Positions 1-64,000 of a DNA stretch of 64,000 nt are shown here, piece after piece. How positions within the stretch are numbered: the stretch's first letter is position 1; every line of letters starts with the position of its first letter. The stretch spans positions 1-64,000 of IMG/VR virus record IMGVR_UViG_3300045412_000135; one strand, given 5' to 3'. The notes under the pieces were generated by a model. The model worked only from the letters and a program-made list of their open reading frames with translations, had not been told where the DNA came from and made no database searches. The position numbers and the translations under genes are program-made. Source of the stretch: a virus.

Positions 1-205
1 CCCAAAAAACAAATAGAGGATTGTAAAGGTCATTTACCCATACAGAAATGCCTGGATATTCTTTTGTGAATGCGATGGCAACAGATCCTCCGCCAATAAA
101 AGGTTCCCTATAATCTGTGATCTGTTTAGGGAACTTAGGCAAAAGAAATTTAGTTGCTCGACTTTTTCCACCTGGATAACGTAAAGGTGTTTTTAAGTTT
201 TTCAT
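1..205 (-). CDS. dam: DNA adenine methyltransferase, D12 (Dam) class, N-terminal part
   Basis: The first 68 codons of a gene that runs off the left edge. The ATG at 205 overlaps the stop of the upstream gene as ATGA. The N-terminus reads PLRYPGGKS and then REPFIGGGSVAI, the two signature blocks of D12-class N6-adenine methyltransferases; in this class the FxGGG block forms the S-adenosylmethionine pocket. The product would methylate adenine in phage DNA, probably for protection against host restriction or for marking replicated DNA. The DPPY catalytic motif lies outside the window, so activity cannot be judged. In T4 the clamp loader gene gp44 is followed by gp62, regA and gp43; here two other genes come first. 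Confidence 0.85.
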   Translation of the reverse strand, partial: MKNLKTPLRYPGGKSRATKFLLPKFPKQITDYREPFIGGGSVAIAFTKEYPGISVWVNDLYNPLFVFW

Positions 206-489
206 ACAATAATTTTCTTTTCTAGTGGAGTTACAATTGTAGAAAAATATATATATTGTTCAACAACTTGAGGTGCAGGTTTAGTTACATAAACAATAAA
301 ATGTTTAAATACTTCTAGTGATTCTTCCTGCGGATCCATAACTGGAGACCAAGGAGCAAATCCAAGTTGTTGATTTTGGGTCGGAACCACCACAATAGCA
401 TTTCTAATTTTAATTGCATCTTCCACTTCTTCAATAACAGTGGCAATTACATCCTCACCAGAGGACATACGAATGAGTTTTATGGTCAT
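202..489 (-). CDS. Small Sm-like (LSm-fold) conserved phage protein
   Basis: 95 residues, coupled on both sides by ATGA overlaps: with gp44 upstream and with the methylase downstream. I cannot name a family with certainty. The N-terminal half (IKLIRMSSGEDVIA, then an acidic turn, then IRNAIVVV) has the strand-turn-strand pattern of an Sm or Hfq-like barrel. It resembles the start of the 144-residue protein at 9553-9987, which has KLISGEEIIA and NPVIIQVV at matching places. That suggests RNA or single-strand nucleic-acid binding, or a role as a small replisome accessory. It occupies the place where T4 has the small clamp-loader subunit gp62 but does not resemble that protein. The function is inferred only from fold resemblance and position. 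Confidence 0.7.
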   Translation of the reverse strand: MTIKLIRMSSGEDVIATVIEEVEDAIKIRNAIVVVPTQNQQLGFAPWSPVMDPQEESLEVFKHFIVYVTKPAPQVVEQYIYFSTIVTPLEKKIIV

Positions 490-1430
490 AAGAAATTACA
501 CTCACACATGATTTCAGTTAAAGCGGCAAGAAGATTTACTTCTTGGTCAGCCACGAACGCACTTTGATATTGATACTTAGCAATAATAAGAACGGCGGCA
601 GGGATAGTGGTGGGTGAAAGACAACCATAAGCAGCGTCATAAATCCTTCGAAGTATGAGACTAGGATCGTTATCAAGGTTGGAGACCACCCACTTACGAA
701 CCTCAGTAAAGTTCTTTTCAGAGAGATATTTAACGAGGTCATTGATCCTTATATCAGATACTTGAGATAAAATTCCACTGTCAATCTTACCACTAGAAGA
801 ATACCGTTGCAACTCATTAAGAGTACGACGCCAATCAGGGAAATGTTTGTTGATTACTTCTGCAACAACTTTCGGATCGTATTCGATATTTTCCTCCGTA
901 AGTACAGACCTGACACGGTTGAAAAACTCTGCTGCGATGATTGGTTTTTCCTTTCCTGGGATACTGAAGTCGATGACTGAGCATCGAGAATGGAGGGGTT
1001 CAATGATTTTGTTTTTGAAGTTTGCTGTGAAGATAAATCGACAGTTGCTATAAAACGCCTCAATATTCGCCCGTAGAAGGAGTTGTACATCATTGGTTGT
1101 GTTATCTGCCTCATCGATGATGATAACTTTGTGTTTACCAGTTGCTTGAAGTGATACGGTCGAAGCGAAATTTTTTGCTTGGTTCCGTACCGTGTCCAGA
1201 AATCGTCCTTCGTCAGATCCATTAATGACATAATAATCTACTCCTAATTGATTACAAATTGCTTTTGCTACAGTTGTTTTACCAATACCAGGAGGTCCAG
1301 AAAGAAGAAGATTTGGAATCTCTCCCTTTTTCACGAACTCCTTAAAGGTTTGTTTAATATTTAGTGGAAGAATGCAGTCATCAATCTTACGAGGACGATA
1401 CTTTTCAACCCAAAGAAAATGGTCTTTCAT
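486..1430 (-). CDS. 44: Sliding-clamp loader large subunit (gp44)
   Basis: AAA+ ATPase of 314 residues, close to T4 gp44 (319). It loads the gp45 clamp onto primer-template junctions for the phage DNA polymerase. Visible motifs: Walker A GPPGIGKT at 45-52, Walker B VIIIDEAD at 102-109, sensor 1 FTAN at 134-137, and the SRC arginine-finger motif at 148-150. The N-terminus LWVEKYRPRKIDD is the usual clamp-loader box. GGAGG sits 7 bases before the ATG. It follows the clamp gene by 22 bases and overlaps the next gene by ATGA, so it is clearly part of a replisome operon. Confidence 0.97.
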   Translation of the reverse strand: MKDHFLWVEKYRPRKIDDCILPLNIKQTFKEFVKKGEIPNLLLSGPPGIGKTTVAKAICNQLGVDYYVINGSDEGRFLDTVRNQAKNFASTVSLQATGKHKVIIIDEADNTTNDVQLLLRANIEAFYSNCRFIFTANFKNKIIEPLHSRCSVIDFSIPGKEKPIIAAEFFNRVRSVLTEENIEYDPKVVAEVINKHFPDWRRTLNELQRYSSSGKIDSGILSQVSDIRINDLVKYLSEKNFTEVRKWVVSNLDNDPSLILRRIYDAAYGCLSPTTIPAAVLIIAKYQYQSAFVADQEVNLLAALTEIMCECNFL

Positions 1431-1452
1431 AATAAATCCTCCACTTTAATCA

Positions 1453-2130
1453 TCACTTTGAAATATTAGGCTCTAGAGCAATCCAATATTTCAAATTGCA
1501 AGTTGTTGACCTAAACAGTGCAACTTTACTTGAATGAATTGACACTTGATATGTTTGATTCGGCATCAGTTTAAGATTCTCCATCTTAAAACAATAACAA
1601 AACTCACTATCCGCAGAACCTAATTCAATAGAATATACATTAGAAGTATCATTCTTTCTATCTGCCACACAGAAGCTTAAATCACCATCATAACCAAATA
1701 AACAGAGATCGGGAACACCATAGGTCGAAGATGCTCGTTGCAATCGGGAAAGATTTTCCCATGACAGTTCAAATTGAACATCTGCATCGGGCACTTCTAG
1801 TTCCTTATCAGGGGCACTTACAATCAAGTCGGGATCAGAATAATAGATTTTACTGCATGACTTTGTGGCAGAATCTTTAATCACCAAACAATTTTCATTA
1901 TTGAAATCAAGTTCGGGACTCTGACACAAACCAAGGGCACCAATAAAAATAGAAAGATCGTAAATAGAAACTTGTTTAGGAAACTTTTCTTCAATTTCAA
2001 ATCGAGCCATGATGTTCTTATTTACTGAAAGAGTAGAAAGAACATTACCAGGACGAATATTAATTGATTTATTGATGGACAAAAAGTTTTTTAGTGCATC
2101 AATAGTGGTTGTGCTAATTGAAATGCTCAT
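1453..2130 (-). CDS. 45: DNA polymerase sliding clamp (gp45)
   Basis: 225 residues, against 228 in T4 gp45. The trimeric clamp tethers DNA polymerase; in T4 it also acts with gp55 and gp33 as the mobile activator of late transcription. The start MSISISTTTIDALKNF and the pattern of alternating strands match cyanophage gp45. Its start overlaps the stop of the DUF3310 gene upstream (ATGA), and gp44 follows directly. Because a gp55 gene and T4-type late motifs are both in this window, a second role in late promoter activation is likely by analogy. Confidence 0.93.
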   Translation of the reverse strand: MSISISTTTIDALKNFLSINKSINIRPGNVLSTLSVNKNIMARFEIEEKFPKQVSIYDLSIFIGALGLCQSPELDFNNENCLVIKDSATKSCSKIYYSDPDLIVSAPDKELEVPDADVQFELSWENLSRLQRASSTYGVPDLCLFGYDGDLSFCVADRKNDTSNVYSIELGSADSEFCYCFKMENLKLMPNQTYQVSIHSSKVALFRSTTCNLKYWIALEPNISK

Positions 2131-2441
2131 ACAGATTTAAACTCTTCAAGACCGTTATTCGTACGATTATAATGTTTATCAAAGTGAAGCAGTAGCATAG
2201 CATAATGAATCACTTTAAGCAAGTCACGTTTGTTATGACCATCTTTATCACCATATCGACTACCATATTTGAGAATATTTGCTTGGCAGAAATCTGGTGC
2301 CAAGTTTTTTGCTGCCATCAAATCAATAGTTTGAATGTCCTTGTAGGCATCATTATGCCCACAGTAGTGACTACCATAGGTGCTCACAACATAATCCTCA
2401 ATATCTTTGAGAATTTTGTCTTCATTGTATTTCCATTGCAT
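2127..2441 (-). CDS. DUF3310 family small phage protein
   Basis: 104 residues. The central segment (FCQANILKYGSRYGDKDG followed by a hydrophobic helix HYAMLLLHF) matches the DUF3310 pattern found in many phages, in which a conserved Asn, a KY..R.G core and a Lys-rich helix recur. The biochemical role is not established; some members have been annotated as nucleotide-kinase-like without proof. It is the first gene after an intrinsic terminator, has GGAG about 10 bases before the ATG, and is coupled to the clamp gene by an ATGA overlap. A link to DNA replication is therefore inferred from context only. Confidence 0.75.
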   Translation of the reverse strand: MQWKYNEDKILKDIEDYVVSTYGSHYCGHNDAYKDIQTIDLMAAKNLAPDFCQANILKYGSRYGDKDGHNKRDLLKVIHYAMLLLHFDKHYNRTNNGLEEFKSV

Positions 2442-2451
2442 AATTAATTTC

Positions 2452-2488
2452 TCCAGAAAAAGAAGAAGGGAGGTTTACACCTCCCTTC
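2452..2488 (-). terminator. Intrinsic terminator after the CobS-like gene
   Basis: A perfect 9-bp stem GAAGGGAGG/CCTCCCTTC (2465-2488) with a 6-base loop is followed on the minus strand by a T-rich run (TTCTTTTTC). It lies 7 bases past the stop of the CobS-like gene and just before the Shine-Dalgarno of the DUF3310 gene. It should separate the CobS-like transcript from the clamp operon, at least partly. Confidence 0.85.
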
Positions 2489-2494
2489 AGTATA

Positions 2495-3565
2495 TCAGAA
2501 AGGGGCGGATTCGTCAACAGGAATATCAACTTTATCATCCACCTTTGAATAAAGTTCAATAAAGGATTGTTTGGTTTCAGTATCAAAACGGTTTACACAC
2601 ACTTCGATTGCCTTATCACGTTTACCAAAGATCTTGTAAGCATTGGCAATATGAACCAAACGACGGGTGCTAATGATTTCATCCACACCACCATCATAGA
2701 AGGTCTTACGGATTACTTGTGCCCAACGCACTAGTTTCTCAGCAAAGTCAAGATCCTGATCATCCATAGCAGCAGAGACAATCTTCACTTCCGTTTTCTC
2801 TGTGGGGTATTCCTGTTCAAAAGTGATCGGGAAACGTTCAAGGAATGCTTCATTGAGTATATTTGTACCGATAAACCTTCCGTCATCGGAACCCTTTCCT
2901 TTAGTATTAGCAGTAGCAACAACAGTGAAGCCAGCAGCGGGACGGACATACTTACCGATCTTTTTCAGGAAAACACCTTTGCCTTCAAGAATACTTTGCA
3001 AACAAAGAATCTTGTTGGATGCAAGGTCGATTTCATCGAGAAGCAATACGGCACCTCGTTCAAGTGCTTCAACCACAGGACCGTTGTGCCAAGAAGTATT
3101 GCCGTCCACAAGACGAAACCCACCAATGAGATCATCTTCGTCGGTTTCGATTGTAATATTAACACGGATCATCTCCCTTTTAAGTTGGGCACATGCTTGC
3201 TCTACACCAAAAGTTTTACCATTACCAGACATACCAGTAATGAACACCGGATAAAATTTCTTCGACTGAATCACTTTCTTCAGATCAGAAAAGTTCCCGA
3301 AAGGGACAAAACTAGGATCTTTCTGGGGAATAAAGGACATTTGTTCCTCATCGGGAACAACATCAGCATGAGTATAAATATGCTCCAATTTTTCAATCTC
3401 CTCTTCAAGAATCCAAGTTCCACGGCCAGTTTTAAAGTTCTTTAGTTTATTCGTAATCGTTTGATAGGATGTACCGATCTCATCCGCATACTCTTTGAGT
3501 TGTGCAGAGGTAACAGTCTTACCAAAACGTTGTTGCAGGTTAGTGATTTCCATGGGTTTTGTCAT
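2495..3565 (-). CDS. cobS: CobS-like / MoxR-type AAA+ ATPase
   Basis: 356-residue AAA+ protein of the type annotated as cobS in cyanophages. Residues 1-65 form a small, possibly helix-turn-helix region. The ATPase has Walker A GMSGNGKT at 111-118, the DDLIGGF insert at 144-150, Walker B AVLLLDEID at 172-180, sensor 1 ATAN at 217-220 and an ERF arginine-finger motif at 243-245. CobS proper is the ATPase of the CobNST cobalt chelatase, but MoxR ATPases share all of these motifs and act with vWA partners to remodel other proteins. The gene directly upstream encodes such a vWA partner, with a metallopeptidase motif. I therefore prefer a MoxR/vWA chaperone reading. It has its own sigma70-type promoter and a terminator. 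Confidence 0.9.
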   Translation of the reverse strand: MTKPMEITNLQQRFGKTVTSAQLKEYADEIGTSYQTITNKLKNFKTGRGTWILEEEIEKLEHIYTHADVVPDEEQMSFIPQKDPSFVPFGNFSDLKKVIQSKKFYPVFITGMSGNGKTFGVEQACAQLKREMIRVNITIETDEDDLIGGFRLVDGNTSWHNGPVVEALERGAVLLLDEIDLASNKILCLQSILEGKGVFLKKIGKYVRPAAGFTVVATANTKGKGSDDGRFIGTNILNEAFLERFPITFEQEYPTEKTEVKIVSAAMDDQDLDFAEKLVRWAQVIRKTFYDGGVDEIISTRRLVHIANAYKIFGKRDKAIEVCVNRFDTETKQSFIELYSKVDDKVDIPVDESAPF

Positions 3566-3600
3566 GATGTAGGTGAGGGTGTGTTCCCGATGACATTAGT

Positions 3601-3629
3601 AGTATAAGGCATCAGGGGTCTGAGGTCAA
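3601..3629 (-). promoter_or_regulatory. Sigma70-type promoter for the CobS-like gene
   Basis: On the minus strand TTGACC (3624-3629), a spacer of exactly 17 bases, then TATACT (3601-3606), 36 bases before the ATG. The -35 box contains the TGA stop of the upstream vWA gene. GGTCAA and TTGACC form a 6-bp inverted repeat with a 5-base spacer (3624-3640) over the -35 box, which could be an operator. Confidence 0.75.
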
Positions 3630-5794
3630 GCAATTTGACCCACGAACTTCGATAAGATTATCTTATTGATCATCTTATCACTCATATGTTTTTTAAATGC
3701 ATTGGTTAATTGTGCCCTGGAAGAAGGATCTTTCACTGGAATAATTTCAATTTCTTCTTCAGAATCAGGATTCCAAAAATGGTATGAATGTGAATTCTTA
3801 GGAAGGGAAAGTAGATAGAGTTCTTTAAATCCACAATTAGAAATCGCAACACACTTATTCTTCTCCCATTGCTTCTCAAATTTAGCAGGATCGATATCAA
3901 TACTACGGCACATACTACGTACTTCAGATTTACCACAAAGACGAAATCCGAGAAGATTGTAATCAACAATATTAGAAAGATAATCCACAAACTCATTAGT
4001 CATCGAATATGCAGAAATGTTTATCTTACGGGAATACCGAGTTTTTGGATCACGAAGAATACACACACGATCACTACGAATAGGTTGAGGATGTACAGCA
4101 CCCAGACATTTAATAAAAGTATCATATGAAGGATGGCAAGCTTCACCGTCAGAGAGATAAACCACATTAACTTTCTGGACCATTTCTTCACTTTTAAATT
4201 TATCGACAACCTGAGGGGTAATCAGGATAGTTTCTACTAGAGGGGTGCCAGCCAAAGAGATATGGTTATAATAACCATGAGCTTTACGAAATCCTTCACA
4301 ATTTACATAGAAGTTTTCCATCATTGTATCAAAAGTCTGAGCATTCATCTTGGAAGAGAAAAACTCTAGCAAACGAAAACATTTATCAATATGCAAATTA
4401 TTCTGTTTGTTTATGGTAGGAACACCAGGGAAAATGTACTCATTAGTATAACAATCTGAGAAACCATACACACGGAACGGAATAGAAACTTTCTTACAGA
4501 ACCAAATCAGATCATACAGTTGCTTAATCGTATTCACCATGCTATTCCCCATTGAACCAGACCAATCAAGAAAGAACACGAGTCCATGATTCTTACCATC
4601 GGGAATAGTGGTCACTTTTTTGAAAACATCATCACTGAATTTGTAAGTGTGAAGACGTGCAGTATCAAGAACACCGGTGCGAGAAGTTGATGCACGGGAA
4701 TACTGATCTGCTGCTTTCTTACATTCAAACTCCTTGACCAGATAATTAACAGATTTTATACTTTCTTTCTTGTACTCACGATAAGATTTTACACATTGCA
4801 TACGTAGTTCTTGAAATCCAGGAAAACCTTTGACTGAATTACCGTCTTTAGACACATATTGAATAAGACCTTGATTGATTTCGGTAAAAGGTACAATAAC
4901 ATTATTTAAATTAACTTGAGGAATATTAATATAGATATAATCTTCGGCAGTTTTATCAACAAGAGATTTCTGTTTATTAGCAAGAGATTGATAGGTCTCA
5001 GATTTTAGTTCATCAATATGATTATCCTTGTCACCTTTTAGACCATTGGCAGTTTCAGCGATAGGTTTTTTCTCTTCACCTTCACCTTCACTATCATGGG
5101 ATTGACCCCCAGCAGGCAAATTTTCCTCACTCTGCTTCTGAGTCTGCTCCTGAGTCTGCTCCTGAGTCTGCTCCTGAGTCTGCCCCGTTGCAGGGCTAGG
5201 TTGAACAGATTCATTTGCAGGAACTTCAGTCTTTTCTTGTTGCTTTTGCTTCAGCATTTCAACCAGTTCCCGACAGAGTTGAACTACATCCTCAAAAGAT
5301 TCAGTATCAGCAGCACGATTGACCCACTGCAGTTCATCACGTTCGAAATGAACAAGAGTACGATTACCGATCACACCAACCTTGAAGTGAATATTAATAC
5401 GGTCGATCAAAGACATCTTGGAAATATCTTTACCCTCTAGATCAAAAAAGTTCTTATTATCGAGTTCGGTATAACCGAAAAAGAAGGATTTAGCTAAACC
5501 AGGATACTGACGTTTCATCAGTTTCTCCACACGAACGTCCTCAATCACGTTCAGAACGTCCTTTGGCACCTGCAAAAGGTAGTCTGCATAGTCCAGAGGG
5601 GTATAGAGAGCATGACCAACTTCATGACCCACCAGCATGTCATAGACCCTGCTACTCACGTTTTTCCAAATCGGCAAACACAGGATACGGTTTTGAACAT
5701 CAAAGTAGGCAGTCTCTACAGCACGGTGCTCAATGTTTAGGTTTTCGGTTGCGAGCAGTTTGGCAAGAGTGCCTTTGACTTCGGTGTTGATCAT
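3626..5794 (-). CDS. Metallopeptidase-motif and von Willebrand A domain protein, partner of the CobS-like ATPase
   Basis: 722 residues. The N-terminal domain has a zinc-peptidase motif HEVGH at 57-61 and, about 25 residues on, NVIEDVRVE (82-90), which could supply the third ligand. A charged Gln/Glu linker follows (about 185-280) with a QEQT repeat. The C-terminal domain is a vWA fold with the MIDAS motif DWSGS at 410-414, then LAGTP and LSDGE further on. Proteins with this order pair with MoxR or CobS ATPases (CobT-like); the phage copy sits immediately upstream of that ATPase. I infer a protein-remodelling or proteolytic machine; the substrate is unknown. The ATG at 5794 has no clear Shine-Dalgarno. 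A sigma70-type promoter lies just upstream. Confidence 0.9.
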   Translation of the reverse strand: MINTEVKGTLAKLLATENLNIEHRAVETAYFDVQNRILCLPIWKNVSSRVYDMLVGHEVGHALYTPLDYADYLLQVPKDVLNVIEDVRVEKLMKRQYPGLAKSFFFGYTELDNKNFFDLEGKDISKMSLIDRINIHFKVGVIGNRTLVHFERDELQWVNRAADTESFEDVVQLCRELVEMLKQKQQEKTEVPANESVQPSPATGQTQEQTQEQTQEQTQKQSEENLPAGGQSHDSEGEGEEKKPIAETANGLKGDKDNHIDELKSETYQSLANKQKSLVDKTAEDYIYINIPQVNLNNVIVPFTEINQGLIQYVSKDGNSVKGFPGFQELRMQCVKSYREYKKESIKSVNYLVKEFECKKAADQYSRASTSRTGVLDTARLHTYKFSDDVFKKVTTIPDGKNHGLVFFLDWSGSMGNSMVNTIKQLYDLIWFCKKVSIPFRVYGFSDCYTNEYIFPGVPTINKQNNLHIDKCFRLLEFFSSKMNAQTFDTMMENFYVNCEGFRKAHGYYNHISLAGTPLVETILITPQVVDKFKSEEMVQKVNVVYLSDGEACHPSYDTFIKCLGAVHPQPIRSDRVCILRDPKTRYSRKINISAYSMTNEFVDYLSNIVDYNLLGFRLCGKSEVRSMCRSIDIDPAKFEKQWEKNKCVAISNCGFKELYLLSLPKNSHSYHFWNPDSEEEIEIIPVKDPSSRAQLTNAFKKHMSDKMINKIILSKFVGQIA
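5138..5185 (-). repeat. Four 12-bp tandem repeats in the vWA gene linker
   Basis: Plus-strand unit ctgagtctgctc occurs three times exactly (5138, 5150, 5162) and once with one change (5174). On the coding strand it spells Gln-Glu-Gln-Thr four times in the disordered linker between the peptidase-like and vWA domains. The copy number could vary by slippage without shifting the frame. Confidence 0.92.
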
Positions 5795-5817
5795 CGGATT
5801 TCGTTTCGTATGTACCT

Positions 5818-5846
5818 AATGTAGGGCATAGCAAAGCAAAGGTCAA
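5818..5846 (-). promoter_or_regulatory. Sigma70-type promoter for the metallopeptidase/vWA gene
   Basis: Minus strand TTGACC (5841-5846), a 17-base spacer, then TACATT (5818-5823), 24 bases upstream of the ATG, in the 83-base gap between the tRNA and the gene. The spacing and boxes match the promoters before the CobS-like gene and gp55, which supports it. Confidence 0.6.
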
Positions 5847-5877
5847 GGGGGTGATTGATAAGGATTACTTATAGATA

Positions 5878-5950
5878 TGGAGAATAGAGGACTCGAACCC
5901 CTGACCTCTGCGGTGCGATCGCAGCGCTCTACCAACTGAGCTAATTCCCC
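5878..5950 (-). tRNA. tRNA-Ala (anticodon CGC)
   Basis: A 73-base cloverleaf. Acceptor GGGGAAT/ATTCTCC, D arm GCTC/GAGC with loop AGTTGGTA, anticodon stem CTGCG/CGCAG with loop ATCGCAC, variable AGGTC, T arm AGGGG/CCTCT with TTCGAGT, discriminator A. The anticodon CGC is at 5915-5917 and reads GCG. The acceptor contains a G3-U70 wobble, the classic alanine identity element, which confirms the call independently of the anticodon. CCA is not encoded. The gene starts 7 bases after gp46, so it is probably cut out of the gp46 transcript. The anticodon loop contains GCGATCGC, the cyanobacterial HIP1 octamer (5915-5922). Confidence 0.95.
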
Positions 5951-5957
5951 CAAATAT

Positions 5958-7676
5958 TTAGGATTCTTCAACAATTTTGCTGAAGTCGGATATCTTATCA
6001 AATCGAATGTTTTTTTCAAATTTATCGATAAGAATTTCCCCCTTATGGGAAATTACGAACGTATTCGTAGAACAATCTAGATTCTTAAGAATTTTCATTA
6101 ATTCTTCAGTTCCCGAAGTATCCAAGGAACTGTCAAATACTTCATCTAGAATTAAAAGATTAGTACTAACGCTACTCTTCATTCTAGCAATCTCCCTCCA
6201 AGTGAAAAGAAGAGCCAAATCAATCTTTTGTTTTTCCCCTTCCGAAAACGATGCGTATGAAAACTCATCACGATAGCGAGACTTAATGATCTCATTGAAC
6301 TCTTCATCTAAAGTAAAATTGACATAGAAATCCATGCTTGTTAAGTACTTATTAATAAGTTTGTTGATGACAGGGATATACTTCTTAATGATCTGAGATT
6401 TGATTCCCCTATCCTTAAGAAGATTTGTAATCACTTCATACTCATTTTTTTGTCTAGATACTTCGGCACACTTAATTTCTATCTGAGAAAATTCTTCTTT
6501 ATAGACTTCCAACTTACCTTGCATCTTTGCGATATCTGGCGATTCACTTAGTCGTTGAATCTCAGAATTAATCTTAGCAAGATTTTTTTCATTACGAGCA
6601 ATCAAACTATTCTGATGTTGAATTTCCGTATAATTCTTTTTCAGAAGATCTTTGTAATCCAACATCTTAGTGTACTTCTTGTCTAAGGTAATATGCCGAG
6701 ACTTTAGTTTAAGTAGAGCCTGCTCATATTCCTCAGTTATAGTAACTAAATCGGAAATTTTCCGATCTTTGAATGTTTTTTCAATAACCTGAGTACAAGT
6801 CGGACAGGTATCATTTCCCTTGAAGAAATGAAGTTCTTTACACGCAGCAGAATTGTTATGTTGAATTTTATATTTTAAATCATTGATATTTTTAATCTTA
6901 TCAGAAACATCATCGAATTCAGTAATAGAAGTATGAATATCAGTATTTTCTTCTTCAAGTAGATTGATATATTTTTGAATCTCAAAAATATCTTCTTCTA
7001 GAGTAACAATTTCTTTGAGCTTGAATTGAATCTCACCCTCATTCGACATTTGCGAATTGCGAATATACTCTTCCTGCATCTTAAGTTTATCTTCTGCAGA
7101 CTTAAGTTCATATCCACATTCTCGTTGTTGTTCTTGAACTTGACGAAGCCTATCCTTCAGAAGGATATTCATCGTAGAAAAGATTTGAATATCAAGAATA
7201 TCTTCAATAACTTCTCTACGATATGCAGAAGTTAGCTGCATGAACGGAACAAAAGTAGATGATCCGAGAATAACAACTTGAGTGAAAGATTTGAAGTTCA
7301 TTTTGAGAACTTGTTGCTCCAACCACTTTTGTTGATCTGTAGTTTCAGATACCTGATCTATAAAAACATCATTCATGTAGATTTCAAACTTATTTGGTTT
7401 GATTCCACGATGTACTCTCCATACTACATTACCAATCGTAAATTTAATTTCAACCACACAATCTTTTTCATTAATACTATTAACGAGCTGAGGTTTATTA
7501 ATTTTACGAAATGGTTTGTTGAATAAAACAAAACAAATAGCATCAAGAAGAGTTGATTTTCCAGCACCATTTGATCCCTGAATAAGGGTAGATCGATTTG
7601 TATCCAGTTCTAATTCTGTAAATTGATTTCCAGTAGAAAGAAAATTTTTCCAACGAATAGTATTAAATGTGATCAT
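5958..7676 (-). CDS. 46: Recombination nuclease ATPase subunit (gp46, SbcC/Rad50-like)
   Basis: 572 residues. Together with gp47 it resects DNA ends, degrades host DNA and feeds recombination-dependent replication. Motifs: Walker A GSNGAGKS at 34-41, a long coiled coil (about 170-430) broken by the zinc hook CPTC at 291-294, ABC signature SFSEGEKQ near 476-483, Walker B LLILDEVFD near 507-515, and an H-loop VISHK at 541-545. The start overlaps the stop of the DUF3110 gene (ATGA). The length matches T4 gp46 (560). Confidence 0.97.
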   Translation of the reverse strand: MITFNTIRWKNFLSTGNQFTELELDTNRSTLIQGSNGAGKSTLLDAICFVLFNKPFRKINKPQLVNSINEKDCVVEIKFTIGNVVWRVHRGIKPNKFEIYMNDVFIDQVSETTDQQKWLEQQVLKMNFKSFTQVVILGSSTFVPFMQLTSAYRREVIEDILDIQIFSTMNILLKDRLRQVQEQQRECGYELKSAEDKLKMQEEYIRNSQMSNEGEIQFKLKEIVTLEEDIFEIQKYINLLEEENTDIHTSITEFDDVSDKIKNINDLKYKIQHNNSAACKELHFFKGNDTCPTCTQVIEKTFKDRKISDLVTITEEYEQALLKLKSRHITLDKKYTKMLDYKDLLKKNYTEIQHQNSLIARNEKNLAKINSEIQRLSESPDIAKMQGKLEVYKEEFSQIEIKCAEVSRQKNEYEVITNLLKDRGIKSQIIKKYIPVINKLINKYLTSMDFYVNFTLDEEFNEIIKSRYRDEFSYASFSEGEKQKIDLALLFTWREIARMKSSVSTNLLILDEVFDSSLDTSGTEELMKILKNLDCSTNTFVISHKGEILIDKFEKNIRFDKISDFSKIVEES

Positions 7677-7924
7677 ACAGGTGGAATTACAATGTCATTA
7701 GGTTCAACATAGCAGTAATTGTAACCATACACAGAACAGTTCTGCGTAATGGTTTCTTCATCAACTTGGGTTACTTCTAGTGTATCATCAAAATCTTCTG
7801 CTTGCAAGAGTCCATGATATCTAATCGCATCATCTTCTTCTTCAAAAATAGTTACGGTTCGCAATCCGTCTTTATTTTTAACGGCATACACACCACCATG
7901 TTTTTTTGAAATAAGAATGTACAT
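7673..7924 (-). CDS. DUF3110-like small protein between gp46 and gp47
   Basis: 83 residues. The pattern TVTIFEEEDDAIRYHGLLQA, a later acidic stretch, a cysteine-containing YGY segment and a terminal VEPNDIVIPP closely follows DUF3110, a family of small proteins in cyanobacteria and plastids with no assigned function. It overlaps gp47 by TAATG on one side and gp46 by ATGA on the other, so it is translationally locked into the Mre11/Rad50-type operon. It may be a host-derived gene recruited to modulate the nuclease, but that is inference from position. Confidence 0.72.
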   Translation of the reverse strand: MYILISKKHGGVYAVKNKDGLRTVTIFEEEDDAIRYHGLLQAEDFDDTLEVTQVDEETITQNCSVYGYNYCYVEPNDIVIPPV

Positions 7925-8958
7925 TACACCTCACAAGCTTCTAGATAGAGTGATCGAACTGTTGATTTAATTGAGTCCTTATTAAAAGAAGTATCTACTT
8001 CATCTATGTATTTGTCTAGAAGAGTCATGGTATCTTCGGTTTCTACATCATCTCGAATATCATCAAGTTCCAATCTAAGATCTTCGATAATTTTTAAATC
8101 TGCTACGCCTGCATCATATAGAATTTTGATGAGTTTGTCAAACTTTAATTGATTCTGCTTATCCTCAACAATTACTTTGACATATTTCCCAGCATATCCA
8201 GTTACATCATTCCACTCTGTTTCATCTCTATAGTAAATTTTTTCAAACATCGTATAAGGATTTTTATAAAATTTTAGATCTAAAGTTTCAGTATCTAAAA
8301 TATGAAATCCCCTAGCTGATTGATAATCGTTCCAATATAACTCGTATGGATTTCCAAGGTAATAAATATTACCCTTTGTTGACTTGGTATGAAAGTGTCC
8401 TGATAAAACTTTTTTAAATTTATTAAATGGTTCTGAAGATATTCCATGTTCCATTATAATGCCATGGACAGTCTCAAAACCATTAAACTCAAGATGGCCC
8501 ACACAGAGAGATGCCGTAGATTGTTCCAGAAGTTCGTAAACTCGGGATCGATTGTCATCACATATCCAAGGGATGCCAAATACAGACAAAGAACCAAGAA
8601 AGAATTCACCAGGGTCATCCATAACCGAAATGTTGTCATACTCTCCCAACAAGAGAGATGGGGCATTAACTCTAAGAGTGTTTTTATAGTAGATGTCATG
8701 ATTGCCTACCAGCATGATCATTTTGACACCCATCTTTTCCAATGGGTCAAACCACATTTCTTTCGCTGCCTCTAGTGAATTAAAGTTCACTGATTTACGA
8801 CGATCAAAAGTATCTCCTAAACAAAGAACATGTTTAATTTTATACTTTTTGATAAATGGAATGACTACATTATTATAGAATTTTTTGTAGTAATCAATAT
8901 ATATCATTGAATCATTACGAACACCGAAGTGTTGATCGGTAATAAGAAGTACTTTCAT
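7924..8958 (-). CDS. 47: Recombination nuclease subunit (gp47, SbcD/Mre11-like)
   Basis: 344 residues counted from the ATG at 8958. Calcineurin-type phosphoesterase motifs: DQHFG (8-12), GDTFDRR (48-54), GNHD (85-88), a GH at 154-155 and GHFH (187-190), the metal ligands of Mre11/SbcD nucleases. It partners with gp46. The open frame also extends two codons upstream to a TTG at 8964, but the family normally starts MK followed by a hydrophobic strand and the metal-binding aspartate, so I choose the ATG, 2 bases after the gp55 stop. Confidence 0.95.
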   Translation of the reverse strand: MKVLLITDQHFGVRNDSMIYIDYYKKFYNNVVIPFIKKYKIKHVLCLGDTFDRRKSVNFNSLEAAKEMWFDPLEKMGVKMIMLVGNHDIYYKNTLRVNAPSLLLGEYDNISVMDDPGEFFLGSLSVFGIPWICDDNRSRVYELLEQSTASLCVGHLEFNGFETVHGIIMEHGISSEPFNKFKKVLSGHFHTKSTKGNIYYLGNPYELYWNDYQSARGFHILDTETLDLKFYKNPYTMFEKIYYRDETEWNDVTGYAGKYVKVIVEDKQNQLKFDKLIKILYDAGVADLKIIEDLRLELDDIRDDVETEDTMTLLDKYIDEVDTSFNKDSIKSTVRSLYLEACEV

Positions 8959-8960
8959 AA

Positions 8961-9428
8961 TCAATAACGATAAGTGTATTCGATGTTAGATTTAATTTGA
9001 TTATAAGAATTATTAAAATCTTCACCATCAGAAGTGAATACTTCCTCATAACCGGATTTTTCAATCAATTTATCTTTGATATCCATTTGACGTTTTTCTT
9101 TTGCAATTCTACGAAGAAAAGCATAATAAACAATCTGAGTGAAATATGCAAATGGATTATTTGACTTTTCTGGATCAAAATTATCTACATATTGAATGCA
9201 ATTTTCTATACCATCGCAAATCATATCATCCCTATACATATAATTAATAAAATTTGGACGATAAGATAGATGAGTAGCAATTTTTAAAAAGCACTCGCCA
9301 ATGTAATTATTAACTCTGGGTTTTGATATCCCTTCATTTTTTGCCTCGGCAACACTTTTCCTATATTCCATAAGAGCACGTAGGAACTTTTTATTATCTA
9401 AGTAGTGTTGTTTCTTTTTTTGTATCAT
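8961..9428 (-). CDS. 55: Late-transcription sigma factor (gp55)
   Basis: 155 residues, somewhat shorter than T4 gp55 (185). The core segment with NPFAYFTQIVYYAFLRRI is the sigma region 2-like part conserved in T4-type late sigma factors, which recognise the TATAAATA -10 element and bind host RNA polymerase core. Several such motifs occur upstream of structural genes in this window, which fits. The gene has its own sigma70-type promoter with a 17-base spacer, overlapped by an inverted repeat, so its expression before late genes is readable in the sequence. gp47 follows within 2 bases. Confidence 0.94.
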   Translation of the reverse strand: MIQKKKQHYLDNKKFLRALMEYRKSVAEAKNEGISKPRVNNYIGECFLKIATHLSYRPNFINYMYRDDMICDGIENCIQYVDNFDPEKSNNPFAYFTQIVYYAFLRRIAKEKRQMDIKDKLIEKSGYEEVFTSDGEDFNNSYNQIKSNIEYTYRY

Positions 9429-9455
9429 TCCATGTAGAATACATTAAGTGATTGA

Positions 9456-9484
9456 AGTATATCTAATGTTTTAATTATTGTCAA
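9456..9484 (-). promoter_or_regulatory. Sigma70-type promoter for gp55
   Basis: Minus strand TTGACA (9479-9484), 17-base spacer, TATACT (9456-9461), 28 bases before the gp55 ATG. The -35 box lies in one arm of the inverted repeat TTGTCAAG-N10-CTTGACAA (9478-9503). Confidence 0.85.
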
Positions 9485-9496
9485 GCCATAACAAAC

Positions 9497-9525
9497 TTGA
9501 CAACAGTTCCATTTGTGTGTATAAT
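9497..9525 (+). promoter_or_regulatory. Consensus sigma70 promoter on the plus strand, divergent from gp55
   Basis: Plus strand TTGACA (9497-9502), exactly 17 bases, TATAAT (9520-9525): a full-consensus promoter. It faces away from gp55 and towards the 3' ends of the 144-residue gene and uvsW, both on the minus strand. A transcript from about 9532 would be antisense to them. No convincing plus-strand ORF or terminator follows. It shares the inverted repeat with the gp55 promoter. Confidence 0.7.
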
Positions 9526-9552
9526 AACTCTGTAAGGGTTCAAAGATTTTAT

Positions 9553-9987
9553 TTAAAGCCATTTATAAATTTTTTCTAGTTTTTTTCTTGCTTCATCAAC
9601 TGTTGAAAGATATCCCATGTTTGTATCTAACTCTACTTCACTTTCTTTAATAGCATCTTCAATGGTTTTATCTTGATTTGTTTTTTTAATAAACAATTCA
9701 TACATATGAACCATTTCAGTATTCAATCCTCCAATACTAATAATATCTTTTTCATTCAAAATAAAAAAATCTTCATCTGAAAATTGCATCCATTTAGTCA
9801 TGGATAATCCTTTCACAGTTGTTTTACCACTCAATCTTGAAACTACTTGAATTATAACGGGATTACACATGAATACTTGTGTTTCTCCATCATCTTCTAC
9901 TGCAAAACCTTTGGCAATTATTTCTTCACCAGAAATTAGTTTTACAATAAAATGAAACTCTTCATCGTGTCGAATGTATTTAATCAT
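9553..9987 (-). CDS. Sm-like conserved phage protein downstream of uvsW
   Basis: 144 residues. The N-terminal part (FHFIVKLISGEEIIAKGFAV, an acidic DDGET turn, then NPVIIQVV) has the strand pattern of an Sm/Hfq-like barrel and resembles the 95-residue protein at 202-489. A longer middle segment and a charged helical C-terminus (about 105-144) follow. I know of no demonstrated function. It overlaps the uvsW stop by 8 bases, so it is co-translated with the helicase. RNA binding next to an RNA-DNA helicase would make sense but is inference. Its 3' end lies under a possible antisense transcript. Confidence 0.75.
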   Translation of the reverse strand: MIKYIRHDEEFHFIVKLISGEEIIAKGFAVEDDGETQVFMCNPVIIQVVSRLSGKTTVKGLSMTKWMQFSDEDFFILNEKDIISIGGLNTEMVHMYELFIKKTNQDKTIEDAIKESEVELDTNMGYLSTVDEARKKLEKIYKWL

Positions 9988-11455
9988 AAGACTCTTTTAA
10001 ACGTATTTCTATGATTTCATAATCAAATTTTTCTTCATTGTATATTTTAACTCTTTCAACTAAATGATTCAATGTGAAATTTTTCAGATTGTTGTTTGAT
10101 ATATCATCAGCAATATCATAAAGAGTTGCTTGATTTTTATTCTCTCCCTTTCTGAGAATACGGCCTATGGATTGAAGATTACGAACACGCGATTTAGAAG
10201 GTGATGCAAAAATAACGTTATGAAGATTACGAATATTGATTCCAGTAGAAAAAGTTCCATAACTAGCAACAATAATAGCATCTTTTTCTTGTTCACAAAT
10301 TTGACGAGTTTTTTCTCTTTCTTCAGTATCTACTCCACCATGAATAAAGAATACTCTTCTAGTATCACCGACCTTACTATTTATGAGGTCATAAAGTATC
10401 TCCCCATGTTTTTCGACATAAGAGAAGAGTACTAGCGTGTTTCCATCAAGATCTTTACACAAATTACGAATTAATTTATTCCTTCCTGGATGAGAAATAA
10501 TATAATCAATTTCTTCTTGATAAGATTCAAATCGAATAAATTTGTGTTTCAATAAAAGAACTTTAATTTTTAATTTACTTAAATGACCTTCCTTTATCAG
10601 ATCATTTGTTTTAGTTACTTGATTACACTTACCAAAAATACCTTCCAGAACTAACTTGTTTGTGTAGCTTCCATCCAGAGTTCCTGTGAATCCAATACGG
10701 TATTTACAATCATGCAACTTAGTCATGATTCCAGTCAAAGACTTTGCTTTTGCTAAGTGTGCTTCATCAACGATAACAACATCAAATTTACTGAACCACT
10801 TCTTATTCTCTTTGTAGATTGACTGCCAAGTAGTAATTACAACATCCGAATCAATATCATATTTCTCTTTACCTGCATAGATTTTATGACAATAAGCGGA
10901 AGAATTCCAACCATAATCTTCAAAATCCTTATACATTTGTTCTACCAGTGATGTTGTAGGAACAACCAAAAGAATTTTCCTACTAGCATTTACATGGTAT
11001 CGAATGATCGAATAGATCATCAAAGACTTACCTGATGCTGTTGGTGAAAGAAGCAATCTTCGATTATATTTAAGTGCCTCGTAAATTGCTTTGTATTGAT
11101 AGTCTCTTACCTTATGTGGCATACTAAGGGACCTTACAAAACCAACTACACCTTCAGGAGAAACTAAATCATTTATTTCATTTGGATGTCCATAAAATTT
11201 ACATTCTGAATGTTCATAAGTATATCCTCTTTCATTACACCATTCTTCAAGATACTCTACAAGACCACAATATATCTCTCCTGTTCCTGGGGAGTATAAT
11301 CTAATTTTACCATCCCAAAATTTATTTTTAAACTGGGGCATGTATTTTGCGTTTGGAATATCGAAAGTAAAATATTCTGCTAATTCAACATTAATGTGCG
11401 GCTCTGCTTCAATTTTTAGATAAACTTCGTTCTTCTTACGAATCTTAAGATCCAT
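9980..11455 (-). CDS. uvsW: RNA-DNA and recombination helicase UvsW
   Basis: 491 residues, close to T4 UvsW. A superfamily 2 helicase that unwinds R-loops and branch-migrates recombination intermediates, helping the switch from origin-based to recombination-based replication. Visible motifs: the N-terminal domain (1-100), PTASGKS at 138-144, DEAH at 230-233, FTGT at 256-259 and a C-terminal motif VI (SIGRILRKG). uvsY lies 6 bases upstream, the usual cyanophage order. Confidence 0.96.
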   Translation of the reverse strand: MDLKIRKKNEVYLKIEAEPHINVELAEYFTFDIPNAKYMPQFKNKFWDGKIRLYSPGTGEIYCGLVEYLEEWCNERGYTYEHSECKFYGHPNEINDLVSPEGVVGFVRSLSMPHKVRDYQYKAIYEALKYNRRLLLSPTASGKSLMIYSIIRYHVNASRKILLVVPTTSLVEQMYKDFEDYGWNSSAYCHKIYAGKEKYDIDSDVVITTWQSIYKENKKWFSKFDVVIVDEAHLAKAKSLTGIMTKLHDCKYRIGFTGTLDGSYTNKLVLEGIFGKCNQVTKTNDLIKEGHLSKLKIKVLLLKHKFIRFESYQEEIDYIISHPGRNKLIRNLCKDLDGNTLVLFSYVEKHGEILYDLINSKVGDTRRVFFIHGGVDTEEREKTRQICEQEKDAIIVASYGTFSTGINIRNLHNVIFASPSKSRVRNLQSIGRILRKGENKNQATLYDIADDISNNNLKNFTLNHLVERVKIYNEEKFDYEIIEIRLKESYD

Positions 11456-11461
11456 TAATAA

Positions 11462-11866
11462 TTACACTCCCGATTTAAATCTCTCCCATTCGATTGCATT
11501 TTTAATTTGATAAGAACGATTACTTATCATTTTTAAAATGCTATCAAGATAAGTGAGTATCTGATCTATGTAGTCCAGTTTGTACTGTGCCTTTTGAACA
11601 TCTTCATCGGCATCCAAAAACATTTCAACCTCATCCTTGGTAGTAAGTTTGAGATCAAATGGTATTTCTTTATAAAGTTCTTTGGGTGCTTTACCCTTGT
11701 AATATTTCCACTTATCACGAATAAGTATTTTCAGTTTGTATTCATTTTCCTTCTTCATTAGTACGAAGGTGTTGTACAATTCAAAGTATTTCATGTGCAA
11801 TTGTGGAACACGAAGAGATTCTTCGCAAAGAAGATCGGCATCCATCTCCGAATCTTTTTTCCACAT
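11462..11866 (-). CDS. uvsY: Recombination mediator UvsY
   Basis: 134 residues from the ATG at 11866, similar to T4 UvsY (137). UvsY displaces single-strand binding protein and loads the UvsX recombinase. The conserved block WKYYKGKAP, then ADEDVQKAQYKLDY and the C-terminal helix ending WERFKSGV fit the family. The start is doubtful: the GGAG abuts the ATG with no spacing, and the frame is open upstream to 11896, reading ATT-AAT-ATA-GAG-AAG-ATA-CAG-GAG before the ATG. That would give (M)NIEKIQEMW, very like the family N-terminus as I remember it, so a rare ATT start at 11890 is possible. Confidence 0.9.
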   Translation of the reverse strand: MWKKDSEMDADLLCEESLRVPQLHMKYFELYNTFVLMKKENEYKLKILIRDKWKYYKGKAPKELYKEIPFDLKLTTKDEVEMFLDADEDVQKAQYKLDYIDQILTYLDSILKMISNRSYQIKNAIEWERFKSGV

Positions 11867-11909
11867 CTCCTGTATCTTCTCTATATTAATAATATACTAA
11901 AAATTATTA

Positions 11910-12485
11910 TTAATTATACCATGCGCTATCGGCTAATCGCTTCATTGTACCTCTCTTTCTAAATTCATAATATGAATATACAAAAGAAACATTCGATCTA
12001 AAAAACTCTACTTCACTAACAGTTGCATCAAATTCTAAAGTTGATAGTGAAGTTGGTATCAAATCTATAAACTGAACATCAAAATTAGTAGTTAAATTAT
12101 TTGTTAAAACACTGATAGTTCCATCACTAAAAATATTTCTATCAGCAGGAGACCGTGAATACTTAACGGCGTCTTCAAAAACTGCTCTTTCTGTAAAAGT
12201 AGAGGGAACACCTAATGCTCTAATCCAATTATGTAATTGTAAATAATTTGTCAAATCTTCATCAACCAAAAACGTCAAATTTAAAATTCCATAATTAATA
12301 TTTCCTTCAATTGGATATTTTAAAAATGGTGAGGGCACTTCTACAGAACCCAAATTTATTTCAGGAATAGCAACAGATTGACATAAATATGCAACTTTTG
12401 GTGCTTTTTCTAAAATAAATTTAAATCCAATAGGCGACAAATAATTATTATTATTTACTTGTTCCTTATACCATTGTGCGCTCAT
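11910..12485 (-). CDS. Tail-tube-fold virion protein (gp3/gp19-like position)
   Basis: 191 residues. The C-terminal half (an IS/DVQF strand, FIDLIPTSLSTLEFD, then VEFFRSNVSFVYSYYEF) has the layout of T4-type tube proteins such as gp19, which in this same window ends in a comparable ...WPSNVSSIDLDF...VEFQVQYW. The N-terminus (GFKFILEKAPKVAYLCQSVAIPEI) also suits a tube or tail-terminator protein that binds sheath. It lies between gp23 and uvsY, where some cyanophages are annotated with gp3, the tail completion protein; I am not certain it is gp3. It has its own late motif, directly after the gp23 terminator. Confidence 0.7.
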   Translation of the reverse strand: MSAQWYKEQVNNNNYLSPIGFKFILEKAPKVAYLCQSVAIPEINLGSVEVPSPFLKYPIEGNINYGILNLTFLVDEDLTNYLQLHNWIRALGVPSTFTERAVFEDAVKYSRSPADRNIFSDGTISVLTNNLTTNFDVQFIDLIPTSLSTLEFDATVSEVEFFRSNVSFVYSYYEFRKRGTMKRLADSAWYN

Positions 12486-12507
12486 GTAATTATTTGATGC
12501 TACCTTT

Positions 12508-12514
12508 TATTTAG
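12508..12514 (-). promoter_or_regulatory. Late promoter motif CTAAATA
   Basis: Minus-strand CTAAATA followed by AA, 22 bases upstream of the tail-tube-fold gene and immediately after the T-run of the gp23 terminator. It matches the late -10 element reported for T4-like cyanophages. Confidence 0.55.
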
Positions 12515-12516
12515 GT

Positions 12517-12543
12517 ATAAAAAAGGGACCCCTCAGGGTCCCT
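12517..12543 (-). terminator. Intrinsic terminator after gp23
   Basis: A perfect 8-bp stem AGGGACCC/GGGTCCCT with a 4-base loop (12524-12543) followed on the minus strand by TTTTTT. It lies 17 bases past the capsid gene stop. A strong terminator after the most abundant late mRNA is expected in T4-like phages. Confidence 0.92.
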
Positions 12544-12560
12544 AGAAAAATGTGAAAAGA

Positions 12561-13919
12561 TCACATTAAGTTGTCTACAAGAACACGTCTGTAGTAAACG
12601 TTAGCGTTCGCGGTGAGAGCACCTGAACCCTGGGTTAGACCCTCTGCAAATGGGTTAGCAACCATTCCGTATCGAGTCTTGAATCCGATTTTAGGTTGGA
12701 ATGTATCCTGACCTACGGCACGTACCATCTGGAGTGGTACATATGGGCAATAGAAGAGACCTGCATCATAAGGTGAAGATCCTTTATAACCCATTACGAA
12801 GAAGTGACGATCAGCAACGTTAGCAGAATATGGATCAACATATACCTTGATGCGACCGTTGAGGGTTCCAACTAGAGTTGAGGAAGTATCATCAACACCA
12901 GCAAGAGCATTGTTTCCACTGAGGTTGGTGCTATAGTCAAGAACACCAGCCATTCCTAGAGCACTTGCAACGTCTGCAGAGCAAACGATGAAGTTGCCCT
13001 TTCCACGACGAGTTTGTTGACCGATAGCATTTGCTTCGCGCTCGATTTGGAAAAGAAGACCCTTGAACTTTTCAACAGACCAACGACCGTTGGAGTCAAC
13101 GTCAAGATCAAAAATACCAGCAGTAGCGGTATTGTTCTGGGCACCAACTTTAGCAATCTTGTAGATTGTACGAACAACTTCGCGGTTAATTTCAGAGAGA
13201 ACCTCAGTTGAGAGGATGTTCGCTAGTTCGGTCTCAGCATCAAGACCATGGATAGCCTTGAGGTCTTGTGCGAGTTCTAGCGAGTACTCAGCCTTGAGGG
13301 CACGGGACTTTGCAGTAACGGTTACTTTCTCGATTGAGAATCCCATCTCACGGAAGTGATTACCAGCACCATCGCCAAGTGCTTCTGACTGAGCAGTGGT
13401 CATACCTTGTCCACCGATGGTGTAGGTGCCGCTGTCATTTAGAAGACCAGGGTTAGAACCAGTCATGTCGTTAGAAGCAAGCGAATCACCGCTGTTTTCT
13501 GACGAATGCTCGGTATCTGATTCGTTGTAGAATGCTTCTGAACCAGTGCTAGGAACACGGTCGGTGCCCTTCATTGAACGCATTGCAAAGATGAGTCCAG
13601 TAGGACCAGTCATGGGTTGAACGCCGCAGATGTCATAAGCAATAAGCTTAGGCATTGAACGACGGATTAGTGAAATTAGAACGGGATCGAAACCTGCAAC
13701 TGGACCAGTTGCGGTTGATGCACCCGAGAATCCTGTACCACCCAATGAGTTGGTAGGTGCAGCTTCAGCGAGGATATTACGCTCTTCGCGTAAAAATCTT
13801 TCTTGATTTTCTAGCAGTACTGAGGTGACAGCCTTCTTGTAAGTATCCTGAATTGGTTCAGCATCCTTATGATCAAGAATGGGTGCCCACTTTTCCTGCA
13901 ATTGCTCTGATAGGAACAT
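12561..13919 (-). CDS. 23: Major capsid protein (gp23)
   Basis: 452 residues, HK97-fold capsid protein; T4 gp23 has 521. It forms the hexamers of the head. The N-terminal 52 residues are charged and helical and end in LAE followed by AAPTN, matching the gp21 protease rule (hydrophobic-X-Glu before the cut), so this is probably the propeptide removed at maturation. AAGGAG lies before the ATG. A perfect TATAAATA late motif sits 59 bases upstream and a strong terminator follows. Confidence 0.97.
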   Translation of the reverse strand: MFLSEQLQEKWAPILDHKDAEPIQDTYKKAVTSVLLENQERFLREERNILAEAAPTNSLGGTGFSGASTATGPVAGFDPVLISLIRRSMPKLIAYDICGVQPMTGPTGLIFAMRSMKGTDRVPSTGSEAFYNESDTEHSSENSGDSLASNDMTGSNPGLLNDSGTYTIGGQGMTTAQSEALGDGAGNHFREMGFSIEKVTVTAKSRALKAEYSLELAQDLKAIHGLDAETELANILSTEVLSEINREVVRTIYKIAKVGAQNNTATAGIFDLDVDSNGRWSVEKFKGLLFQIEREANAIGQQTRRGKGNFIVCSADVASALGMAGVLDYSTNLSGNNALAGVDDTSSTLVGTLNGRIKVYVDPYSANVADRHFFVMGYKGSSPYDAGLFYCPYVPLQMVRAVGQDTFQPKIGFKTRYGMVANPFAEGLTQGSGALTANANVYYRRVLVDNLM

Positions 13920-13977
13920 TTGCTTTCTCCTTGAAAAATGAGTTTTTTATTGTGTTAATCAATAACAAATACGTAAT

Positions 13978-13985
13978 TATTTATA
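13978..13985 (-). promoter_or_regulatory. Late promoter TATAAATA for gp23
   Basis: Perfect T4 late -10 octamer on the minus strand in the 96-base gap between gp22 and gp23, 59 bases before the start codon. Confidence 0.82.
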
Positions 13986-14015
13986 AAATCCTACGTTATA
14001 AAATCTCACGCTTGT

Positions 14016-15032
14016 TTATTTGGACCAGCGGGAAATTGCTGACATATATGCCGACATTGCATCCCCAGCGACAGGTTGTTCAACAGGACCATCTTCTACT
14101 GCAGGAGCAGCTGCTCTTGCGAAATATGACTCCTTGAGAGTTTCGATCTTCTCACGAAAATCTTCCTCAGTAGTGAACTCCACACCTTCAGATAGACTTT
14201 GTAGTTTATCCTTTTGTGTTTCAGCAAGTCCAATAGAAACTTCGCTCACAATCCCATTCTTAATATAATTACCAAGTTTCTTATGCATCTCAACGTTAAG
14301 GTCAATCTGCTCATTGAGTTTTTCTTCCATAACATTAAGTTGTTCGGTCATCTCATTGACGATCTCGAACTTCTCTTCAGGAACTTCAAGATAGTTCTCG
14401 CTGAAGAGATTTCTGAGTCCGTGCATTAGGTTCTCAGCAATCTCGGTTTTAATACCGCTATCAATTGCTAGAGTATTTTCCTGAATCCACTTTTCTGCTG
14501 CAAAAGTTAGATAGGAATCGATTTGCTCGGACATTTCTGTTTTGAATTCATCAACGGCTTCTTCAAATGCTTGCTCATATGCTTCATTCATTAGAGCAAC
14601 TTCTTCGTTGATTTTTGCTGTTACTGCTGCTTCGAAGATCAGTTTTGCTTTGTCTCTGAATTCTTCTGTAAGTTCTGAACCAGATACAAGAGCATCAAGA
14701 TCCTCGTCGAAGGAATATTGAACAACTTCTTGTTCTTCTTCGATGATTTCTCCATCTTCTTTTGTTTCCTCACAGGTGGACTTTTGAGTTAGAGAATCTT
14801 GCTTATCTCCTGATGCTGCTGAGGGTTTAGTTCCTGGAGCGGTCGCACCTTTGATTTTAGCAGCAACTTTTTTACCGATTGATTCGGTATCGTCTGGACG
14901 ACCTGATGTTGGGGTAGGACCACCAATTTCTTCTGCGTCGTTCTTTAGATCGGATTTTTCTGCTGGTTTAGCACCCTTGGTTACTACGTTAGAACTTTCT
15001 TCTAGATCCATTGTTTCAATCTCTTGTGACAT
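14016..15032 (-). CDS. 22: Prohead scaffold core protein (gp22)
   Basis: 338 residues, longer than T4 gp22 (269). Highly acidic and almost entirely helical from about 110 onward, with heptad-like runs typical of a scaffold that is digested by gp21 during maturation. The first 100 residues are low-complexity, rich in Gly, Pro, Ser and Lys. The order gp20, gp21, gp22, gp23 matches T4 exactly. The extra N-terminal region probably accounts for the additional length. Confidence 0.92.
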   Translation of the reverse strand: MSQEIETMDLEESSNVVTKGAKPAEKSDLKNDAEEIGGPTPTSGRPDDTESIGKKVAAKIKGATAPGTKPSAASGDKQDSLTQKSTCEETKEDGEIIEEEQEVVQYSFDEDLDALVSGSELTEEFRDKAKLIFEAAVTAKINEEVALMNEAYEQAFEEAVDEFKTEMSEQIDSYLTFAAEKWIQENTLAIDSGIKTEIAENLMHGLRNLFSENYLEVPEEKFEIVNEMTEQLNVMEEKLNEQIDLNVEMHKKLGNYIKNGIVSEVSIGLAETQKDKLQSLSEGVEFTTEEDFREKIETLKESYFARAAAPAVEDGPVEQPVAGDAMSAYMSAISRWSK

Positions 15033-15075
15033 TGGAATTTCTCCTACCTATTGTTTTACGGATATTTCTTTTAAT

Positions 15076-15083
15076 TATTTATA
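15076..15083 (-). promoter_or_regulatory. Late promoter TATAAATA for gp22
   Basis: Perfect octamer on the minus strand in the 62-base gap between gp21 and gp22, 44 bases upstream of the gp22 start codon. Confidence 0.82.
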
Positions 15084-15094
15084 TATACAAATAA

Positions 15095-15742
15095 TTAAAG
15101 ACTTTTTAGGAATGCGGCAAAAGCTTTTACTTTACGCTCCTGAAGATTAATTTGAGTTGCTTCGTCAATGGTTTTCTTGATTTGATTAATGTCAACCTCT
15201 TTCAACATACCACCTTCCCAAACCCACTCTTTACCTTCCATGATTCCTTCAACAAAAGCATCTGGAGCAGAAGGATCTGCTACAATGTCTGCAGCAGTGG
15301 CAAGCATAAAATCCTCACCGACATAATTAACTCCATTTTTCTCAGTCATAGAACCGAGACCTCTGGAGGAAACACCAAGTTTAACTCCATCATCTAGAAG
15401 ACTCTTAGTAATTTTACCCATTGGGGTTTCTAAAAGTTTTGCTTTACCGATGAAGTTATTTCCTTCTCTTTTTAGAGAAATAATTCTATGAGAAACACGA
15501 TCAAGGTTGATGGTAGGACCATCTGGATGACCGAGTTCCCCAAGAGCTCTGCATGTTTCAACAAAGTTCTTATTATATTTAGTAACTTCGCGCTCAAGGA
15601 TATTTATTGGATAGTTTCTTCCATTACGATTAGTTAAGTCTCCCTGAAGGAAAATACCTTCAATATAGTAAATTTTCTTGCCTTCGTTTTCTTCCATAAG
15701 AACCTGAATATTTTCAATGCTCTCTCTAATTAGTTTCATCAT
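15095..15742 (-). CDS. 21: Prohead core protease (gp21)
   Basis: 215 residues, against 212 in T4. It cleaves gp23, gp22 and other prohead proteins. The fold is the phage prohead serine protease: a first strand with EGIFLQGDLTNRNGRNYP, GHPDG with candidate histidine 72, RVSHRI at 82-87, and GVSSRG with the candidate catalytic serine at 125-126. The start is two ATG codons in a row, overlapping the upstream 54-residue gene. Confidence 0.95.
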   Translation of the reverse strand: MMKLIRESIENIQVLMEENEGKKIYYIEGIFLQGDLTNRNGRNYPINILEREVTKYNKNFVETCRALGELGHPDGPTINLDRVSHRIISLKREGNNFIGKAKLLETPMGKITKSLLDDGVKLGVSSRGLGSMTEKNGVNYVGEDFMLATAADIVADPSAPDAFVEGIMEGKEWVWEGGMLKEVDINQIKKTIDEATQINLQERKVKAFAAFLKSL

Positions 15743-15903
15743 TCGTTTCCCCCTGTTACTTCTTGGTCAAACATGTTTTGTGCAACTTCAACTTTTTTTT
15801 GTTGAATCAAGTCAAATGCTTTGGACTGCAATGCATCACCAACAAGTTCAATTGTATGTGCATTATTTTTCGCAAAAATGCTATCGAAAATTTCTGTAGA
15901 CAT
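15739..15903 (-). CDS. 54-residue prohead-core-position peptide (gp67-like by position)
   Basis: A short frame from the ATG at 15903 to the TGA at 15739-15741, ending VTGGNE. It has AAGGAG about 13 bases upstream, a late motif before it, and an ATGA overlap with gp21, so I take it as real. The peptide is mostly helical (ELVGDALQSKAFDLIQQKK) with a charged tail. In T4 the place between gp20 and gp21 holds the small core proteins gp67 and gp68; I assign it by position only, as sequence similarity cannot be judged at this length. Confidence 0.75.
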   Translation of the reverse strand: MSTEIFDSIFAKNNAHTIELVGDALQSKAFDLIQQKKVEVAQNMFDQEVTGGNE

Positions 15904-15929
15904 AATAATTAATAAACTCCTTATCTAAT

Positions 15930-15936
15930 TATTTAG
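15930..15936 (-). promoter_or_regulatory. Late promoter motif CTAAATA before the core peptide and gp21
   Basis: The minus-strand motif includes the TAA stop of gp20 (GAA-TTC-TAA), 27 bases upstream of the 54-residue gene. Confidence 0.6.
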
Positions 15937-17546
15937 AATTCTGCTTTTTTTAAGTCTGCGGGATCTGGTTCTGTACCTTGATCTCCCATTTGTGTAGAAC
16001 CAGTTTCTTCTGGTGGTAATGCATTAGGATCACCTTCCATCGCAGGGTCTATCATTGCATTTGGATCGGCAATTTTTCCGTTTTCTATTTCTTCTTTGAT
16101 TTGATTATCAATTTCTTTTAACTCTTCATCTGTTTGCTTAAGAACATTACGACGAATTTGCTCAATAGAGAAATATTTACCAACAAAAGGATCCATGGTT
16201 GCAACGAGATTCATTCTCTCGTTCATCATCTCCATGTTCTTGACTTCATTGAAATAGTTGTCTGCAATGAAGTCATATTGAATATGATTCTTAATCTTAT
16301 CCCAATCCTCAAGAGTAATTACTCCTTTAAGTAAAAGTTGAGTCTTAAGAATATCTTGGAAAAGATCCGAGAAACGTTTGCGGAGACGATTGACAAATTT
16401 CTGAAACTTGAGTTCGTCTCTTGTAATTTCAGTTGAACGACCGATATTAAATGTAGTTTCTGTTTCTAATCTCGAAGAAGGAACATTAAGTGCTTTGTAT
16501 AATTTCTTTTGAAAGTACTTAACATCTTCAAGTTCTCCAAGATTCTGACCACCAGGAAGAGTAGTGATTTCTGTTCCTCTACCACCTTCACGACGAGGAA
16601 GCCAGAAATCTTCAAGCATACTCATGAACTTACGATCATCTTTAATCTCACCAGTATTGGCGTCATATACTAACTTGTTTCTATAGCGAGCCATTACTTC
16701 ACGAAGATATTGCTCTGCCTTGATCTTAGGTAGATTACCAACATCAATGTAGAAAATTCTACGTTCTGGTGCGCGAGATAAACGATAGATAACCAGCGAG
16801 TCTTCAATCATTCTCAACTGATTAACTGCTTTAATTGCTTTGTGTAGATGCGAAAGCACCATATTTTTATTCATATCAAAAATTCCAGAATGCACATAGG
16901 TGATTGAATCTGGAGCAATTTTGATGCCTTGAACATCTCCGGTTTTTAATCCTTTTCCGTTATAGATAAAGTATTCAGCAGTTCTTTGCATGAATGCTTC
17001 TTGTGGATCATTAGGATTTATTCTTATTGGTCTGTTTTCTACTTCGATAATTTTGCGAATTTTTCTCGGATCAATATAACGCAATTCGAGTATTCCGTTG
17101 CTTGGATCTTTCGTATCAATTACTTTATGATAAAATACTCTTCCATCTACATACCAACGACGAAAGATCTCATATGATTTATTTTCAAAATCTAAAAGTT
17201 CTAATACATAATCAAACTCTTCACGAATTAGTTTTTTAACTTTTTCACTAACATTTTTAATATTTTCTAAATTAATTACAATAGGAACATCATTATAATT
17301 TCCACAAATAGTTTCATTCACAATATCATCTACAGCAGAATCGCACTCTGGTTGTAGAATCATATCCCTATAGCGTTGAATTAACTCCCATTCATTTTTG
17401 ACAGTTCCATCAATATCAACATAATAACCATAATGCCCGCCAGCAGAAATGGGAGTTGCCCCATCTTGATTATCTTTTTGAACAAAAGAAGGCCCTTTCG
17501 GAACCTTCTTTGCTCTTTCTATAGAGTATCCAAATAATTGTGACAT
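15933..17546 (-). CDS. 20: Portal vertex protein (gp20)
   Basis: 537 residues, against 524 in T4. Forms the dodecameric portal for DNA entry and tail attachment and nucleates prohead assembly. The segments EWELIQRYRDMILQPECDSAVDDIVNE, RYIDPRKIRKI and TTLPGGQNLGELEDVKYF are the recognisable gp20 core, and the C-terminal 50 residues are acidic and disordered (PNALPPEETGS). The gene sits between gp19 and gp21 as in T4 and has its own late motif. Confidence 0.96.
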   Translation of the reverse strand: MSQLFGYSIERAKKVPKGPSFVQKDNQDGATPISAGGHYGYYVDIDGTVKNEWELIQRYRDMILQPECDSAVDDIVNETICGNYNDVPIVINLENIKNVSEKVKKLIREEFDYVLELLDFENKSYEIFRRWYVDGRVFYHKVIDTKDPSNGILELRYIDPRKIRKIIEVENRPIRINPNDPQEAFMQRTAEYFIYNGKGLKTGDVQGIKIAPDSITYVHSGIFDMNKNMVLSHLHKAIKAVNQLRMIEDSLVIYRLSRAPERRIFYIDVGNLPKIKAEQYLREVMARYRNKLVYDANTGEIKDDRKFMSMLEDFWLPRREGGRGTEITTLPGGQNLGELEDVKYFQKKLYKALNVPSSRLETETTFNIGRSTEITRDELKFQKFVNRLRKRFSDLFQDILKTQLLLKGVITLEDWDKIKNHIQYDFIADNYFNEVKNMEMMNERMNLVATMDPFVGKYFSIEQIRRNVLKQTDEELKEIDNQIKEEIENGKIADPNAMIDPAMEGDPNALPPEETGSTQMGDQGTEPDPADLKKAEF

Positions 17547-17574
17547 TGTATAGTAACGAAGATTAGTTCAATAC

Positions 17575-17582
17575 TATTTATG
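17575..17582 (-). promoter_or_regulatory. Late promoter CATAAATA for gp20
   Basis: The motif overlaps the gp19 stop (ACC-CCA-TAA), 29 bases before the gp20 ATG. Confidence 0.7.
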
Positions 17583-18330
17583 GGGTTGCTTTGGTGCCAG
17601 AAGCAGTAGTATCTGAACTAACTGTTTCAGATAATGCAGTGATCGATGTAACCTCATTTTTAATGTCACCTGCAATTGGTTTCCAGTATTGAACTTGAAA
17701 TTCCACAGTAAATTCTTCAATAGCATCATTTGATCCAAAGTCAAGATCAATTGATGATACGTTAGATGGCCAACAATCATAAAATTCATACGATCTTACA
17801 GCATTACCCCTTCTGTCCAATTGTGTAACTCTCATATTCTTCATATAATTTAAATATGAAGGTGTTCCGGTTACTCCTGTTCCGTGATCAATCATGGTTG
17901 CATTTTCATCATAAAGTTGGATGCATTCCATCCATTTTTCGAACCAGGATCTTAGTCTGAAAGCAGTATCATTATGAATTGTAATTGTCCAAGGTTCAAA
18001 TGTTCTATCGCCAGCAATTTTTAACATTCTTCCACGGAAAGGAACTTCAATAACTCCAACAGTTGATGCTGGAATTTGTGCTGCTTTAATTAAATATGAT
18101 CCTAAAATATTAATTGCATCAGATCCTACAGGTGCCGCTGCAGCAGGTTGTGATCCCCCCTTGGGTGGCGGTGGTGATCCTGCTGCAGGCGGCTTATTAG
18201 TTCCATTAGCAGCTAGTGCTACTGCTTGTGGAAAATCAATATCTACTTGGAATAGATTGGGTCTTGCATAATCAAAATTTGAATTCGCTTTAAATGCAGC
18301 TATGCTACTTCTGATATTCTGTGATGCCAT
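17578..18330 (-). CDS. 19: Tail tube protein (gp19)
   Basis: 250 residues, well above T4 gp19 (163). The conserved part is MASQNIRSSIAAF...DYARPNLFQVDI, then GVIEVPFRGRMLKIAGDRTF, and the C-terminal tube strands ending VEFQVQYWKP. Two additions explain the length: a Pro/Ala/Gly-rich insert at about 42-69 (NKPPAAGSPPPPKGG) near the N-terminus and a Thr/Ser-rich tail of about 30 residues after the last tube strand. It forms the inner tube through which DNA passes; the insert would have to face the sheath or the lumen. AAGGAG precedes the ATG. Confidence 0.95.
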   Translation of the reverse strand: MASQNIRSSIAAFKANSNFDYARPNLFQVDIDFPQAVALAANGTNKPPAAGSPPPPKGGSQPAAAAPVGSDAINILGSYLIKAAQIPASTVGVIEVPFRGRMLKIAGDRTFEPWTITIHNDTAFRLRSWFEKWMECIQLYDENATMIDHGTGVTGTPSYLNYMKNMRVTQLDRRGNAVRSYEFYDCWPSNVSSIDLDFGSNDAIEEFTVEFQVQYWKPIAGDIKNEVTSITALSETVSSDTTASGTKATP

Positions 18331-18367
18331 TTTGAGGTTCTCCTTATGTGTTTATTGAAAAATTAAA

Positions 18368-20575
18368 TTACGATGCAATTTCTTCGAATGCAACGCCAGT
18401 TCTGGTTGCAATGAAGGAAATAGTAATATAATTAATTGTTCTTGTTGGTTTCAGATAAATCTCAGCATAGAACTCTCCTCTATCGACCGAATCTGGAGGA
18501 TTATTATCATCATCACACTTAACTAAGAAATCAGTTAAACCCCTTCTACCTTGAATACCTCTTAGGTAAGGTTCAGCAAAATTTCTAAATTGTGATCTGC
18601 TAGTCTCATCGTTTTGTGCAAAGAGTAGTGTCTTAGCAACGGAACCAATTACTTTTTCGATTGTTAGGAACAAACGACGAACATTAATTCTATCAAAAGC
18701 AGATGCATGACCGAGAGCAGTTTTATCACCAAATAATACAATACCTTGACCAGGGAAAGAAACAATTGGATTAACTCTTTCTGAGTATAAAGTATCTCTT
18801 TGTGGTTTTGTTGGTGAGTATGCGAGTTTGATCGCATTTCTCAAAACCCCTCTAGTAAATCCAGCAGGAGAATACCAAGGATCTTGATTTCTTGTTGTTG
18901 CCAAGCAAAGGCCAGCTATATCAGCACTACATGGAATATAACGATATGTATCATTATACACATCATAGATGTACTTATATCCAGAATCAAATGCCGCATA
19001 CGAAGTGCTAGGCATTCTACTAAAGAATGTTGATATGTTTCTAGTAATTTCTTCAGAGTCAGTTATTCCAATAACATTAGATCTTAATGGTGAGAAGAAT
19101 GCCATGCAATCTGCTCTGTTTTCAACTACAGTAAGAATTTCTGCTGCTTTAGCTAGTGCCTCAGTATCATCTGCTCCCATAGATCCAGGAATTATAAAGT
19201 CAATTTGTTCAGATTCAGAATCTGCAAATAATGCCAAAGAAGTTGAATATGCCTCTAAATTAAAGGCATATGAATCAACACCACCATTAAAAACATATTG
19301 TACTGTTGCACCTAGTTGTCCACCAACAAGAACATCTCCGCCAATTGGATTTGTTGTACCTGATTTTTCTTGGAGAAGATTGTATGAGGAATTAGCAGCT
19401 GCAGTTCCAATTGCAACTCCGCTAGGAACAGAAAAAATATCAGTGGTATTTACACTACCAGCATAAACATAGTTTGATCTATTCTTAAGTGCAGTTGCAT
19501 AATAATTGTTTTCTCCATTTGTCGTCCTAGCATCAGATGCTTTTGATAGACCCGCAAATTTTTCCAAAATTGTATTTGGAGTACCAGTTACTTTACCCTC
19601 AGTATCTACAATAATAACATGAATTTCATCTCTAAATCCATTTTTATTTGCAACAAATGGAGAAGTTCCTGGACGTTGTGCAATATTAGCCCATCTTAAT
19701 CCTTTAATTACTTCTCTAGTTAGATATTCTTTTGCAACAGAACCAATATTTACACTGTTGGAATTTGCATCAGTAATATCATTACCAACTTGAAAATTAA
19801 TCGAACCTCTATTGGTTACACTTAAAAGTTTTCTGGTTACTGAAGTAATACTTGCAGATGCTCCAGATGAAGATTGATTTAGTGTATCTGAAGTAGATAC
19901 GATACCAGCATAATCGCTTGCAAGAGTAATTTCGACGATTTTCTCTGTAGAATCATATGCAACTACTGTGCAATTATCTCCCCCAACTAATGCATCGTCT
20001 TCTGCAAAACTACCAACAATATTAGATAGTTTTAGGATTAAAGAATACTTATATACTTTGGCAGCAGCTCCCGAAGATGCTGAAATATCTGCACCTTCAA
20101 CAAATTTCCATTCGTCACCTGATAATGGGGCATCAAGTGTTAAAATTTGATCAGGACCAGCATCAGTCATGAATAGTCTTACGCCATTTCCGTAAGTACC
20201 TGCAGTTTTTGCTGCAAAAAACCAATCTTGACCTGTTTCAAAATTTGCTTCGAAGTCATCAATATTTTGAATTTTTGTTGCAGTTCCGTTAGTAACAGCG
20301 TTTTTTAATGCTGTAGCATCTGATCTAACAACTTTAACTGTACCACCATATAACATATATTGAGAAACAGCAAACCATGATTCAAAGTTACTGTCATTTG
20401 GTTTTCCAAAAATTGATTTTAGTTGCTCTTCTGTTGAAATTGTTCTAATTTCATTAATTGGTCCGCGAGCAAATTGACCAACAACTGCTGCAAAGGCAGG
20501 ACTGCTTGAAGTAGTTACGGTAGAGTTGTCAATTTCTCTAAGAACTACACCTGGCGATAGTTGACTTAATGCCAT
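18368..20575 (-). CDS. 18: Contractile tail sheath protein (gp18)
   Basis: 735 residues, against 659 in T4. The N-terminus (LSPGVVLREIDNST, then FARGPINEIRTISTEEQL) and the C-terminal sheath core (PFRN-type FRNFAEPYLRGIQGRRGL, then YLKPTRTINYITISFIATRTG) are typical. It is the contractile sheath that drives the tube through the cyanobacterial envelope. An inserted Ser/Ala-rich beta region (about 150-245, with SSSGASASI) probably forms an outer protrusion. CAGGAG lies before the ATG and a late motif 40 bases upstream. Confidence 0.96.
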   Translation of the reverse strand: MALSQLSPGVVLREIDNSTVTTSSSPAFAAVVGQFARGPINEIRTISTEEQLKSIFGKPNDSNFESWFAVSQYMLYGGTVKVVRSDATALKNAVTNGTATKIQNIDDFEANFETGQDWFFAAKTAGTYGNGVRLFMTDAGPDQILTLDAPLSGDEWKFVEGADISASSGAAAKVYKYSLILKLSNIVGSFAEDDALVGGDNCTVVAYDSTEKIVEITLASDYAGIVSTSDTLNQSSSGASASITSVTRKLLSVTNRGSINFQVGNDITDANSNSVNIGSVAKEYLTREVIKGLRWANIAQRPGTSPFVANKNGFRDEIHVIIVDTEGKVTGTPNTILEKFAGLSKASDARTTNGENNYYATALKNRSNYVYAGSVNTTDIFSVPSGVAIGTAAANSSYNLLQEKSGTTNPIGGDVLVGGQLGATVQYVFNGGVDSYAFNLEAYSTSLALFADSESEQIDFIIPGSMGADDTEALAKAAEILTVVENRADCMAFFSPLRSNVIGITDSEEITRNISTFFSRMPSTSYAAFDSGYKYIYDVYNDTYRYIPCSADIAGLCLATTRNQDPWYSPAGFTRGVLRNAIKLAYSPTKPQRDTLYSERVNPIVSFPGQGIVLFGDKTALGHASAFDRINVRRLFLTIEKVIGSVAKTLLFAQNDETSRSQFRNFAEPYLRGIQGRRGLTDFLVKCDDDNNPPDSVDRGEFYAEIYLKPTRTINYITISFIATRTGVAFEEIAS

Positions 20576-20614
20576 GTTTATTCTCCTGGAAGATTTTCTA
20601 GGTTAATCTGAAAT

Positions 20615-20622
20615 TATTTATG
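20615..20622 (-). promoter_or_regulatory. Late promoter CATAAATA for gp18
   Basis: Minus-strand motif in the 88-base gap between the zinc-ribbon gene and gp18, 40 bases before the start codon. Confidence 0.72.
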
Positions 20623-20663
20623 AAAACCCATTTTTCTATTGGGGAAACAATACATGAACATAG

Positions 20664-20906
20664 TCACCAATTAGGATATTCTGTATCAATATCTATTTTT
20701 TTTCTTCTGCTATTTTTAATTCTTTGTATAGTGCATTTTTTACACTCATATGAATATGCTGATGGCCAAGCCCCTCGATCTTTTCTAGTCAAATAAAAAT
20801 CTGTTAATAAACTACCAACTTCACCACAAACTCTACATTTTCGATCAACGAATAATAAATGTTCTAAATTTATTTGACTATTTAAATCCACTATCGATAT
20901 TCCCAC
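20664..20906 (-). CDS. Small zinc-ribbon protein next to terminase
   Basis: 80 residues from a GTG at 20906, or 75 from a GTG at 20891 that overlaps the gp17 stop as TAGTG. The second is the more natural coupled start. The protein has CRVC and CKKC spaced 32 residues apart, with YLTRKDRG and a basic C-terminal helix (QRIKNSRRKK), a compact zinc ribbon of the kind found beside phage terminases and at the front of HNH proteins. No HNH residues are present. A role in packaging or DNA binding is possible, but I cannot assign one. Confidence 0.75.
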   Translation of the reverse strand: MGISIVDLNSQINLEHLLFVDRKCRVCGEVGSLLTDFYLTRKDRGAWPSAYSYECKKCTIQRIKNSRRKKIDIDTEYPNW

Positions 20907-22540
20907 AGATATGCCGTATCCCCATATTCATCTAGATGCCAACGATCGCCATCAACATCCACAAAACTTTGATCTTCAGTTCCATCTAAAATAAATCCGA
21001 ATGGAGCCATATCTGCTTCAATTGCTTCTCTTTGATCATCATAGATTCTTTGACGAACATCGTTATTTGTCATTTCCCTAAAGTAGGGTTGCATTGCCAA
21101 CCAAGAGAAGATAACTAATGACATTGCTAAATCATCATTACATCCTTCTTCTGCCTCAAAGGAATTACCCTTCTGAATAAATGTTGTCAGTTCGCTAATG
21201 ATATCGTAATCTTTTACAATAAGTTTATCTTCCTCGATCAGTGCTTTAAGATTCGAGCAACCAACTTTCTTTACAGCAGAAGTCATGCGAACCCCAAGAG
21301 AAGCTCTTTTGCCGCTAAATCCTGATCCTACAATCTGACCTGCACGACCTCGCATTGAACACATTAACAGGTTGTCATATTCTAGATCGTATTGTAGAAT
21401 ATCAGCAACTTGAGCGCCGATATCATTGACTTCTATGAGAATGTATGCTTTATTATAATTCTTAGCAACGTCGTGAATAATATTCGGTAATAGAATTGGT
21501 TTGATATCGTTGTTCTTATACTTACCAACAATATTATATGGAATGGTTGTAATATCAACAATAATAAATGCCGAGTAATCTTGACTGGTTCCTCGTGAAG
21601 TATCTACAGTAAGAATATATTGATGATCTGGTTTTACTTCTTCATAAATATCCAATCCTTTATTTGAAGTAATCGGATCTTCATAAACCATATTTCTAAG
21701 TTTAGAAGGATTGATTAGAGTATCAACCGATCCTAAAAATTCGCATTCAAATTCTTGAGTGAATTGTCTTTGCGAGGTGTTGGCAATAGTCTCTTCTTTC
21801 CACTTAGCATCACGGCCAGGAACTTGAGACCAATGAACTTCCAAAGGAATATAACTGTTTTTCTGTCTCTCAGCATCATGCCAAAGTTTATAGAACATAT
21901 TCATTCCGTTTGGTGTCGAAATAATAATAACTTTGGTTGTCTTACCAGATGAAATGGTAGGATATACTGAACTAAAGAACTGCTCAGCAATATTATTTGG
22001 AATGAACGCAAATTCGTCTAGGAAGATAATATTGAAAGAGTTTCCTCGGACTGCACTAGAAGATGTAGATGCTGCAATGATCTTAGAACCATTCTCTAAT
22101 TCTAGAGATCCTTTGTTCCATGACAAGATACCATGTTGCATCCACTTAGGAAGATTTTCATATGATAACTGTAAACGAGACAGAAGTTCTCTTGACGTTT
22201 CTGCTTTGTTTGCAAGGATAGCAATCTTTACATTATCATTAAACAAAGCATAATGCATCAGATAGGAAACACACGTCGTTGATTTTCCTGTCTGTCTTGG
22301 TAGCTTTGCAATGTTGAATCTATTATTATGAAAATTGTTGATGAGTTGTTCCTGAAAATTCCACATCTTAAATGGAATAAGACCCTCATCCAAAGAAACA
22401 ATCTTTATATAGTTTCTTGCAAAATAAATGGGATCTTCTCGGCACTTGATAAATTCCTTAATCTGCTTAGGAGTAAATTCAAGTGCTACGTTTGCTTTTT
22501 TTAGATTTGGATTACCAAGATAGACCTCTTCAGGTTTCAT
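20891..22540 (-). CDS. 17: Terminase large subunit (gp17)
   Basis: 549 residues, against 610 in T4. DNA-packaging motor and headful nuclease. ATPase: Walker A PRQTGKS at 81-87, Walker B IIFLDEFAF at 171-179, coupling motif STP at 208-210. Nuclease: first metal aspartate in TVDTSRG (about 311-317), a middle EVNDIG and a late NDDLAMSLV. It works on the portal gp20 with gp16. A perfect late motif lies 32 bases upstream, inside the end of the preceding gene. Confidence 0.97.
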   Translation of the reverse strand: MKPEEVYLGNPNLKKANVALEFTPKQIKEFIKCREDPIYFARNYIKIVSLDEGLIPFKMWNFQEQLINNFHNNRFNIAKLPRQTGKSTTCVSYLMHYALFNDNVKIAILANKAETSRELLSRLQLSYENLPKWMQHGILSWNKGSLELENGSKIIAASTSSSAVRGNSFNIIFLDEFAFIPNNIAEQFFSSVYPTISSGKTTKVIIISTPNGMNMFYKLWHDAERQKNSYIPLEVHWSQVPGRDAKWKEETIANTSQRQFTQEFECEFLGSVDTLINPSKLRNMVYEDPITSNKGLDIYEEVKPDHQYILTVDTSRGTSQDYSAFIIVDITTIPYNIVGKYKNNDIKPILLPNIIHDVAKNYNKAYILIEVNDIGAQVADILQYDLEYDNLLMCSMRGRAGQIVGSGFSGKRASLGVRMTSAVKKVGCSNLKALIEEDKLIVKDYDIISELTTFIQKGNSFEAEEGCNDDLAMSLVIFSWLAMQPYFREMTNNDVRQRIYDDQREAIEADMAPFGFILDGTEDQSFVDVDGDRWHLDEYGDTAYLWEYR

Positions 22541-22546
22541 ACAATA

Positions 22547-23305
22547 TCAACAATTCCAGGCACGTAACGACTTATTTATACGGGAGTTTGGATCCCTTGC
22601 AGTTTTCTTAGAAGTTAGTTTAGATTTCATTCCTTTCATTCTGGCACAGAATGATGTCCTACGGGGATTACCAACAACCTTTGAAGGTGCCTTAAGGTCA
22701 GATCCAGGATTTTCTTCTTCGTAAGATTGACGTCCTTTTTCATTTAGACCACCATTTTTATTCTTACCTTCTTTTCTTTGCCAAGCAGCACCTTCTTTAA
22801 TAAAGTCTGCAAATGATTTTACTTCTTCTTTTACATTTTCATCTTTACCTGCCATGTAATTTGCACAGGTAAGAATGTTCTCTGTTGCAAGAGTTACTTT
22901 TGCCTGAACCCAAGCAGGAACTTGCATATCATCGGACTTGATTTGTGCCCTAAGGAGTGCAACTGATCTTTCAATGGTTTCAAGTTGATTGTTGATCATT
23001 GCACCTTCACTATCAAGCATCTTGCCCATAGCAATTGCGGTGTGATCTTCCCTTAGTTTCTTCTGTGCTTTTTCGTATTGTCTGTGTGCTCTGTTTCTTG
23101 CTGTTTCTGCTTCCATAGGACTCTTGCCTGCTTCAGTTGCAGCTGCATGTGCCGCATCTCCAGCAGCTTTCTTTCTAGCAGCGTGGTCGGCAATTTGATT
23201 TTGTCTTTGAGTATTTGAGACAACTTCAGACGAACTTACTCTTTGTTTGATGCCACCGAACTTTGCTCTGCGAGCAGCACCCGTCCCTGTGTTTTCGTTT
23301 AACAT
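22547..23305 (-). CDS. DUF6321-type protein between gp16 and gp17
   Basis: 252 residues from the ATG at 23305. The frame is open further upstream, but GGAGG lies 6 bases before this ATG and the upstream gene ends right there, so I take it. The C-terminal 80 residues (NKNGGLNEKGRQSYEEENPG, a basic SFCARMKGMKSKL segment, final RAWNC) match a small domain, DUF6321, that recurs in many phage proteins. The middle (60-110) is Ala/Lys-rich and helical. Its function is unknown; its place in the packaging cluster suggests a head or packaging role. Confidence 0.8.
   Translation of the reverse strand: MLNENTGTGAARRAKFGGIKQRVSSSEVVSNTQRQNQIADHAARKKAAGDAAHAAATEAGKSPMEAETARNRAHRQYEKAQKKLREDHTAIAMGKMLDSEGAMINNQLETIERSVALLRAQIKSDDMQVPAWVQAKVTLATENILTCANYMAGKDENVKEEVKSFADFIKEGAAWQRKEGKNKNGGLNEKGRQSYEEENPGSDLKAPSKVVGNPRRTSFCARMKGMKSKLTSKKTARDPNSRINKSLRAWNC
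22573..22580 (-). promoter_or_regulatory. Late promoter TATAAATA for gp17
   Basis: Perfect octamer inside the last codons of the DUF6321 gene, 33 bases before the gp17 ATG. It encodes part of the conserved C-terminal domain at the same time. Confidence 0.75.
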
Positions 23306-23306
23306 A

Positions 23307-23855
23307 TCAACCTCCAACAATTTGAACTTCTGTGATGTGACCCGTTGCAGCACCATTATCATCAGGTTTTACAGAAAACTTGATAGAGTTTGATAAAGTT
23401 GCAGTTCCAGTAAAAGCAGAATATCCAGATGAGTTTAGTGATACAGTTACAGTAGTGTCAGTGACAGCAGTGACAGCAAGGTGAGTAATACCACTATTGT
23501 ATGCGGCAACGGAAGAACCTGTGCAAGTTACATAATCACCAACTCTAAATGGGTGTGATGGAGTTCTTCCATCTTGTGCCATGGTAATCACTGTATTAGA
23601 AGCACCAGTGGTCACTGAAGTAATTACACCTCTTTTTGGTGATGCTGCTTTTACTAATTCTACAGATTCTTTTGGAATATGTAAATCGTTGCTTTCTGCG
23701 GTTGGATTTCCTCCCCAAGCAACGTGAATAGCATCATTAGAATCAGCAACAAAACGATAAATTCCACTCATCACAATAACCGCAGATGACTGTGCAGCAG
23801 CACCGCCAGAGCAACTTACTGCAGCAATATTTTGTATAACTTTTAAAACCGACAT
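23307..23855 (-). CDS. Hypothetical virion protein of the packaging cluster
   Basis: 182 residues, Ser/Thr/Val/Gly-rich and predicted all-beta. After an N-terminal segment (VIQNIAAVSCSGGAAAQSSAV) comes a run of strands (RGVITSVTTGASNTVITM, then VTCTGSSV, VTAVTDTTVTVSL) typical of small decoration or fibre proteins. No signal peptide or membrane segment is evident. It lies between gp16 and the DUF6321 gene, with GGAG before the ATG. The composition argues for a virion component; I recognise no named family. Confidence 0.72.
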   Translation of the reverse strand: MSVLKVIQNIAAVSCSGGAAAQSSAVIVMSGIYRFVADSNDAIHVAWGGNPTAESNDLHIPKESVELVKAASPKRGVITSVTTGASNTVITMAQDGRTPSHPFRVGDYVTCTGSSVAAYNSGITHLAVTAVTDTTVTVSLNSSGYSAFTGTATLSNSIKFSVKPDDNGAATGHITEVQIVGG

Positions 23856-23887
23856 ATTAAACTCCGAGATTAATTCTTTCCTATGTT

Positions 23888-24289
23888 TTATTTAGTCCCC
23901 TTTGCATTTTGCTTGAGGAGCTTTGCCAACTGTGATGTTGATCCAACAAACATAGTATTATTAACTGTAGTAGGACTTGATCTAGGTTTCTCATCGATTT
24001 CTTTCATTTTTTTCTGAAGGTCAATCAATTTATCAGCAACATCAGCAACGTTTTTAATTAACTGTCCAGCAACCTCATATGCTCTGGGGTGATCTGAACT
24101 TCTAGCAACATCAAGAATGCCGTCGATGGCTTCTTGACCTTTCATGACAAGATTGTGCAACTGTGCTCTAGTTACTTCATAATCTTGTTGTATTTCTGGT
24201 TTTTGAGATGAAGGGACTTCTTTTAGTGATTCAATAATCTCAGTTGGTTCCACGTCAAAAACTTGGTCCAGTCCTTCAAATGTACTCAT
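23888..24289 (-). CDS. 16: Terminase small subunit (gp16)
   Basis: 133 residues, against 164 in T4. It recognises phage DNA and stimulates the gp17 ATPase. The core QQDYEVTRAQLHNL, the helical pair SDHPRAYEVAGQLI...DLQKKMKEI and the C-terminal NTMFVGSTSQLAKLL correspond to the T4 protein's central coiled coil and its ATVFMGS segment. Its start overlaps the gp15 stop (ATGA). The C-terminus is shortened by about 20 residues. Confidence 0.92.
   Translation of the reverse strand: MSTFEGLDQVFDVEPTEIIESLKEVPSSQKPEIQQDYEVTRAQLHNLVMKGQEAIDGILDVARSSDHPRAYEVAGQLIKNVADVADKLIDLQKKMKEIDEKPRSSPTTVNNTMFVGSTSQLAKLLKQNAKGTK
23889..23895 (-). promoter_or_regulatory. Late promoter motif CTAAATA after gp16
   Basis: The motif contains the gp16 stop (ACT-AAA-TAA), 34 bases before the ATG of the 182-residue gene. 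Confidence 0.55.
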
Positions 24290-25068
24290 ATCGGTTCATC
24301 CTCTCCTGTTTCCGGATTCCATTTTTTCATATCTGTAAATTCTGCGTAAGTTTCATTAAATCCAAAATCATCATCCGAAACTGCATCAATTGGATCTGGT
24401 TCAACTGTATATCTTTGAACTCTTGGCGCATTTATGGTATCCATAGATGGATAAGTATCTGCAATAACTTTTCTTATCTGGGTAATATCTCTTACTGGTC
24501 CATAGACATAAGTTTTTGCAGTAAATGTTAAAGTATAAATTAATACTCTTGCAACATCTAAATCTCCTTCATATTGATCTCTATAAGAAACATTGTCCAA
24601 ATTTATAATAACATCTTTTACCTCAACAATCTCTGGAATCATTTGAATTGTGATATTAAATGATGGTTGAAAAAATGGTAAAATTTGTTCCACAATCTGC
24701 AAAGCATCGTCTTGATTCTTTGATAAAATATTTAATTCAAAATTTAAATTATATGGAACTGCAATATATGATTTTTTATCATCAACTCTGACAATTTGAG
24801 TCGGTGCAACTTTACGACTATTATCATATGTAATACCAGTCATTTCAAACGCAATCCTTGGTAACGTAATTTGAATTTTTGATTGAGTTGGGTCAGGAGT
24901 TTGTCTTAAACGTGAAAGGTATTTTTCCGCAGGTCCATATGCAAGAGGAACTTTCATAACCTCTGTTTTGCTTTCTGCAACTCTTCTCAATTGAATATTA
25001 TTAAAAAGAGTTCCAAAACCAACGATGGTTTTTTTAAAAATTTCGTGATAAAAATAGGTTCCTAACAT
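24286..25068 (-). CDS. 15: Tail sheath stabiliser / tail terminator (gp15)
   Basis: 260 residues, against 272 in T4. It caps the sheath and tube and joins the tail to the neck. The N-terminus (TYFYHEIFKKTIVGFGTLFNNIQLRR) and the segments KVPLAYGP, KYLSRL, TLPRIAFEM and DALQIVEQILPFFQPSFN are close to the T4 gp15 pattern. The last 50 residues are acidic. It overlaps gp14 by TAATG. Confidence 0.94.
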   Translation of the reverse strand: MLGTYFYHEIFKKTIVGFGTLFNNIQLRRVAESKTEVMKVPLAYGPAEKYLSRLRQTPDPTQSKIQITLPRIAFEMTGITYDNSRKVAPTQIVRVDDKKSYIAVPYNLNFELNILSKNQDDALQIVEQILPFFQPSFNITIQMIPEIVEVKDVIINLDNVSYRDQYEGDLDVARVLIYTLTFTAKTYVYGPVRDITQIRKVIADTYPSMDTINAPRVQRYTVEPDPIDAVSDDDFGFNETYAEFTDMKKWNPETGEDEPI

Positions 25069-25976
25069 TAAAATTTATCTCCAATATCTCCGATTTCACC
25101 AAATGGATTTTCTTCAGTAAAGTCCAGGATAAGATCCCCCTGGACCTCAAAGTATTTATTCTGGGCTCCTTCAATTTCACCCATGTTATAAGAATCTAAA
25201 ATATTAATAGTTCTAGTTGTTCCTGAAGTTGCACCAACAACATTTTCATTATCTTTAAATAAACCTGTTAAGTTATTTAGACGTAATGCTCTTGTGCTAG
25301 AATTCCATGATACAACCTCTCCAGTTGCATCAGATGTTGATCCAGTGACTGTTTCACCTATAGTATAATTTCCAGTACCACCAGAAGCAAATGTCAGATC
25401 TAATGTATAACTATCTTCCTCTTCAATTTCATCAACAGCAGATATTCCAGTATCCAGATCTTCATGACTATACTGGAAGAGTTCGCATTTCAGTTCCCAA
25501 ACATAACCTGTACCTAATTGATAGAAAGGTTTTTCATGCTCTACAAATGTAATTTGATATAAGTCACTGGAAAAAGGTGCCCAAATTAAATCACCTTCAT
25601 TCGGTCTGCCATCAACGATTAAATCTTGATCATCGACAGCTTCTGTAAATCTTCTTCTCGAAATCACAAATGTCGTTTTATCTTCAATTCGAATACCAAA
25701 CTTGGTTAGTAAATCACCCTGACCTTCCCATCCATCTACAGTATTGCAATATGCTCTAATTTCATACGCACCATTAAAAGAAGACATAGTATCTTCGTTG
25801 AAAAGACTATCTTCTTTTACTAAAGTTCGTGGAATATAATATACAGTTTGACCGTAGATATCAATAGATTCCGTAACTAAATCATTAAGAAGATTTTGCT
25901 CTGCAGAAGTACCATTTAAACGCAATCTACAATCTGGTACCGGGTTTGGACTTTGAGTGCAATTAGAAGATGTCAT
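25068..25976 (-). CDS. 14: Neck protein (gp14) with an added beta module
   Basis: 302 residues, against 256 in T4. The recognisable part includes QTVYYIPRTLVKEDSLFNED, GWEGQGDLLTKFGIRIED and GDLIWAPFSSDLYQITFVEHEKPFYQLG. The excess length is an inserted module at about 200-265 (IGETVTGSTSDATGEVVSW, then ALRLNNLTG and DNENVVG), a type that also appears in gp8 and several giant structural proteins here. gp14 connects the head to the tail together with gp13. Confidence 0.92.
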   Translation of the reverse strand: MTSSNCTQSPNPVPDCRLRLNGTSAEQNLLNDLVTESIDIYGQTVYYIPRTLVKEDSLFNEDTMSSFNGAYEIRAYCNTVDGWEGQGDLLTKFGIRIEDKTTFVISRRRFTEAVDDQDLIVDGRPNEGDLIWAPFSSDLYQITFVEHEKPFYQLGTGYVWELKCELFQYSHEDLDTGISAVDEIEEEDSYTLDLTFASGGTGNYTIGETVTGSTSDATGEVVSWNSSTRALRLNNLTGLFKDNENVVGATSGTTRTINILDSYNMGEIEGAQNKYFEVQGDLILDFTEENPFGEIGDIGDKF

Positions 25977-25980
25977 TTGA

Positions 25981-26787
25981 TTATCCGATTAGATCTAGAG
26001 GCGGTAATTCGTATGTAGTTCTTAATGTCTCTTGTAACTCTTTAATCTTTTCGTTTGCATCTTCAAGAATTCTTCTACCATTAAGAGTTACACCACCAAG
26101 CATTTGAATTCCATCATACTTACTGAGATTTTGACCCCATTGTTTTTGAAATAATGCTGTTACATATTCTTTCAACCAATACTCATTATACGTTTCTGGA
26201 TATAGCTGTGGATCTACACCCATAGTGCAATCAACAACAAAATATTCGCCCGTACCTAATTCTCCCCAATCAATATCAACATAAAGTTTTTTCATGTTTG
26301 ATGTATATCTTATTCTCTTATAAAGTCTTGAATTGGTAATCCAATCTAAAGTTTCCAAGTAATTCTGTACCATGTAATAATGTACAATTTGATTATTTGT
26401 GAATGCGTAAATGTCATTCAAAAATAACTGATATTTGATGTTAAAAATATTACCTGGAATAGATGATGAAGTACTAACTTGGGTATAGACATTATCAATA
26501 CCCTTTACATAAGGAGGTAATTCGATATAATTTGCTGCCTGACTCCAATTTGTGCCTGTAATATTTTCAACCCCCTGGGCATATTCTTTCATCTCCTCAG
26601 TGATTTCTATTCTGAGAATAGTTCTATAAGATCCTTCATAATGAAAATCTTGATAATACTCAATTGCCTGTTCAATAAGATCATCTAGTTGATCATCACA
26701 AACATTAATATCTACAGCAGGATATCCTAGTCTGCGTAAGCAGTATTGCTTAAGTTCTGATTTGGTAGCTGGTTTTGTGGATGACAT
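25981..26787 (-). CDS. 13: Neck protein (gp13)
   Basis: 268 residues; T4 gp13 has 309. The head-completion neck protein that binds the portal. The N-terminus (SELKQYCLRRLGYPAVDINV, then DQLDDLIEQAIEYYQDFHYEG) and the C-terminal YVTALFQKQWGQNLSKYDG are typical. AAGGAG before the ATG; gp14 follows after 4 bases. Confidence 0.93.
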   Translation of the reverse strand: MSSTKPATKSELKQYCLRRLGYPAVDINVCDDQLDDLIEQAIEYYQDFHYEGSYRTILRIEITEEMKEYAQGVENITGTNWSQAANYIELPPYVKGIDNVYTQVSTSSSIPGNIFNIKYQLFLNDIYAFTNNQIVHYYMVQNYLETLDWITNSRLYKRIRYTSNMKKLYVDIDWGELGTGEYFVVDCTMGVDPQLYPETYNEYWLKEYVTALFQKQWGQNLSKYDGIQMLGGVTLNGRRILEDANEKIKELQETLRTTYELPPLDLIG

Positions 26788-26801
26788 TTAGATTCTCCTT
26801 A

Positions 26802-29800
26802 TCAGGCTAGTAGTGGTAGATATCTAATAGAAACATTATTAGTTCCTGCTGTAGGTGCAGTGGTTAATGTAACCACAGCACCAAACGTAATTGTATTACC
26901 AACCGTAGTTGCTGTGTTATCTACAGATAAATTAACTTGAGTTCCAACGATAGTTGTGATTACTGCATTGATTCCAATTCCAGTTCCGCTTACTGCCATC
27001 CCTGGAACTAATCCAGCAGTAGAAGCAACGGTTACAAATCTATTTGTAGCAACACCCCCCGTCGAAACCTTAGATGTTGAATTTATATAAGTATATTCTA
27101 CTGTAGGTACGAGAACCAAACCATTGACAATTACAAAAATATCATTTACTGTTCTATTTGAATTTGCTGAGAATGCAGTTTTAGTACCAGTCCCGTTTTG
27201 ATTAGAGGTTGTGTAGATTGGGGTAATAGCAATATCGCCACTACCATCAAAGGAAACTCCATTGATGGTTCTTGCTATTGCCAATTTGGTTGCTGTAGCA
27301 GCATTTCCACTTAAAGTTGCAGTAATAGTTCCTGCAATAAAGTTTCCTGATGCATCTCTTTGAACAATAGTTGATGCAGTATTTGCTGAAGTAGCATTAG
27401 AGGTAACAGTAAATGTAGTACCACTATTTCCATTATAAGTTGTAGAACCGGAAATACCACCTCCAGTTGTATTCAAAGTTAACGTACCTAAATTAGATCC
27501 TAATGAAACACCAGAAATCGTTGAATTATTTAATGCACTATTTGGAATTGAACTTAGAGATGCTCCAGAACCACTATGAGCACCACTAAAAGTAGTAGCA
27601 GTAATAACGCGAGCAGTAAAATCACCATTACTATCTCTTGCAACAATCGTACCTGCTGAGTTAGTGTTAGTTGCGTTGGATGTAATTGTTGGATTATCAA
27701 GAATACCATCGGCATTAGTCACACTTAAACCAATTCCCGAAACAGCAACACTCCTAGTAGTTGCTGTACCAGCACCAGTTCTAATAATCATTCCTGTAGT
27801 TGATAGTCCTGCAACTGCAGTTAGATCTGCATCTAAACCTTGAGCATCAGTAATACCATAACCAACAAGAGTCGTTGGATTAGTTCCAGCAGTTACAAGA
27901 CCCTTGGCATTAATGGTTACGGATTTGTATGTTCCTGCAGTAGCTACTGAAGCAAGTGTTAATGCAGCAGAAGCATTTGTCGAACCATCAACACTCATCG
28001 AACCAGTGGCATCTCCGGTAAAGGAAAGTGTTCGTGCAGTTGTCCATTTTCTAGCATCTCTAATCGTACCGACAATATCCTCATTATTAAATGTTGCTGT
28101 TGCATTTACAGTTAGAGTATCTCCAACTGCATTACCAATAATTGTATTACCTTTAACTGTTAGATTGCCCTCAGTTAAAATACTACCATCTGTCGAAGCA
28201 ACTACAAATTTAGTTGATGTACCATCGGTAATGGTAAAATCTTCACCAACAGTAGGGGATCCGACAATAGTAATACCTGCATTAGCAGTAATCAAATTAG
28301 TGACCGCGAGAGTGGAACTTAATGTTGTAGCACCAGTAACTCCCAAAGATCCAGTTAAAGTACTATTTCCACCGACTCTTAACTGCTTAGCAATTGCAAC
28401 ACCACCAGCAGTAGAAATAGATGCATTATTATCAGTTGCAGTAGAAGCATCCTGAGTATTTAATTGTCTGATAATACCAGAATAGGCTTGTGTTCCCTGG
28501 TAATCGATACCACCTTGATATACTGCTGAACCATATACTTTTACATCACCATTTACTATGAAGTTACCACCAACGTGACCACCACCAGCAACTTGTAAAG
28601 CACCAGCAAGAGTAGGAGTAGATCCCCCAGCCGGAATGGTTCTTGCTGTTGTATTAGTAATTGATGTAATACCAGTAATGGTAGTAGCATCATCAATAGT
28701 AGTAGTACCACCAGCAGAGTCAATTGTTAAGTTTCCAGTAGAAGTATCAATTTCATTATCACCAGTAATACCAATTTGAATATTATCAATTGAAGCACCA
28801 CCATTAGCATCAAGTAATCCAGTTAAGGTTGTATTTCCACCAACATTCAAATTTTCTGAAATACCAGTACCACCAGTAACAATTAGAGTTCCTGATGTAG
28901 TTGAAGTTGATGTTGTTCCTGTGCTTAGATTTAATCTTCCAGCAAACAGTCTTGCATCAGTACCGCCAAATACTTCTGATGTATTAGAAGCATTTTCCAG
29001 GAAGCGATAACCCGATGAAGAATCATCCCAACCAAAGAAACCTAGTTTTGCAGATACATCAAAATATCTAAATTCAATGCCACGATCTTTGTTATCATCT
29101 GAAGATGGTGCAGTATCTCCACCAAGAGTTAATACTGGATCATCAACAGTAATCGTTGTTGCATTTACAGTTGTGGTTGTACCATTAACAATTAAATTTC
29201 CAGCAATAACTGTATTGGTATTATTTAATGTTATAGTTCCTGTAGAAGCACCAATACTAACGGTAGTTGCTGCTCTACCAATGTGTACAGTAGTAGCAGC
29301 TGCATCAAATAGTGTAGCCGTGGCAGAAGACGTAGTAATGTCTCCACCTAAAACATTAATATCTTGACTGAATGTTGCATTACCAGCAACTCTGAGTTGT
29401 GCTCCAATTCCAACACCACCAGTAACTACAAGAGCACCGGTAGTAGTTGCCGAAGAATCGGTAGTATTAGTAATTGATGTAATCCCAGTTACACCTAAAG
29501 TGTTGTTAATTTGAGTTGCACCAGTAATAGTGGTTGATCCACCAACTCTTAGTTGATTGTTGATCGAAGCTCCACCAGAAGAAACAACTAAAGCACCAGT
29601 TCCAAGTGTAGTTGCGTCTGTTGTATTTGACAGTGTAGTTACACCAGCAACTCTGAGTTGTGCTCCAATACCAGCACCACCAGTTACAATTAGAGCACCA
29701 GTGGAAGTTGAAGATGCATCCGTAGCATTTGTAGTAACAATTTGGCCAATGCTATCAAGTCTTCCTGTTGAAGATGTAATTTGAAATTTGAAAGGTGATA

Positions 29801-32387
29801 AACCATCATTGTCAATAGAAACATTACCCTTAAATATGGTGTTGCCACTATAGCTTACAGCACCATCTACGTCGAACTGACCATATATTTTTAAAGATCC
29901 ACCAACAACCAGTCCGTTAGCAATTGAAGCACCACCATCAACTTTGAGAGCACCATAGGTTGCGAGAGAAGCATATGCAGTTCCCGAAATTGCACCAGAT
30001 ACATTGCTGTTTGTGGTATTCTGAATATTGACGGTTGAAGTAGATTGAGTTGTTAGATTGCCAGTAAGAGTTGTTGCACCAGTTACACCTAAAGTTGAAT
30101 TTAAAGTTGTAGCATTAGTAACTTCTAAGGTTCCTAAAATTGCAGTATTACCAGATGCAGTATCGACTAAGAACTTAGTGACTGGACTACCAGCCCCATC
30201 AGTAATTCTAAAGTATTCCGTTGCTGATGTTGTATTACCTGCAATCGTTACACCATTATTAAATGTGGCTAAGTTAGTAACGCCCAGAGTGCCCTGTAAG
30301 GTCGTGTTACCAGCAATATTAGTAGTTCCACCCACCGAGAGGTTCTGACTGATTCCCGTGCCTCCTGTGACTACCAAAGTACCTGTGGTAGTGCTGGTTG
30401 AACTAACGTTACTACTGAGGGCAAGGTTGCCAGCAATAAGACCAGCATCAGTACCAGTAAAGACTTCAGAAGTATTTGTTGCATTGAAGAGAAAACGATA
30501 ACCACCTGTAGTTCCTGCCAAGGTTGCATATGAATCATCCCATCCATAGAAACCTAAACGTGCCTGAGTATCGTAATACTTAAACTCAATACCACGATCT
30601 TTGTTATCATCTGTAGTTGGAGTTTGATCACCACCAAGAGTTAAAATAACATCATCAATGGTAATCGTTGTTGAATTTACAGTTGTTGTTGTACCATCAA
30701 TTTGTAGATTACCTCTGATTTGAACCGTGCCTGTGTTATCACCAATACCCGCAGGATCAAGAACAATAGTCGAATTGGTTGAACTTAAAACATTACTAGC
30801 AAAGTAGAAATCTTCGACACGAACATCAGCATTAGAAGAAATTAGAGATATTTGTTGATTTGCTAAAAGAGAAATAGTTGTATTTGTTGATGTAATATCA
30901 ATCGATTCATCTGCAGTAACTTCAATTTTTGCCTGTCCTGCTCCAGTATTATTGGCAGTCAAACGAAGGAATCTATTGGATGCTGTATTTGCATCCATAA
31001 GAATAGTAAGAGAACCAGAACGATTGATAGTTTGAATTGCTGTACTGGTTTTGTCTAGTGTAATGTCAGAGAAAATTGTTGAGGTAGTAGTATTAATATC
31101 TACACTATCATCGGCAGCAAGACACTTAAGAAGAGGGCTACCATTAGTGTTATTAACGGAAAGATTATTAATAGTTGTAATTCCACGATACCCAGTAGAA
31201 GCAGTGAGCTCATTATCAAGCTCGTAAGCAGTATAAGAATTGCCATCTGCAAAACGAATTTGATTGTTTTGAAGTTGAGTATTATCTACACCAGCAAGAG
31301 CAATTACAACATGACCATTTGCATCTACGTCGAAGTCTTCCTGATCGAACGATGCAAGACCCTTCTGACGGGTTGTAACAGTTGCTAGGTGTCTCCAGGT
31401 TACTGTTCCATCTGAAACATCTCCAGTAGTATGAGTTGGAGCAGTGACACCTGAAGTTCCTGAGTCGAGTGCTTGATAAAGTCTTCCTCCATTAGTTACT
31501 TTTGCATATCGAATATATGCAGTTCCAGAAGTCCAAGCAGATGAAGTTGTTCCCTCTACTGCTGTTGCAATTGGATAATCTGTTGCAGCAGTCAATCTTC
31601 CAAATTGATCAACAGTAAATTGTGTCGCAGTAATAGTTTGAGTTGCACCAGCAATTGATGGTGTATTATATGTACCTGGGTTGACAGTAGTATTAATCAA
31701 ATCCAGAATGGGGTTTCCAGATACACCAGAACCATTGGTTACAGAAATTCTTCCAGATGTACCAGTGATTGATCTTGTTGCAATATTACCGTCAGATACT
31801 CTGGTAATAATACCTGTCGTTGTTAAATCTGCAATACCCTGAAGATCTCGGTCAAATCCTTGAGCAGATTGTCCTTCGACAGTACCATCTATATTGTATT
31901 CTTCAATAGAAGAAGGATTAGATGCATTAGTAATACGTCCTTTAGCATCTACAGTAACTTTTGTATAAGTACCACTACTATTTGGAGTGCTATCATAGTG
32001 GGGTAATGTTGGTACAATTTGTAAAGATGATACGAGATTTAGGTTTGCTGATCCATCAAATGTTGATGAAGCTGTTATGTCTCCAGTAAGTGCAATTTGA
32101 CGAGTGTTTGCAAGACGAGTTGCTGATGAAGAGTTTCCAATCAGTGATGCAGTAATTAAACCTGCCTGAAAATTACCATCAGCATCTCTTTGAACAAGGG
32201 TGTTTGGGGAGTTGATAATTGATTCTAAAGGTCTTTCATATCTTAGGGAATTCCAAGGAGTAATACCATCACCAATTTTAATACGACCAGTATCAATCTC
32301 GATTCCAAGTTCACCAATGGCTAACGTTGGATTAACGTTTGACCATTCTTGAGCAGATCCTCTTCTTAATTGTATTCTGTTTGCCAT
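26802..32387 (-). CDS. Repetitive tail-fibre-like protein, 1861 residues
   Basis: The N-terminus (MANRIQLRRGSAQEWSNVNP, then GELGIEIDTGRIKIGDG) is the collar-binding start common to many phage fibres. The body is a long series of Thr/Gly/Ser/Ala modules of the type TTGALVVTGG-GI-QLRVGG-TTI, repeated many times and with two near-copies about 500 residues apart (see the repeat entries). Such repeats usually form trimeric beta shafts. The C-terminal 50 residues lose the repeat pattern and end in a compact beta segment (NNVSIRYLPLLA). In T4 the place before gp13 is held by gp12 and fibritin; whether this is a side fibre, a whisker or a neck fibre is open. It has a perfect late motif. Confidence 0.85.
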   Translation of the reverse strand: MANRIQLRRGSAQEWSNVNPTLAIGELGIEIDTGRIKIGDGITPWNSLRYERPLESIINSPNTLVQRDADGNFQAGLITASLIGNSSSATRLANTRQIALTGDITASSTFDGSANLNLVSSLQIVPTLPHYDSTPNSSGTYTKVTVDAKGRITNASNPSSIEEYNIDGTVEGQSAQGFDRDLQGIADLTTTGIITRVSDGNIATRSITGTSGRISVTNGSGVSGNPILDLINTTVNPGTYNTPSIAGATQTITATQFTVDQFGRLTAATDYPIATAVEGTTSSAWTSGTAYIRYAKVTNGGRLYQALDSGTSGVTAPTHTTGDVSDGTVTWRHLATVTTRQKGLASFDQEDFDVDANGHVVIALAGVDNTQLQNNQIRFADGNSYTAYELDNELTASTGYRGITTINNLSVNNTNGSPLLKCLAADDSVDINTTTSTIFSDITLDKTSTAIQTINRSGSLTILMDANTASNRFLRLTANNTGAGQAKIEVTADESIDITSTNTTISLLANQQISLISSNADVRVEDFYFASNVLSSTNSTIVLDPAGIGDNTGTVQIRGNLQIDGTTTTVNSTTITIDDVILTLGGDQTPTTDDNKDRGIEFKYYDTQARLGFYGWDDSYATLAGTTGGYRFLFNATNTSEVFTGTDAGLIAGNLALSSNVSSTSTTTGTLVVTGGTGISQNLSVGGTTNIAGNTTLQGTLGVTNLATFNNGVTIAGNTTSATEYFRITDGAGSPVTKFLVDTASGNTAILGTLEVTNATTLNSTLGVTGATTLTGNLTTQSTSTVNIQNTTNSNVSGAISGTAYASLATYGALKVDGGASIANGLVVGGSLKIYGQFDVDGAVSYSGNTIFKGNVSIDNDGLSPFKFQITSSTGRLDSIGQIVTTNATDASSTSTGALIVTGGAGIGAQLRVAGVTTLSNTTDATTLGTGALVVSSGGASINNQLRVGGSTTITGATQINNTLGVTGITSITNTTDSSATTTGALVVTGGVGIGAQLRVAGNATFSQDINVLGGDITTSSATATLFDAAATTVHIGRAATTVSIGASTGTITLNNTNTVIAGNLIVNGTTTTVNATTITVDDPVLTLGGDTAPSSDDNKDRGIEFRYFDVSAKLGFFGWDDSSSGYRFLENASNTSEVFGGTDARLFAGRLNLSTGTTSTSTTSGTLIVTGGTGISENLNVGGNTTLTGLLDANGGASIDNIQIGITGDNEIDTSTGNLTIDSAGGTTTIDDATTITGITSITNTTARTIPAGGSTPTLAGALQVAGGGHVGGNFIVNGDVKVYGSAVYQGGIDYQGTQAYSGIIRQLNTQDASTATDNNASISTAGGVAIAKQLRVGGNSTLTGSLGVTGATTLSSTLAVTNLITANAGITIVGSPTVGEDFTITDGTSTKFVVASTDGSILTEGNLTVKGNTIIGNAVGDTLTVNATATFNNEDIVGTIRDARKWTTARTLSFTGDATGSMSVDGSTNASAALTLASVATAGTYKSVTINAKGLVTAGTNPTTLVGYGITDAQGLDADLTAVAGLSTTGMIIRTGAGTATTRSVAVSGIGLSVTNADGILDNPTITSNATNTNSAGTIVARDSNGDFTARVITATTFSGAHSGSGASLSSIPNSALNNSTISGVSLGSNLGTLTLNTTGGGISGSTTYNGNSGTTFTVTSNATSANTASTIVQRDASGNFIAGTITATLSGNAATATKLAIARTINGVSFDGSGDIAITPIYTTSNQNGTGTKTAFSANSNRTVNDIFVIVNGLVLVPTVEYTYINSTSKVSTGGVATNRFVTVASTAGLVPGMAVSGTGIGINAVITTIVGTQVNLSVDNTATTVGNTITFGAVVTLTTAPTAGTNNVSIRYLPLLA
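28930..29215 (-). repeat. Copy 2 of a duplicated fibre module of about 95 residues
   Basis: Encodes GTTTTVNATTITVDDPVLTLGG through DNKDRGIEFRYFD, LGFFGWDD and ASNTSEVFGGTDARLFAG. It matches, with scattered changes, the module encoded at 30420-30715. Boundaries are approximate. Confidence 0.85.
30420..30715 (-). repeat. Copy 1 of a duplicated fibre module of about 95 residues
   Basis: Encodes GTTTTVNSTTITIDDVILTLGG through DNKDRGIEFKYYD, LGFYGWDD and ATNTSEVFTGTDAGLIAG. It carries 8 extra residues (TLAGTTGG region) compared with the copy at 28930-29215. Boundaries are approximate. Confidence 0.85.
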
Positions 32388-32431
32388 TGGTAATTATTCC
32401 GAAAATCCTTTATACATTTAATATACCCATG

Positions 32432-32439
32432 TATTTATA
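32432..32439 (-). promoter_or_regulatory. Late promoter TATAAATA for the 1861-residue fibre
   Basis: Perfect octamer, 45 bases before the ATG, fused to the T-run of the preceding terminator. Confidence 0.8.
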
Positions 32440-32467
32440 AAAAGAATGGGGGAGATATCCCCGCATT
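32440..32467 (-). terminator. Intrinsic terminator after the coiled-coil gene pair
   Basis: A 9-bp stem with a one-base bulge: AATG-C-GGGGA, loop TATC, TCCCC-CATT on the minus strand, followed by TCTTTTT. It starts 2 bases past the stop of the 67-residue gene. Confidence 0.75.
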
Positions 32468-32468
32468 T

Positions 32469-32672
32469 TCACTCTTTAATATTTTCTTCAATTTCCTCCG
32501 TTTCTTCTTTTGAAATATACTCTAAAGTTTCAATTGCACCCAAAAGTTTCAATGCAACGATTTCATTGTCTTTAATTTTTTGTGCTAATTGTTGATTTTC
32601 TGACAATAAATTTTCATGTCTCTCACGAAATTGAACTAATAATTCCTCGGGAGAAGTTTTTTCAATCGTCAT
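32469..32672 (-). CDS. 67-residue coiled-coil protein
   Basis: From the ATG at 32672, which has GAGG 9 bases upstream; an in-frame TTG at 32687 is less likely. The peptide (MTIEKTSPEELLVQFRERHENLLSENQQ in outline) is almost one charged helix with heptads and ends in a Glu-rich tail. It overlaps the preceding gene by 11 bases. Possibly a small assembly chaperone for the neighbouring giant fibres, by analogy with the small helpers of other phage fibres; no family recognised. Confidence 0.75.
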   Translation of the reverse strand: MTIEKTSPEELLVQFRERHENLLSENQQLAQKIKDNEIVALKLLGAIETLEYISKEETEEIEENIKE

Positions 32673-32898
32673 AGTTTTTATCCTCAACTAATAATTTAAG
32701 TAATGTTTTAATTTCGTTCATATCTGAAGAAAGATTTGAGACATCAGATTTTAATTTCTGAAGTTCATCTCGTTCCTTTTCTAAACGACGATAATTATTC
32801 ATATAATTATCGTATTCAGATCTATTTTTATTTATTATAGCACCAGAACGAGGATCACGAACCAAATTCTGATGATTTTCAACCTTAATGTAATCCAT
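32662..32898 (-). CDS. 78-residue coiled-coil protein
   Basis: The N-terminus (YIKVENHQNLVRDPRSGAI, then NKNRSEYDNYMN) is a distinctive motif seen in small marine-phage proteins; the rest is a coiled coil with heptads of Leu (LEKERDELQKLKSDV, LSSDMNEIKTLLKLL). It follows the DUF4815 gene directly and overlaps the 67-residue gene. The function is unknown; oligomerisation is likely from the coiled coil. Confidence 0.8.
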   Translation of the reverse strand: MDYIKVENHQNLVRDPRSGAIINKNRSEYDNYMNNYRRLEKERDELQKLKSDVSNLSSDMNEIKTLLKLLVEDKNYDD

Positions 32899-32899
32899 A

Positions 32900-35800
32900 T
32901 TATGTTGCTGTAGCTATTGCTCTAAAGTATTTAAATTGCGGGACGATTGCTTGATTGCTAGAAATCATACAAATTTTAATTTGGAATTTGATAAATTCTA
33001 ATCCAGTTGCACTATACTCATATGATTTAAATACATAATCATTAACAGCAGAAACTTGTTTATCTGGACCACCAGTAGTATTGAAGAACTCCCATGCTAT
33101 TTCATTTTCGTTATCAGAAAATCCAACCGGAACGATTCTATAAAGAACCTTGAAATTTGCCTCTGGGGGTCTATATGCATCAAAATAAACTTTAATGCTT
33201 CTAGAAATTTGATTATCTAGAGCAATCATTTTGGTAATATATACAGCTTCATGGGGATCATTTGCAAAGAGAAGTGCATCGGTGAAATTTGATGGATTAT
33301 TGATTCTATTAGATGTAGTTGTAATGCTGGATCTATCCAGATCAATCACTGGTGTTAATTTATCAGTTTCACTAGTGAGATTTAATTCCATAGTAAATGA
33401 TTTTGCACCAGCTAACTTGACGGATTCGTTAGTACCCGATAAAATTAATTGTTGGTAACTTAAATAATTTGGAGTATTTAATGTAACTTCGGAATAAGAT
33501 CCATCATTTACAAATGATACTTCTGTAGGTGATCCCGTATTAATTGATGATCCCGAAACCGTATTTATTCTAGATATAATTGTTGTTGTTGAATGTTTTA
33601 CGGTTTGAATATTTGGCGTTATAACCTCAAAAGGTATATTTTGAGTTGCTGTTCCTGCACTACCACCTCCAGTTATCCCATTTGTAGCAACAGAAGATAC
33701 TGCTAATTCATAAGTGTCTAATGTTGGAGATTGAATATTAGTATGAGTAGTATTAATTTCTATTAATGGAATACCATCGAAATTATAGCATTCAACAAAA
33801 GAACCTTCTGCATGATCGGCAGCAGTTGTATTTCCCAATCCTCTACCATTAGTCTTAATTGTAATTGTAGTTGCATCATTTCCAATACTTTCATATGCCA
33901 TGATTTCATCATCAATTTTAATATAACCTGTATTAGTAGATGAAATATCAAGACCATTGATTGTAGTATGGAAAGCAGCTGCATCAACAACTGTTAATGA
34001 AACATCAGTTTTAGTAATTGCAGTTTTTAATGTTGTTGGCGCTATTTCGGAAATTATTCCAGAGATTGTTACTTGATTAGATAAATCGTGCATTCCATGA
34101 TTACTATGAGATACAGTAACTTTTTTCACTGCACTGGAGAATGATGGTGCTAAAGAAAGATATTCTTGCTTAGTATCTCCAGAATATGTTGTATTTGCAG
34201 CATCAACAGTTCCCGAAATAGTTGGATTACTTTGTGAAATAGTCTCGTTATCACTAAAAACATTTGAAACATAATTCACAAGTAAAGTACCATACGCGCC
34301 ACCACTATCTAAAACCCAACTCGTTACAATAGCAGTAGCACCACTGGTTGATCCTGTTACGGTTTTTCCAACCGTAAATGTCCCTGTTGGAGGTCCATCA
34401 ACTCTAATTGATGCTATCGATTGACTACTAATAATAGGATAAGATACAACTTGATTGATTAAACTACCTTGCAAGAAAGTTCCATCTACATTATCAACAA
34501 CTAATTGTCTTGGTGTAGTAGTAGTAACTACAGATTTAATTGTTGCAGAAGCATTAGTAATTGCTTGATAGATTCTAGCCCCTATAGTAAAATTGGAAGT
34601 ACTTGTAGATAAAATCAATGTCATCGATGGTGACAATGATTTAATTGGATTTTCTCTGAGTGTTATAATACCTCTATTTCCAACTCCAAGAGCAGCATTA
34701 TTTAAAACTAACTTACCCGATAGAGGACCAAATTTTGCTCGATAAATATTAAATTTAAGGTCTTGCAATTGATTAGGAGACCAAGTAGATGCATTTTGAG
34801 ACTTAAATAACACACCAGCATAGGGTTGAGCAGAAATAGTTCTATCACCAGTAATATCAATCTCTCCCATTTCCGAGATCCATACAGTATATTTGTTAGA
34901 ATCGGAGAAAAGTACAAAACAATATTCTTCAGTATCACTTAAATATACTGGCGCTGGGAATACAAATTTAGTAGCAATTGAAGCATTTTGAGAAATTTCG
35001 ACATCTTCTGGATATATGGAAACAGTAGAGTTTGGTAAGATTCTTGGAGTTGGAATACCATTTTGCATGATTCTTAATTGACCGCTAACTGGAATGGTTG
35101 GATCTTTGGAGTTAAAGAAAATATCTACTTTAGATAAGTAACAACCACCTTTCTCTTGAACAATAAAAGATTGTGCTAGAGGGTCCCACCAACCAATTTG
35201 TACCGATTCTTGTCTAGTTCTAGAAGTTGTTCTTTGTTCAGTTAATGGAACTGTAGCAATATCAGCATTTCTAATCGATAAAATAGTTTCTTGTGATGTT
35301 TCCAATATTCCAGTTGCTTCATAGGTAACTTGAGCATTTGATGAAGTAGAATCACCTGGTAAAGAAGGTGAATCGGTAGGGCTAGTTGTTAATTTAAATA
35401 CTCTTCTACCAGTTGCCCATTTTGGATTTGTACTAACTGTTCCTTTCGGAATAAAGAAAGCACCTTTAAATCTTCCTGCAGGATCGGTGATAATTCTCCT
35501 ATCTTTAATTACTGCTTTTGCACCTGAAGTTAATCCTTGAATAATATAATTTACTTGAATATTACCATAGTATGTTGGACTAACTTGCTCAGATAATGAA
35601 TTAACATCAATATTTAAATATGCAGTATCTGATGAATATACTGCTGCTAACTCAGCAGAAGTATATGGATTATACTTGTATCCATCATTCAAAGCAGCTA
35701 CTTTGGCAGAAAAAATTGTAGTTCTAACTCCGGTTGAAGATACTTCTTGCACCCTAACAGTTTCACCAATCTGGAATGGGATACTATTAGTATTTGAATT

Positions 35801-38800
35801 TTGAGTTGGATTTTTAAGTAATTCTAAAATTTTTGGAATAATATACTCTGTAACAGCAACATTATCAAAGAAAGAATAGAATCTGGTTGTTGGTTTTAAT
35901 CTTTCTGCCTTAATTGCTATATTTCTTGATCTTATCCAAGGAATAGAAGTTTTATTAATAATTCTAGATCCTAAACTTTGCTGATCAAATCTTTCAACCA
36001 ATCTTTGCTGAGTCCCTGTTCTTCGTTGAAGAATTCCTGTTGTTGTAGTAGTTCGTGTTCCAAAAACAGTTTCCCACCGCCCAGTTGCCCCCAACCAACC
36101 TCTCCATTCACCACCACTAGTCGTTGTTACTGCACCCGACCAATCTTCCACCCAAGATCCCCATTGTTGAGGACCAAATCCATTTTGATCTGCTCCGATT
36201 TCACGAGCTCTAGAAGAATAATCTCCTTCTACACGAACAATATTTGGAGCAACAACTTCCGTTTCTATCCAATCATCACTACTTGGATTTAATTCAATAC
36301 CGCCCAAAAATGTAAATACATTAAATGGATTAACATTTTCAGTTCTTGATGCATATGGTTGAGTAATTAATAATTCATGAACGTAAGGTAAAGTAATCAA
36401 TCCTACATTTCTTACTACATTATTAGATGCAGTTTGATTATAAATTAATCCAATATTAGTAGTATAATGAGAAGGACGTAATATTCTCTCTGCAAAATCT
36501 ATAGAGGCAGAATGATCCGGATTGTCTTTATCAATAACATTCTGATTTTCAAAAGAATCGCAGAAGAAACCATTTTTAAATTTATCATTTCCAAATTCAT
36601 CTTTAATTATTAATGTATTGGTTTCTTGCTCAAGTAGAGTTAAAACACTATAATATTCAACATTTTGAATTCTACGATCCAACAGTGCAATATCTCTCAT
36701 AGTATAACGTTTAATATTTTCTTTAAATACTAAAGCATCAATATCAGGATCATATCCATATGCATTATATGCTATAGTTGCCAAAAGCATTGCACCATCA
36801 ACATCATCTGGAGGAGACGGGATCTCTTCCGGCTTTCCTTCAACAAGGAAAAATCTGCCATCAGCATCAACAAATACTTTATCAATTCTTTTTACAAAAT
36901 ATGAATAATCGCATCTAAAATCTGAGTCTTGTTTTGGTATATCAAAAATTGTAGATCCCTGATCAGGATCAAAAACTCTACTGGAAAAATCAAAAGTTGA
37001 ACAATTTACTATAAATGGATCTGATATTGTGCCATTTCCTGATGCTAATTTATTTACACCTGGTCTAAAATCTAAAATATCTCTTAGTTCTTTCTTCTGA
37101 ATTGTATTTTCTCCAGATCCAGCAGAAGAAATAAATGAAGGAATATCCGAATAATCTGTGCCAACGTATGAATTGATATTGAAATAATCACCTGTAGATT
37201 CATGCGAAAAATAATCACAAACTATTTTCAATTTACGAATAGGAATATTTCCTGTTTTTGTTCTAGTAAGTTTAGAACAATCATAAAAAAAATCTTTTTG
37301 ATTGCTATCTAAAACAAATGATGAAGTTATATTTTTGCTACCTTTATTGATTGATCCTGCCGAATCACTAATTAAAGCATTTAATACATCTCCATCAGAA
37401 TTATATCCTATAATAGTTTCATTTTGTTGAAAATTTATCGATGTTTCATAAACAATACTTAAACGAAGAGTTCCAGTATTAAAATCAACTACAAATGCTT
37501 TAGCACCAGAAGTTTTACCTGTAATAATTGATCCTGTTGCAAAGAAAGAAGCTTCTACTAAAGTGATATATGGAATCACAGCCTCATTAGTATCTACAGA
37601 TTCATATACTGCTCTCAATTTATAAACATCTGCTTTTCCTAAAGAAATATCCTTATCTTCGATTCTAGTTCCATATAGATTACTATATGTCAATCCATAT
37701 TGAATTTGATCGCTAGATTTCAAAGTCTTATTTATTTTCCAAACTCCCATTTTAATGGCATTTTTAACTTTTGGAGTTGTTACGTTTTTGGAAATTACCG
37801 CATTAAATCTAACAGCAGTAATTCCAGTTAAATTTGCAACTGTTATAGTTGATCTTGGTGTTCCACTGGTATTAAATGTTGTATAAGCAACACCTCCAGT
37901 TGAAGAAGTTTGCAAAGATATTACTTGACCAACAGTATATGATCCACCAGATATAGCAGTTATTGTTAAATTATAATTTTCCGATTCAACAGATTCGAAC
38001 TGTTCATTCTCTGCTAGAGCAATCGTAAAACTTTGACTAGTTACTTGTGGTTCATAAGTCCTTCTTATAATCATACTTTCATCAGAAATATTCTTAATCG
38101 ATCCTTTTGGCATTTCTGTAAATAAATCTGCCTGAGCGAGATTATCTAAGTTAGGTCTATATCTGATTACTGTAGTGTAATCTGTATTTGTCGTAGGAGT
38201 AAATCCAGAAGAAGTAGTTACTTTAATTGTTTGGCTAGAATATGTAAATATACTAGTTAAATCAAATCCTGCAGGAACAGCATCAACAATAAAATATTGC
38301 GATGGCGAAATATATAAAAAGTCACCAGGTCTTACTTCAGGAGAAATATTACTATTATATCCAGTTAAATACTTATTTGCACCAGCAGTAGTATATGTAA
38401 ATTTTGTTCCTGTTAATTTTCTTTGATCTAATAATCGAACATCCGTAGTAAAAATTACTGTTCCTGTAGTGTTTCTACCTACAATTTGTCTCGTGTCGGA
38501 AAATATATATGAATAAGTTCTAGTGATGGTTGCCTTATCAATACCATCAACTGCAATAACTTCTCCGTTTCTAAATTGACCTATAACTCCAGTAAGAGTA
38601 ATTGTTTGACCAGTAAAAGAAAAACCTGAAGAGACTCTAATGAATCCCGTTGCCCCTGATGTTTTACCGACTACTTGAGAACCAGCAGTGATTGTTGTAG
38701 ATGTAGACAAGTACAATTGAGTGTGCATTGAGATGTCAAATAAATGACAATTATAGTTATCGTCAACTGTTCCTGTAATTGAATCTGATCCAGATCCATC

Positions 38801-40147
38801 AATTTCCCAACTTGCAACTCTTGCAATACCAATAATATTACCAGCAATTACACCTCTTGTTGTTGTGTAAGCATCTCTCAATTCTACAATTTGATAAGAT
38901 GATGCAATATCAGGTCCGCTTAAAACGGGTTGTCCAAATGTATTTGTTGTGACAACATTATTTCCAAGTTCAAATGGAATAATATTATTTTGGAAAGACT
39001 TATGTGATCTTGGTTTTGTTGCATCCAAATATGTGGGAGTATCTCTTGTAATTGAATAACCCTTTAGATAAACGCTACCTGGAGAAATTTGAACAGTGTA
39101 TAAATTATCAGAAGCAGGTAATCCTTTGTCTTGTGTAATTGAACCTGCTTCATAAACACCATTATTGAATCCATCATTCAAGCATTCTCTTACTTTAATA
39201 TCAAAGGGGCGGATCATGAAATCACCCGCAGTATCATTTACTACTTTAGCAAATCTTTTTTCTAATTCTGAATATTTTGTTTCATCGACTTTTAGCTCTA
39301 CTTTTCCATTTTTTAGTCGAAGCAATTCATAGAAATTTTTATCAGCATCATCACCAATTTCTTTTTTTACTAAAGATCCTTTTAATCTAAATCTATGAGA
39401 ACCTGGAGCAGCATAATTTGAAGATCCAGCAGCATTATCGTTTAAACTTGTATCATCTTCTGATGTGATAATGGATTCCGATATCTCAAGTCCAATTCTA
39501 TATGATGGATTTATACTATACTGATCTAAAATTAAACTTTGATATGCAACATCAACAAAAAATCCTCTAATAAAATATACTCCTGTATTAATGTATGAAA
39601 TCGAACCAACTTGATTTGCATCAGTTGGAATTAATTGTGCTACTGGAGTTCCAATTTCGATTAAAGTTGTCCCGTAAGTAATTTCAGCATCTACAATAAT
39701 CTGCTCATTTACAGCAAATTTTGTGATAGTCTTTTCTATACCACCTGCTTCTTTATATTTTACAAATAATGTTATAAATCCTTTATCTGATTGATCTGCA
39801 GAAATGGACAGAATAACCTCTGCTTTCACTCCAGTTGTTAGACCAGTTATAGTAGTTCCAACTAATTGAGTTCTATAATTTTCTACGTCTGATCCCAAAA
39901 AGGAACTCTGAATTAAAATTGAATCGACATTGTTATCCCAACCAAGTTGGCCGGGTATTACCATGGAACCATCTTTAAATAAATGCGTACCAACACTTTC
40001 AACTTGATTTTGTAAGATTGATTGTAACGTTGTTAATTCTCTAGCCTGAATAGGAAATCCTGGTCTAAAAAGAACTTTATAAAAGTTTTTAAATTTATCA
40101 AAATCGTCAAAATATGGACTGACGTTCAGGTTGGTGTTTTGTGCCAT
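32900..40147 (-). CDS. DUF4815 virion structural protein, 2415 residues
   Basis: The N-terminus (SPYFDDFDKFKNFYKVLFRPG, then QARELTTLQSILQNQVES) is the DUF4815 signature of large T4-like marine phage structural proteins. Around residue 1400 is a conserved block (QQRLVERFDQQSLGSRI, SIPWIRSRNI, LKPTTRFYSFFD), and about 1640-1800 a C-terminal beta region (QLRIMQNGIPTPRIL, WISEMGE). It probably belongs to the baseplate or its peripheral fibres, standing where T4 has gp9 to gp12. Repeats of the VTG-TSGA type occur at several places. No protease or lyase motif was seen. Confidence 0.88.
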   Translation of the reverse strand: MAQNTNLNVSPYFDDFDKFKNFYKVLFRPGFPIQARELTTLQSILQNQVESVGTHLFKDGSMVIPGQLGWDNNVDSILIQSSFLGSDVENYRTQLVGTTITGLTTGVKAEVILSISADQSDKGFITLFVKYKEAGGIEKTITKFAVNEQIIVDAEITYGTTLIEIGTPVAQLIPTDANQVGSISYINTGVYFIRGFFVDVAYQSLILDQYSINPSYRIGLEISESIITSEDDTSLNDNAAGSSNYAAPGSHRFRLKGSLVKKEIGDDADKNFYELLRLKNGKVELKVDETKYSELEKRFAKVVNDTAGDFMIRPFDIKVRECLNDGFNNGVYEAGSITQDKGLPASDNLYTVQISPGSVYLKGYSITRDTPTYLDATKPRSHKSFQNNIIPFELGNNVVTTNTFGQPVLSGPDIASSYQIVELRDAYTTTRGVIAGNIIGIARVASWEIDGSGSDSITGTVDDNYNCHLFDISMHTQLYLSTSTTITAGSQVVGKTSGATGFIRVSSGFSFTGQTITLTGVIGQFRNGEVIAVDGIDKATITRTYSYIFSDTRQIVGRNTTGTVIFTTDVRLLDQRKLTGTKFTYTTAGANKYLTGYNSNISPEVRPGDFLYISPSQYFIVDAVPAGFDLTSIFTYSSQTIKVTTSSGFTPTTNTDYTTVIRYRPNLDNLAQADLFTEMPKGSIKNISDESMIIRRTYEPQVTSQSFTIALAENEQFESVESENYNLTITAISGGSYTVGQVISLQTSSTGGVAYTTFNTSGTPRSTITVANLTGITAVRFNAVISKNVTTPKVKNAIKMGVWKINKTLKSSDQIQYGLTYSNLYGTRIEDKDISLGKADVYKLRAVYESVDTNEAVIPYITLVEASFFATGSIITGKTSGAKAFVVDFNTGTLRLSIVYETSINFQQNETIIGYNSDGDVLNALISDSAGSINKGSKNITSSFVLDSNQKDFFYDCSKLTRTKTGNIPIRKLKIVCDYFSHESTGDYFNINSYVGTDYSDIPSFISSAGSGENTIQKKELRDILDFRPGVNKLASGNGTISDPFIVNCSTFDFSSRVFDPDQGSTIFDIPKQDSDFRCDYSYFVKRIDKVFVDADGRFFLVEGKPEEIPSPPDDVDGAMLLATIAYNAYGYDPDIDALVFKENIKRYTMRDIALLDRRIQNVEYYSVLTLLEQETNTLIIKDEFGNDKFKNGFFCDSFENQNVIDKDNPDHSASIDFAERILRPSHYTTNIGLIYNQTASNNVVRNVGLITLPYVHELLITQPYASRTENVNPFNVFTFLGGIELNPSSDDWIETEVVAPNIVRVEGDYSSRAREIGADQNGFGPQQWGSWVEDWSGAVTTTSGGEWRGWLGATGRWETVFGTRTTTTTGILQRRTGTQQRLVERFDQQSLGSRIINKTSIPWIRSRNIAIKAERLKPTTRFYSFFDNVAVTEYIIPKILELLKNPTQNSNTNSIPFQIGETVRVQEVSSTGVRTTIFSAKVAALNDGYKYNPYTSAELAAVYSSDTAYLNIDVNSLSEQVSPTYYGNIQVNYIIQGLTSGAKAVIKDRRIITDPAGRFKGAFFIPKGTVSTNPKWATGRRVFKLTTSPTDSPSLPGDSTSSNAQVTYEATGILETSQETILSIRNADIATVPLTEQRTTSRTRQESVQIGWWDPLAQSFIVQEKGGCYLSKVDIFFNSKDPTIPVSGQLRIMQNGIPTPRILPNSTVSIYPEDVEISQNASIATKFVFPAPVYLSDTEEYCFVLFSDSNKYTVWISEMGEIDITGDRTISAQPYAGVLFKSQNASTWSPNQLQDLKFNIYRAKFGPLSGKLVLNNAALGVGNRGIITLRENPIKSLSPSMTLILSTSTSNFTIGARIYQAITNASATIKSVVTTTTPRQLVVDNVDGTFLQGSLINQVVSYPIISSQSIASIRVDGPPTGTFTVGKTVTGSTSGATAIVTSWVLDSGGAYGTLLVNYVSNVFSDNETISQSNPTISGTVDAANTTYSGDTKQEYLSLAPSFSSAVKKVTVSHSNHGMHDLSNQVTISGIISEIAPTTLKTAITKTDVSLTVVDAAAFHTTINGLDISSTNTGYIKIDDEIMAYESIGNDATTITIKTNGRGLGNTTAADHAEGSFVECYNFDGIPLIEINTTHTNIQSPTLDTYELAVSSVATNGITGGGSAGTATQNIPFEVITPNIQTVKHSTTTIISRINTVSGSSINTGSPTEVSFVNDGSYSEVTLNTPNYLSYQQLILSGTNESVKLAGAKSFTMELNLTSETDKLTPVIDLDRSSITTTSNRINNPSNFTDALLFANDPHEAVYITKMIALDNQISRSIKVYFDAYRPPEANFKVLYRIVPVGFSDNENEIAWEFFNTTGGPDKQVSAVNDYVFKSYEYSATGLEFIKFQIKICMISSNQAIVPQFKYFRAIATAT

Positions 40148-40166
40148 TTTTTTCTATCCCTGCCTA

Positions 40167-41699
40167 TTAGAATTCAATAACAATTTTAATATCTTCGATT
40201 TGATCGTTAGCACGGGAAATCGACTTTCTATTATCTATATAGATGACTTCTCCGCTGTTTCTTTGGATCTCTGAGAATGCATATCCAGATGTAAATTTCA
40301 TACCCAAATCGTATTCTGTATTATTAATTGTCCTTGTAGAAGTACCTGGAACTGCTGGGAAATTTACATCTGGTTCTCCAGACGCTCCAGATGAAGAACC
40401 AACAACAACATTACTTCCAGAAAATTCATTTAATGAACCAATTACTTCTGGATAAATTCCATCAATTTTATTTTGATAAAATTTCAATACTTTAGTTACA
40501 GAATTCCAAGAAATCACTCTTCCCCTTGCAGTTATTTGTGAACCACCAACAGTTCTTGTTTGCGTGATTATCTCATCAACAACAAAATTACCTTGAAAAA
40601 CTGGCGAAAAAATTACTGCTTTTGTTGCACTTAAAGTCAAATCATCCGTCAATTCTTGTGTGTTAAATTTATAAGGATTTAAAATTAATCCAATTCTGCG
40701 ATAATCATTGTCAATTGGAAAATCTCCAGATCCTTCAGAATATGATAATTTTGCATTAATCATTACTCTAAATGCACCAAGTTCAAATAATGGATTAAAA
40801 CCGTGGCCTCCTTGAGGCGGAATAATAATATCAATTGAAGCACCTGTTCCAGTTCCAATACCATTAATAGCATCAATAATGATTTTACCAAAAGTATACC
40901 CAATTCCACCTGAAGTTACTGTAGCATTAACAATTTTTCCTCCATCAACGACGACTGATACCCTTCCACCAGTACCATCACCAACAATAGCAACATTATC
41001 ATATGTTCCGTTATTATATCCAGATCCAGATGCTGTGATAATTACAGTATCAATTTCTCCAGATACTGCATTACTAGAAACAGCGGAATCTGTCAGAACG
41101 GGAATATAATCATTCGAAAAGAATTTTAAAACCTGAGCAACTGGAATAGTATATATAAATTTCCATCTATAACCGTCTGAAGTGGTTATAATAGATGTTG
41201 ATGTGCCAGTAGGTTCAACTGTAGAAGGTTTTCCATTTGGATCTGATGGAGAAGTACCATTATAGATGCACTTATAAACTTGATAAGTTGAATTTACAAC
41301 ATAGAAATCGGATTCGTATAAACGTGTTGATCCTGATGCTGCAGTCTTTGTTGGCGAATAATCATGACGATACATGTCATAGATATATCCCAATCCGCCT
41401 GTAGTCTTCTCTGGTGGTGTCCAATCTATACGACGGATAACTTGAATAGTATCATTAGATAAAATTCTTTTCAAAGAAATCATATCATCATACAAATCAC
41501 TATATTCTTCAAAGCTATCAACTGCTTGAGGAGGACTATTTTCGTTTTCCCAAGCTTGTGGTCTTCCAATGAAAACATACAATCTATCTCTATCATCTCC
41601 TGCAACAATATCTGTTGCTTCTGGATCTGGACCTGCTAGAGAAGTAATAAATTTTCCTGCCGAATAAATTCGAAATTGATCTGTAAGAAGTGCTGACAT
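40167..41699 (-). CDS. 8: Baseplate wedge protein (gp8)
   Basis: 510 residues, against 334 in T4. The flanks match: an N-terminal FIGRPQAWEN with a following ISLKRILSNDTIQVIRRIDW, a middle SDGYRWKFIYTIPV, and the C-terminus SGEVIYIDNRKSISRANDQIEDIKIVI, which parallels the T4 gp8 ending SGEMIYMENR...DQTEEINILF. The surplus of about 175 residues is made of inserted repeats (SGSGYNNG, SGGIGYTFG) and a GRVISW module. gp8 bridges wedge proteins gp7 and gp6 in T4. Confidence 0.88.
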   Translation of the reverse strand: MSALLTDQFRIYSAGKFITSLAGPDPEATDIVAGDDRDRLYVFIGRPQAWENENSPPQAVDSFEEYSDLYDDMISLKRILSNDTIQVIRRIDWTPPEKTTGGLGYIYDMYRHDYSPTKTAASGSTRLYESDFYVVNSTYQVYKCIYNGTSPSDPNGKPSTVEPTGTSTSIITTSDGYRWKFIYTIPVAQVLKFFSNDYIPVLTDSAVSSNAVSGEIDTVIITASGSGYNNGTYDNVAIVGDGTGGRVSVVVDGGKIVNATVTSGGIGYTFGKIIIDAINGIGTGTGASIDIIIPPQGGHGFNPLFELGAFRVMINAKLSYSEGSGDFPIDNDYRRIGLILNPYKFNTQELTDDLTLSATKAVIFSPVFQGNFVVDEIITQTRTVGGSQITARGRVISWNSVTKVLKFYQNKIDGIYPEVIGSLNEFSGSNVVVGSSSGASGEPDVNFPAVPGTSTRTINNTEYDLGMKFTSGYAFSEIQRNSGEVIYIDNRKSISRANDQIEDIKIVIEF

Positions 41700-41733
41700 T
41701 AATTTATTCCAAAATTTTTATATCCATATAATA

Positions 41734-41740
41734 TATTTAG
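41734..41740 (-). promoter_or_regulatory. Late promoter motif CTAAATA for gp8
   Basis: Minus-strand CTAAATA, 34 bases before the gp8 ATG, in the 44-base gap after the 697-residue gene. Confidence 0.55.
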
Positions 41741-41743
41741 TGA

Positions 41744-43837
41744 TTAAAATTTATCATTTCTAACTCTAGTTAGATAATCTATATGACGAATTCTCCAAGA
41801 AGCTCCACTGGTTTCTCCAATTAGTTTTTCGCCACCTAAAACAGCTTGCGCTATCGCATTTTGACCATCTCCTATTATGGTAATACTTGGACTCGATGTA
41901 TATCCATATCCACCATTTGTAACGGTTATGGATGTTAATTGATCACCAGTTAATGTTGATGTTCCAGTTGCTGTAATCACACCAGAAGAAAATTGTATAG
42001 AAGGACTGGTAGTATATGCATTTCCTCTTTCTAAAATAATTACATCAACAACAGTTGAATCATATGAAAATTCATTAAAAAATCCGTCTCCAGTATCATA
42101 TGGAATAGGATTTTTTACAACTAGTATTTTATTTACTGCGTCCCAAGAAAACACTATAGCTTTAACACCAGAATTATTTCCAGTTACAGTTTCTCCAACA
42201 ATGAAATTTACACCATTATAATTATCTTGAGATCTTACATCCATTTTAATTTCTATTTTTGCATAGTGTTCCACACCTTCTTTCAATGCTGAAGCATCAA
42301 TGATAGTTGCTGTTCTTGATATCGCACTAGAATCTCTTATCTGATCTCCCGTTTCAAATAAAGTTGTATTTATTCCGCCAATAACTTCCTCAATACCATA
42401 TAATGATTCTGGGTTACCACCATTTAAACTAATTTGATCTTCAAAAGTAGTTCCAGTATTATCAATATCAGGAAAACCATCTCCATTTCCATCAAATTCT
42501 TCGATGTCTTGGAATTTTTTATTGAATAAAATGGCTAGTGGATCTGTTAACTGATAAATTACTCCACCTTCAAAATCAATTATAATATGTGGTAATCTTG
42601 ATGTTCCACTAGCATCTGCCGCTCCACCATCAAATTGAGTAGGACCCCTATCACCTGGAGATCCCCCGTCAATAAAAGCTAAATCATCAACTTGGAATAC
42701 AACAAATAACTCTCTAGTTAATGGGTCCCAGTTATATACTATTGCAATCTTACTGCTGGAATTAGATTCAACTCTAGTAATTCTATCACCAATATTAAAT
42801 TCAAAGCCACTTAATCCAGTATCAGGATCATTTTGACTTGTATCGAGAATAACTCGTTGATCATACCTAAAATTTAATCCTCGTGAACAACCAGTAAAAC
42901 GATTTGCATCTTTTCCAATATATCTAATAATTTCTTTTTCTAATAAAAAATATCCTGTGTTTGGATATTTTGTTGTTGATCCAACATAAATTGAGCTATC
43001 TGATCTACCAATATCTCGTGTTAATCCAGTAATATCAAAAAGTGCTGAATTGTATGATTGTCTATTTCTTGCTTTCCTTTTAAGAGTTGCTTGTCTTGCG
43101 AATACAACATCAGGAGGAGAAGTATATCCCTTTCCTTGTTCCGTAACAATAATACTTACTACACTACCTTGGTTTATAACTGCTTTACCTTTAGCACCAA
43201 TGCCACCGCCACCAATAAACAAAACAAATGGCGGAGATTGATAAAATTGACCAGGATTTGTAATAGATACATTAGTAGATAATACTCCCTTTCTATCTAC
43301 ATTTGCAATTCCAGATGCACCCGCTCCGCCGCCACCATCAACCGATAAAAATGGTTCTGTCTCATAATTTCTTCCAGCATTTAATAATGCTATACCAGTA
43401 ATTGTTTTGGGTACTGCCTTTAAAACAGCTCCGATTCCACCACCACCTAGTATTTCTGCTTCTACATCATAAAAATGTTTGTCGCCTGGTTGGGTTACTT
43501 GAACATATTCAACACTTCCTGAAGATGTTAGAAATACTTTTGCATCAGCAGGATCAGGAACCTCCTCTCCTTCTGGAACAATAGGTGTAAATTTAATTCT
43601 TAAAGGATCATATCCTTCTCCAGAATCTAATACTTTTACAGAAACAATTTTACCATCTATAATGACTGGATTTAAAACGGCATCTCTAACTGGAATACCA
43701 CAATTACCAATTCTCAAATAGGGAGGTTGTTCTGGATCATATCCAGAACCAGTATCTTCAATGATTACGGAATCGATTCCGTATTGATCATTAAATACTG
43801 GTGTAATAATAGCTCCAGATCCAGGTACTACTGCCAT
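41744..43837 (-). CDS. Beta-repeat virion protein, 697 residues
   Basis: Seven copies by eye of a short motif, [DN]xGxxY followed by xxPPxVxF and a GGGG-GA turn, mostly in the first 260 residues and again at the C-terminus. Between them lie a segment with YVGSTTKYPNTGYFLLEKEIIRYIG (also found in the giant protein's N-terminal third) and a VTGNNSGVKAIVFSW module. No enzyme motif. The same repeat occurs about 23 times in the 5466-residue protein and twice in gp8, so these are probably partner components of one baseplate or fibre assembly. Overlaps the protease gene by TAATG. Confidence 0.82.
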   Translation of the reverse strand: MAVVPGSGAIITPVFNDQYGIDSVIIEDTGSGYDPEQPPYLRIGNCGIPVRDAVLNPVIIDGKIVSVKVLDSGEGYDPLRIKFTPIVPEGEEVPDPADAKVFLTSSGSVEYVQVTQPGDKHFYDVEAEILGGGGIGAVLKAVPKTITGIALLNAGRNYETEPFLSVDGGGGAGASGIANVDRKGVLSTNVSITNPGQFYQSPPFVLFIGGGGIGAKGKAVINQGSVVSIIVTEQGKGYTSPPDVVFARQATLKRKARNRQSYNSALFDITGLTRDIGRSDSSIYVGSTTKYPNTGYFLLEKEIIRYIGKDANRFTGCSRGLNFRYDQRVILDTSQNDPDTGLSGFEFNIGDRITRVESNSSSKIAIVYNWDPLTRELFVVFQVDDLAFIDGGSPGDRGPTQFDGGAADASGTSRLPHIIIDFEGGVIYQLTDPLAILFNKKFQDIEEFDGNGDGFPDIDNTGTTFEDQISLNGGNPESLYGIEEVIGGINTTLFETGDQIRDSSAISRTATIIDASALKEGVEHYAKIEIKMDVRSQDNYNGVNFIVGETVTGNNSGVKAIVFSWDAVNKILVVKNPIPYDTGDGFFNEFSYDSTVVDVIILERGNAYTTSPSIQFSSGVITATGTSTLTGDQLTSITVTNGGYGYTSSPSITIIGDGQNAIAQAVLGGEKLIGETSGASWRIRHIDYLTRVRNDKF

Positions 43838-45579
43838 TATCTTTTACCTCTTATTCTTGGAAAAATATGACCTGTTGTGGGTCTTGCTTTATGATTGGAT
43901 GATGGAGTTAAGTGCCCCGTATGTGGTCGTTTAGGCCAATAATATAAAAATCTATTATTATCATCGGATCCTAAAGTGTCATATGGTGATTGCGATGGCC
44001 TCCGAGATCCAGCACTTACCCAATCGGAATTTGGTTCTTGTTTTCGAACCTGTGATGATTTTGCACCATTTCCTGTTTTTATATATGAAACAACTTCTGC
44101 TTGACTCATATCTGGTTGTTGTTCTAGAAGACAAGCCAATACACCAGTAACCTGTGGAGAAGCCATGCTAGTTCCACTGGAAACAGTAATATAATAACTA
44201 CTATTTCTGGGGTCTTGCAGCACAAATCTAGATACACCTTGAAGATCTATTCCCCCATTTGCGTCATAAACCGAAGATATAATTGCATCCCCAGGAGCCC
44301 AAACATCTACTCTAGGTCCCCAATCACTAAAATTTACTTTAACATCTTGTGTTAATGAATTAATTGCTCCTACTGAAACTACATTTGCCGCCGCCGCAGG
44401 TGTTCCTCCCTGTGCATAATAATAAGTAAAACCAGATGCAATGAAATGATTATTGTAGTCTATATGACCAGAATATGAATGTTCAAAATATCCATTTCCA
44501 GCAGCTGCAACTACTATAATACCGTCGTTTATAGCATCTTGTATATCGGCATCAACCGCAGCAACTCTTGCAGGCACACGACTAACAAAGTTTACATTTG
44601 GAACTGGAACTCCACTTGCTTCCAAAATTGTTCTTTTCGATGAATTTGGAACGTTTGTCAAAGTTACAGTATTTTGTCTATATGTTACGGACGAAAATCC
44701 TGTTATTGCTATGTTTGCACTATAAGTATATCCCCAACTATTGTTTGTAATAGTTGGATTTCTTCTACCTGTTTCTGGATTAATTGGTTTATTTTTATGA
44801 AAAGCTCGTATATAATCAAATAATAAAATTGACCAAGAAGTTCCACCATCAGGGGATGTTGGGTAATTAAAATCTATATTATAGATATTAGCATCTCTTG
44901 CCCACCCTTGAGTATTTCCAGCAACAGTACCAGCTACGTGAGTTCCATGACTTCCTGAATGAATATACGAATATCCTGTTGTTGCTGTTATTCCAACATA
45001 TGAAGAATAATCAACAAACCAATCAATCTGTTTTACTCTACTTCCACCAGTTCCATTTTCATTTACTGCAAATTCTGGATGATCTGGATTTATATGTTCA
45101 TCTACAATTACAACATCAACATTTTTTCCAGAACTAGTTGTTTTAATCGTTGTACTGACAGAATTAGTTTGAGGACTTGATATACTTGAAGATCCACTTC
45201 TACCCCAATTAATTGGTTCCGAACCATTAATTACTCTGTATAATCCCCAATTCTTATCTGCATTTGTCCAAAATTGATTTCCACCAACAACATCAAATAG
45301 TTCTTTTTTAAAATTAGCAGTTTGCGTCCAAAATGGTGTTGCCTCAATCCCCCGTTCTTCTGGGGGAAGTTCTACAGCAATTATTCTAGAATCATTTTGT
45401 AATTTTTGTGCCTCCTCATCATTCAGTAAGTAATGAGTGTTTCTACTAATATCTCGTCGCAACAAACACTCAACTTCTCTATCTGGAATATAATCTGTAC
45501 CTCCAGGAGTTTCCATATCATCATAGAAACTCTCAAGATCATCGAAATTATTTACCGTTACAATGTACTCTTTTTCCAT
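43837..45579 (-). CDS. Subtilisin-like serine protease (S8 family) in the baseplate cluster
   Basis: 580 residues. The S8 triad is complete: Asp160 in VVIVDEHI, His211 in GSHGTHVAG, Ser471 in SGTSMASP, with the oxyanion Asn362 in AAAGNG. Residues 1-75 (YIVTVNNFDDLE..., a central YLLNDEEAQKLQ and IIAVELPPEE) resemble an I9 propeptide, so the enzyme may mature itself. There is no signal peptide. The C-terminal 75 residues are basic and disordered. Lying between fibre and baseplate genes, it is probably virion-associated and may cut a structural precursor or a host surface protein during adsorption. T4 has no such gene in this place. Confidence 0.92.
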   Translation of the reverse strand: MEKEYIVTVNNFDDLESFYDDMETPGGTDYIPDREVECLLRRDISRNTHYLLNDEEAQKLQNDSRIIAVELPPEERGIEATPFWTQTANFKKELFDVVGGNQFWTNADKNWGLYRVINGSEPINWGRSGSSSISSPQTNSVSTTIKTTSSGKNVDVVIVDEHINPDHPEFAVNENGTGGSRVKQIDWFVDYSSYVGITATTGYSYIHSGSHGTHVAGTVAGNTQGWARDANIYNIDFNYPTSPDGGTSWSILLFDYIRAFHKNKPINPETGRRNPTITNNSWGYTYSANIAITGFSSVTYRQNTVTLTNVPNSSKRTILEASGVPVPNVNFVSRVPARVAAVDADIQDAINDGIIVVAAAGNGYFEHSYSGHIDYNNHFIASGFTYYYAQGGTPAAAANVVSVGAINSLTQDVKVNFSDWGPRVDVWAPGDAIISSVYDANGGIDLQGVSRFVLQDPRNSSYYITVSSGTSMASPQVTGVLACLLEQQPDMSQAEVVSYIKTGNGAKSSQVRKQEPNSDWVSAGSRRPSQSPYDTLGSDDNNRFLYYWPKRPHTGHLTPSSNHKARPTTGHIFPRIRGKR

Positions 45580-45580
45580 A

Positions 45581-46669
45581 TCAGAGTTCTAATTGTAGAA
45601 TATTTAATGTAACATCAACAACGCCAGTGCTGCCAGAAATATTTTTAACTTTCATATAAATGAGTGAAGATGGAGTAGTATCATTATTAAAACCTAGTGT
45701 TCCTGGAGTCAATAAAATAGTTTGCGCTCCAGTTGTAATAATTTCTGCTATTACACCAGAGCCAGGAGTTGGGTCTGTTGTTTCTAATCTAGATACATCT
45801 GCAGTCCTAGATGTTTGATCAGTATAAATTGTCACCCAAGCAGCACGATTTGTAGTTATTTTCATGAGTAGATATGACTTAAATCCAACAACATCAATAT
45901 TTCCAGAAGCATTATTTGCCAAAGATGAAGATGTTGCTTGGATCGAAGTTCTCGATGGGGATAATGTGCTGGGAGTATTTAAAATATCACTGTAGTTTAA
46001 TTTTGAATTTACAAATGTGGTTCCATTATATCTAATTGTTTGTCCTGTAGATGGAGATGATACTGCTACATCTGTCAATCCATCTAAATTTTGAGCACCG
46101 ATAAGACTTTCTAAGTCTGGTTTATTTGTCAAATCATTATAATTTCCACTAGTTGCTACAGTTGCAAATGCTGGTTTATTAGATAAATCAACATAACTAC
46201 CAGAGAACAAAGTAGGTTTGTTTAATAAATCATTATAATTTCCACTTAATCCAACAGCAGAGATGGATGGTTTATTAGATAAATCGTTATATTCTCCAGT
46301 TGTAGCTACAGTAGAATATGATGGTTTATTAGTCAGATCTGCATAATTACCAGAAAATAAATTTGGTTTGTTTAAAATCTGGGTAATACCAGAAGATGAA
46401 TTCCAATCAACATTCACTTGAGGAGTTGGAATTGTGGGTAAATTTGATAAATCATTATAACTCAATTTGGAATTTATAAATTTAGTTCCATTTGATCTCA
46501 ATACATGAGTATTCGTAGTACCACTAATTTCAACGGACAATTCCGATCCATCACCTAAGGCATTATATAGTTCAGTTAATGTACTATTTACTTTTTGTGC
46601 TCCTGATCGAATAGTATCACCAGTACCATCATTTGCCTGAGATCCAACACTTATAAGTTGTTTTGTCAT
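45581..46669 (-). CDS. Small repeat fibre protein, 362 residues
   Basis: The N-terminus (ISVGSQANDGTGDTIRSGA, then KVNSTLTELYNAL) is a common phage fibre start. Residues 70-184 hold six copies of YxDLxNKP (70, 109, 127, 145, 159, 177), mostly 18 residues apart, a motif of trimeric fibre shafts. The C-terminal 140 residues are a non-repetitive beta domain, a candidate receptor-binding tip. It starts just after the giant gene with its own late motif and ends 1 base before the protease gene. Confidence 0.83.
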   Translation of the reverse strand: MTKQLISVGSQANDGTGDTIRSGAQKVNSTLTELYNALGDGSELSVEISGTTNTHVLRSNGTKFINSKLSYNDLSNLPTIPTPQVNVDWNSSSGITQILNKPNLFSGNYADLTNKPSYSTVATTGEYNDLSNKPSISAVGLSGNYNDLLNKPTLFSGSYVDLSNKPAFATVATSGNYNDLTNKPDLESLIGAQNLDGLTDVAVSSPSTGQTIRYNGTTFVNSKLNYSDILNTPSTLSPSRTSIQATSSSLANNASGNIDVVGFKSYLLMKITTNRAAWVTIYTDQTSRTADVSRLETTDPTPGSGVIAEIITTGAQTILLTPGTLGFNNDTTPSSLIYMKVKNISGSTGVVDVTLNILQLEL

Positions 46670-46691
46670 TTTTTTAGTGTTCCTACGTGTT

Positions 46692-46699
46692 TATTTATA
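46692..46699 (-). promoter_or_regulatory. Late promoter TATAAATA for the repeat fibre
   Basis: Perfect octamer 23 bases before the ATG, starting 2 bases past the stop of the giant gene. Confidence 0.78.
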
Positions 46700-46700
46700 T

Positions 46701-49700
46701 CTATTGCTGGTCAAATGTTACTGCATTCGTATCCCACTTAACCTCAGTATCATCAAATTTGAAACCAAATTCTGGTGGAACATTAGGTACTGAAGTATCA
46801 ATTTCAATTATAGGATAAGAATACCCAGATCCTCCATCAATAACTTGAACTCCAGAAATACCAACAAGTGCTTTTGCTTGAGCATCAAAGCCTGTAGATG
46901 AGTTGAATGATATATTTGGTCTAGAAGTATATCCAGATCCACCAGATGTCAGTTGTACAGAAGTTACTCTTCCAGTTATTACAGATACTAAAGCCTCTGC
47001 ATTTCTCCCGAGAACAGATCCAAGATAATCAAATGTAATTAATGAATTAGATGACTCAATAATAGCAACTTCTCTCTCTTCTGTTTCCCCCTCAATTACT
47101 AATCTATCGGTAACTTCAATTGGAGGAACAACTTCAGATGCAATAACATCAACATCGGATCCAATGTAAGAGAATGCAACAAAAGTTGATCCTGCTCTTG
47201 GAACTTCTGCAAAAATAATTCTAGATCCAACAAGTTGATATGCAACTCCTGGTTCTTGAATAACACCATTTAATGAAATAATAATATTATTTTCGGGTTT
47301 AATAGTAGTTGAAGAAACGCCTTCTGTAATGGTAAGAGAATAGAAAGAATCATTCAATTTTAGATTAAATGTAGATCTCAATGAATCAAATTGGAAACTA
47401 ATATCATCTAATTGACGAAGCTTACCAAGATATACAGCATGGAAAGAAGATCCCAACGATGGTGCCTCACTAAATTGAATAGTATCATTAAATACATTAA
47501 ATGATATATCTGGAGGTTGTAAAATTCCATTAACAAATACCAGTAAGTAGCCTTCAATATCTGGTGCATAAAATTCACCATTATTTCGTGTTATTCTAAA
47601 AGTATCTTGAACGCCATTAAATCCAACAAAACTTCGTTTAATTCTTCCTTCAATTTTAACTACATTTATAATTCCCGCTTTAAAATTTGATGATGAGATC
47701 AATTGGGAATATGGAGATATTGTTCCGACTACATTAGTTAAATAATATCTATATCCAATTCCACTAGGAACAATCTTTTCAATAGATGCATAAGCAAAAC
47801 TATTATTAGATGCAAATAACTGAACTGTACCTGTTCCTAGTGGGAAAGGATTGTTCTCTTCAAATACACTAACCGTGTCTCCAACATTGAATGTACCTTG
47901 AGGATTTACGATCCAGAGATCAACTTCTAAATCGCCAGAAACAACCTCAACATTTACAATTGTTGCAGATTTTACTCCTGGAATTAATCCATCAGCATCT
48001 TGCAAAAGATCGCCTACTAAAAATTGTCTTCCAAAGGTAGTGTCTGCATAAGATACTCTCAATTTAGTTATAGTTGTTGTTTTTATGACACTATTAAGAT
48101 CAGGAACAGTTCCCTCAGCATCAATAACATCAATATAATAACTACTAATGGAAGAATATACTTTTCTCGTTTCCTTAAATTGACCAATCAATCCTTCGGT
48201 ATCTAGAGTTAATTTTGAATTTGTTGTTGATATAATAGGCGCATTATTATAATAATAATTTAGTACAGTAAATTCTGCATCAGAAAACAATCCATAAACA
48301 AATACATTTGATTCCCAAGAACCGATTACATATTTTAATTGCAGTCTATTTCCAATAGAAGTTATCGTCGCCGTATAACCATTATCATCGATTAATATGT
48401 TTCCTACTGCAAATGTCCCTGAAGTAATTTGTACATCTAAATCAGTATAATATTCAGACTCTTCTGTAGATATAATTGCAGCAACTTTTGTTCCTTGACC
48501 TTGTACTTGTATTGAAGTGTTATTTGTAAATGTTAGATTGGGATCATCATAAACAATTCTAAATTTAGTATATAGATCGGAAATAGTTCCTCTATTATAA
48601 GTAATAGATTCAATTTCAGCATAATTATTTGAACTAGAACCGTATATATAGTCTCCAATATTTGCTTCGCCAGATACAGGAGTATATGAACTTCTTGTTG
48701 GATATGAAATTGTTGGAATATCAATTAATGTATAACCAACAATTTGATTAATATTAATATATTCTGAATTATTTAATGTACCAAGAAGTATATTCATTCT
48801 CTCATCTATAAATTCCTCAATAGTTGTTAACTGGGTTCCCGTAATAGAAATATCACCGTCAGTATATGCATATTGACCAGCAGCTGGTGAAGGAACAACT
48901 AAAGTCTCCGCAATCGCAGATTTAATAAATGTTGTAACTTGATTATAAGCATAGATACTCTGAATTAATTCACCATCAAGTGATGTGATAGTTCCTGTTA
49001 TTGCATCGATATATGTCAATGTAGCATCAACGATTCCTTTATTTCCACCTGTCAATAAATCATAAACAATAGCATCAATAATGTAATCAATATCTCTTAG
49101 ACATTTTGCATTTCCGCCGGGAACACTAAATCCAGGAAAATTAATTAAAGTTTTCTGAACGGTTTCATTTTTAATATATGATTTATTAAATAGCAATAAC
49201 TTAGCAGCGTCTCGGTAAAGCTGAGTAGTATTATCTTCACTTTGTCTAATAGCATGATTCATATTCCCATTTGTAACTGCTGTAGTTAAGATTGAGAATA
49301 ATGTATTAATTGAACTTCTAACATCTGCACAAGAACTTGCACTTGTGTTTGATCCAGTAGCAGGGTCTGCAGTAATTGTTAGATCTTTAACTTGATTCCT
49401 TATTGTATATCCTCCCAAGTTAACTGTTACATTAGTAACAATTTCATTTGCAATATTCTTTGCTTCATTAAATGCATAGTTCGGCGGTGTGCCTTCACCA
49501 CCTAAGTAACTATTAAATGTATAAATTTCTGAATTATCCCAGGTACGAGCATTTCCTCCATTCCTTAGATCATAAATGATTCCATCTAATATTATGACAA
49601 TATCATCCTTACAGTCTTGATTTCCATTTGGAAAAGTAAATCCGGGATAGAATGTCTGCATTCTACCAACTGCAACATCTGCAATTAAGTATTTGTTAGA

Positions 49701-52700
49701 GTTAATCAAATTAGATGCATCATAATATCTTGAGTATTTTTCATTTCTTTCTGGAATTAAAATACCTACAGCAAGATTAAATAACGTATCAATTGCCTGC
49801 TTTACTCTCTCACAATTTCCTCCATATGTGCCATCATCAGGAGTGATGGTATTATCCGTTGTTCTTACAGCAGTAGATTCAAATTCACCAGTTAGTGGTG
49901 TATAAGATGTATTGGTTGTACCATTAATAATCCAATTATCAATAGCATATTGGCATAAAATATTTACTCTTTCAAATGCAATAGCAGTAGGTAAAATTTC
50001 ATCTTTTACATGAGTTATATTTCCACCTTCTTCTACAACATAATATTTCATAGCATCAATTATATTTACATTTCCGCCCGTTAATAGATCACTAATAATT
50101 GCAGGTAAAATAAAGTCTTCAATATCTCTTTCACATCTTTCTGAACTCCCAGTTGGATAAGTAAAAGCATTATTTTGAACTCCATTTAGAGTAAATCTTG
50201 CCCACTGTTCTATGTATCCTGTAGATTCTTGTGCAATAAACTTTTTATTAAACCAAATGCGATCAGCAGCATCCCTAAATACTTGCCCAGTAGGAGCAAG
50301 TATATCGTTTACAAGATTCCAAAGAGTATCAATCGCAGATTTAACATTTGCACAAACTGGTGAAGAAGTATCAGCAGTTATGTTTATTGGTAAATATGGT
50401 ATCTTATTAGTATATGTTGGAGTAGTACTTAATGTTCCATCAACTGCATTTTGACAAAGAACACTCATTTCTTTATGAGCAAATAAACTTTGTAAAAGTT
50501 GCAATCTAATAAATTTAACAACACCGTTTCCATCTAAGTAAACTCTTGCAGCTCCAGTTGTATTATAAGTACCGCCGTATTCAAGATCAGTAGCTACAGC
50601 ATCAAGTAATAAAGATAGATCTAATTTACAACGATTAGTTCCATCAAGTGAAGTTGAATCATCTCCAGGAATTAATAAATCTGTATATCTTGCCTTCATT
50701 CTTCCAACGGCTTCGTCAATAATATATGTTTGATTTTGTCTAATTAAATTAGCAGCATCCCTAAAGCGATGTTGTGTTGATGCATCAATAAATGGAGCAA
50801 TAATATACTTGTTAGTAGTATTGACCTGTCTAGTAATTATTGGTACCTCAATGTATTGAGATACTTTAGCACTTATCGCACCCGAAGAGATAGTTTCTTC
50901 GGAAGTAAAAGTGCCTGTTCTAGATCCTAAATATAAGAATTTTAGTGCATAATTGACACCGATAATTGTTGCTGTTGCACCAGAAGTTACTCCAGTAACG
51001 ATTTGACCTTGATTAAAATTCCCTCCAGACAAAGTATGATAACTTAATTTTTTAATATATAGAGTTTCATTTTCAGAGAAATGATTATTTTGATTTGTAT
51101 AATTAATTCTAACACTCTGAACAAGATCATCAGCAGCTACAGCACTTGGTGATCCTCCATCATCAGAAATGTTTGTATTTCCATGTATTAATAATACTGT
51201 ATTAATATTATTAATAAATGGAGTTGCGGAAGGTGTAAATGTTGCAGTATATCTTACTATATTAGATACCCTTATTTCATCCAAATATCCATTAAATTGA
51301 TATTGATTTACATAAGTATCATCATATCCAATCATTAACCCTGAAGCGTTTGCCGATGCAGAGGAAATTCCAGTATGAACTAACGTTCCATTTACAAACG
51401 ATTTAATTGTTGATCCTGTTCTAGACCAAGCAACATGAGTCCATTGTCCTACTTGTACAGTAGGTCCCGTGGATTGTTGATTAATCGTATCCCCATCATA
51501 TGAAATTAAATATAATGTACTTCCACTCTTACTAAGACCCCAATAGAAATTTGGACCTCCAGTTAAAGAAAATACCATAGAGTATGTTCCTGCTGGGAGA
51601 GATGGTAGATATAACCATGTCTCTAATGTATAATTGCCAAAATTAAAATCGGATGCATTTGTAACTGTTAGATAATCTCCATCTCCATCAAAATATACGG
51701 ATCCTCCATCAAATTTAGATTCGGTTGTAGATGCAGTAACATTTCCAGCGGTAACAATAGTTTTTGCTGTTCTAAAATTATACGCATAATCCATTAAAAT
51801 ATTTTCTGCATTTTCATACGCAACAAAATTAATTTCATATTTTTCAGAATCATCATCCATATTAGTAACTTCTATTAAAGATTTACTAATATCATCAACA
51901 ACTGCATTTGGTTTTAATGGATTAATTATTCTAGTGAAAAGTAGTCCTGTAAAAGTGCTTGGATCACTAATAGAAATTGAAGACACAAATTGATTGGGGT
52001 TAAAAGGATCAATGTATGGCGCTATACCAATAACTTTTGCGATTATTTCAGATCCAGCACTATAAATAAAGTCATTCAATTTAATATTAAGTAGGCCAGA
52101 TGGATTTCTGTACGTACCTGAAGTTTTACTAATAACAATTTTATTAGTCGGAACATCATTTGTTAAATTAATTTCTTCAATTACTGCAGTATCTCCAGCA
52201 ACATTTGTAATTGATTCTTGGAATCTGAATATGTTTTGATTTGTAACGATAACTTGACTTGACAATGTAGCATTCAATCCTGTAGCTGCAACTATTAAAA
52301 CTTCATCAATTTGGAATCCAGTGCCGCTAATATTAAATACAGTAATTATATTAGTAGTTGATTTAATGACAATTGCGGTTGTATTTGATGTAAGACCTCT
52401 AATTGTATTACCTAGTTCTGGTAAAATACCAGATGTATTTCTAATAGTTAAATCTGTAGATGTTAAAAATTGTACCGTTACTGTTGCATAACTAATTTTT
52501 GTTGGCGCAGGAGGTGGTTCTGAAAAAACAATATTACCCTGCTGAATTTCGAATGCAGATTTTGGTGGTTGTACTATTCCATTAATAGTAATTAAAAATT
52601 GACTTGCATCTGCTACAACTGGACTTCCATCAATTGTTATTGGGAATGAAATTCTTTCTCCATCAAATAAATTAGCGATATCATCTAATCTCTGAACAAC

Positions 52701-55700
52701 AGAGGTCAAAATTTCTTCGGATGATGTCAATCTCTTATTTCTAAATAATATTTGTGTGTTATCAAAATCAGAATAGATTGGTTCAACAATTGCATAATTT
52801 TTAATAACGTCAACTACAGAGCTTTCAATTAAATTAACACTCTTGCTCAATTCAAAATCTGTCTTATCGGACAATCCTTTGCCGCCGCCTTCAAGAGCAA
52901 TTTCTCCAAATACTTTAAATCCAGCAGGATGAACATTATCAATAACCGTATTTCTCCACATTTCAATTGAAACTGGCGATTTAATATTGTATGAGAATTG
53001 TTGATATAAGTAAGAGTCTTGAATTTTTTGGACGATTTCACTTGGTTTGCCAACATCATCCAAGAATTTACCTACAGTATTTGTAATTGAATTAACTTCA
53101 AGAACTCCTTTTGCAATACTAATGTTTTCAATGGTTCCATTTGCTTTTGAAATTAAACCCGTAACAGATTGTCCTACTTCAAATGTACCTTGAACATCAA
53201 TGAGTTTTAATAAACGTGGTCCCGTTTGCCAACCCTCATTTACCGAAACATATCCAGTCGCAGATGAATTATTAATTGATTCGCCCTGAAATACTAATTC
53301 TTTGGATAAAAATCTTCCAGTTTCTACGATTGCTTCTGCCGATCCACCAAATGATGATGTCAAAATAATTTGTCTTCCAGTTCCACCATTAATAAATGTA
53401 ATATAATTACCACTAATTGCATCTTGTTGTGTTAATGCAATTCTTAATTGATCATCTTGCAATCCATTACTTTGACCGCTAATTGCATAGTAAATTTGTG
53501 TTGGTGAAAGATATCCAAATGATGTAAGAGGAAATTCTGGACGCGGGCCAAGACTTTCATTTTGGAATTGTACTTCAACGGCATTTGTAATTCCATGAGG
53601 GAAAGCAAATTGGAAAAGCCCCAAGTCTAAATTAACTACGTAAGTAAATGAAGATTTTAACGTTATAATTGGTGGAGTAGAATATCCTGTTCCTGGATTT
53701 TTAACTAAAATGTCACTAATTCTTCCGTTCTTGATAATTGCTTCCGCAGATGCTCCTGTTCCACCACCACCAGTAATCAAAACCTCTGGAGGAGTAGTAT
53801 ATCCAGTACCAGGATCAATAATTTTAATAGAGCTCAATATACTAGTATTGCTTAACTGAACATTGACTGGGAATGTAATTTCTGGACGAAGAGTATAATC
53901 ATGAGTATAATTAAAACCAAAATTATTATTTTTTAATTTTTTAATTTTACCAATATTGTCTCCACGAGTAAAGATTGCTGCCCCGCTCCCTTTTGGGGGA
54001 ATTACAACATTTAAAACTGCTCCAGATCCAGTAAGTAGAGGACCTAGAATACCGTCAATTCCATCCACATCAATAGAAGCATTTGTATATCCTTTACCTG
54101 GATCGGTCACAGTAACCTCAACAATTTGTCCAGCAGGATCGGTCGTTCCATCTACTATCAAAGATACTTTTCCTCCAGCACCATCACCCAAAATAGGAAC
54201 ACCAAAATATTCACCAGCCTCATATTCTGTTCCTGGTTCCACTATTTCAACTCTTTCAATTTTTCTGCTCGATTCAATATCCGAAATTAATGGTAGTTTT
54301 TTATAAAAACCTCCACCATTAACTAATTTAATTTTTGCAATTGGACCTACAGTTTTTGTTGATGTTGTTGAATAATAAGATGTCAAAACATTTGCTGTTT
54401 TTTCTGGTTCAAATGGTATAATAAATTTAAATTTATTTGGACCTTGAGTAATACTTCCTCCATCTAAATCAGTAACTGTATATGTTCCGATATATGGACT
54501 TGTAATTACATCAATATAAGAAGAGGTATTTACGGGTCCATCTTCACCTAAGTTTGATGGATCTGCGTAGTATGTAATGTTAGAAGCATCTTCTGTTATT
54601 TTAAATGATATGAATGGAGAGTTTCCTGGTTCATCAAATCCTGGTGTTCCCTTTCGAGTAATATTTTTGAATGTATATTCAATTTTATATAAATTATCTC
54701 TATAGAAAGACAAATAATGACCCTGCATACTAGTATGAGCAGTATCAAATGTATATTGTTGTCCGTAAATAAATTTGAATATTGGATTTTTTACAAATAT
54801 CTTTAAAGTTGAACTTCCTAAAGATGATGTTGGCACATCTCTAAGTTTCAATAAAAATTCTTTTTTCGAAATAATTGAATAAATATCAAAAGTTCCGATC
54901 AAAGGACTATATGTTGGATTAGTGGATGCAAATACAACATTCTCATTTGTTAAATAATGGGAAGTTGTAGATCTAATGAACATCAATTCTGTATTTAAAA
55001 TCGTCGTCAAGGTTAATACTTTAGTTAAATTTGTAACCAAGCTAATTTGAGTAACTGCTGTTAATCCAGTTATGACTGCAAGAGTTTTTGTCTGGTTAAA
55101 TGATATTTGATTGCTGTTAATTGTAACTACTGATCCCACAACATACGTAGATCCAGATAAAGTAGCATCTATTCTAATTAGATAATCATCATCCGAATAA
55201 TCTTTGAATTTTGCTGATACCGATCCTGGAATATTAAACTCAAATGTTCCTGGAGTAGTTGCATTAACATTTGCGAATGTATATGCTTTAATTTCATTAA
55301 TAAAAAAATCTGATGCTTCCAAAGAACCTGTGTTTAATAAAAAAGTACCAGTAATATCACCAACAGAAATGGTATTATTAACTAAATCTTTCTCCAAAAT
55401 TCTTGCTACGGCAACAGTGGCACCCAAAGAATTTTTTTGTTTTATAATAGTATTGGTATTAAAATCAAAACTTTGATTAATCGTTAATTTCTTAACATTA
55501 TCTGCCTTTTCAACATTAAAATAATTGAAAAAGAATTTATTTAATACTGTACTACTAACTTTTACCTTAGATGCACCAACAGCTGGGATGGTAGCAGTTC
55601 TACTAGACCACAAATCATAATAGTTTGTAATAGTTGCGTAATTAATACCCAATCCCGAAGAAACGATATTGAAATCTAAAATTTGGAATCCCTCAGAACC

Positions 55701-58700
55701 AAGAATATAATCTGTTTGGATAGTTGCAACATCTTGTTCGGAAGATGTCAAACTATAAGAAGATCTATTTAAAATTATATTATTATTTGGTAATGTTATA
55801 TTACCCGTTCTTACAGTATCTAGATTATTATCTGTTTTAAATACAAATCCATTTGGAGTGCTATAATTGACTATACCATGAGCAGTAGATGGTAAAACAC
55901 CAGAAGTATTATAGTTGCTTAGACGTAACTCATCCACTCTCATAGGATTAGAAAAAGAACCGGTGGTGCTTCCAAAATCAATTTGAGTTGGATTAATATT
56001 GGTAGAACTTGTAACCTGTAAATATTGAGTGCCGTTAACATATACCGTATAAGTTGCAATTGTATTAGCAAATGATTTTGTTAGTGCAATATGCGTATAT
56101 CCAGCATTCATTAATGTAGTGACATCAGTTTGAGTACTCGAAGATGGAGCAGAGCCATTTATTTGTGCTCTAATTTTTCCGTAGTTTGCTCCAGTTGTAC
56201 TATTGATTTCAATAATTAAAGTGTCAGTATTACTAGTAATATTGATCAAATGTGGATCTTTTGTAGTAGTTGTTGAAGTATATTTGAACCAACCCTCTAA
56301 AGTCCAAGATGAAGAAGTGATAGTTGTAGTACCACTCATTTTAGCGCTAAGTGGAATATCATATGCATTAGTGCCGTATTTTGGATCTGTAACTATAGTT
56401 ACAGATCCAACAGTAACTAAACTAGAAACTCTTCCAGTTGCATCATTATAAGATGATTCAGCATTAAATAAAAACTGAGTTCTATTTTCATATAACTGTC
56501 CGATAATGATTGGATCTCCAGAACTGTCCGAACACACTGAAGATATTTCATATCCTTTCTCATATAATTTTGTAGTTGCGGGCCCAGCGATCTTAGATGA
56601 ATTTTTTATTGATCCATCAAAATTAAATTTAATGATACCTATTGTTTTAACTGAATCTGAATTTATATAAGTGTATCCTGCTGTTATTTCTCCAAAAACA
56701 TCTATAGAACATTTTGCCGGCACGATGGAGAAATTACCAGTATCAATTGTATTAAATTTACTTTTTAGTATATCTCCAGTATTGTCCAGTCTCATAAAAT
56801 GTAATATCTTTCTATCACCTGTTGCAATTACTTCTGCACAGGAAGTAATGTAAATTTGATCATATTCATCAATAATTGCTGAAACGTCTGTAAATTTATA
56901 ACCACTATAAGAATATCTTTTAGTCCATTCAACTAATAACCTATTTCCAGACATGTATAGTTTGCAAACTAGAATATCTGTGTCTGAAGTTGTACCAATT
57001 AAATATACAATATTTTTACTATCAATTAATACATTATTAATTTTTTCACTTTGATTAACAGATGTAATTTTTCTTTTGGTTATGACATCACCATCAGAAT
57101 TTAATAAAATTAAAAATCCATCATAGATACTAACTGTATTAGTATTTGTATAACCAGCAACAAGAATATTATCTCCCATACATGATATAGAAGTAACAAT
57201 ATCTGATCTTGTGATACCACTAATACCTGCCAGTTCTTTTTGCCAGGTTAAAGTTGCTTCTGATCCAGTAACATTCTCCGTATAACGTGCAATTAAAACA
57301 TCCGGATTGTATGCTGCGTTCAAAGATGGGTTTGGTTTAGTTCTACCAACAACATATACTTTTGATTCCTTCTTACAAACAGCAACGAATTCACAGTAAT
57401 TATTTGGTGTTGCTAGCGATGTTGATGATAAAGATTTTGTATAATAAACTGTACCGTCAGTACTTAATTTTTGAATTACCCCAATAGTATTTAAATCGGA
57501 ATTTTGAGAATAACCAACTGCATAAATTGATTTGTCGGTATGTACATAACCACCTAAAAACTTAACGTTATTTGCAGGAGAATACTGTTGAGTAAAGAAA
57601 TAATCTGCTCGCCTATCTATTTGTGGATGACTTATCCTAATGATAGGATTTTCCTCATATCCAAGTCCTGAGTTAATAATTTCAAATTTTTCAATAGTAC
57701 CATTTGACGTTACAATTGGTTTTATACTTGCAAATTGACCACTATCTGATTCGATTTGAACCGTTGGTCCGGTATCTGTAGAATATCCCGTTCCAATACT
57801 ATCTATTGTTAATTTTTCAATGCCAGATAATGATTCGACTAAAATGGTCTTGCTACTTGGCTCCATTTGTGGAGTTGTACCTATGATTACTTTGTCACCA
57901 ACCAAAAGATTATGGGGTTCTGAAGTAGTTACAACTGCTTTGAACTGATCTCCTATAGAGTCGTATTCATATGTATATGCAGTAATAGTTTTACCTTGAA
58001 TTTCCGAAATACGTGCTGAAGCACCATAACCAGAGGTTCCAGTGTCATCAAATACTAATCTGTCATTAACTTGATAGTTATCACCTGTATTTTCAATAAA
58101 GAAATCGGTTAGTTTAGCATCTTCAAATTTAGTTGTTGTTTCAACTTCAATATCAACTTTTGATGATATTTCAATTTTTGGAAAATAGTCAAAAATTTCT
58201 AATTTTTGCTCTTCAAAAATAATATTTGGGTCATCTATCTCATCTTGTGTTATAATACCATCTTTATTTTCATCTTCAATTTCAAATGCAAGAAAATCTC
58301 CGTTTTCTAATGTTAATGCATTTGTAGATTCATTTGGTACTCTTTCAACATCAATATCGACATTTTCAAATGGAGTTCTATAACGAACTACACCTGTTGG
58401 AATATTTGATTGTGTTGCAAATTGATTTAAATTCCAAGTTTCAGGATCGGAATAATAAGATGGACCTATCGCATATGGGAATTTAGCCGCGCCCGCAGAA
58501 TCTATTGTAATAAAATATGCATATATGCCATTTGGAAATTCTGGAGTCTTGCAAAATCTACCATTATATTCGTCCAAATAAACAGCCAAACTATTAAAAG
58601 TATATTGATAATCTTCTATAAATGAACCTGCTGGATATTGGGATAATAATGGTCCTTCAATTCTAACTGGGAAGGGATTAGTATTTTCATTATAAACTAA

Positions 58701-61700
58701 ATTAGTTTTTAAGACATAACTACTTTGAATAGGGACAATACTACTGGATAGCAAAGTTGGATCCTGCAATCCATATGGTCCGTAAATTGGATTACCATCA
58801 AAAGCCCAACCGATTATGGGGGAGTGTTTAATAATAGTATTTTCTACTAATTCACCATCATCTGAAATAATTAAACTATCACCTAAAACATATCTCATTC
58901 GTTTTGGGTTACCAATATGAGCATATTCTCCACCAAATTGATTATTAAATCCTTCAAAAACTGAACCTTCAGCACTATCAAAAACAACTTGTGTTTTTAG
59001 GTTAAAAGTCCATTCGAAAATTTCAGATTTAAATTCTGCTCCTTCTCCAATTGATTCTAATCTAATTTGAGTTGTGCCTGAATTATATCCAATACCTTTG
59101 TTTATAATTGTAATTGATGTTACTCTCCCTAGTTCAGATCCTTCAGTTGAAATAGTTGCCTTTGCAATTGCTCCATACCCATCTCCAGTAATCGTTACTT
59201 TAGGTGCAGTTGTATAACCAAATCCAGCAGAAATAATAGCAACAGAAATAATTCTTCCGTTGCTGACATATGCTTGGGCAGCTGCCCCCTCACCACTGCT
59301 AATTTTTATGTCTGGATTTGAGGTGTAACTTGATCCTGAGTTTGTTACTTTAATTTCTTGTATTGGTCCTCTAACAACTGCTTTAGCTAAAGCGCCAGCA
59401 CCTCCACCGCCTGTAATTGCAACAATTGGTTCTGATATATAACCTTGACCAGCAGTATTTACCAAAATTTTTGTAACAATTCCATTAGTTATAATTGCTG
59501 TTCCTGTAGCACCAACACCAGTTTCTCCATATACCGAGACCAATGGAGACTCTGTATATCCACTTCCTCCAGAAATAACTTCATAATCTACAACAGATCC
59601 ATTTACAACAACAACTCCTTCTGCTCCAGATCCTCCACCACCAGTAAATGTAGCAATTGGTGGGATCGCAGCATCATAATTTTTACCCGAATTTAAAATT
59701 TTTACATTTGTTACTGGTCCAAAGGGATAGGTTGTTTCTGATTTATAATTCCATAAACTAACACCATTAACCAAACTACCTATTGGTCCTGGATATGTTT
59801 CGGTTTTAACTGAAATTGTATTTGGTATTCTTGGAAATTTATATAATTTTCTTTGATTTCCTGGTAAAAGTGCTGTTCCCAAGAAAGGACCAATTTTATA
59901 ATTAGGAATTCCAGATGCAGCAATATAAATGTGAGTATTATTCAAGAAAGAATTTTGAATATTTGATGGAAATTTGCTAATAGCAGTGTTAATCGATGTT
60001 GAATCACTTTTACCTGTGTTTAAGTCGATTGACAATAAAATATTTCCTTGGGCATTTTGGATAGCTGGTTGAGGAAGAGCATATTTAAATACCGTTGCAC
60101 TTTCTCTACTAATTACTAAAAATTTACCGTTATAAACAATTGGATTGCCTCCATAAATTGTAAATTGATCTCCAACTAATAAACCATGAGATTCAGTACA
60201 GGTAACTGTGGCAGTTTGATTGTTTAAACCACCATATGTAATTGTAGTGACCTTAAGTAATTTTTTAACATTATACAACCAACTCGTGACTAATTGAGAT
60301 TCATCAGTGGTCCCAAGTTTTGAAATTGTTAATTTATCACCACTCAAATAATACTGTCCATTATCAAGAAGGGTGGTTTTATTAGCATCAACAATTCCAA
60401 AAATGCTCAATACTACTTCTTTAGAAGTTCCTTTATTAGCATAGACATAAAAATTAGATGTTACTGTGGAACCTGCATCCCACTGTTGTGCAACAGTATC
60501 ATTAATACCTCTTGTACATTCAATAAATTGTGTAAGAGTTTTTTCTTTATATCTAATAGTTTCTGAACTAATAACAAGTTCCCCATTTCTTTCTGGCCAA
60601 CCAATAGTGGAATCTACATTAATAATTAAATCTTCAGATTCAAGTCCTTCAACTAATTTTGTTGCATATGGAATAATAAAATAACCATCCAGACTTTCTT
60701 CCGATATAATTAATTCATATACATCATAATTTTCTGTTTGTATAGCAATATAATTTTCAATTAAAGCTCTTGCATACCCAATATTAGAATCAATACTATC
60801 TTCGAATTGTTCTAACAAAGAATCTACAAGATTTTCAGGATCTCCTGATATCAATTGACACCTAATAACAGTATCAACAGACCAACTTGATGCAGATGGT
60901 TTTATAATCTGGTCTTTTGGATAAGTTACATCAATATTAGTTCCATAAAGCAACTTAAACAAATAGGATATTGAAAAAACTGTGCCTTTGGAAGCATAAA
61001 AATCTTTAATACTTGAAAGTACATTTTTAATATCAATACTAGACAAATCTGGAGTTGGTAATCCAGGAAGATGTTGATTTATTATTTTTTCTAGTATTTT
61101 TTTCAAAAACAATCCATCTAAACTAATAACTTTACTTCCATTTACATGTTGGGCAGCAACTGATGAAGTTTCGTCCTTAAAAATTATATTATTATCTGTA
61201 TCGTAATCTACAACACCACTTACTCCTCTAGAGCAATGTACAAATTCTGATTTTTGATATCCTGTTCCTGCACTAATAATATTATATCCTGTTACCTCAT
61301 CTTCTCCAATTGTTGCCGAAGCTTTGGCACCCTCTGCAGTCGAGATATAAATTTTAGGTGGATATTGTTTTGAATATCCTTCGCCAAAATTTGTGATATT
61401 AATATCAATAATTTCTCCATTAAAAATAGATGCCTGAGCCGTAGCACCAGTACCTCCAGAAAAAATACCTAAATTATCTTTTCTATCATCAACAATATAA
61501 ACACTAGGAACATTAGTGTATCCAAATCCACCACTTAATAACTCAATACCAATAACACGTCCAAAGTCATCAACTTGAACATCTAAGATTTGAGCTCCCG
61601 TTGGTTGTATCACTTTAACTCTTGGTGTAACAGTATATCCTCTACCAGGAACTGTAATATTTACACTAATCAATTTACCATCATTGTTTAATACGCCTTT

Positions 61701-63101
61701 AGCGATTGCTTGAATTCCATTTTCTTCCTTCGGCGGATCAATATAAATTTCTGGAGGTACGGTATATCCAAATCCACCAGAAATAACTTGGATACTACTA
61801 ACTCCATTATTTTGATTGAGAAGGACATTACCTACAACTGCTCCAGTAGGATTGATAAACTGTATTCTAGGAACAAAATCATAACCACTTCCACTATTTT
61901 CAAGCGTTATTGATTCTATATGACCGTCATCATTTACTGCAGCAGATGCAGTTGCAGAAAACGATCCCTCTAAAGTTGGAGCAGTGATAATAACAGCTGG
62001 AGGATTTACTTTGGAATATCCTTTACCACCATCTAACAGAGTGATATTATTGACACCACCAACTAAAGCTTTTGCAGTTGCATATTGACCGTCTGAGCTA
62101 CTAATTATAACTTTAGGTGCATTATTTAAAGTATAACCACTACCCCCAAAAATAGATAAAATTTTAGTTATTTGACCATCATCATTTACAACAGAGTATG
62201 CTTTTGCTCCAGAACCTATAGATAAAATTGGAGCATTAATATATTGTACAAATATTTGATTTTGTGGGCTGGCATTAAATATAATATAATTTTCAAAAAT
62301 TGAAAAGTCTTGATATGGTATTAATAATTTTCCATCTGCAATTGCTATAACAAGAGTATCAGCAGATGGGTAATATGAAGTATTATTTACTCTTAATGGC
62401 CAAATACTTTTTGGTGTCGTTGTGGGAACCATCGAATCCATAATATCAATTTCGGAATTGCTATATCCTTTCAAATATAAAATTGATATTGAATCTAAAT
62501 TATCAGATAAACTTATATTATCAAATGTTCTTGGTGCTGTAGTAAATTCTATCTGAGATCCAACAATTCTATAATCAATTATGGGTCTTAAAGTTACTCC
62601 ATATATAGTAACAATCAAATGACTTTCTGATTCTGGAAAAATAGGAATATCATTAAATCTTAAAGGAAATGATTTTGTAATACCATTAAATAATTCATAC
62701 GGATTAAAAAGTTCTATAATTTTTTTTCGAAATTCTTCATACGATATTCCAGATCCCAAAATTATATTTGGAGATTTTTTTAATGATTCATAGTATATTA
62801 CTTCATTATTAATTAAAAGTGTTCCGTCTTGAGAAACAAATCCTTCTGTACTTTGAACTGGAATATTTGTTTCCGTATCACTAATTGATTCAATCAAATT
62901 ACTAAAAGAATCTATGATTGACAAATCATAGACTGATAGATTTAAATAATCTAACAGATTATTAATAATACCTATAGAACCACCATTTTTTTCCTGTGAT
63001 TTATAATATTCTACTAAAAATGACTCGAACAATGAGCTATTTTCTTTAATAAAATCAGGAAGTTGATTTAAAATCGAAAGTGATACTGATGCTTTCTGCA
63101 T
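46701..63101 (-). CDS. Giant multidomain virion protein, 5466 residues
   Basis: One uninterrupted frame of 16.4 kb, about 600 kDa. Residues 1-110 form a helical start (LPDFIKENSSLFESFLVEYY) like those of large marine-phage baseplate proteins. About 23 GxGY beta repeats lie at about 319-614, 1138-1336, 1771-1813, 2930-3138 and 5386-5423. A helical DFYASKGT block is near 690, a YHYH-like domain at about 1405-1560 (GWAFDGNPIYGPYG), a propeller-like region at about 1830-2208, LamG-like domains at about 2211-2411 and 3771-3961, and four helical repeats at about 4105-4700. The position matches T4 gp7, and I infer a baseplate-anchored, sugar-binding appendage. Confidence 0.85.
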   Translation of the reverse strand: MQKASVSLSILNQLPDFIKENSSLFESFLVEYYKSQEKNGGSIGIINNLLDYLNLSVYDLSIIDSFSNLIESISDTETNIPVQSTEGFVSQDGTLLINNEVIYYESLKKSPNIILGSGISYEEFRKKIIELFNPYELFNGITKSFPLRFNDIPIFPESESHLIVTIYGVTLRPIIDYRIVGSQIEFTTAPRTFDNISLSDNLDSISILYLKGYSNSEIDIMDSMVPTTTPKSIWPLRVNNTSYYPSADTLVIAIADGKLLIPYQDFSIFENYIIFNASPQNQIFVQYINAPILSIGSGAKAYSVVNDDGQITKILSIFGGSGYTLNNAPKVIISSSDGQYATAKALVGGVNNITLLDGGKGYSKVNPPAVIITAPTLEGSFSATASAAVNDDGHIESITLENSGSGYDFVPRIQFINPTGAVVGNVLLNQNNGVSSIQVISGGFGYTVPPEIYIDPPKEENGIQAIAKGVLNNDGKLISVNITVPGRGYTVTPRVKVIQPTGAQILDVQVDDFGRVIGIELLSGGFGYTNVPSVYIVDDRKDNLGIFSGGTGATAQASIFNGEIIDINITNFGEGYSKQYPPKIYISTAEGAKASATIGEDEVTGYNIISAGTGYQKSEFVHCSRGVSGVVDYDTDNNIIFKDETSSVAAQHVNGSKVISLDGLFLKKILEKIINQHLPGLPTPDLSSIDIKNVLSSIKDFYASKGTVFSISYLFKLLYGTNIDVTYPKDQIIKPSASSWSVDTVIRCQLISGDPENLVDSLLEQFEDSIDSNIGYARALIENYIAIQTENYDVYELIISEESLDGYFIIPYATKLVEGLESEDLIINVDSTIGWPERNGELVISSETIRYKEKTLTQFIECTRGINDTVAQQWDAGSTVTSNFYVYANKGTSKEVVLSIFGIVDANKTTLLDNGQYYLSGDKLTISKLGTTDESQLVTSWLYNVKKLLKVTTITYGGLNNQTATVTCTESHGLLVGDQFTIYGGNPIVYNGKFLVISRESATVFKYALPQPAIQNAQGNILLSIDLNTGKSDSTSINTAISKFPSNIQNSFLNNTHIYIAASGIPNYKIGPFLGTALLPGNQRKLYKFPRIPNTISVKTETYPGPIGSLVNGVSLWNYKSETTYPFGPVTNVKILNSGKNYDAAIPPIATFTGGGGSGAEGVVVVNGSVVDYEVISGGSGYTESPLVSVYGETGVGATGTAIITNGIVTKILVNTAGQGYISEPIVAITGGGGAGALAKAVVRGPIQEIKVTNSGSSYTSNPDIKISSGEGAAAQAYVSNGRIISVAIISAGFGYTTAPKVTITGDGYGAIAKATISTEGSELGRVTSITIINKGIGYNSGTTQIRLESIGEGAEFKSEIFEWTFNLKTQVVFDSAEGSVFEGFNNQFGGEYAHIGNPKRMRYVLGDSLIISDDGELVENTIIKHSPIIGWAFDGNPIYGPYGLQDPTLLSSSIVPIQSSYVLKTNLVYNENTNPFPVRIEGPLLSQYPAGSFIEDYQYTFNSLAVYLDEYNGRFCKTPEFPNGIYAYFITIDSAGAAKFPYAIGPSYYSDPETWNLNQFATQSNIPTGVVRYRTPFENVDIDVERVPNESTNALTLENGDFLAFEIEDENKDGIITQDEIDDPNIIFEEQKLEIFDYFPKIEISSKVDIEVETTTKFEDAKLTDFFIENTGDNYQVNDRLVFDDTGTSGYGASARISEIQGKTITAYTYEYDSIGDQFKAVVTTSEPHNLLVGDKVIIGTTPQMEPSSKTILVESLSGIEKLTIDSIGTGYSTDTGPTVQIESDSGQFASIKPIVTSNGTIEKFEIINSGLGYEENPIIRISHPQIDRRADYFFTQQYSPANNVKFLGGYVHTDKSIYAVGYSQNSDLNTIGVIQKLSTDGTVYYTKSLSSTSLATPNNYCEFVAVCKKESKVYVVGRTKPNPSLNAAYNPDVLIARYTENVTGSEATLTWQKELAGISGITRSDIVTSISCMGDNILVAGYTNTNTVSIYDGFLILLNSDGDVITKRKITSVNQSEKINNVLIDSKNIVYLIGTTSDTDILVCKLYMSGNRLLVEWTKRYSYSGYKFTDVSAIIDEYDQIYITSCAEVIATGDRKILHFMRLDNTGDILKSKFNTIDTGNFSIVPAKCSIDVFGEITAGYTYINSDSVKTIGIIKFNFDGSIKNSSKIAGPATTKLYEKGYEISSVCSDSSGDPIIIGQLYENRTQFLFNAESSYNDATGRVSSLVTVGSVTIVTDPKYGTNAYDIPLSAKMSGTTTITSSSWTLEGWFKYTSTTTTKDPHLINITSNTDTLIIEINSTTGANYGKIRAQINGSAPSSSTQTDVTTLMNAGYTHIALTKSFANTIATYTVYVNGTQYLQVTSSTNINPTQIDFGSTTGSFSNPMRVDELRLSNYNTSGVLPSTAHGIVNYSTPNGFVFKTDNNLDTVRTGNITLPNNNIILNRSSYSLTSSEQDVATIQTDYILGSEGFQILDFNIVSSGLGINYATITNYYDLWSSRTATIPAVGASKVKVSSTVLNKFFFNYFNVEKADNVKKLTINQSFDFNTNTIIKQKNSLGATVAVARILEKDLVNNTISVGDITGTFLLNTGSLEASDFFINEIKAYTFANVNATTPGTFEFNIPGSVSAKFKDYSDDDYLIRIDATLSGSTYVVGSVVTINSNQISFNQTKTLAVITGLTAVTQISLVTNLTKVLTLTTILNTELMFIRSTTSHYLTNENVVFASTNPTYSPLIGTFDIYSIISKKEFLLKLRDVPTSSLGSSTLKIFVKNPIFKFIYGQQYTFDTAHTSMQGHYLSFYRDNLYKIEYTFKNITRKGTPGFDEPGNSPFISFKITEDASNITYYADPSNLGEDGPVNTSSYIDVITSPYIGTYTVTDLDGGSITQGPNKFKFIIPFEPEKTANVLTSYYSTTSTKTVGPIAKIKLVNGGGFYKKLPLISDIESSRKIERVEIVEPGTEYEAGEYFGVPILGDGAGGKVSLIVDGTTDPAGQIVEVTVTDPGKGYTNASIDVDGIDGILGPLLTGSGAVLNVVIPPKGSGAAIFTRGDNIGKIKKLKNNNFGFNYTHDYTLRPEITFPVNVQLSNTSILSSIKIIDPGTGYTTPPEVLITGGGGTGASAEAIIKNGRISDILVKNPGTGYSTPPIITLKSSFTYVVNLDLGLFQFAFPHGITNAVEVQFQNESLGPRPEFPLTSFGYLSPTQIYYAISGQSNGLQDDQLRIALTQQDAISGNYITFINGGTGRQIILTSSFGGSAEAIVETGRFLSKELVFQGESINNSSATGYVSVNEGWQTGPRLLKLIDVQGTFEVGQSVTGLISKANGTIENISIAKGVLEVNSITNTVGKFLDDVGKPSEIVQKIQDSYLYQQFSYNIKSPVSIEMWRNTVIDNVHPAGFKVFGEIALEGGGKGLSDKTDFELSKSVNLIESSVVDVIKNYAIVEPIYSDFDNTQILFRNKRLTSSEEILTSVVQRLDDIANLFDGERISFPITIDGSPVVADASQFLITINGIVQPPKSAFEIQQGNIVFSEPPPAPTKISYATVTVQFLTSTDLTIRNTSGILPELGNTIRGLTSNTTAIVIKSTTNIITVFNISGTGFQIDEVLIVAATGLNATLSSQVIVTNQNIFRFQESITNVAGDTAVIEEINLTNDVPTNKIVISKTSGTYRNPSGLLNIKLNDFIYSAGSEIIAKVIGIAPYIDPFNPNQFVSSISISDPSTFTGLLFTRIINPLKPNAVVDDISKSLIEVTNMDDDSEKYEINFVAYENAENILMDYAYNFRTAKTIVTAGNVTASTTESKFDGGSVYFDGDGDYLTVTNASDFNFGNYTLETWLYLPSLPAGTYSMVFSLTGGPNFYWGLSKSGSTLYLISYDGDTINQQSTGPTVQVGQWTHVAWSRTGSTIKSFVNGTLVHTGISSASANASGLMIGYDDTYVNQYQFNGYLDEIRVSNIVRYTATFTPSATPFINNINTVLLIHGNTNISDDGGSPSAVAADDLVQSVRINYTNQNNHFSENETLYIKKLSYHTLSGGNFNQGQIVTGVTSGATATIIGVNYALKFLYLGSRTGTFTSEETISSGAISAKVSQYIEVPIITRQVNTTNKYIIAPFIDASTQHRFRDAANLIRQNQTYIIDEAVGRMKARYTDLLIPGDDSTSLDGTNRCKLDLSLLLDAVATDLEYGGTYNTTGAARVYLDGNGVVKFIRLQLLQSLFAHKEMSVLCQNAVDGTLSTTPTYTNKIPYLPINITADTSSPVCANVKSAIDTLWNLVNDILAPTGQVFRDAADRIWFNKKFIAQESTGYIEQWARFTLNGVQNNAFTYPTGSSERCERDIEDFILPAIISDLLTGGNVNIIDAMKYYVVEEGGNITHVKDEILPTAIAFERVNILCQYAIDNWIINGTTNTSYTPLTGEFESTAVRTTDNTITPDDGTYGGNCERVKQAIDTLFNLAVGILIPERNEKYSRYYDASNLINSNKYLIADVAVGRMQTFYPGFTFPNGNQDCKDDIVIILDGIIYDLRNGGNARTWDNSEIYTFNSYLGGEGTPPNYAFNEAKNIANEIVTNVTVNLGGYTIRNQVKDLTITADPATGSNTSASSCADVRSSINTLFSILTTAVTNGNMNHAIRQSEDNTTQLYRDAAKLLLFNKSYIKNETVQKTLINFPGFSVPGGNAKCLRDIDYIIDAIVYDLLTGGNKGIVDATLTYIDAITGTITSLDGELIQSIYAYNQVTTFIKSAIAETLVVPSPAAGQYAYTDGDISITGTQLTTIEEFIDERMNILLGTLNNSEYININQIVGYTLIDIPTISYPTRSSYTPVSGEANIGDYIYGSSSNNYAEIESITYNRGTISDLYTKFRIVYDDPNLTFTNNTSIQVQGQGTKVAAIISTEESEYYTDLDVQITSGTFAVGNILIDDNGYTATITSIGNRLQLKYVIGSWESNVFVYGLFSDAEFTVLNYYYNNAPIISTTNSKLTLDTEGLIGQFKETRKVYSSISSYYIDVIDAEGTVPDLNSVIKTTTITKLRVSYADTTFGRQFLVGDLLQDADGLIPGVKSATIVNVEVVSGDLEVDLWIVNPQGTFNVGDTVSVFEENNPFPLGTGTVQLFASNNSFAYASIEKIVPSGIGYRYYLTNVVGTISPYSQLISSSNFKAGIINVVKIEGRIKRSFVGFNGVQDTFRITRNNGEFYAPDIEGYLLVFVNGILQPPDISFNVFNDTIQFSEAPSLGSSFHAVYLGKLRQLDDISFQFDSLRSTFNLKLNDSFYSLTITEGVSSTTIKPENNIIISLNGVIQEPGVAYQLVGSRIIFAEVPRAGSTFVAFSYIGSDVDVIASEVVPPIEVTDRLVIEGETEEREVAIIESSNSLITFDYLGSVLGRNAEALVSVITGRVTSVQLTSGGSGYTSRPNISFNSSTGFDAQAKALVGISGVQVIDGGSGYSYPIIEIDTSVPNVPPEFGFKFDDTEVKWDTNAVTFDQQ
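48990..50790 (-). repeat. Four tandem helical repeats in the giant protein
   Basis: Each unit of about 165-185 residues begins with DA[AS]xLIxxNxxYI, continues with a GRM- or F-type helix and a glycine turn, a Cys-x(2,3)-DI helix, DAIxxDLxxGGN, and later a second Cys before a SxIDTLxxL helix. Unit starts are at about 50770, 50280, 49730 and 49220 (residues about 4112, 4275, 4458, 4628). The units differ enough that the DNA is not a simple repeat. Boundaries are approximate. Confidence 0.85.
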
Positions 63102-63135
63102 TTTTACTATCTCTCTATAGTATTATTTAACAACA

Positions 63136-64000
63136 TTAAACAAAACAACTTAGAGCAGCTGAATCTACTGCAACTGGACTTGTAAATGTAAATAAATCTG
63201 GAGACGCGACTAATCCATCTGGTATTCCAGTAGATCCTCCAACAGCAGAATCTGGAATATTGGGTCCAATAGTAATATTAGGCACACTCAAGGATAAAAT
63301 TGCTCCTGAAGGTACAGTTATAGAATTTGGGTTTAGCGGGTTGATAGAAACAACAATAATTGATGGAATAGTTGATGTTGAGCTCGAATCTGATGTATCT
63401 GAATCTACCTGAACATTACCACCAGCATCTCCTTGAACAGGGGAGGAGTCGTTAATTGATTTTAAAGGTTTTTCAAATAATGGCCCTACAATTACTTTTC
63501 CCGTAGTGCAATCATATGTACCTGCATTTTTATTAGTTATTACAAATTTATTATTCTCAGTATAATAAGAAATTAAATTACCATTACCATCATCTCTTAA
63601 ATATTGAGCTTCAGAAATACCAGGTGTGTAAAATCTTGATGATCGTACTGTAAATCCAGCAGCAGAGTCGCAGGAACAATTTAAAGCTACTCCAAAATCT
63701 AAATTCCATTTTTTTGGAGAACCTAAAATGTCATACTCAATTGTTTTGTATGGAGTAATTGCAAATTGAACATCATTAATATTTTCATCTGCGTTTAATA
63801 TTATTTTTTCTAATTGCGATAAAGATAAAGTTTTACCAAAATTTCCAAGATCCTGCTCATTACCAAATTGCTGAATAGCAGATTGAACTTTATTTTGGAT
63901 ATCTACAGATGTATTTGATGATAACGTACTTTCAGATAGAACACTTTTGAAAGTATTTGCAGCAATGAAAACACCTAAACTCAAGTAGTATTCATCTGGA
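63136..64000 (-). CDS. 6: Baseplate wedge protein, gp6-like, C-terminal part
   Basis: The frame is open from 63136 to the right edge, so the start lies outside; the first in-frame start-like codon is a TTG at 63984, which I do not take as real. The visible part, about 288 residues, has a helical segment with LSLSQLEKIILNADENINDVQFAI, the kind of J-like C-terminal domain found in gp6, then a Cys-containing beta region (ALNCSCDS) and a Ser/Pro-rich tail. T4 gp6 (660 residues) precedes gp7 and gp8 in the baseplate cluster, which fits this place. The identification is moderate. Confidence 0.6.
   Translation of the reverse strand, partial: PDEYYLSLGVFIAANTFKSVLSESTLSSNTSVDIQNKVQSAIQQFGNEQDLGNFGKTLSLSQLEKIILNADENINDVQFAITPYKTIEYDILGSPKKWNLDFGVALNCSCDSAAGFTVRSSRFYTPGISEAQYLRDDGNGNLISYYTENNKFVITNKNAGTYDCTTGKVIVGPLFEKPLKSINDSSPVQGDAGGNVQVDSDTSDSSSTSTIPSIIVVSINPLNPNSITVPSGAILSLSVPNITIGPNIPDSAVGGSTGIPDGLVASPDLFTFTSPVAVDSAALSCFV

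Follow-up and report, generated by a model that had tools for sequence, protein, structure and literature searches.

What is the role of a perfect sigma70-type promoter that points onto a strand without genes, next to the gene of a late sigma factor? This question is raised by the virus record IMG/VR IMGVR_UViG_3300045412_000135 (70,574 bases), of which positions 1-64,000 form the window analysed here. The original prediction placed two back-to-back promoters in the gap upstream of gp55, TTGACA-17-TATACT reading on the minus strand into gp55 and TTGACA-17-TATAAT reading on the plus strand into the 3′ end of an Sm-like gene, and both the sequence and our scans bear this out. The locus consists of the following features:

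8961-9428, minus strand: gp55, late sigma factor (phrog_234, 2e-69)
9484-9456, minus strand: gp55 sense promoter TTGACA-17-TATACT, with TTGACA at 9484-9479 and TATACT at 9461-9456; predicted start at about 9449
9497-9525, plus strand: antisense promoter TTGACA-17-TATAAT, matching the consensus at 12 of 12 positions, with TTGACA at 9497-9502 and TATAAT at 9520-9525
9553-9987, minus strand: Sm-like protein gene (Sm_like PF16243, 2.3e-27; phrog_471)
9980-11455, minus strand: uvsW helicase gene (UvsW_N PF21241), antisense to any read-through RNA

The names Sm-like, gp55 and uvsW, which had been assigned beforehand, agree with the matches to PF16243, phrog_234 and PF21241. Relatives of the Sm-like gene bear the annotation 'methylamine utilization', and a domain search also found UvsY (PF11056) among the neighbouring genes. 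As had been claimed, the protein genes are confined to the minus strand (32 of 32 open reading frames of at least 120 aa); one of these strand-biased frames, at 46701-63101, runs for 5466 aa, and a short in-frame repeat (TQEQTQEQ) lies at 5038-5440 in a 722-aa frame, where frames are open on both strands. The promoter pair sits between the Sm-like stop (9553) and the gp55 start (9428), both genes being on the minus strand. The antisense promoter faces the overlapping Sm-like gene on the opposite strand, so that its product would be a cis-antisense RNA. It is the sole TTGACA-N15-19-TATAAT in the whole 70,574-base record, and dinucleotide shuffles predict 0.15 such 12 of 12 sites per 64 kb. Seven sites in the window reach at least 11 of 12, and only the two in the Sm-like/gp55 gap lie outside open reading frames of at least 120 aa. 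The claim that other plus-strand TTGACA sites have no matching -10 box stands with one small exception, at 17398, where CATAAT is found at 16 nt (11 of 12) inside a minus-strand open reading frame. On the minus strand, positions 9561-9568 (TATAAATG, in the 3′ end of the Sm-like gene) resemble the T4-type late promoter TATAAATA, upstream of gp55.

We then asked how widely the antisense promoter is kept. The upstream regions of 80 gp55 loci from IMG/VR with 73-88% gp55 identity were read, and the antisense promoter was scored as present at 10 or more of 12 positions. It was found at 59 of the 80 loci, the other 21, which are more distant, all having gaps of 61-83 nt, and among the loci that keep it the identity of the Sm-like protein goes down to about 36%. 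For a second, more distant set an approximate gp55-like sequence served as query, and gp55 was relocated in the contigs with the proteins of the window and its relatives. Here 66 of 74 distinct upstream regions have the antisense promoter, compared to 4% of mononucleotide shuffles. For part of this set the closest named relatives are SAR11 phages, and the Pelagibacter phages Mosig and HTVC008M have an antisense promoter at gp55 that matches at 12 of 12 positions; in the Methylophilales phage Melnitz none above threshold was found at gp55. When 11 cultured cyanophage genomes were inspected, TTGACA-17-TAnAnT was present at gp55 in ten (Syn9, S-SM1, S-PM2d, S-RSM4, S-CREM1, S-RIM2, ACG-2014d, P-SSM2, P-SSM4 and P-HM1), the one without an antisense promoter there being S-CRM01.

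The gp55 sense promoter is likewise kept in relatives. No decay of the plus-strand -10 box beside a retained minus-strand box was seen in close relatives; the closest, freshwater-type loci (L001-L028) keep both. The sigma70-type hexamers TTGACA and TATAAT, 16-18 nt apart, are conserved by selection, and because of this conservation across relatives a functional antisense promoter is well supported. The lineages that lack it at gp55 (L029-L034, L037, L039, L041, G006, G007 and S-CRM01, among others) have no good copy elsewhere either, as if the whole system had been lost or replaced; their records are partial except for that of S-CRM01.

The arrangement of the two promoters relative to each other is less rigid. 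Each holds its own spacing while the distance between them drifts: in the freshwater clade 1-25 bp separate the -35 boxes, which in marine lineages are interleaved (-7, -16), and the predicted starts lie 53-94 bp apart across lineages and 82 bp apart in the window. Among the loci L001-L080 the start-to-start distances cluster near 54, 63, 72, 82 and 92 bp, with some at 75-77 bp, in steps of about one helical turn. At these distances the promoters are near enough for mutual interference, and a polymerase at one should hinder the other. Judging from usual sigma70 footprints, two bound polymerases would overlap, which makes mutual exclusion plausible. Of the proposed antisense RNA or mutually exclusive promoter switch, conservation supports the functional antisense promoter, and the exclusion is plausible on geometrical grounds.

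The two -35 boxes had also been described as the arms of a palindrome, and the repeat is indeed present:

9478-9503, no strand assigned: inverted repeat TTGTCAAG-N10-CTTGACAA, which holds both -35 boxes

Since perfect 8-bp inverted repeats are common (139 in the window), this one is not significant in the window sequence alone. As a conserved core the palindrome is ruled out, because its arms change and the spacing varies from -16 to +25. In freshwater relatives the repeat is mostly 9-14 bp long and has a T-rich tail in the sense direction, and spacer positions 2-5 of the two promoters agree within a locus in 72% of cases versus 37% after permutation. There the two -35 regions together look like a sense-direction terminator for the uvsW/Sm operon. 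The repeat of the window, with just 8 bp and a tail (TAATTAAAA) without a T run, is weak as a terminator.

What the original prediction had missed is a strongly conserved dyad that covers the antisense start site:

9526-9540, plus strand: start-site dyad block AACTCTGTAAGGGTT, directly after the antisense -10 box; proposed operator

With the start placed by convention about 7 nt after the -10 box, T-1, G+1 and T+2 are predicted at 9531-9533, and TGT or TGC stands where the start is expected in 139 of 140 antisense loci. Around this near-invariant TG the block forms an imperfect dyad. Its arms are wholly different between lineages (e.g. AACGG-TGT-CCGTT, GGTCTATGTAGACC and AGGCATGTGCCT) and yet mutually complementary. 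In 25 clustered blocks the halves form 3.64 pairs versus 2.66 in permuted halves (0 of 5,000 permutations), and poor dyads occur in a few lineages (P-HM1, ACG-2014d and L448). Searches of shuffled sequences for TAATAACTCTGTAAGGGTTCA with up to three mismatches gave no chance matches. A small open reading frame in the gap (45 aa, minus strand, 9425-9562) was ruled out as its explanation, because the length differences of the gap between relatives are not multiples of three, whereas promoter and block remain fixed.

The pattern of promoter plus block occurs in at least 120 IMG/VR stretches; among the matches listed about three quarters are antisense at gp55 and most of the rest lie elsewhere. 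When complete cyanophage genomes were scanned with a matrix made from the pattern matches, they had one to three copies of the element at 32-59 bits and everything else scored 10 bits or less. Syn9 has two copies only, one of them antisense at gp55. Further copies face the tRNA/cpeT/CP12 region in S-SM1, S-PM2d, S-RSM4 and S-CREM1, and, in Syn9 and S-SM1, a series of small genes that precedes a baseplate gene. The same class was also seen upstream of cpeT/CP12/tRNA and small-gene clusters in the contigs L084, L116, L143 and L152, and in loci of the L116 type the AAGGG of the block is placed where a ribosome-binding site would be. In three other contigs (L157, L167 and L174) the element is antisense to other large, apparently structural genes, so its antisense use is not limited to gp55.

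Copies within one genome share their variant of the block: AAACC...GGTT at both copies of P-SSM4, AACAATGTCAGAT at both of ACG-2014d and AACCATGT at all three of S-SM1. The edit distance between blocks is 1.64 within genomes compared to 3.94 with genomes permuted (0 of 20,000). The 17-nt spacers showed no within-genome agreement in the same permutation (P 0.77), which argues against recent copying. The within-genome agreement and the dyad suggest regulation. In Mosig and HTVC008M no second copy of the block was found beside the one at gp55; the argument from within-genome agreement therefore covers the cyanophages, and sequence-specific control in trans is supported only in these.

The extent of the RNA that would start at this promoter depends on where it ends:

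9532-9687, plus strand: predicted antisense RNA, about 156 nt if it ends at the T7 run at 9681-9687; it could run on
9653-9687, plus strand: where relatives have the antisense terminator; the window keeps the T7 run, with a weak hairpin (-1.4 kcal/mol)

When the antisense direction was scanned, seven freshwater lineages (L004, L008, L016, L018, L020, L021 and S-CREM1) proved to have an intrinsic terminator at +114 to +121, within the Sm-like gene and with an energy of -11 to -16 kcal/mol. Synonymous-codon shuffles (60 each) beat none of six of these terminators, and that of L020 was beaten by 5%. The stems covary, with 83.7% of cells paired versus 75.5% after shuffling (0 of 500) and two-sided changes in 11 cells, in an alignment that was picked around the terminator hairpin and so favours it. 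Taken over the full 125 sequences, the signal is modest: 14% of them reach p ≤0.05. The terminator is absent from several freshwater relatives and is not general in marine lineages; a general antisense terminator was thus ruled out in favour of one that belongs largely to the freshwater clade. For part of this clade a discrete transcript of about 150 nt is likely; for the window it is uncertain, because the hairpin of the window is weak and the overall signal modest. Among Rfam families, only tRNA matched in the window.

We judge it an even call that the phage controls this locus as a divergent pair, whose antisense member yields an RNA directed at the Sm-like mRNA and also competes with the promoter of gp55. 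In this scheme, for which we infer transcription, timing, interference and the regulator, the minus-strand promoter would give the gp55 mRNA. The plus-strand promoter, sigma70-type and strong, would belong to a rare class that is specific to phages (one to three copies per cyanophage genome) and bears a dyad on the start. Its RNA would be complementary to the 3′ end of the Sm-like gene; in freshwater relatives it would stop near 150 nt, and in the window it may continue into uvsW. A polymerase at one promoter would hinder the other, and a putative phage-encoded dimeric regulator, bound to the dyad, would switch the antisense promoter off (or on). By shifting the balance of the uvsW/Sm operon against gp55, the regulator would time late transcription. 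The antisense promoter is almost certainly functional and probably either yields an antisense RNA or contributes to the timing of the late switch. What speaks against the divergent pair, however, is that S-CRM01 and some marine lineages do without the antisense promoter, and that the antisense terminator of the window is weak (-1.4).

Part of this model would change if the dyad were selected as a hairpin, in the non-template DNA strand at initiation or in the RNA, the rest remaining as in the divergent pair. We regard this as doubtful, though worth serious consideration: the arms change and stay complementary around the near-invariant TGT, and Mosig and HTVC008M have single copies, but with a start at the conserved G the left arm would not be transcribed, and structure alone does not need the shared arm sequence of copies at different loci of one genome. 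Both this agreement and the complementarity of the arms are consistent with an operator for a coevolving dimer, whereas a hairpin accounts for the complementarity only. It is unlikely that a polymerase on the antisense promoter acts merely as a roadblock or placeholder, restraining the gp55 promoter and uvsW/Sm read-through without a useful RNA. The adjacent or interleaved -35 boxes, the dyad on the start site and the many lineages without an antisense terminator would fit such a role; if no RNA were made, however, one could hardly account for the freshwater terminators and their covarying stems.

T4 has R-loop origins, and UvsW and UvsY act on such structures. An RNA that stays paired to the DNA could prime phage replication here in a similar way, and the gene-free strand, the one near-universal copy and the neighbours uvsW, uvsY and gp47 are consistent with this. 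We nevertheless consider it quite unlikely, as further copies drive sense gene clusters and the extremes of detrended GC skew lie off the element (Syn9 minimum at 101,695 versus element at 123,733; S-SM1 98,465 versus 119,352), so that GC skew gave no support for an origin at the element in cultured cyanophage genomes such as these two. It has been put forward for cyanophages that antisense transcription protects phage mRNA from RNase E (PMC10976474). As the sole role here this is improbable, since it leaves unexplained the start-site dyad, the same class at sense clusters, the short freshwater RNA and the presence in SAR11 phages. Hardly any credence is left for the view that AT-rich DNA has given rise to a bidirectional promoter by chance or incidentally: locally, weak matches of the sigma70 kind abound (79 seen versus 72 expected in 20 kb), but conservation with fixed geometry across divergent lineages contradicts this reading and rules it out.

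Returning to the divergent pair, the promoters PR and PRM of phage lambda are also back-to-back sigma70 promoters about 82 bp apart, the distance seen in the window, and share with this locus an operator, here proposed, and an interference, here expected. In contrast to lambda, the phages studied here are lytic, one promoter is antisense instead of coding, the dyad lies on one start only, and operator and repressor are putative. The closest confirmed antisense RNA in T4-like cyanophages is CfrI of cyanophage S-PM2, an RNA of about 225 nt that was detected experimentally at the psbA/homing endonuclease locus (PMC2984593, PMC12197685). In both cases a T4-like cyanophage has, or would have, an RNA complementary to the 3′ end of one of its genes, but the loci differ and the RNA at gp55 is predicted, whereas CfrI was detected. 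Host-like sigma70 promoters have been described in T4-like cyanophages (PMC2984593). The promoters at gp55 have the same -35/-10 consensus and would be expected to use unmodified host polymerase; the start-site block and its within-genome agreement are additional here. The Syn9 transcriptome of Doron et al. 2016 reportedly revealed a novel early regulatory element as well as host-like middle promoters. That early element is likewise phage-specific and found on promoters of a T4-like cyanophage; the block at gp55 may be the same element, in which case its novelty would be lower. No published description of the gp55-locus element was found in the literature searched, the Syn9 transcriptome lying outside this comparison.

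To our knowledge, T4-like marine phages lack MotA and AsiA, and the order of early, middle and late transcription in these phages is still poorly explained. An element beside the late sigma gene, present from freshwater Synechococcus-type to SAR11 phages, offers a concrete target for mutation, and from its lineage-specific dyads one can predict a regulator and look for it. Besides CfrI, gp55 would be the second conserved antisense locus in T4-like marine phages. Only tentatively do we extend this to a family-wide module of the Kyanoviridae, in which an antisense promoter whose start carries a lineage-specific dyad, read by a putative coevolving phage regulator, would time the late sigma factor; in cyanophages this regulator would control tRNA/metabolic and small-gene clusters as well. 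If true, such a module would be a lytic-phage clock with specificity groups like those of immunity repressors.
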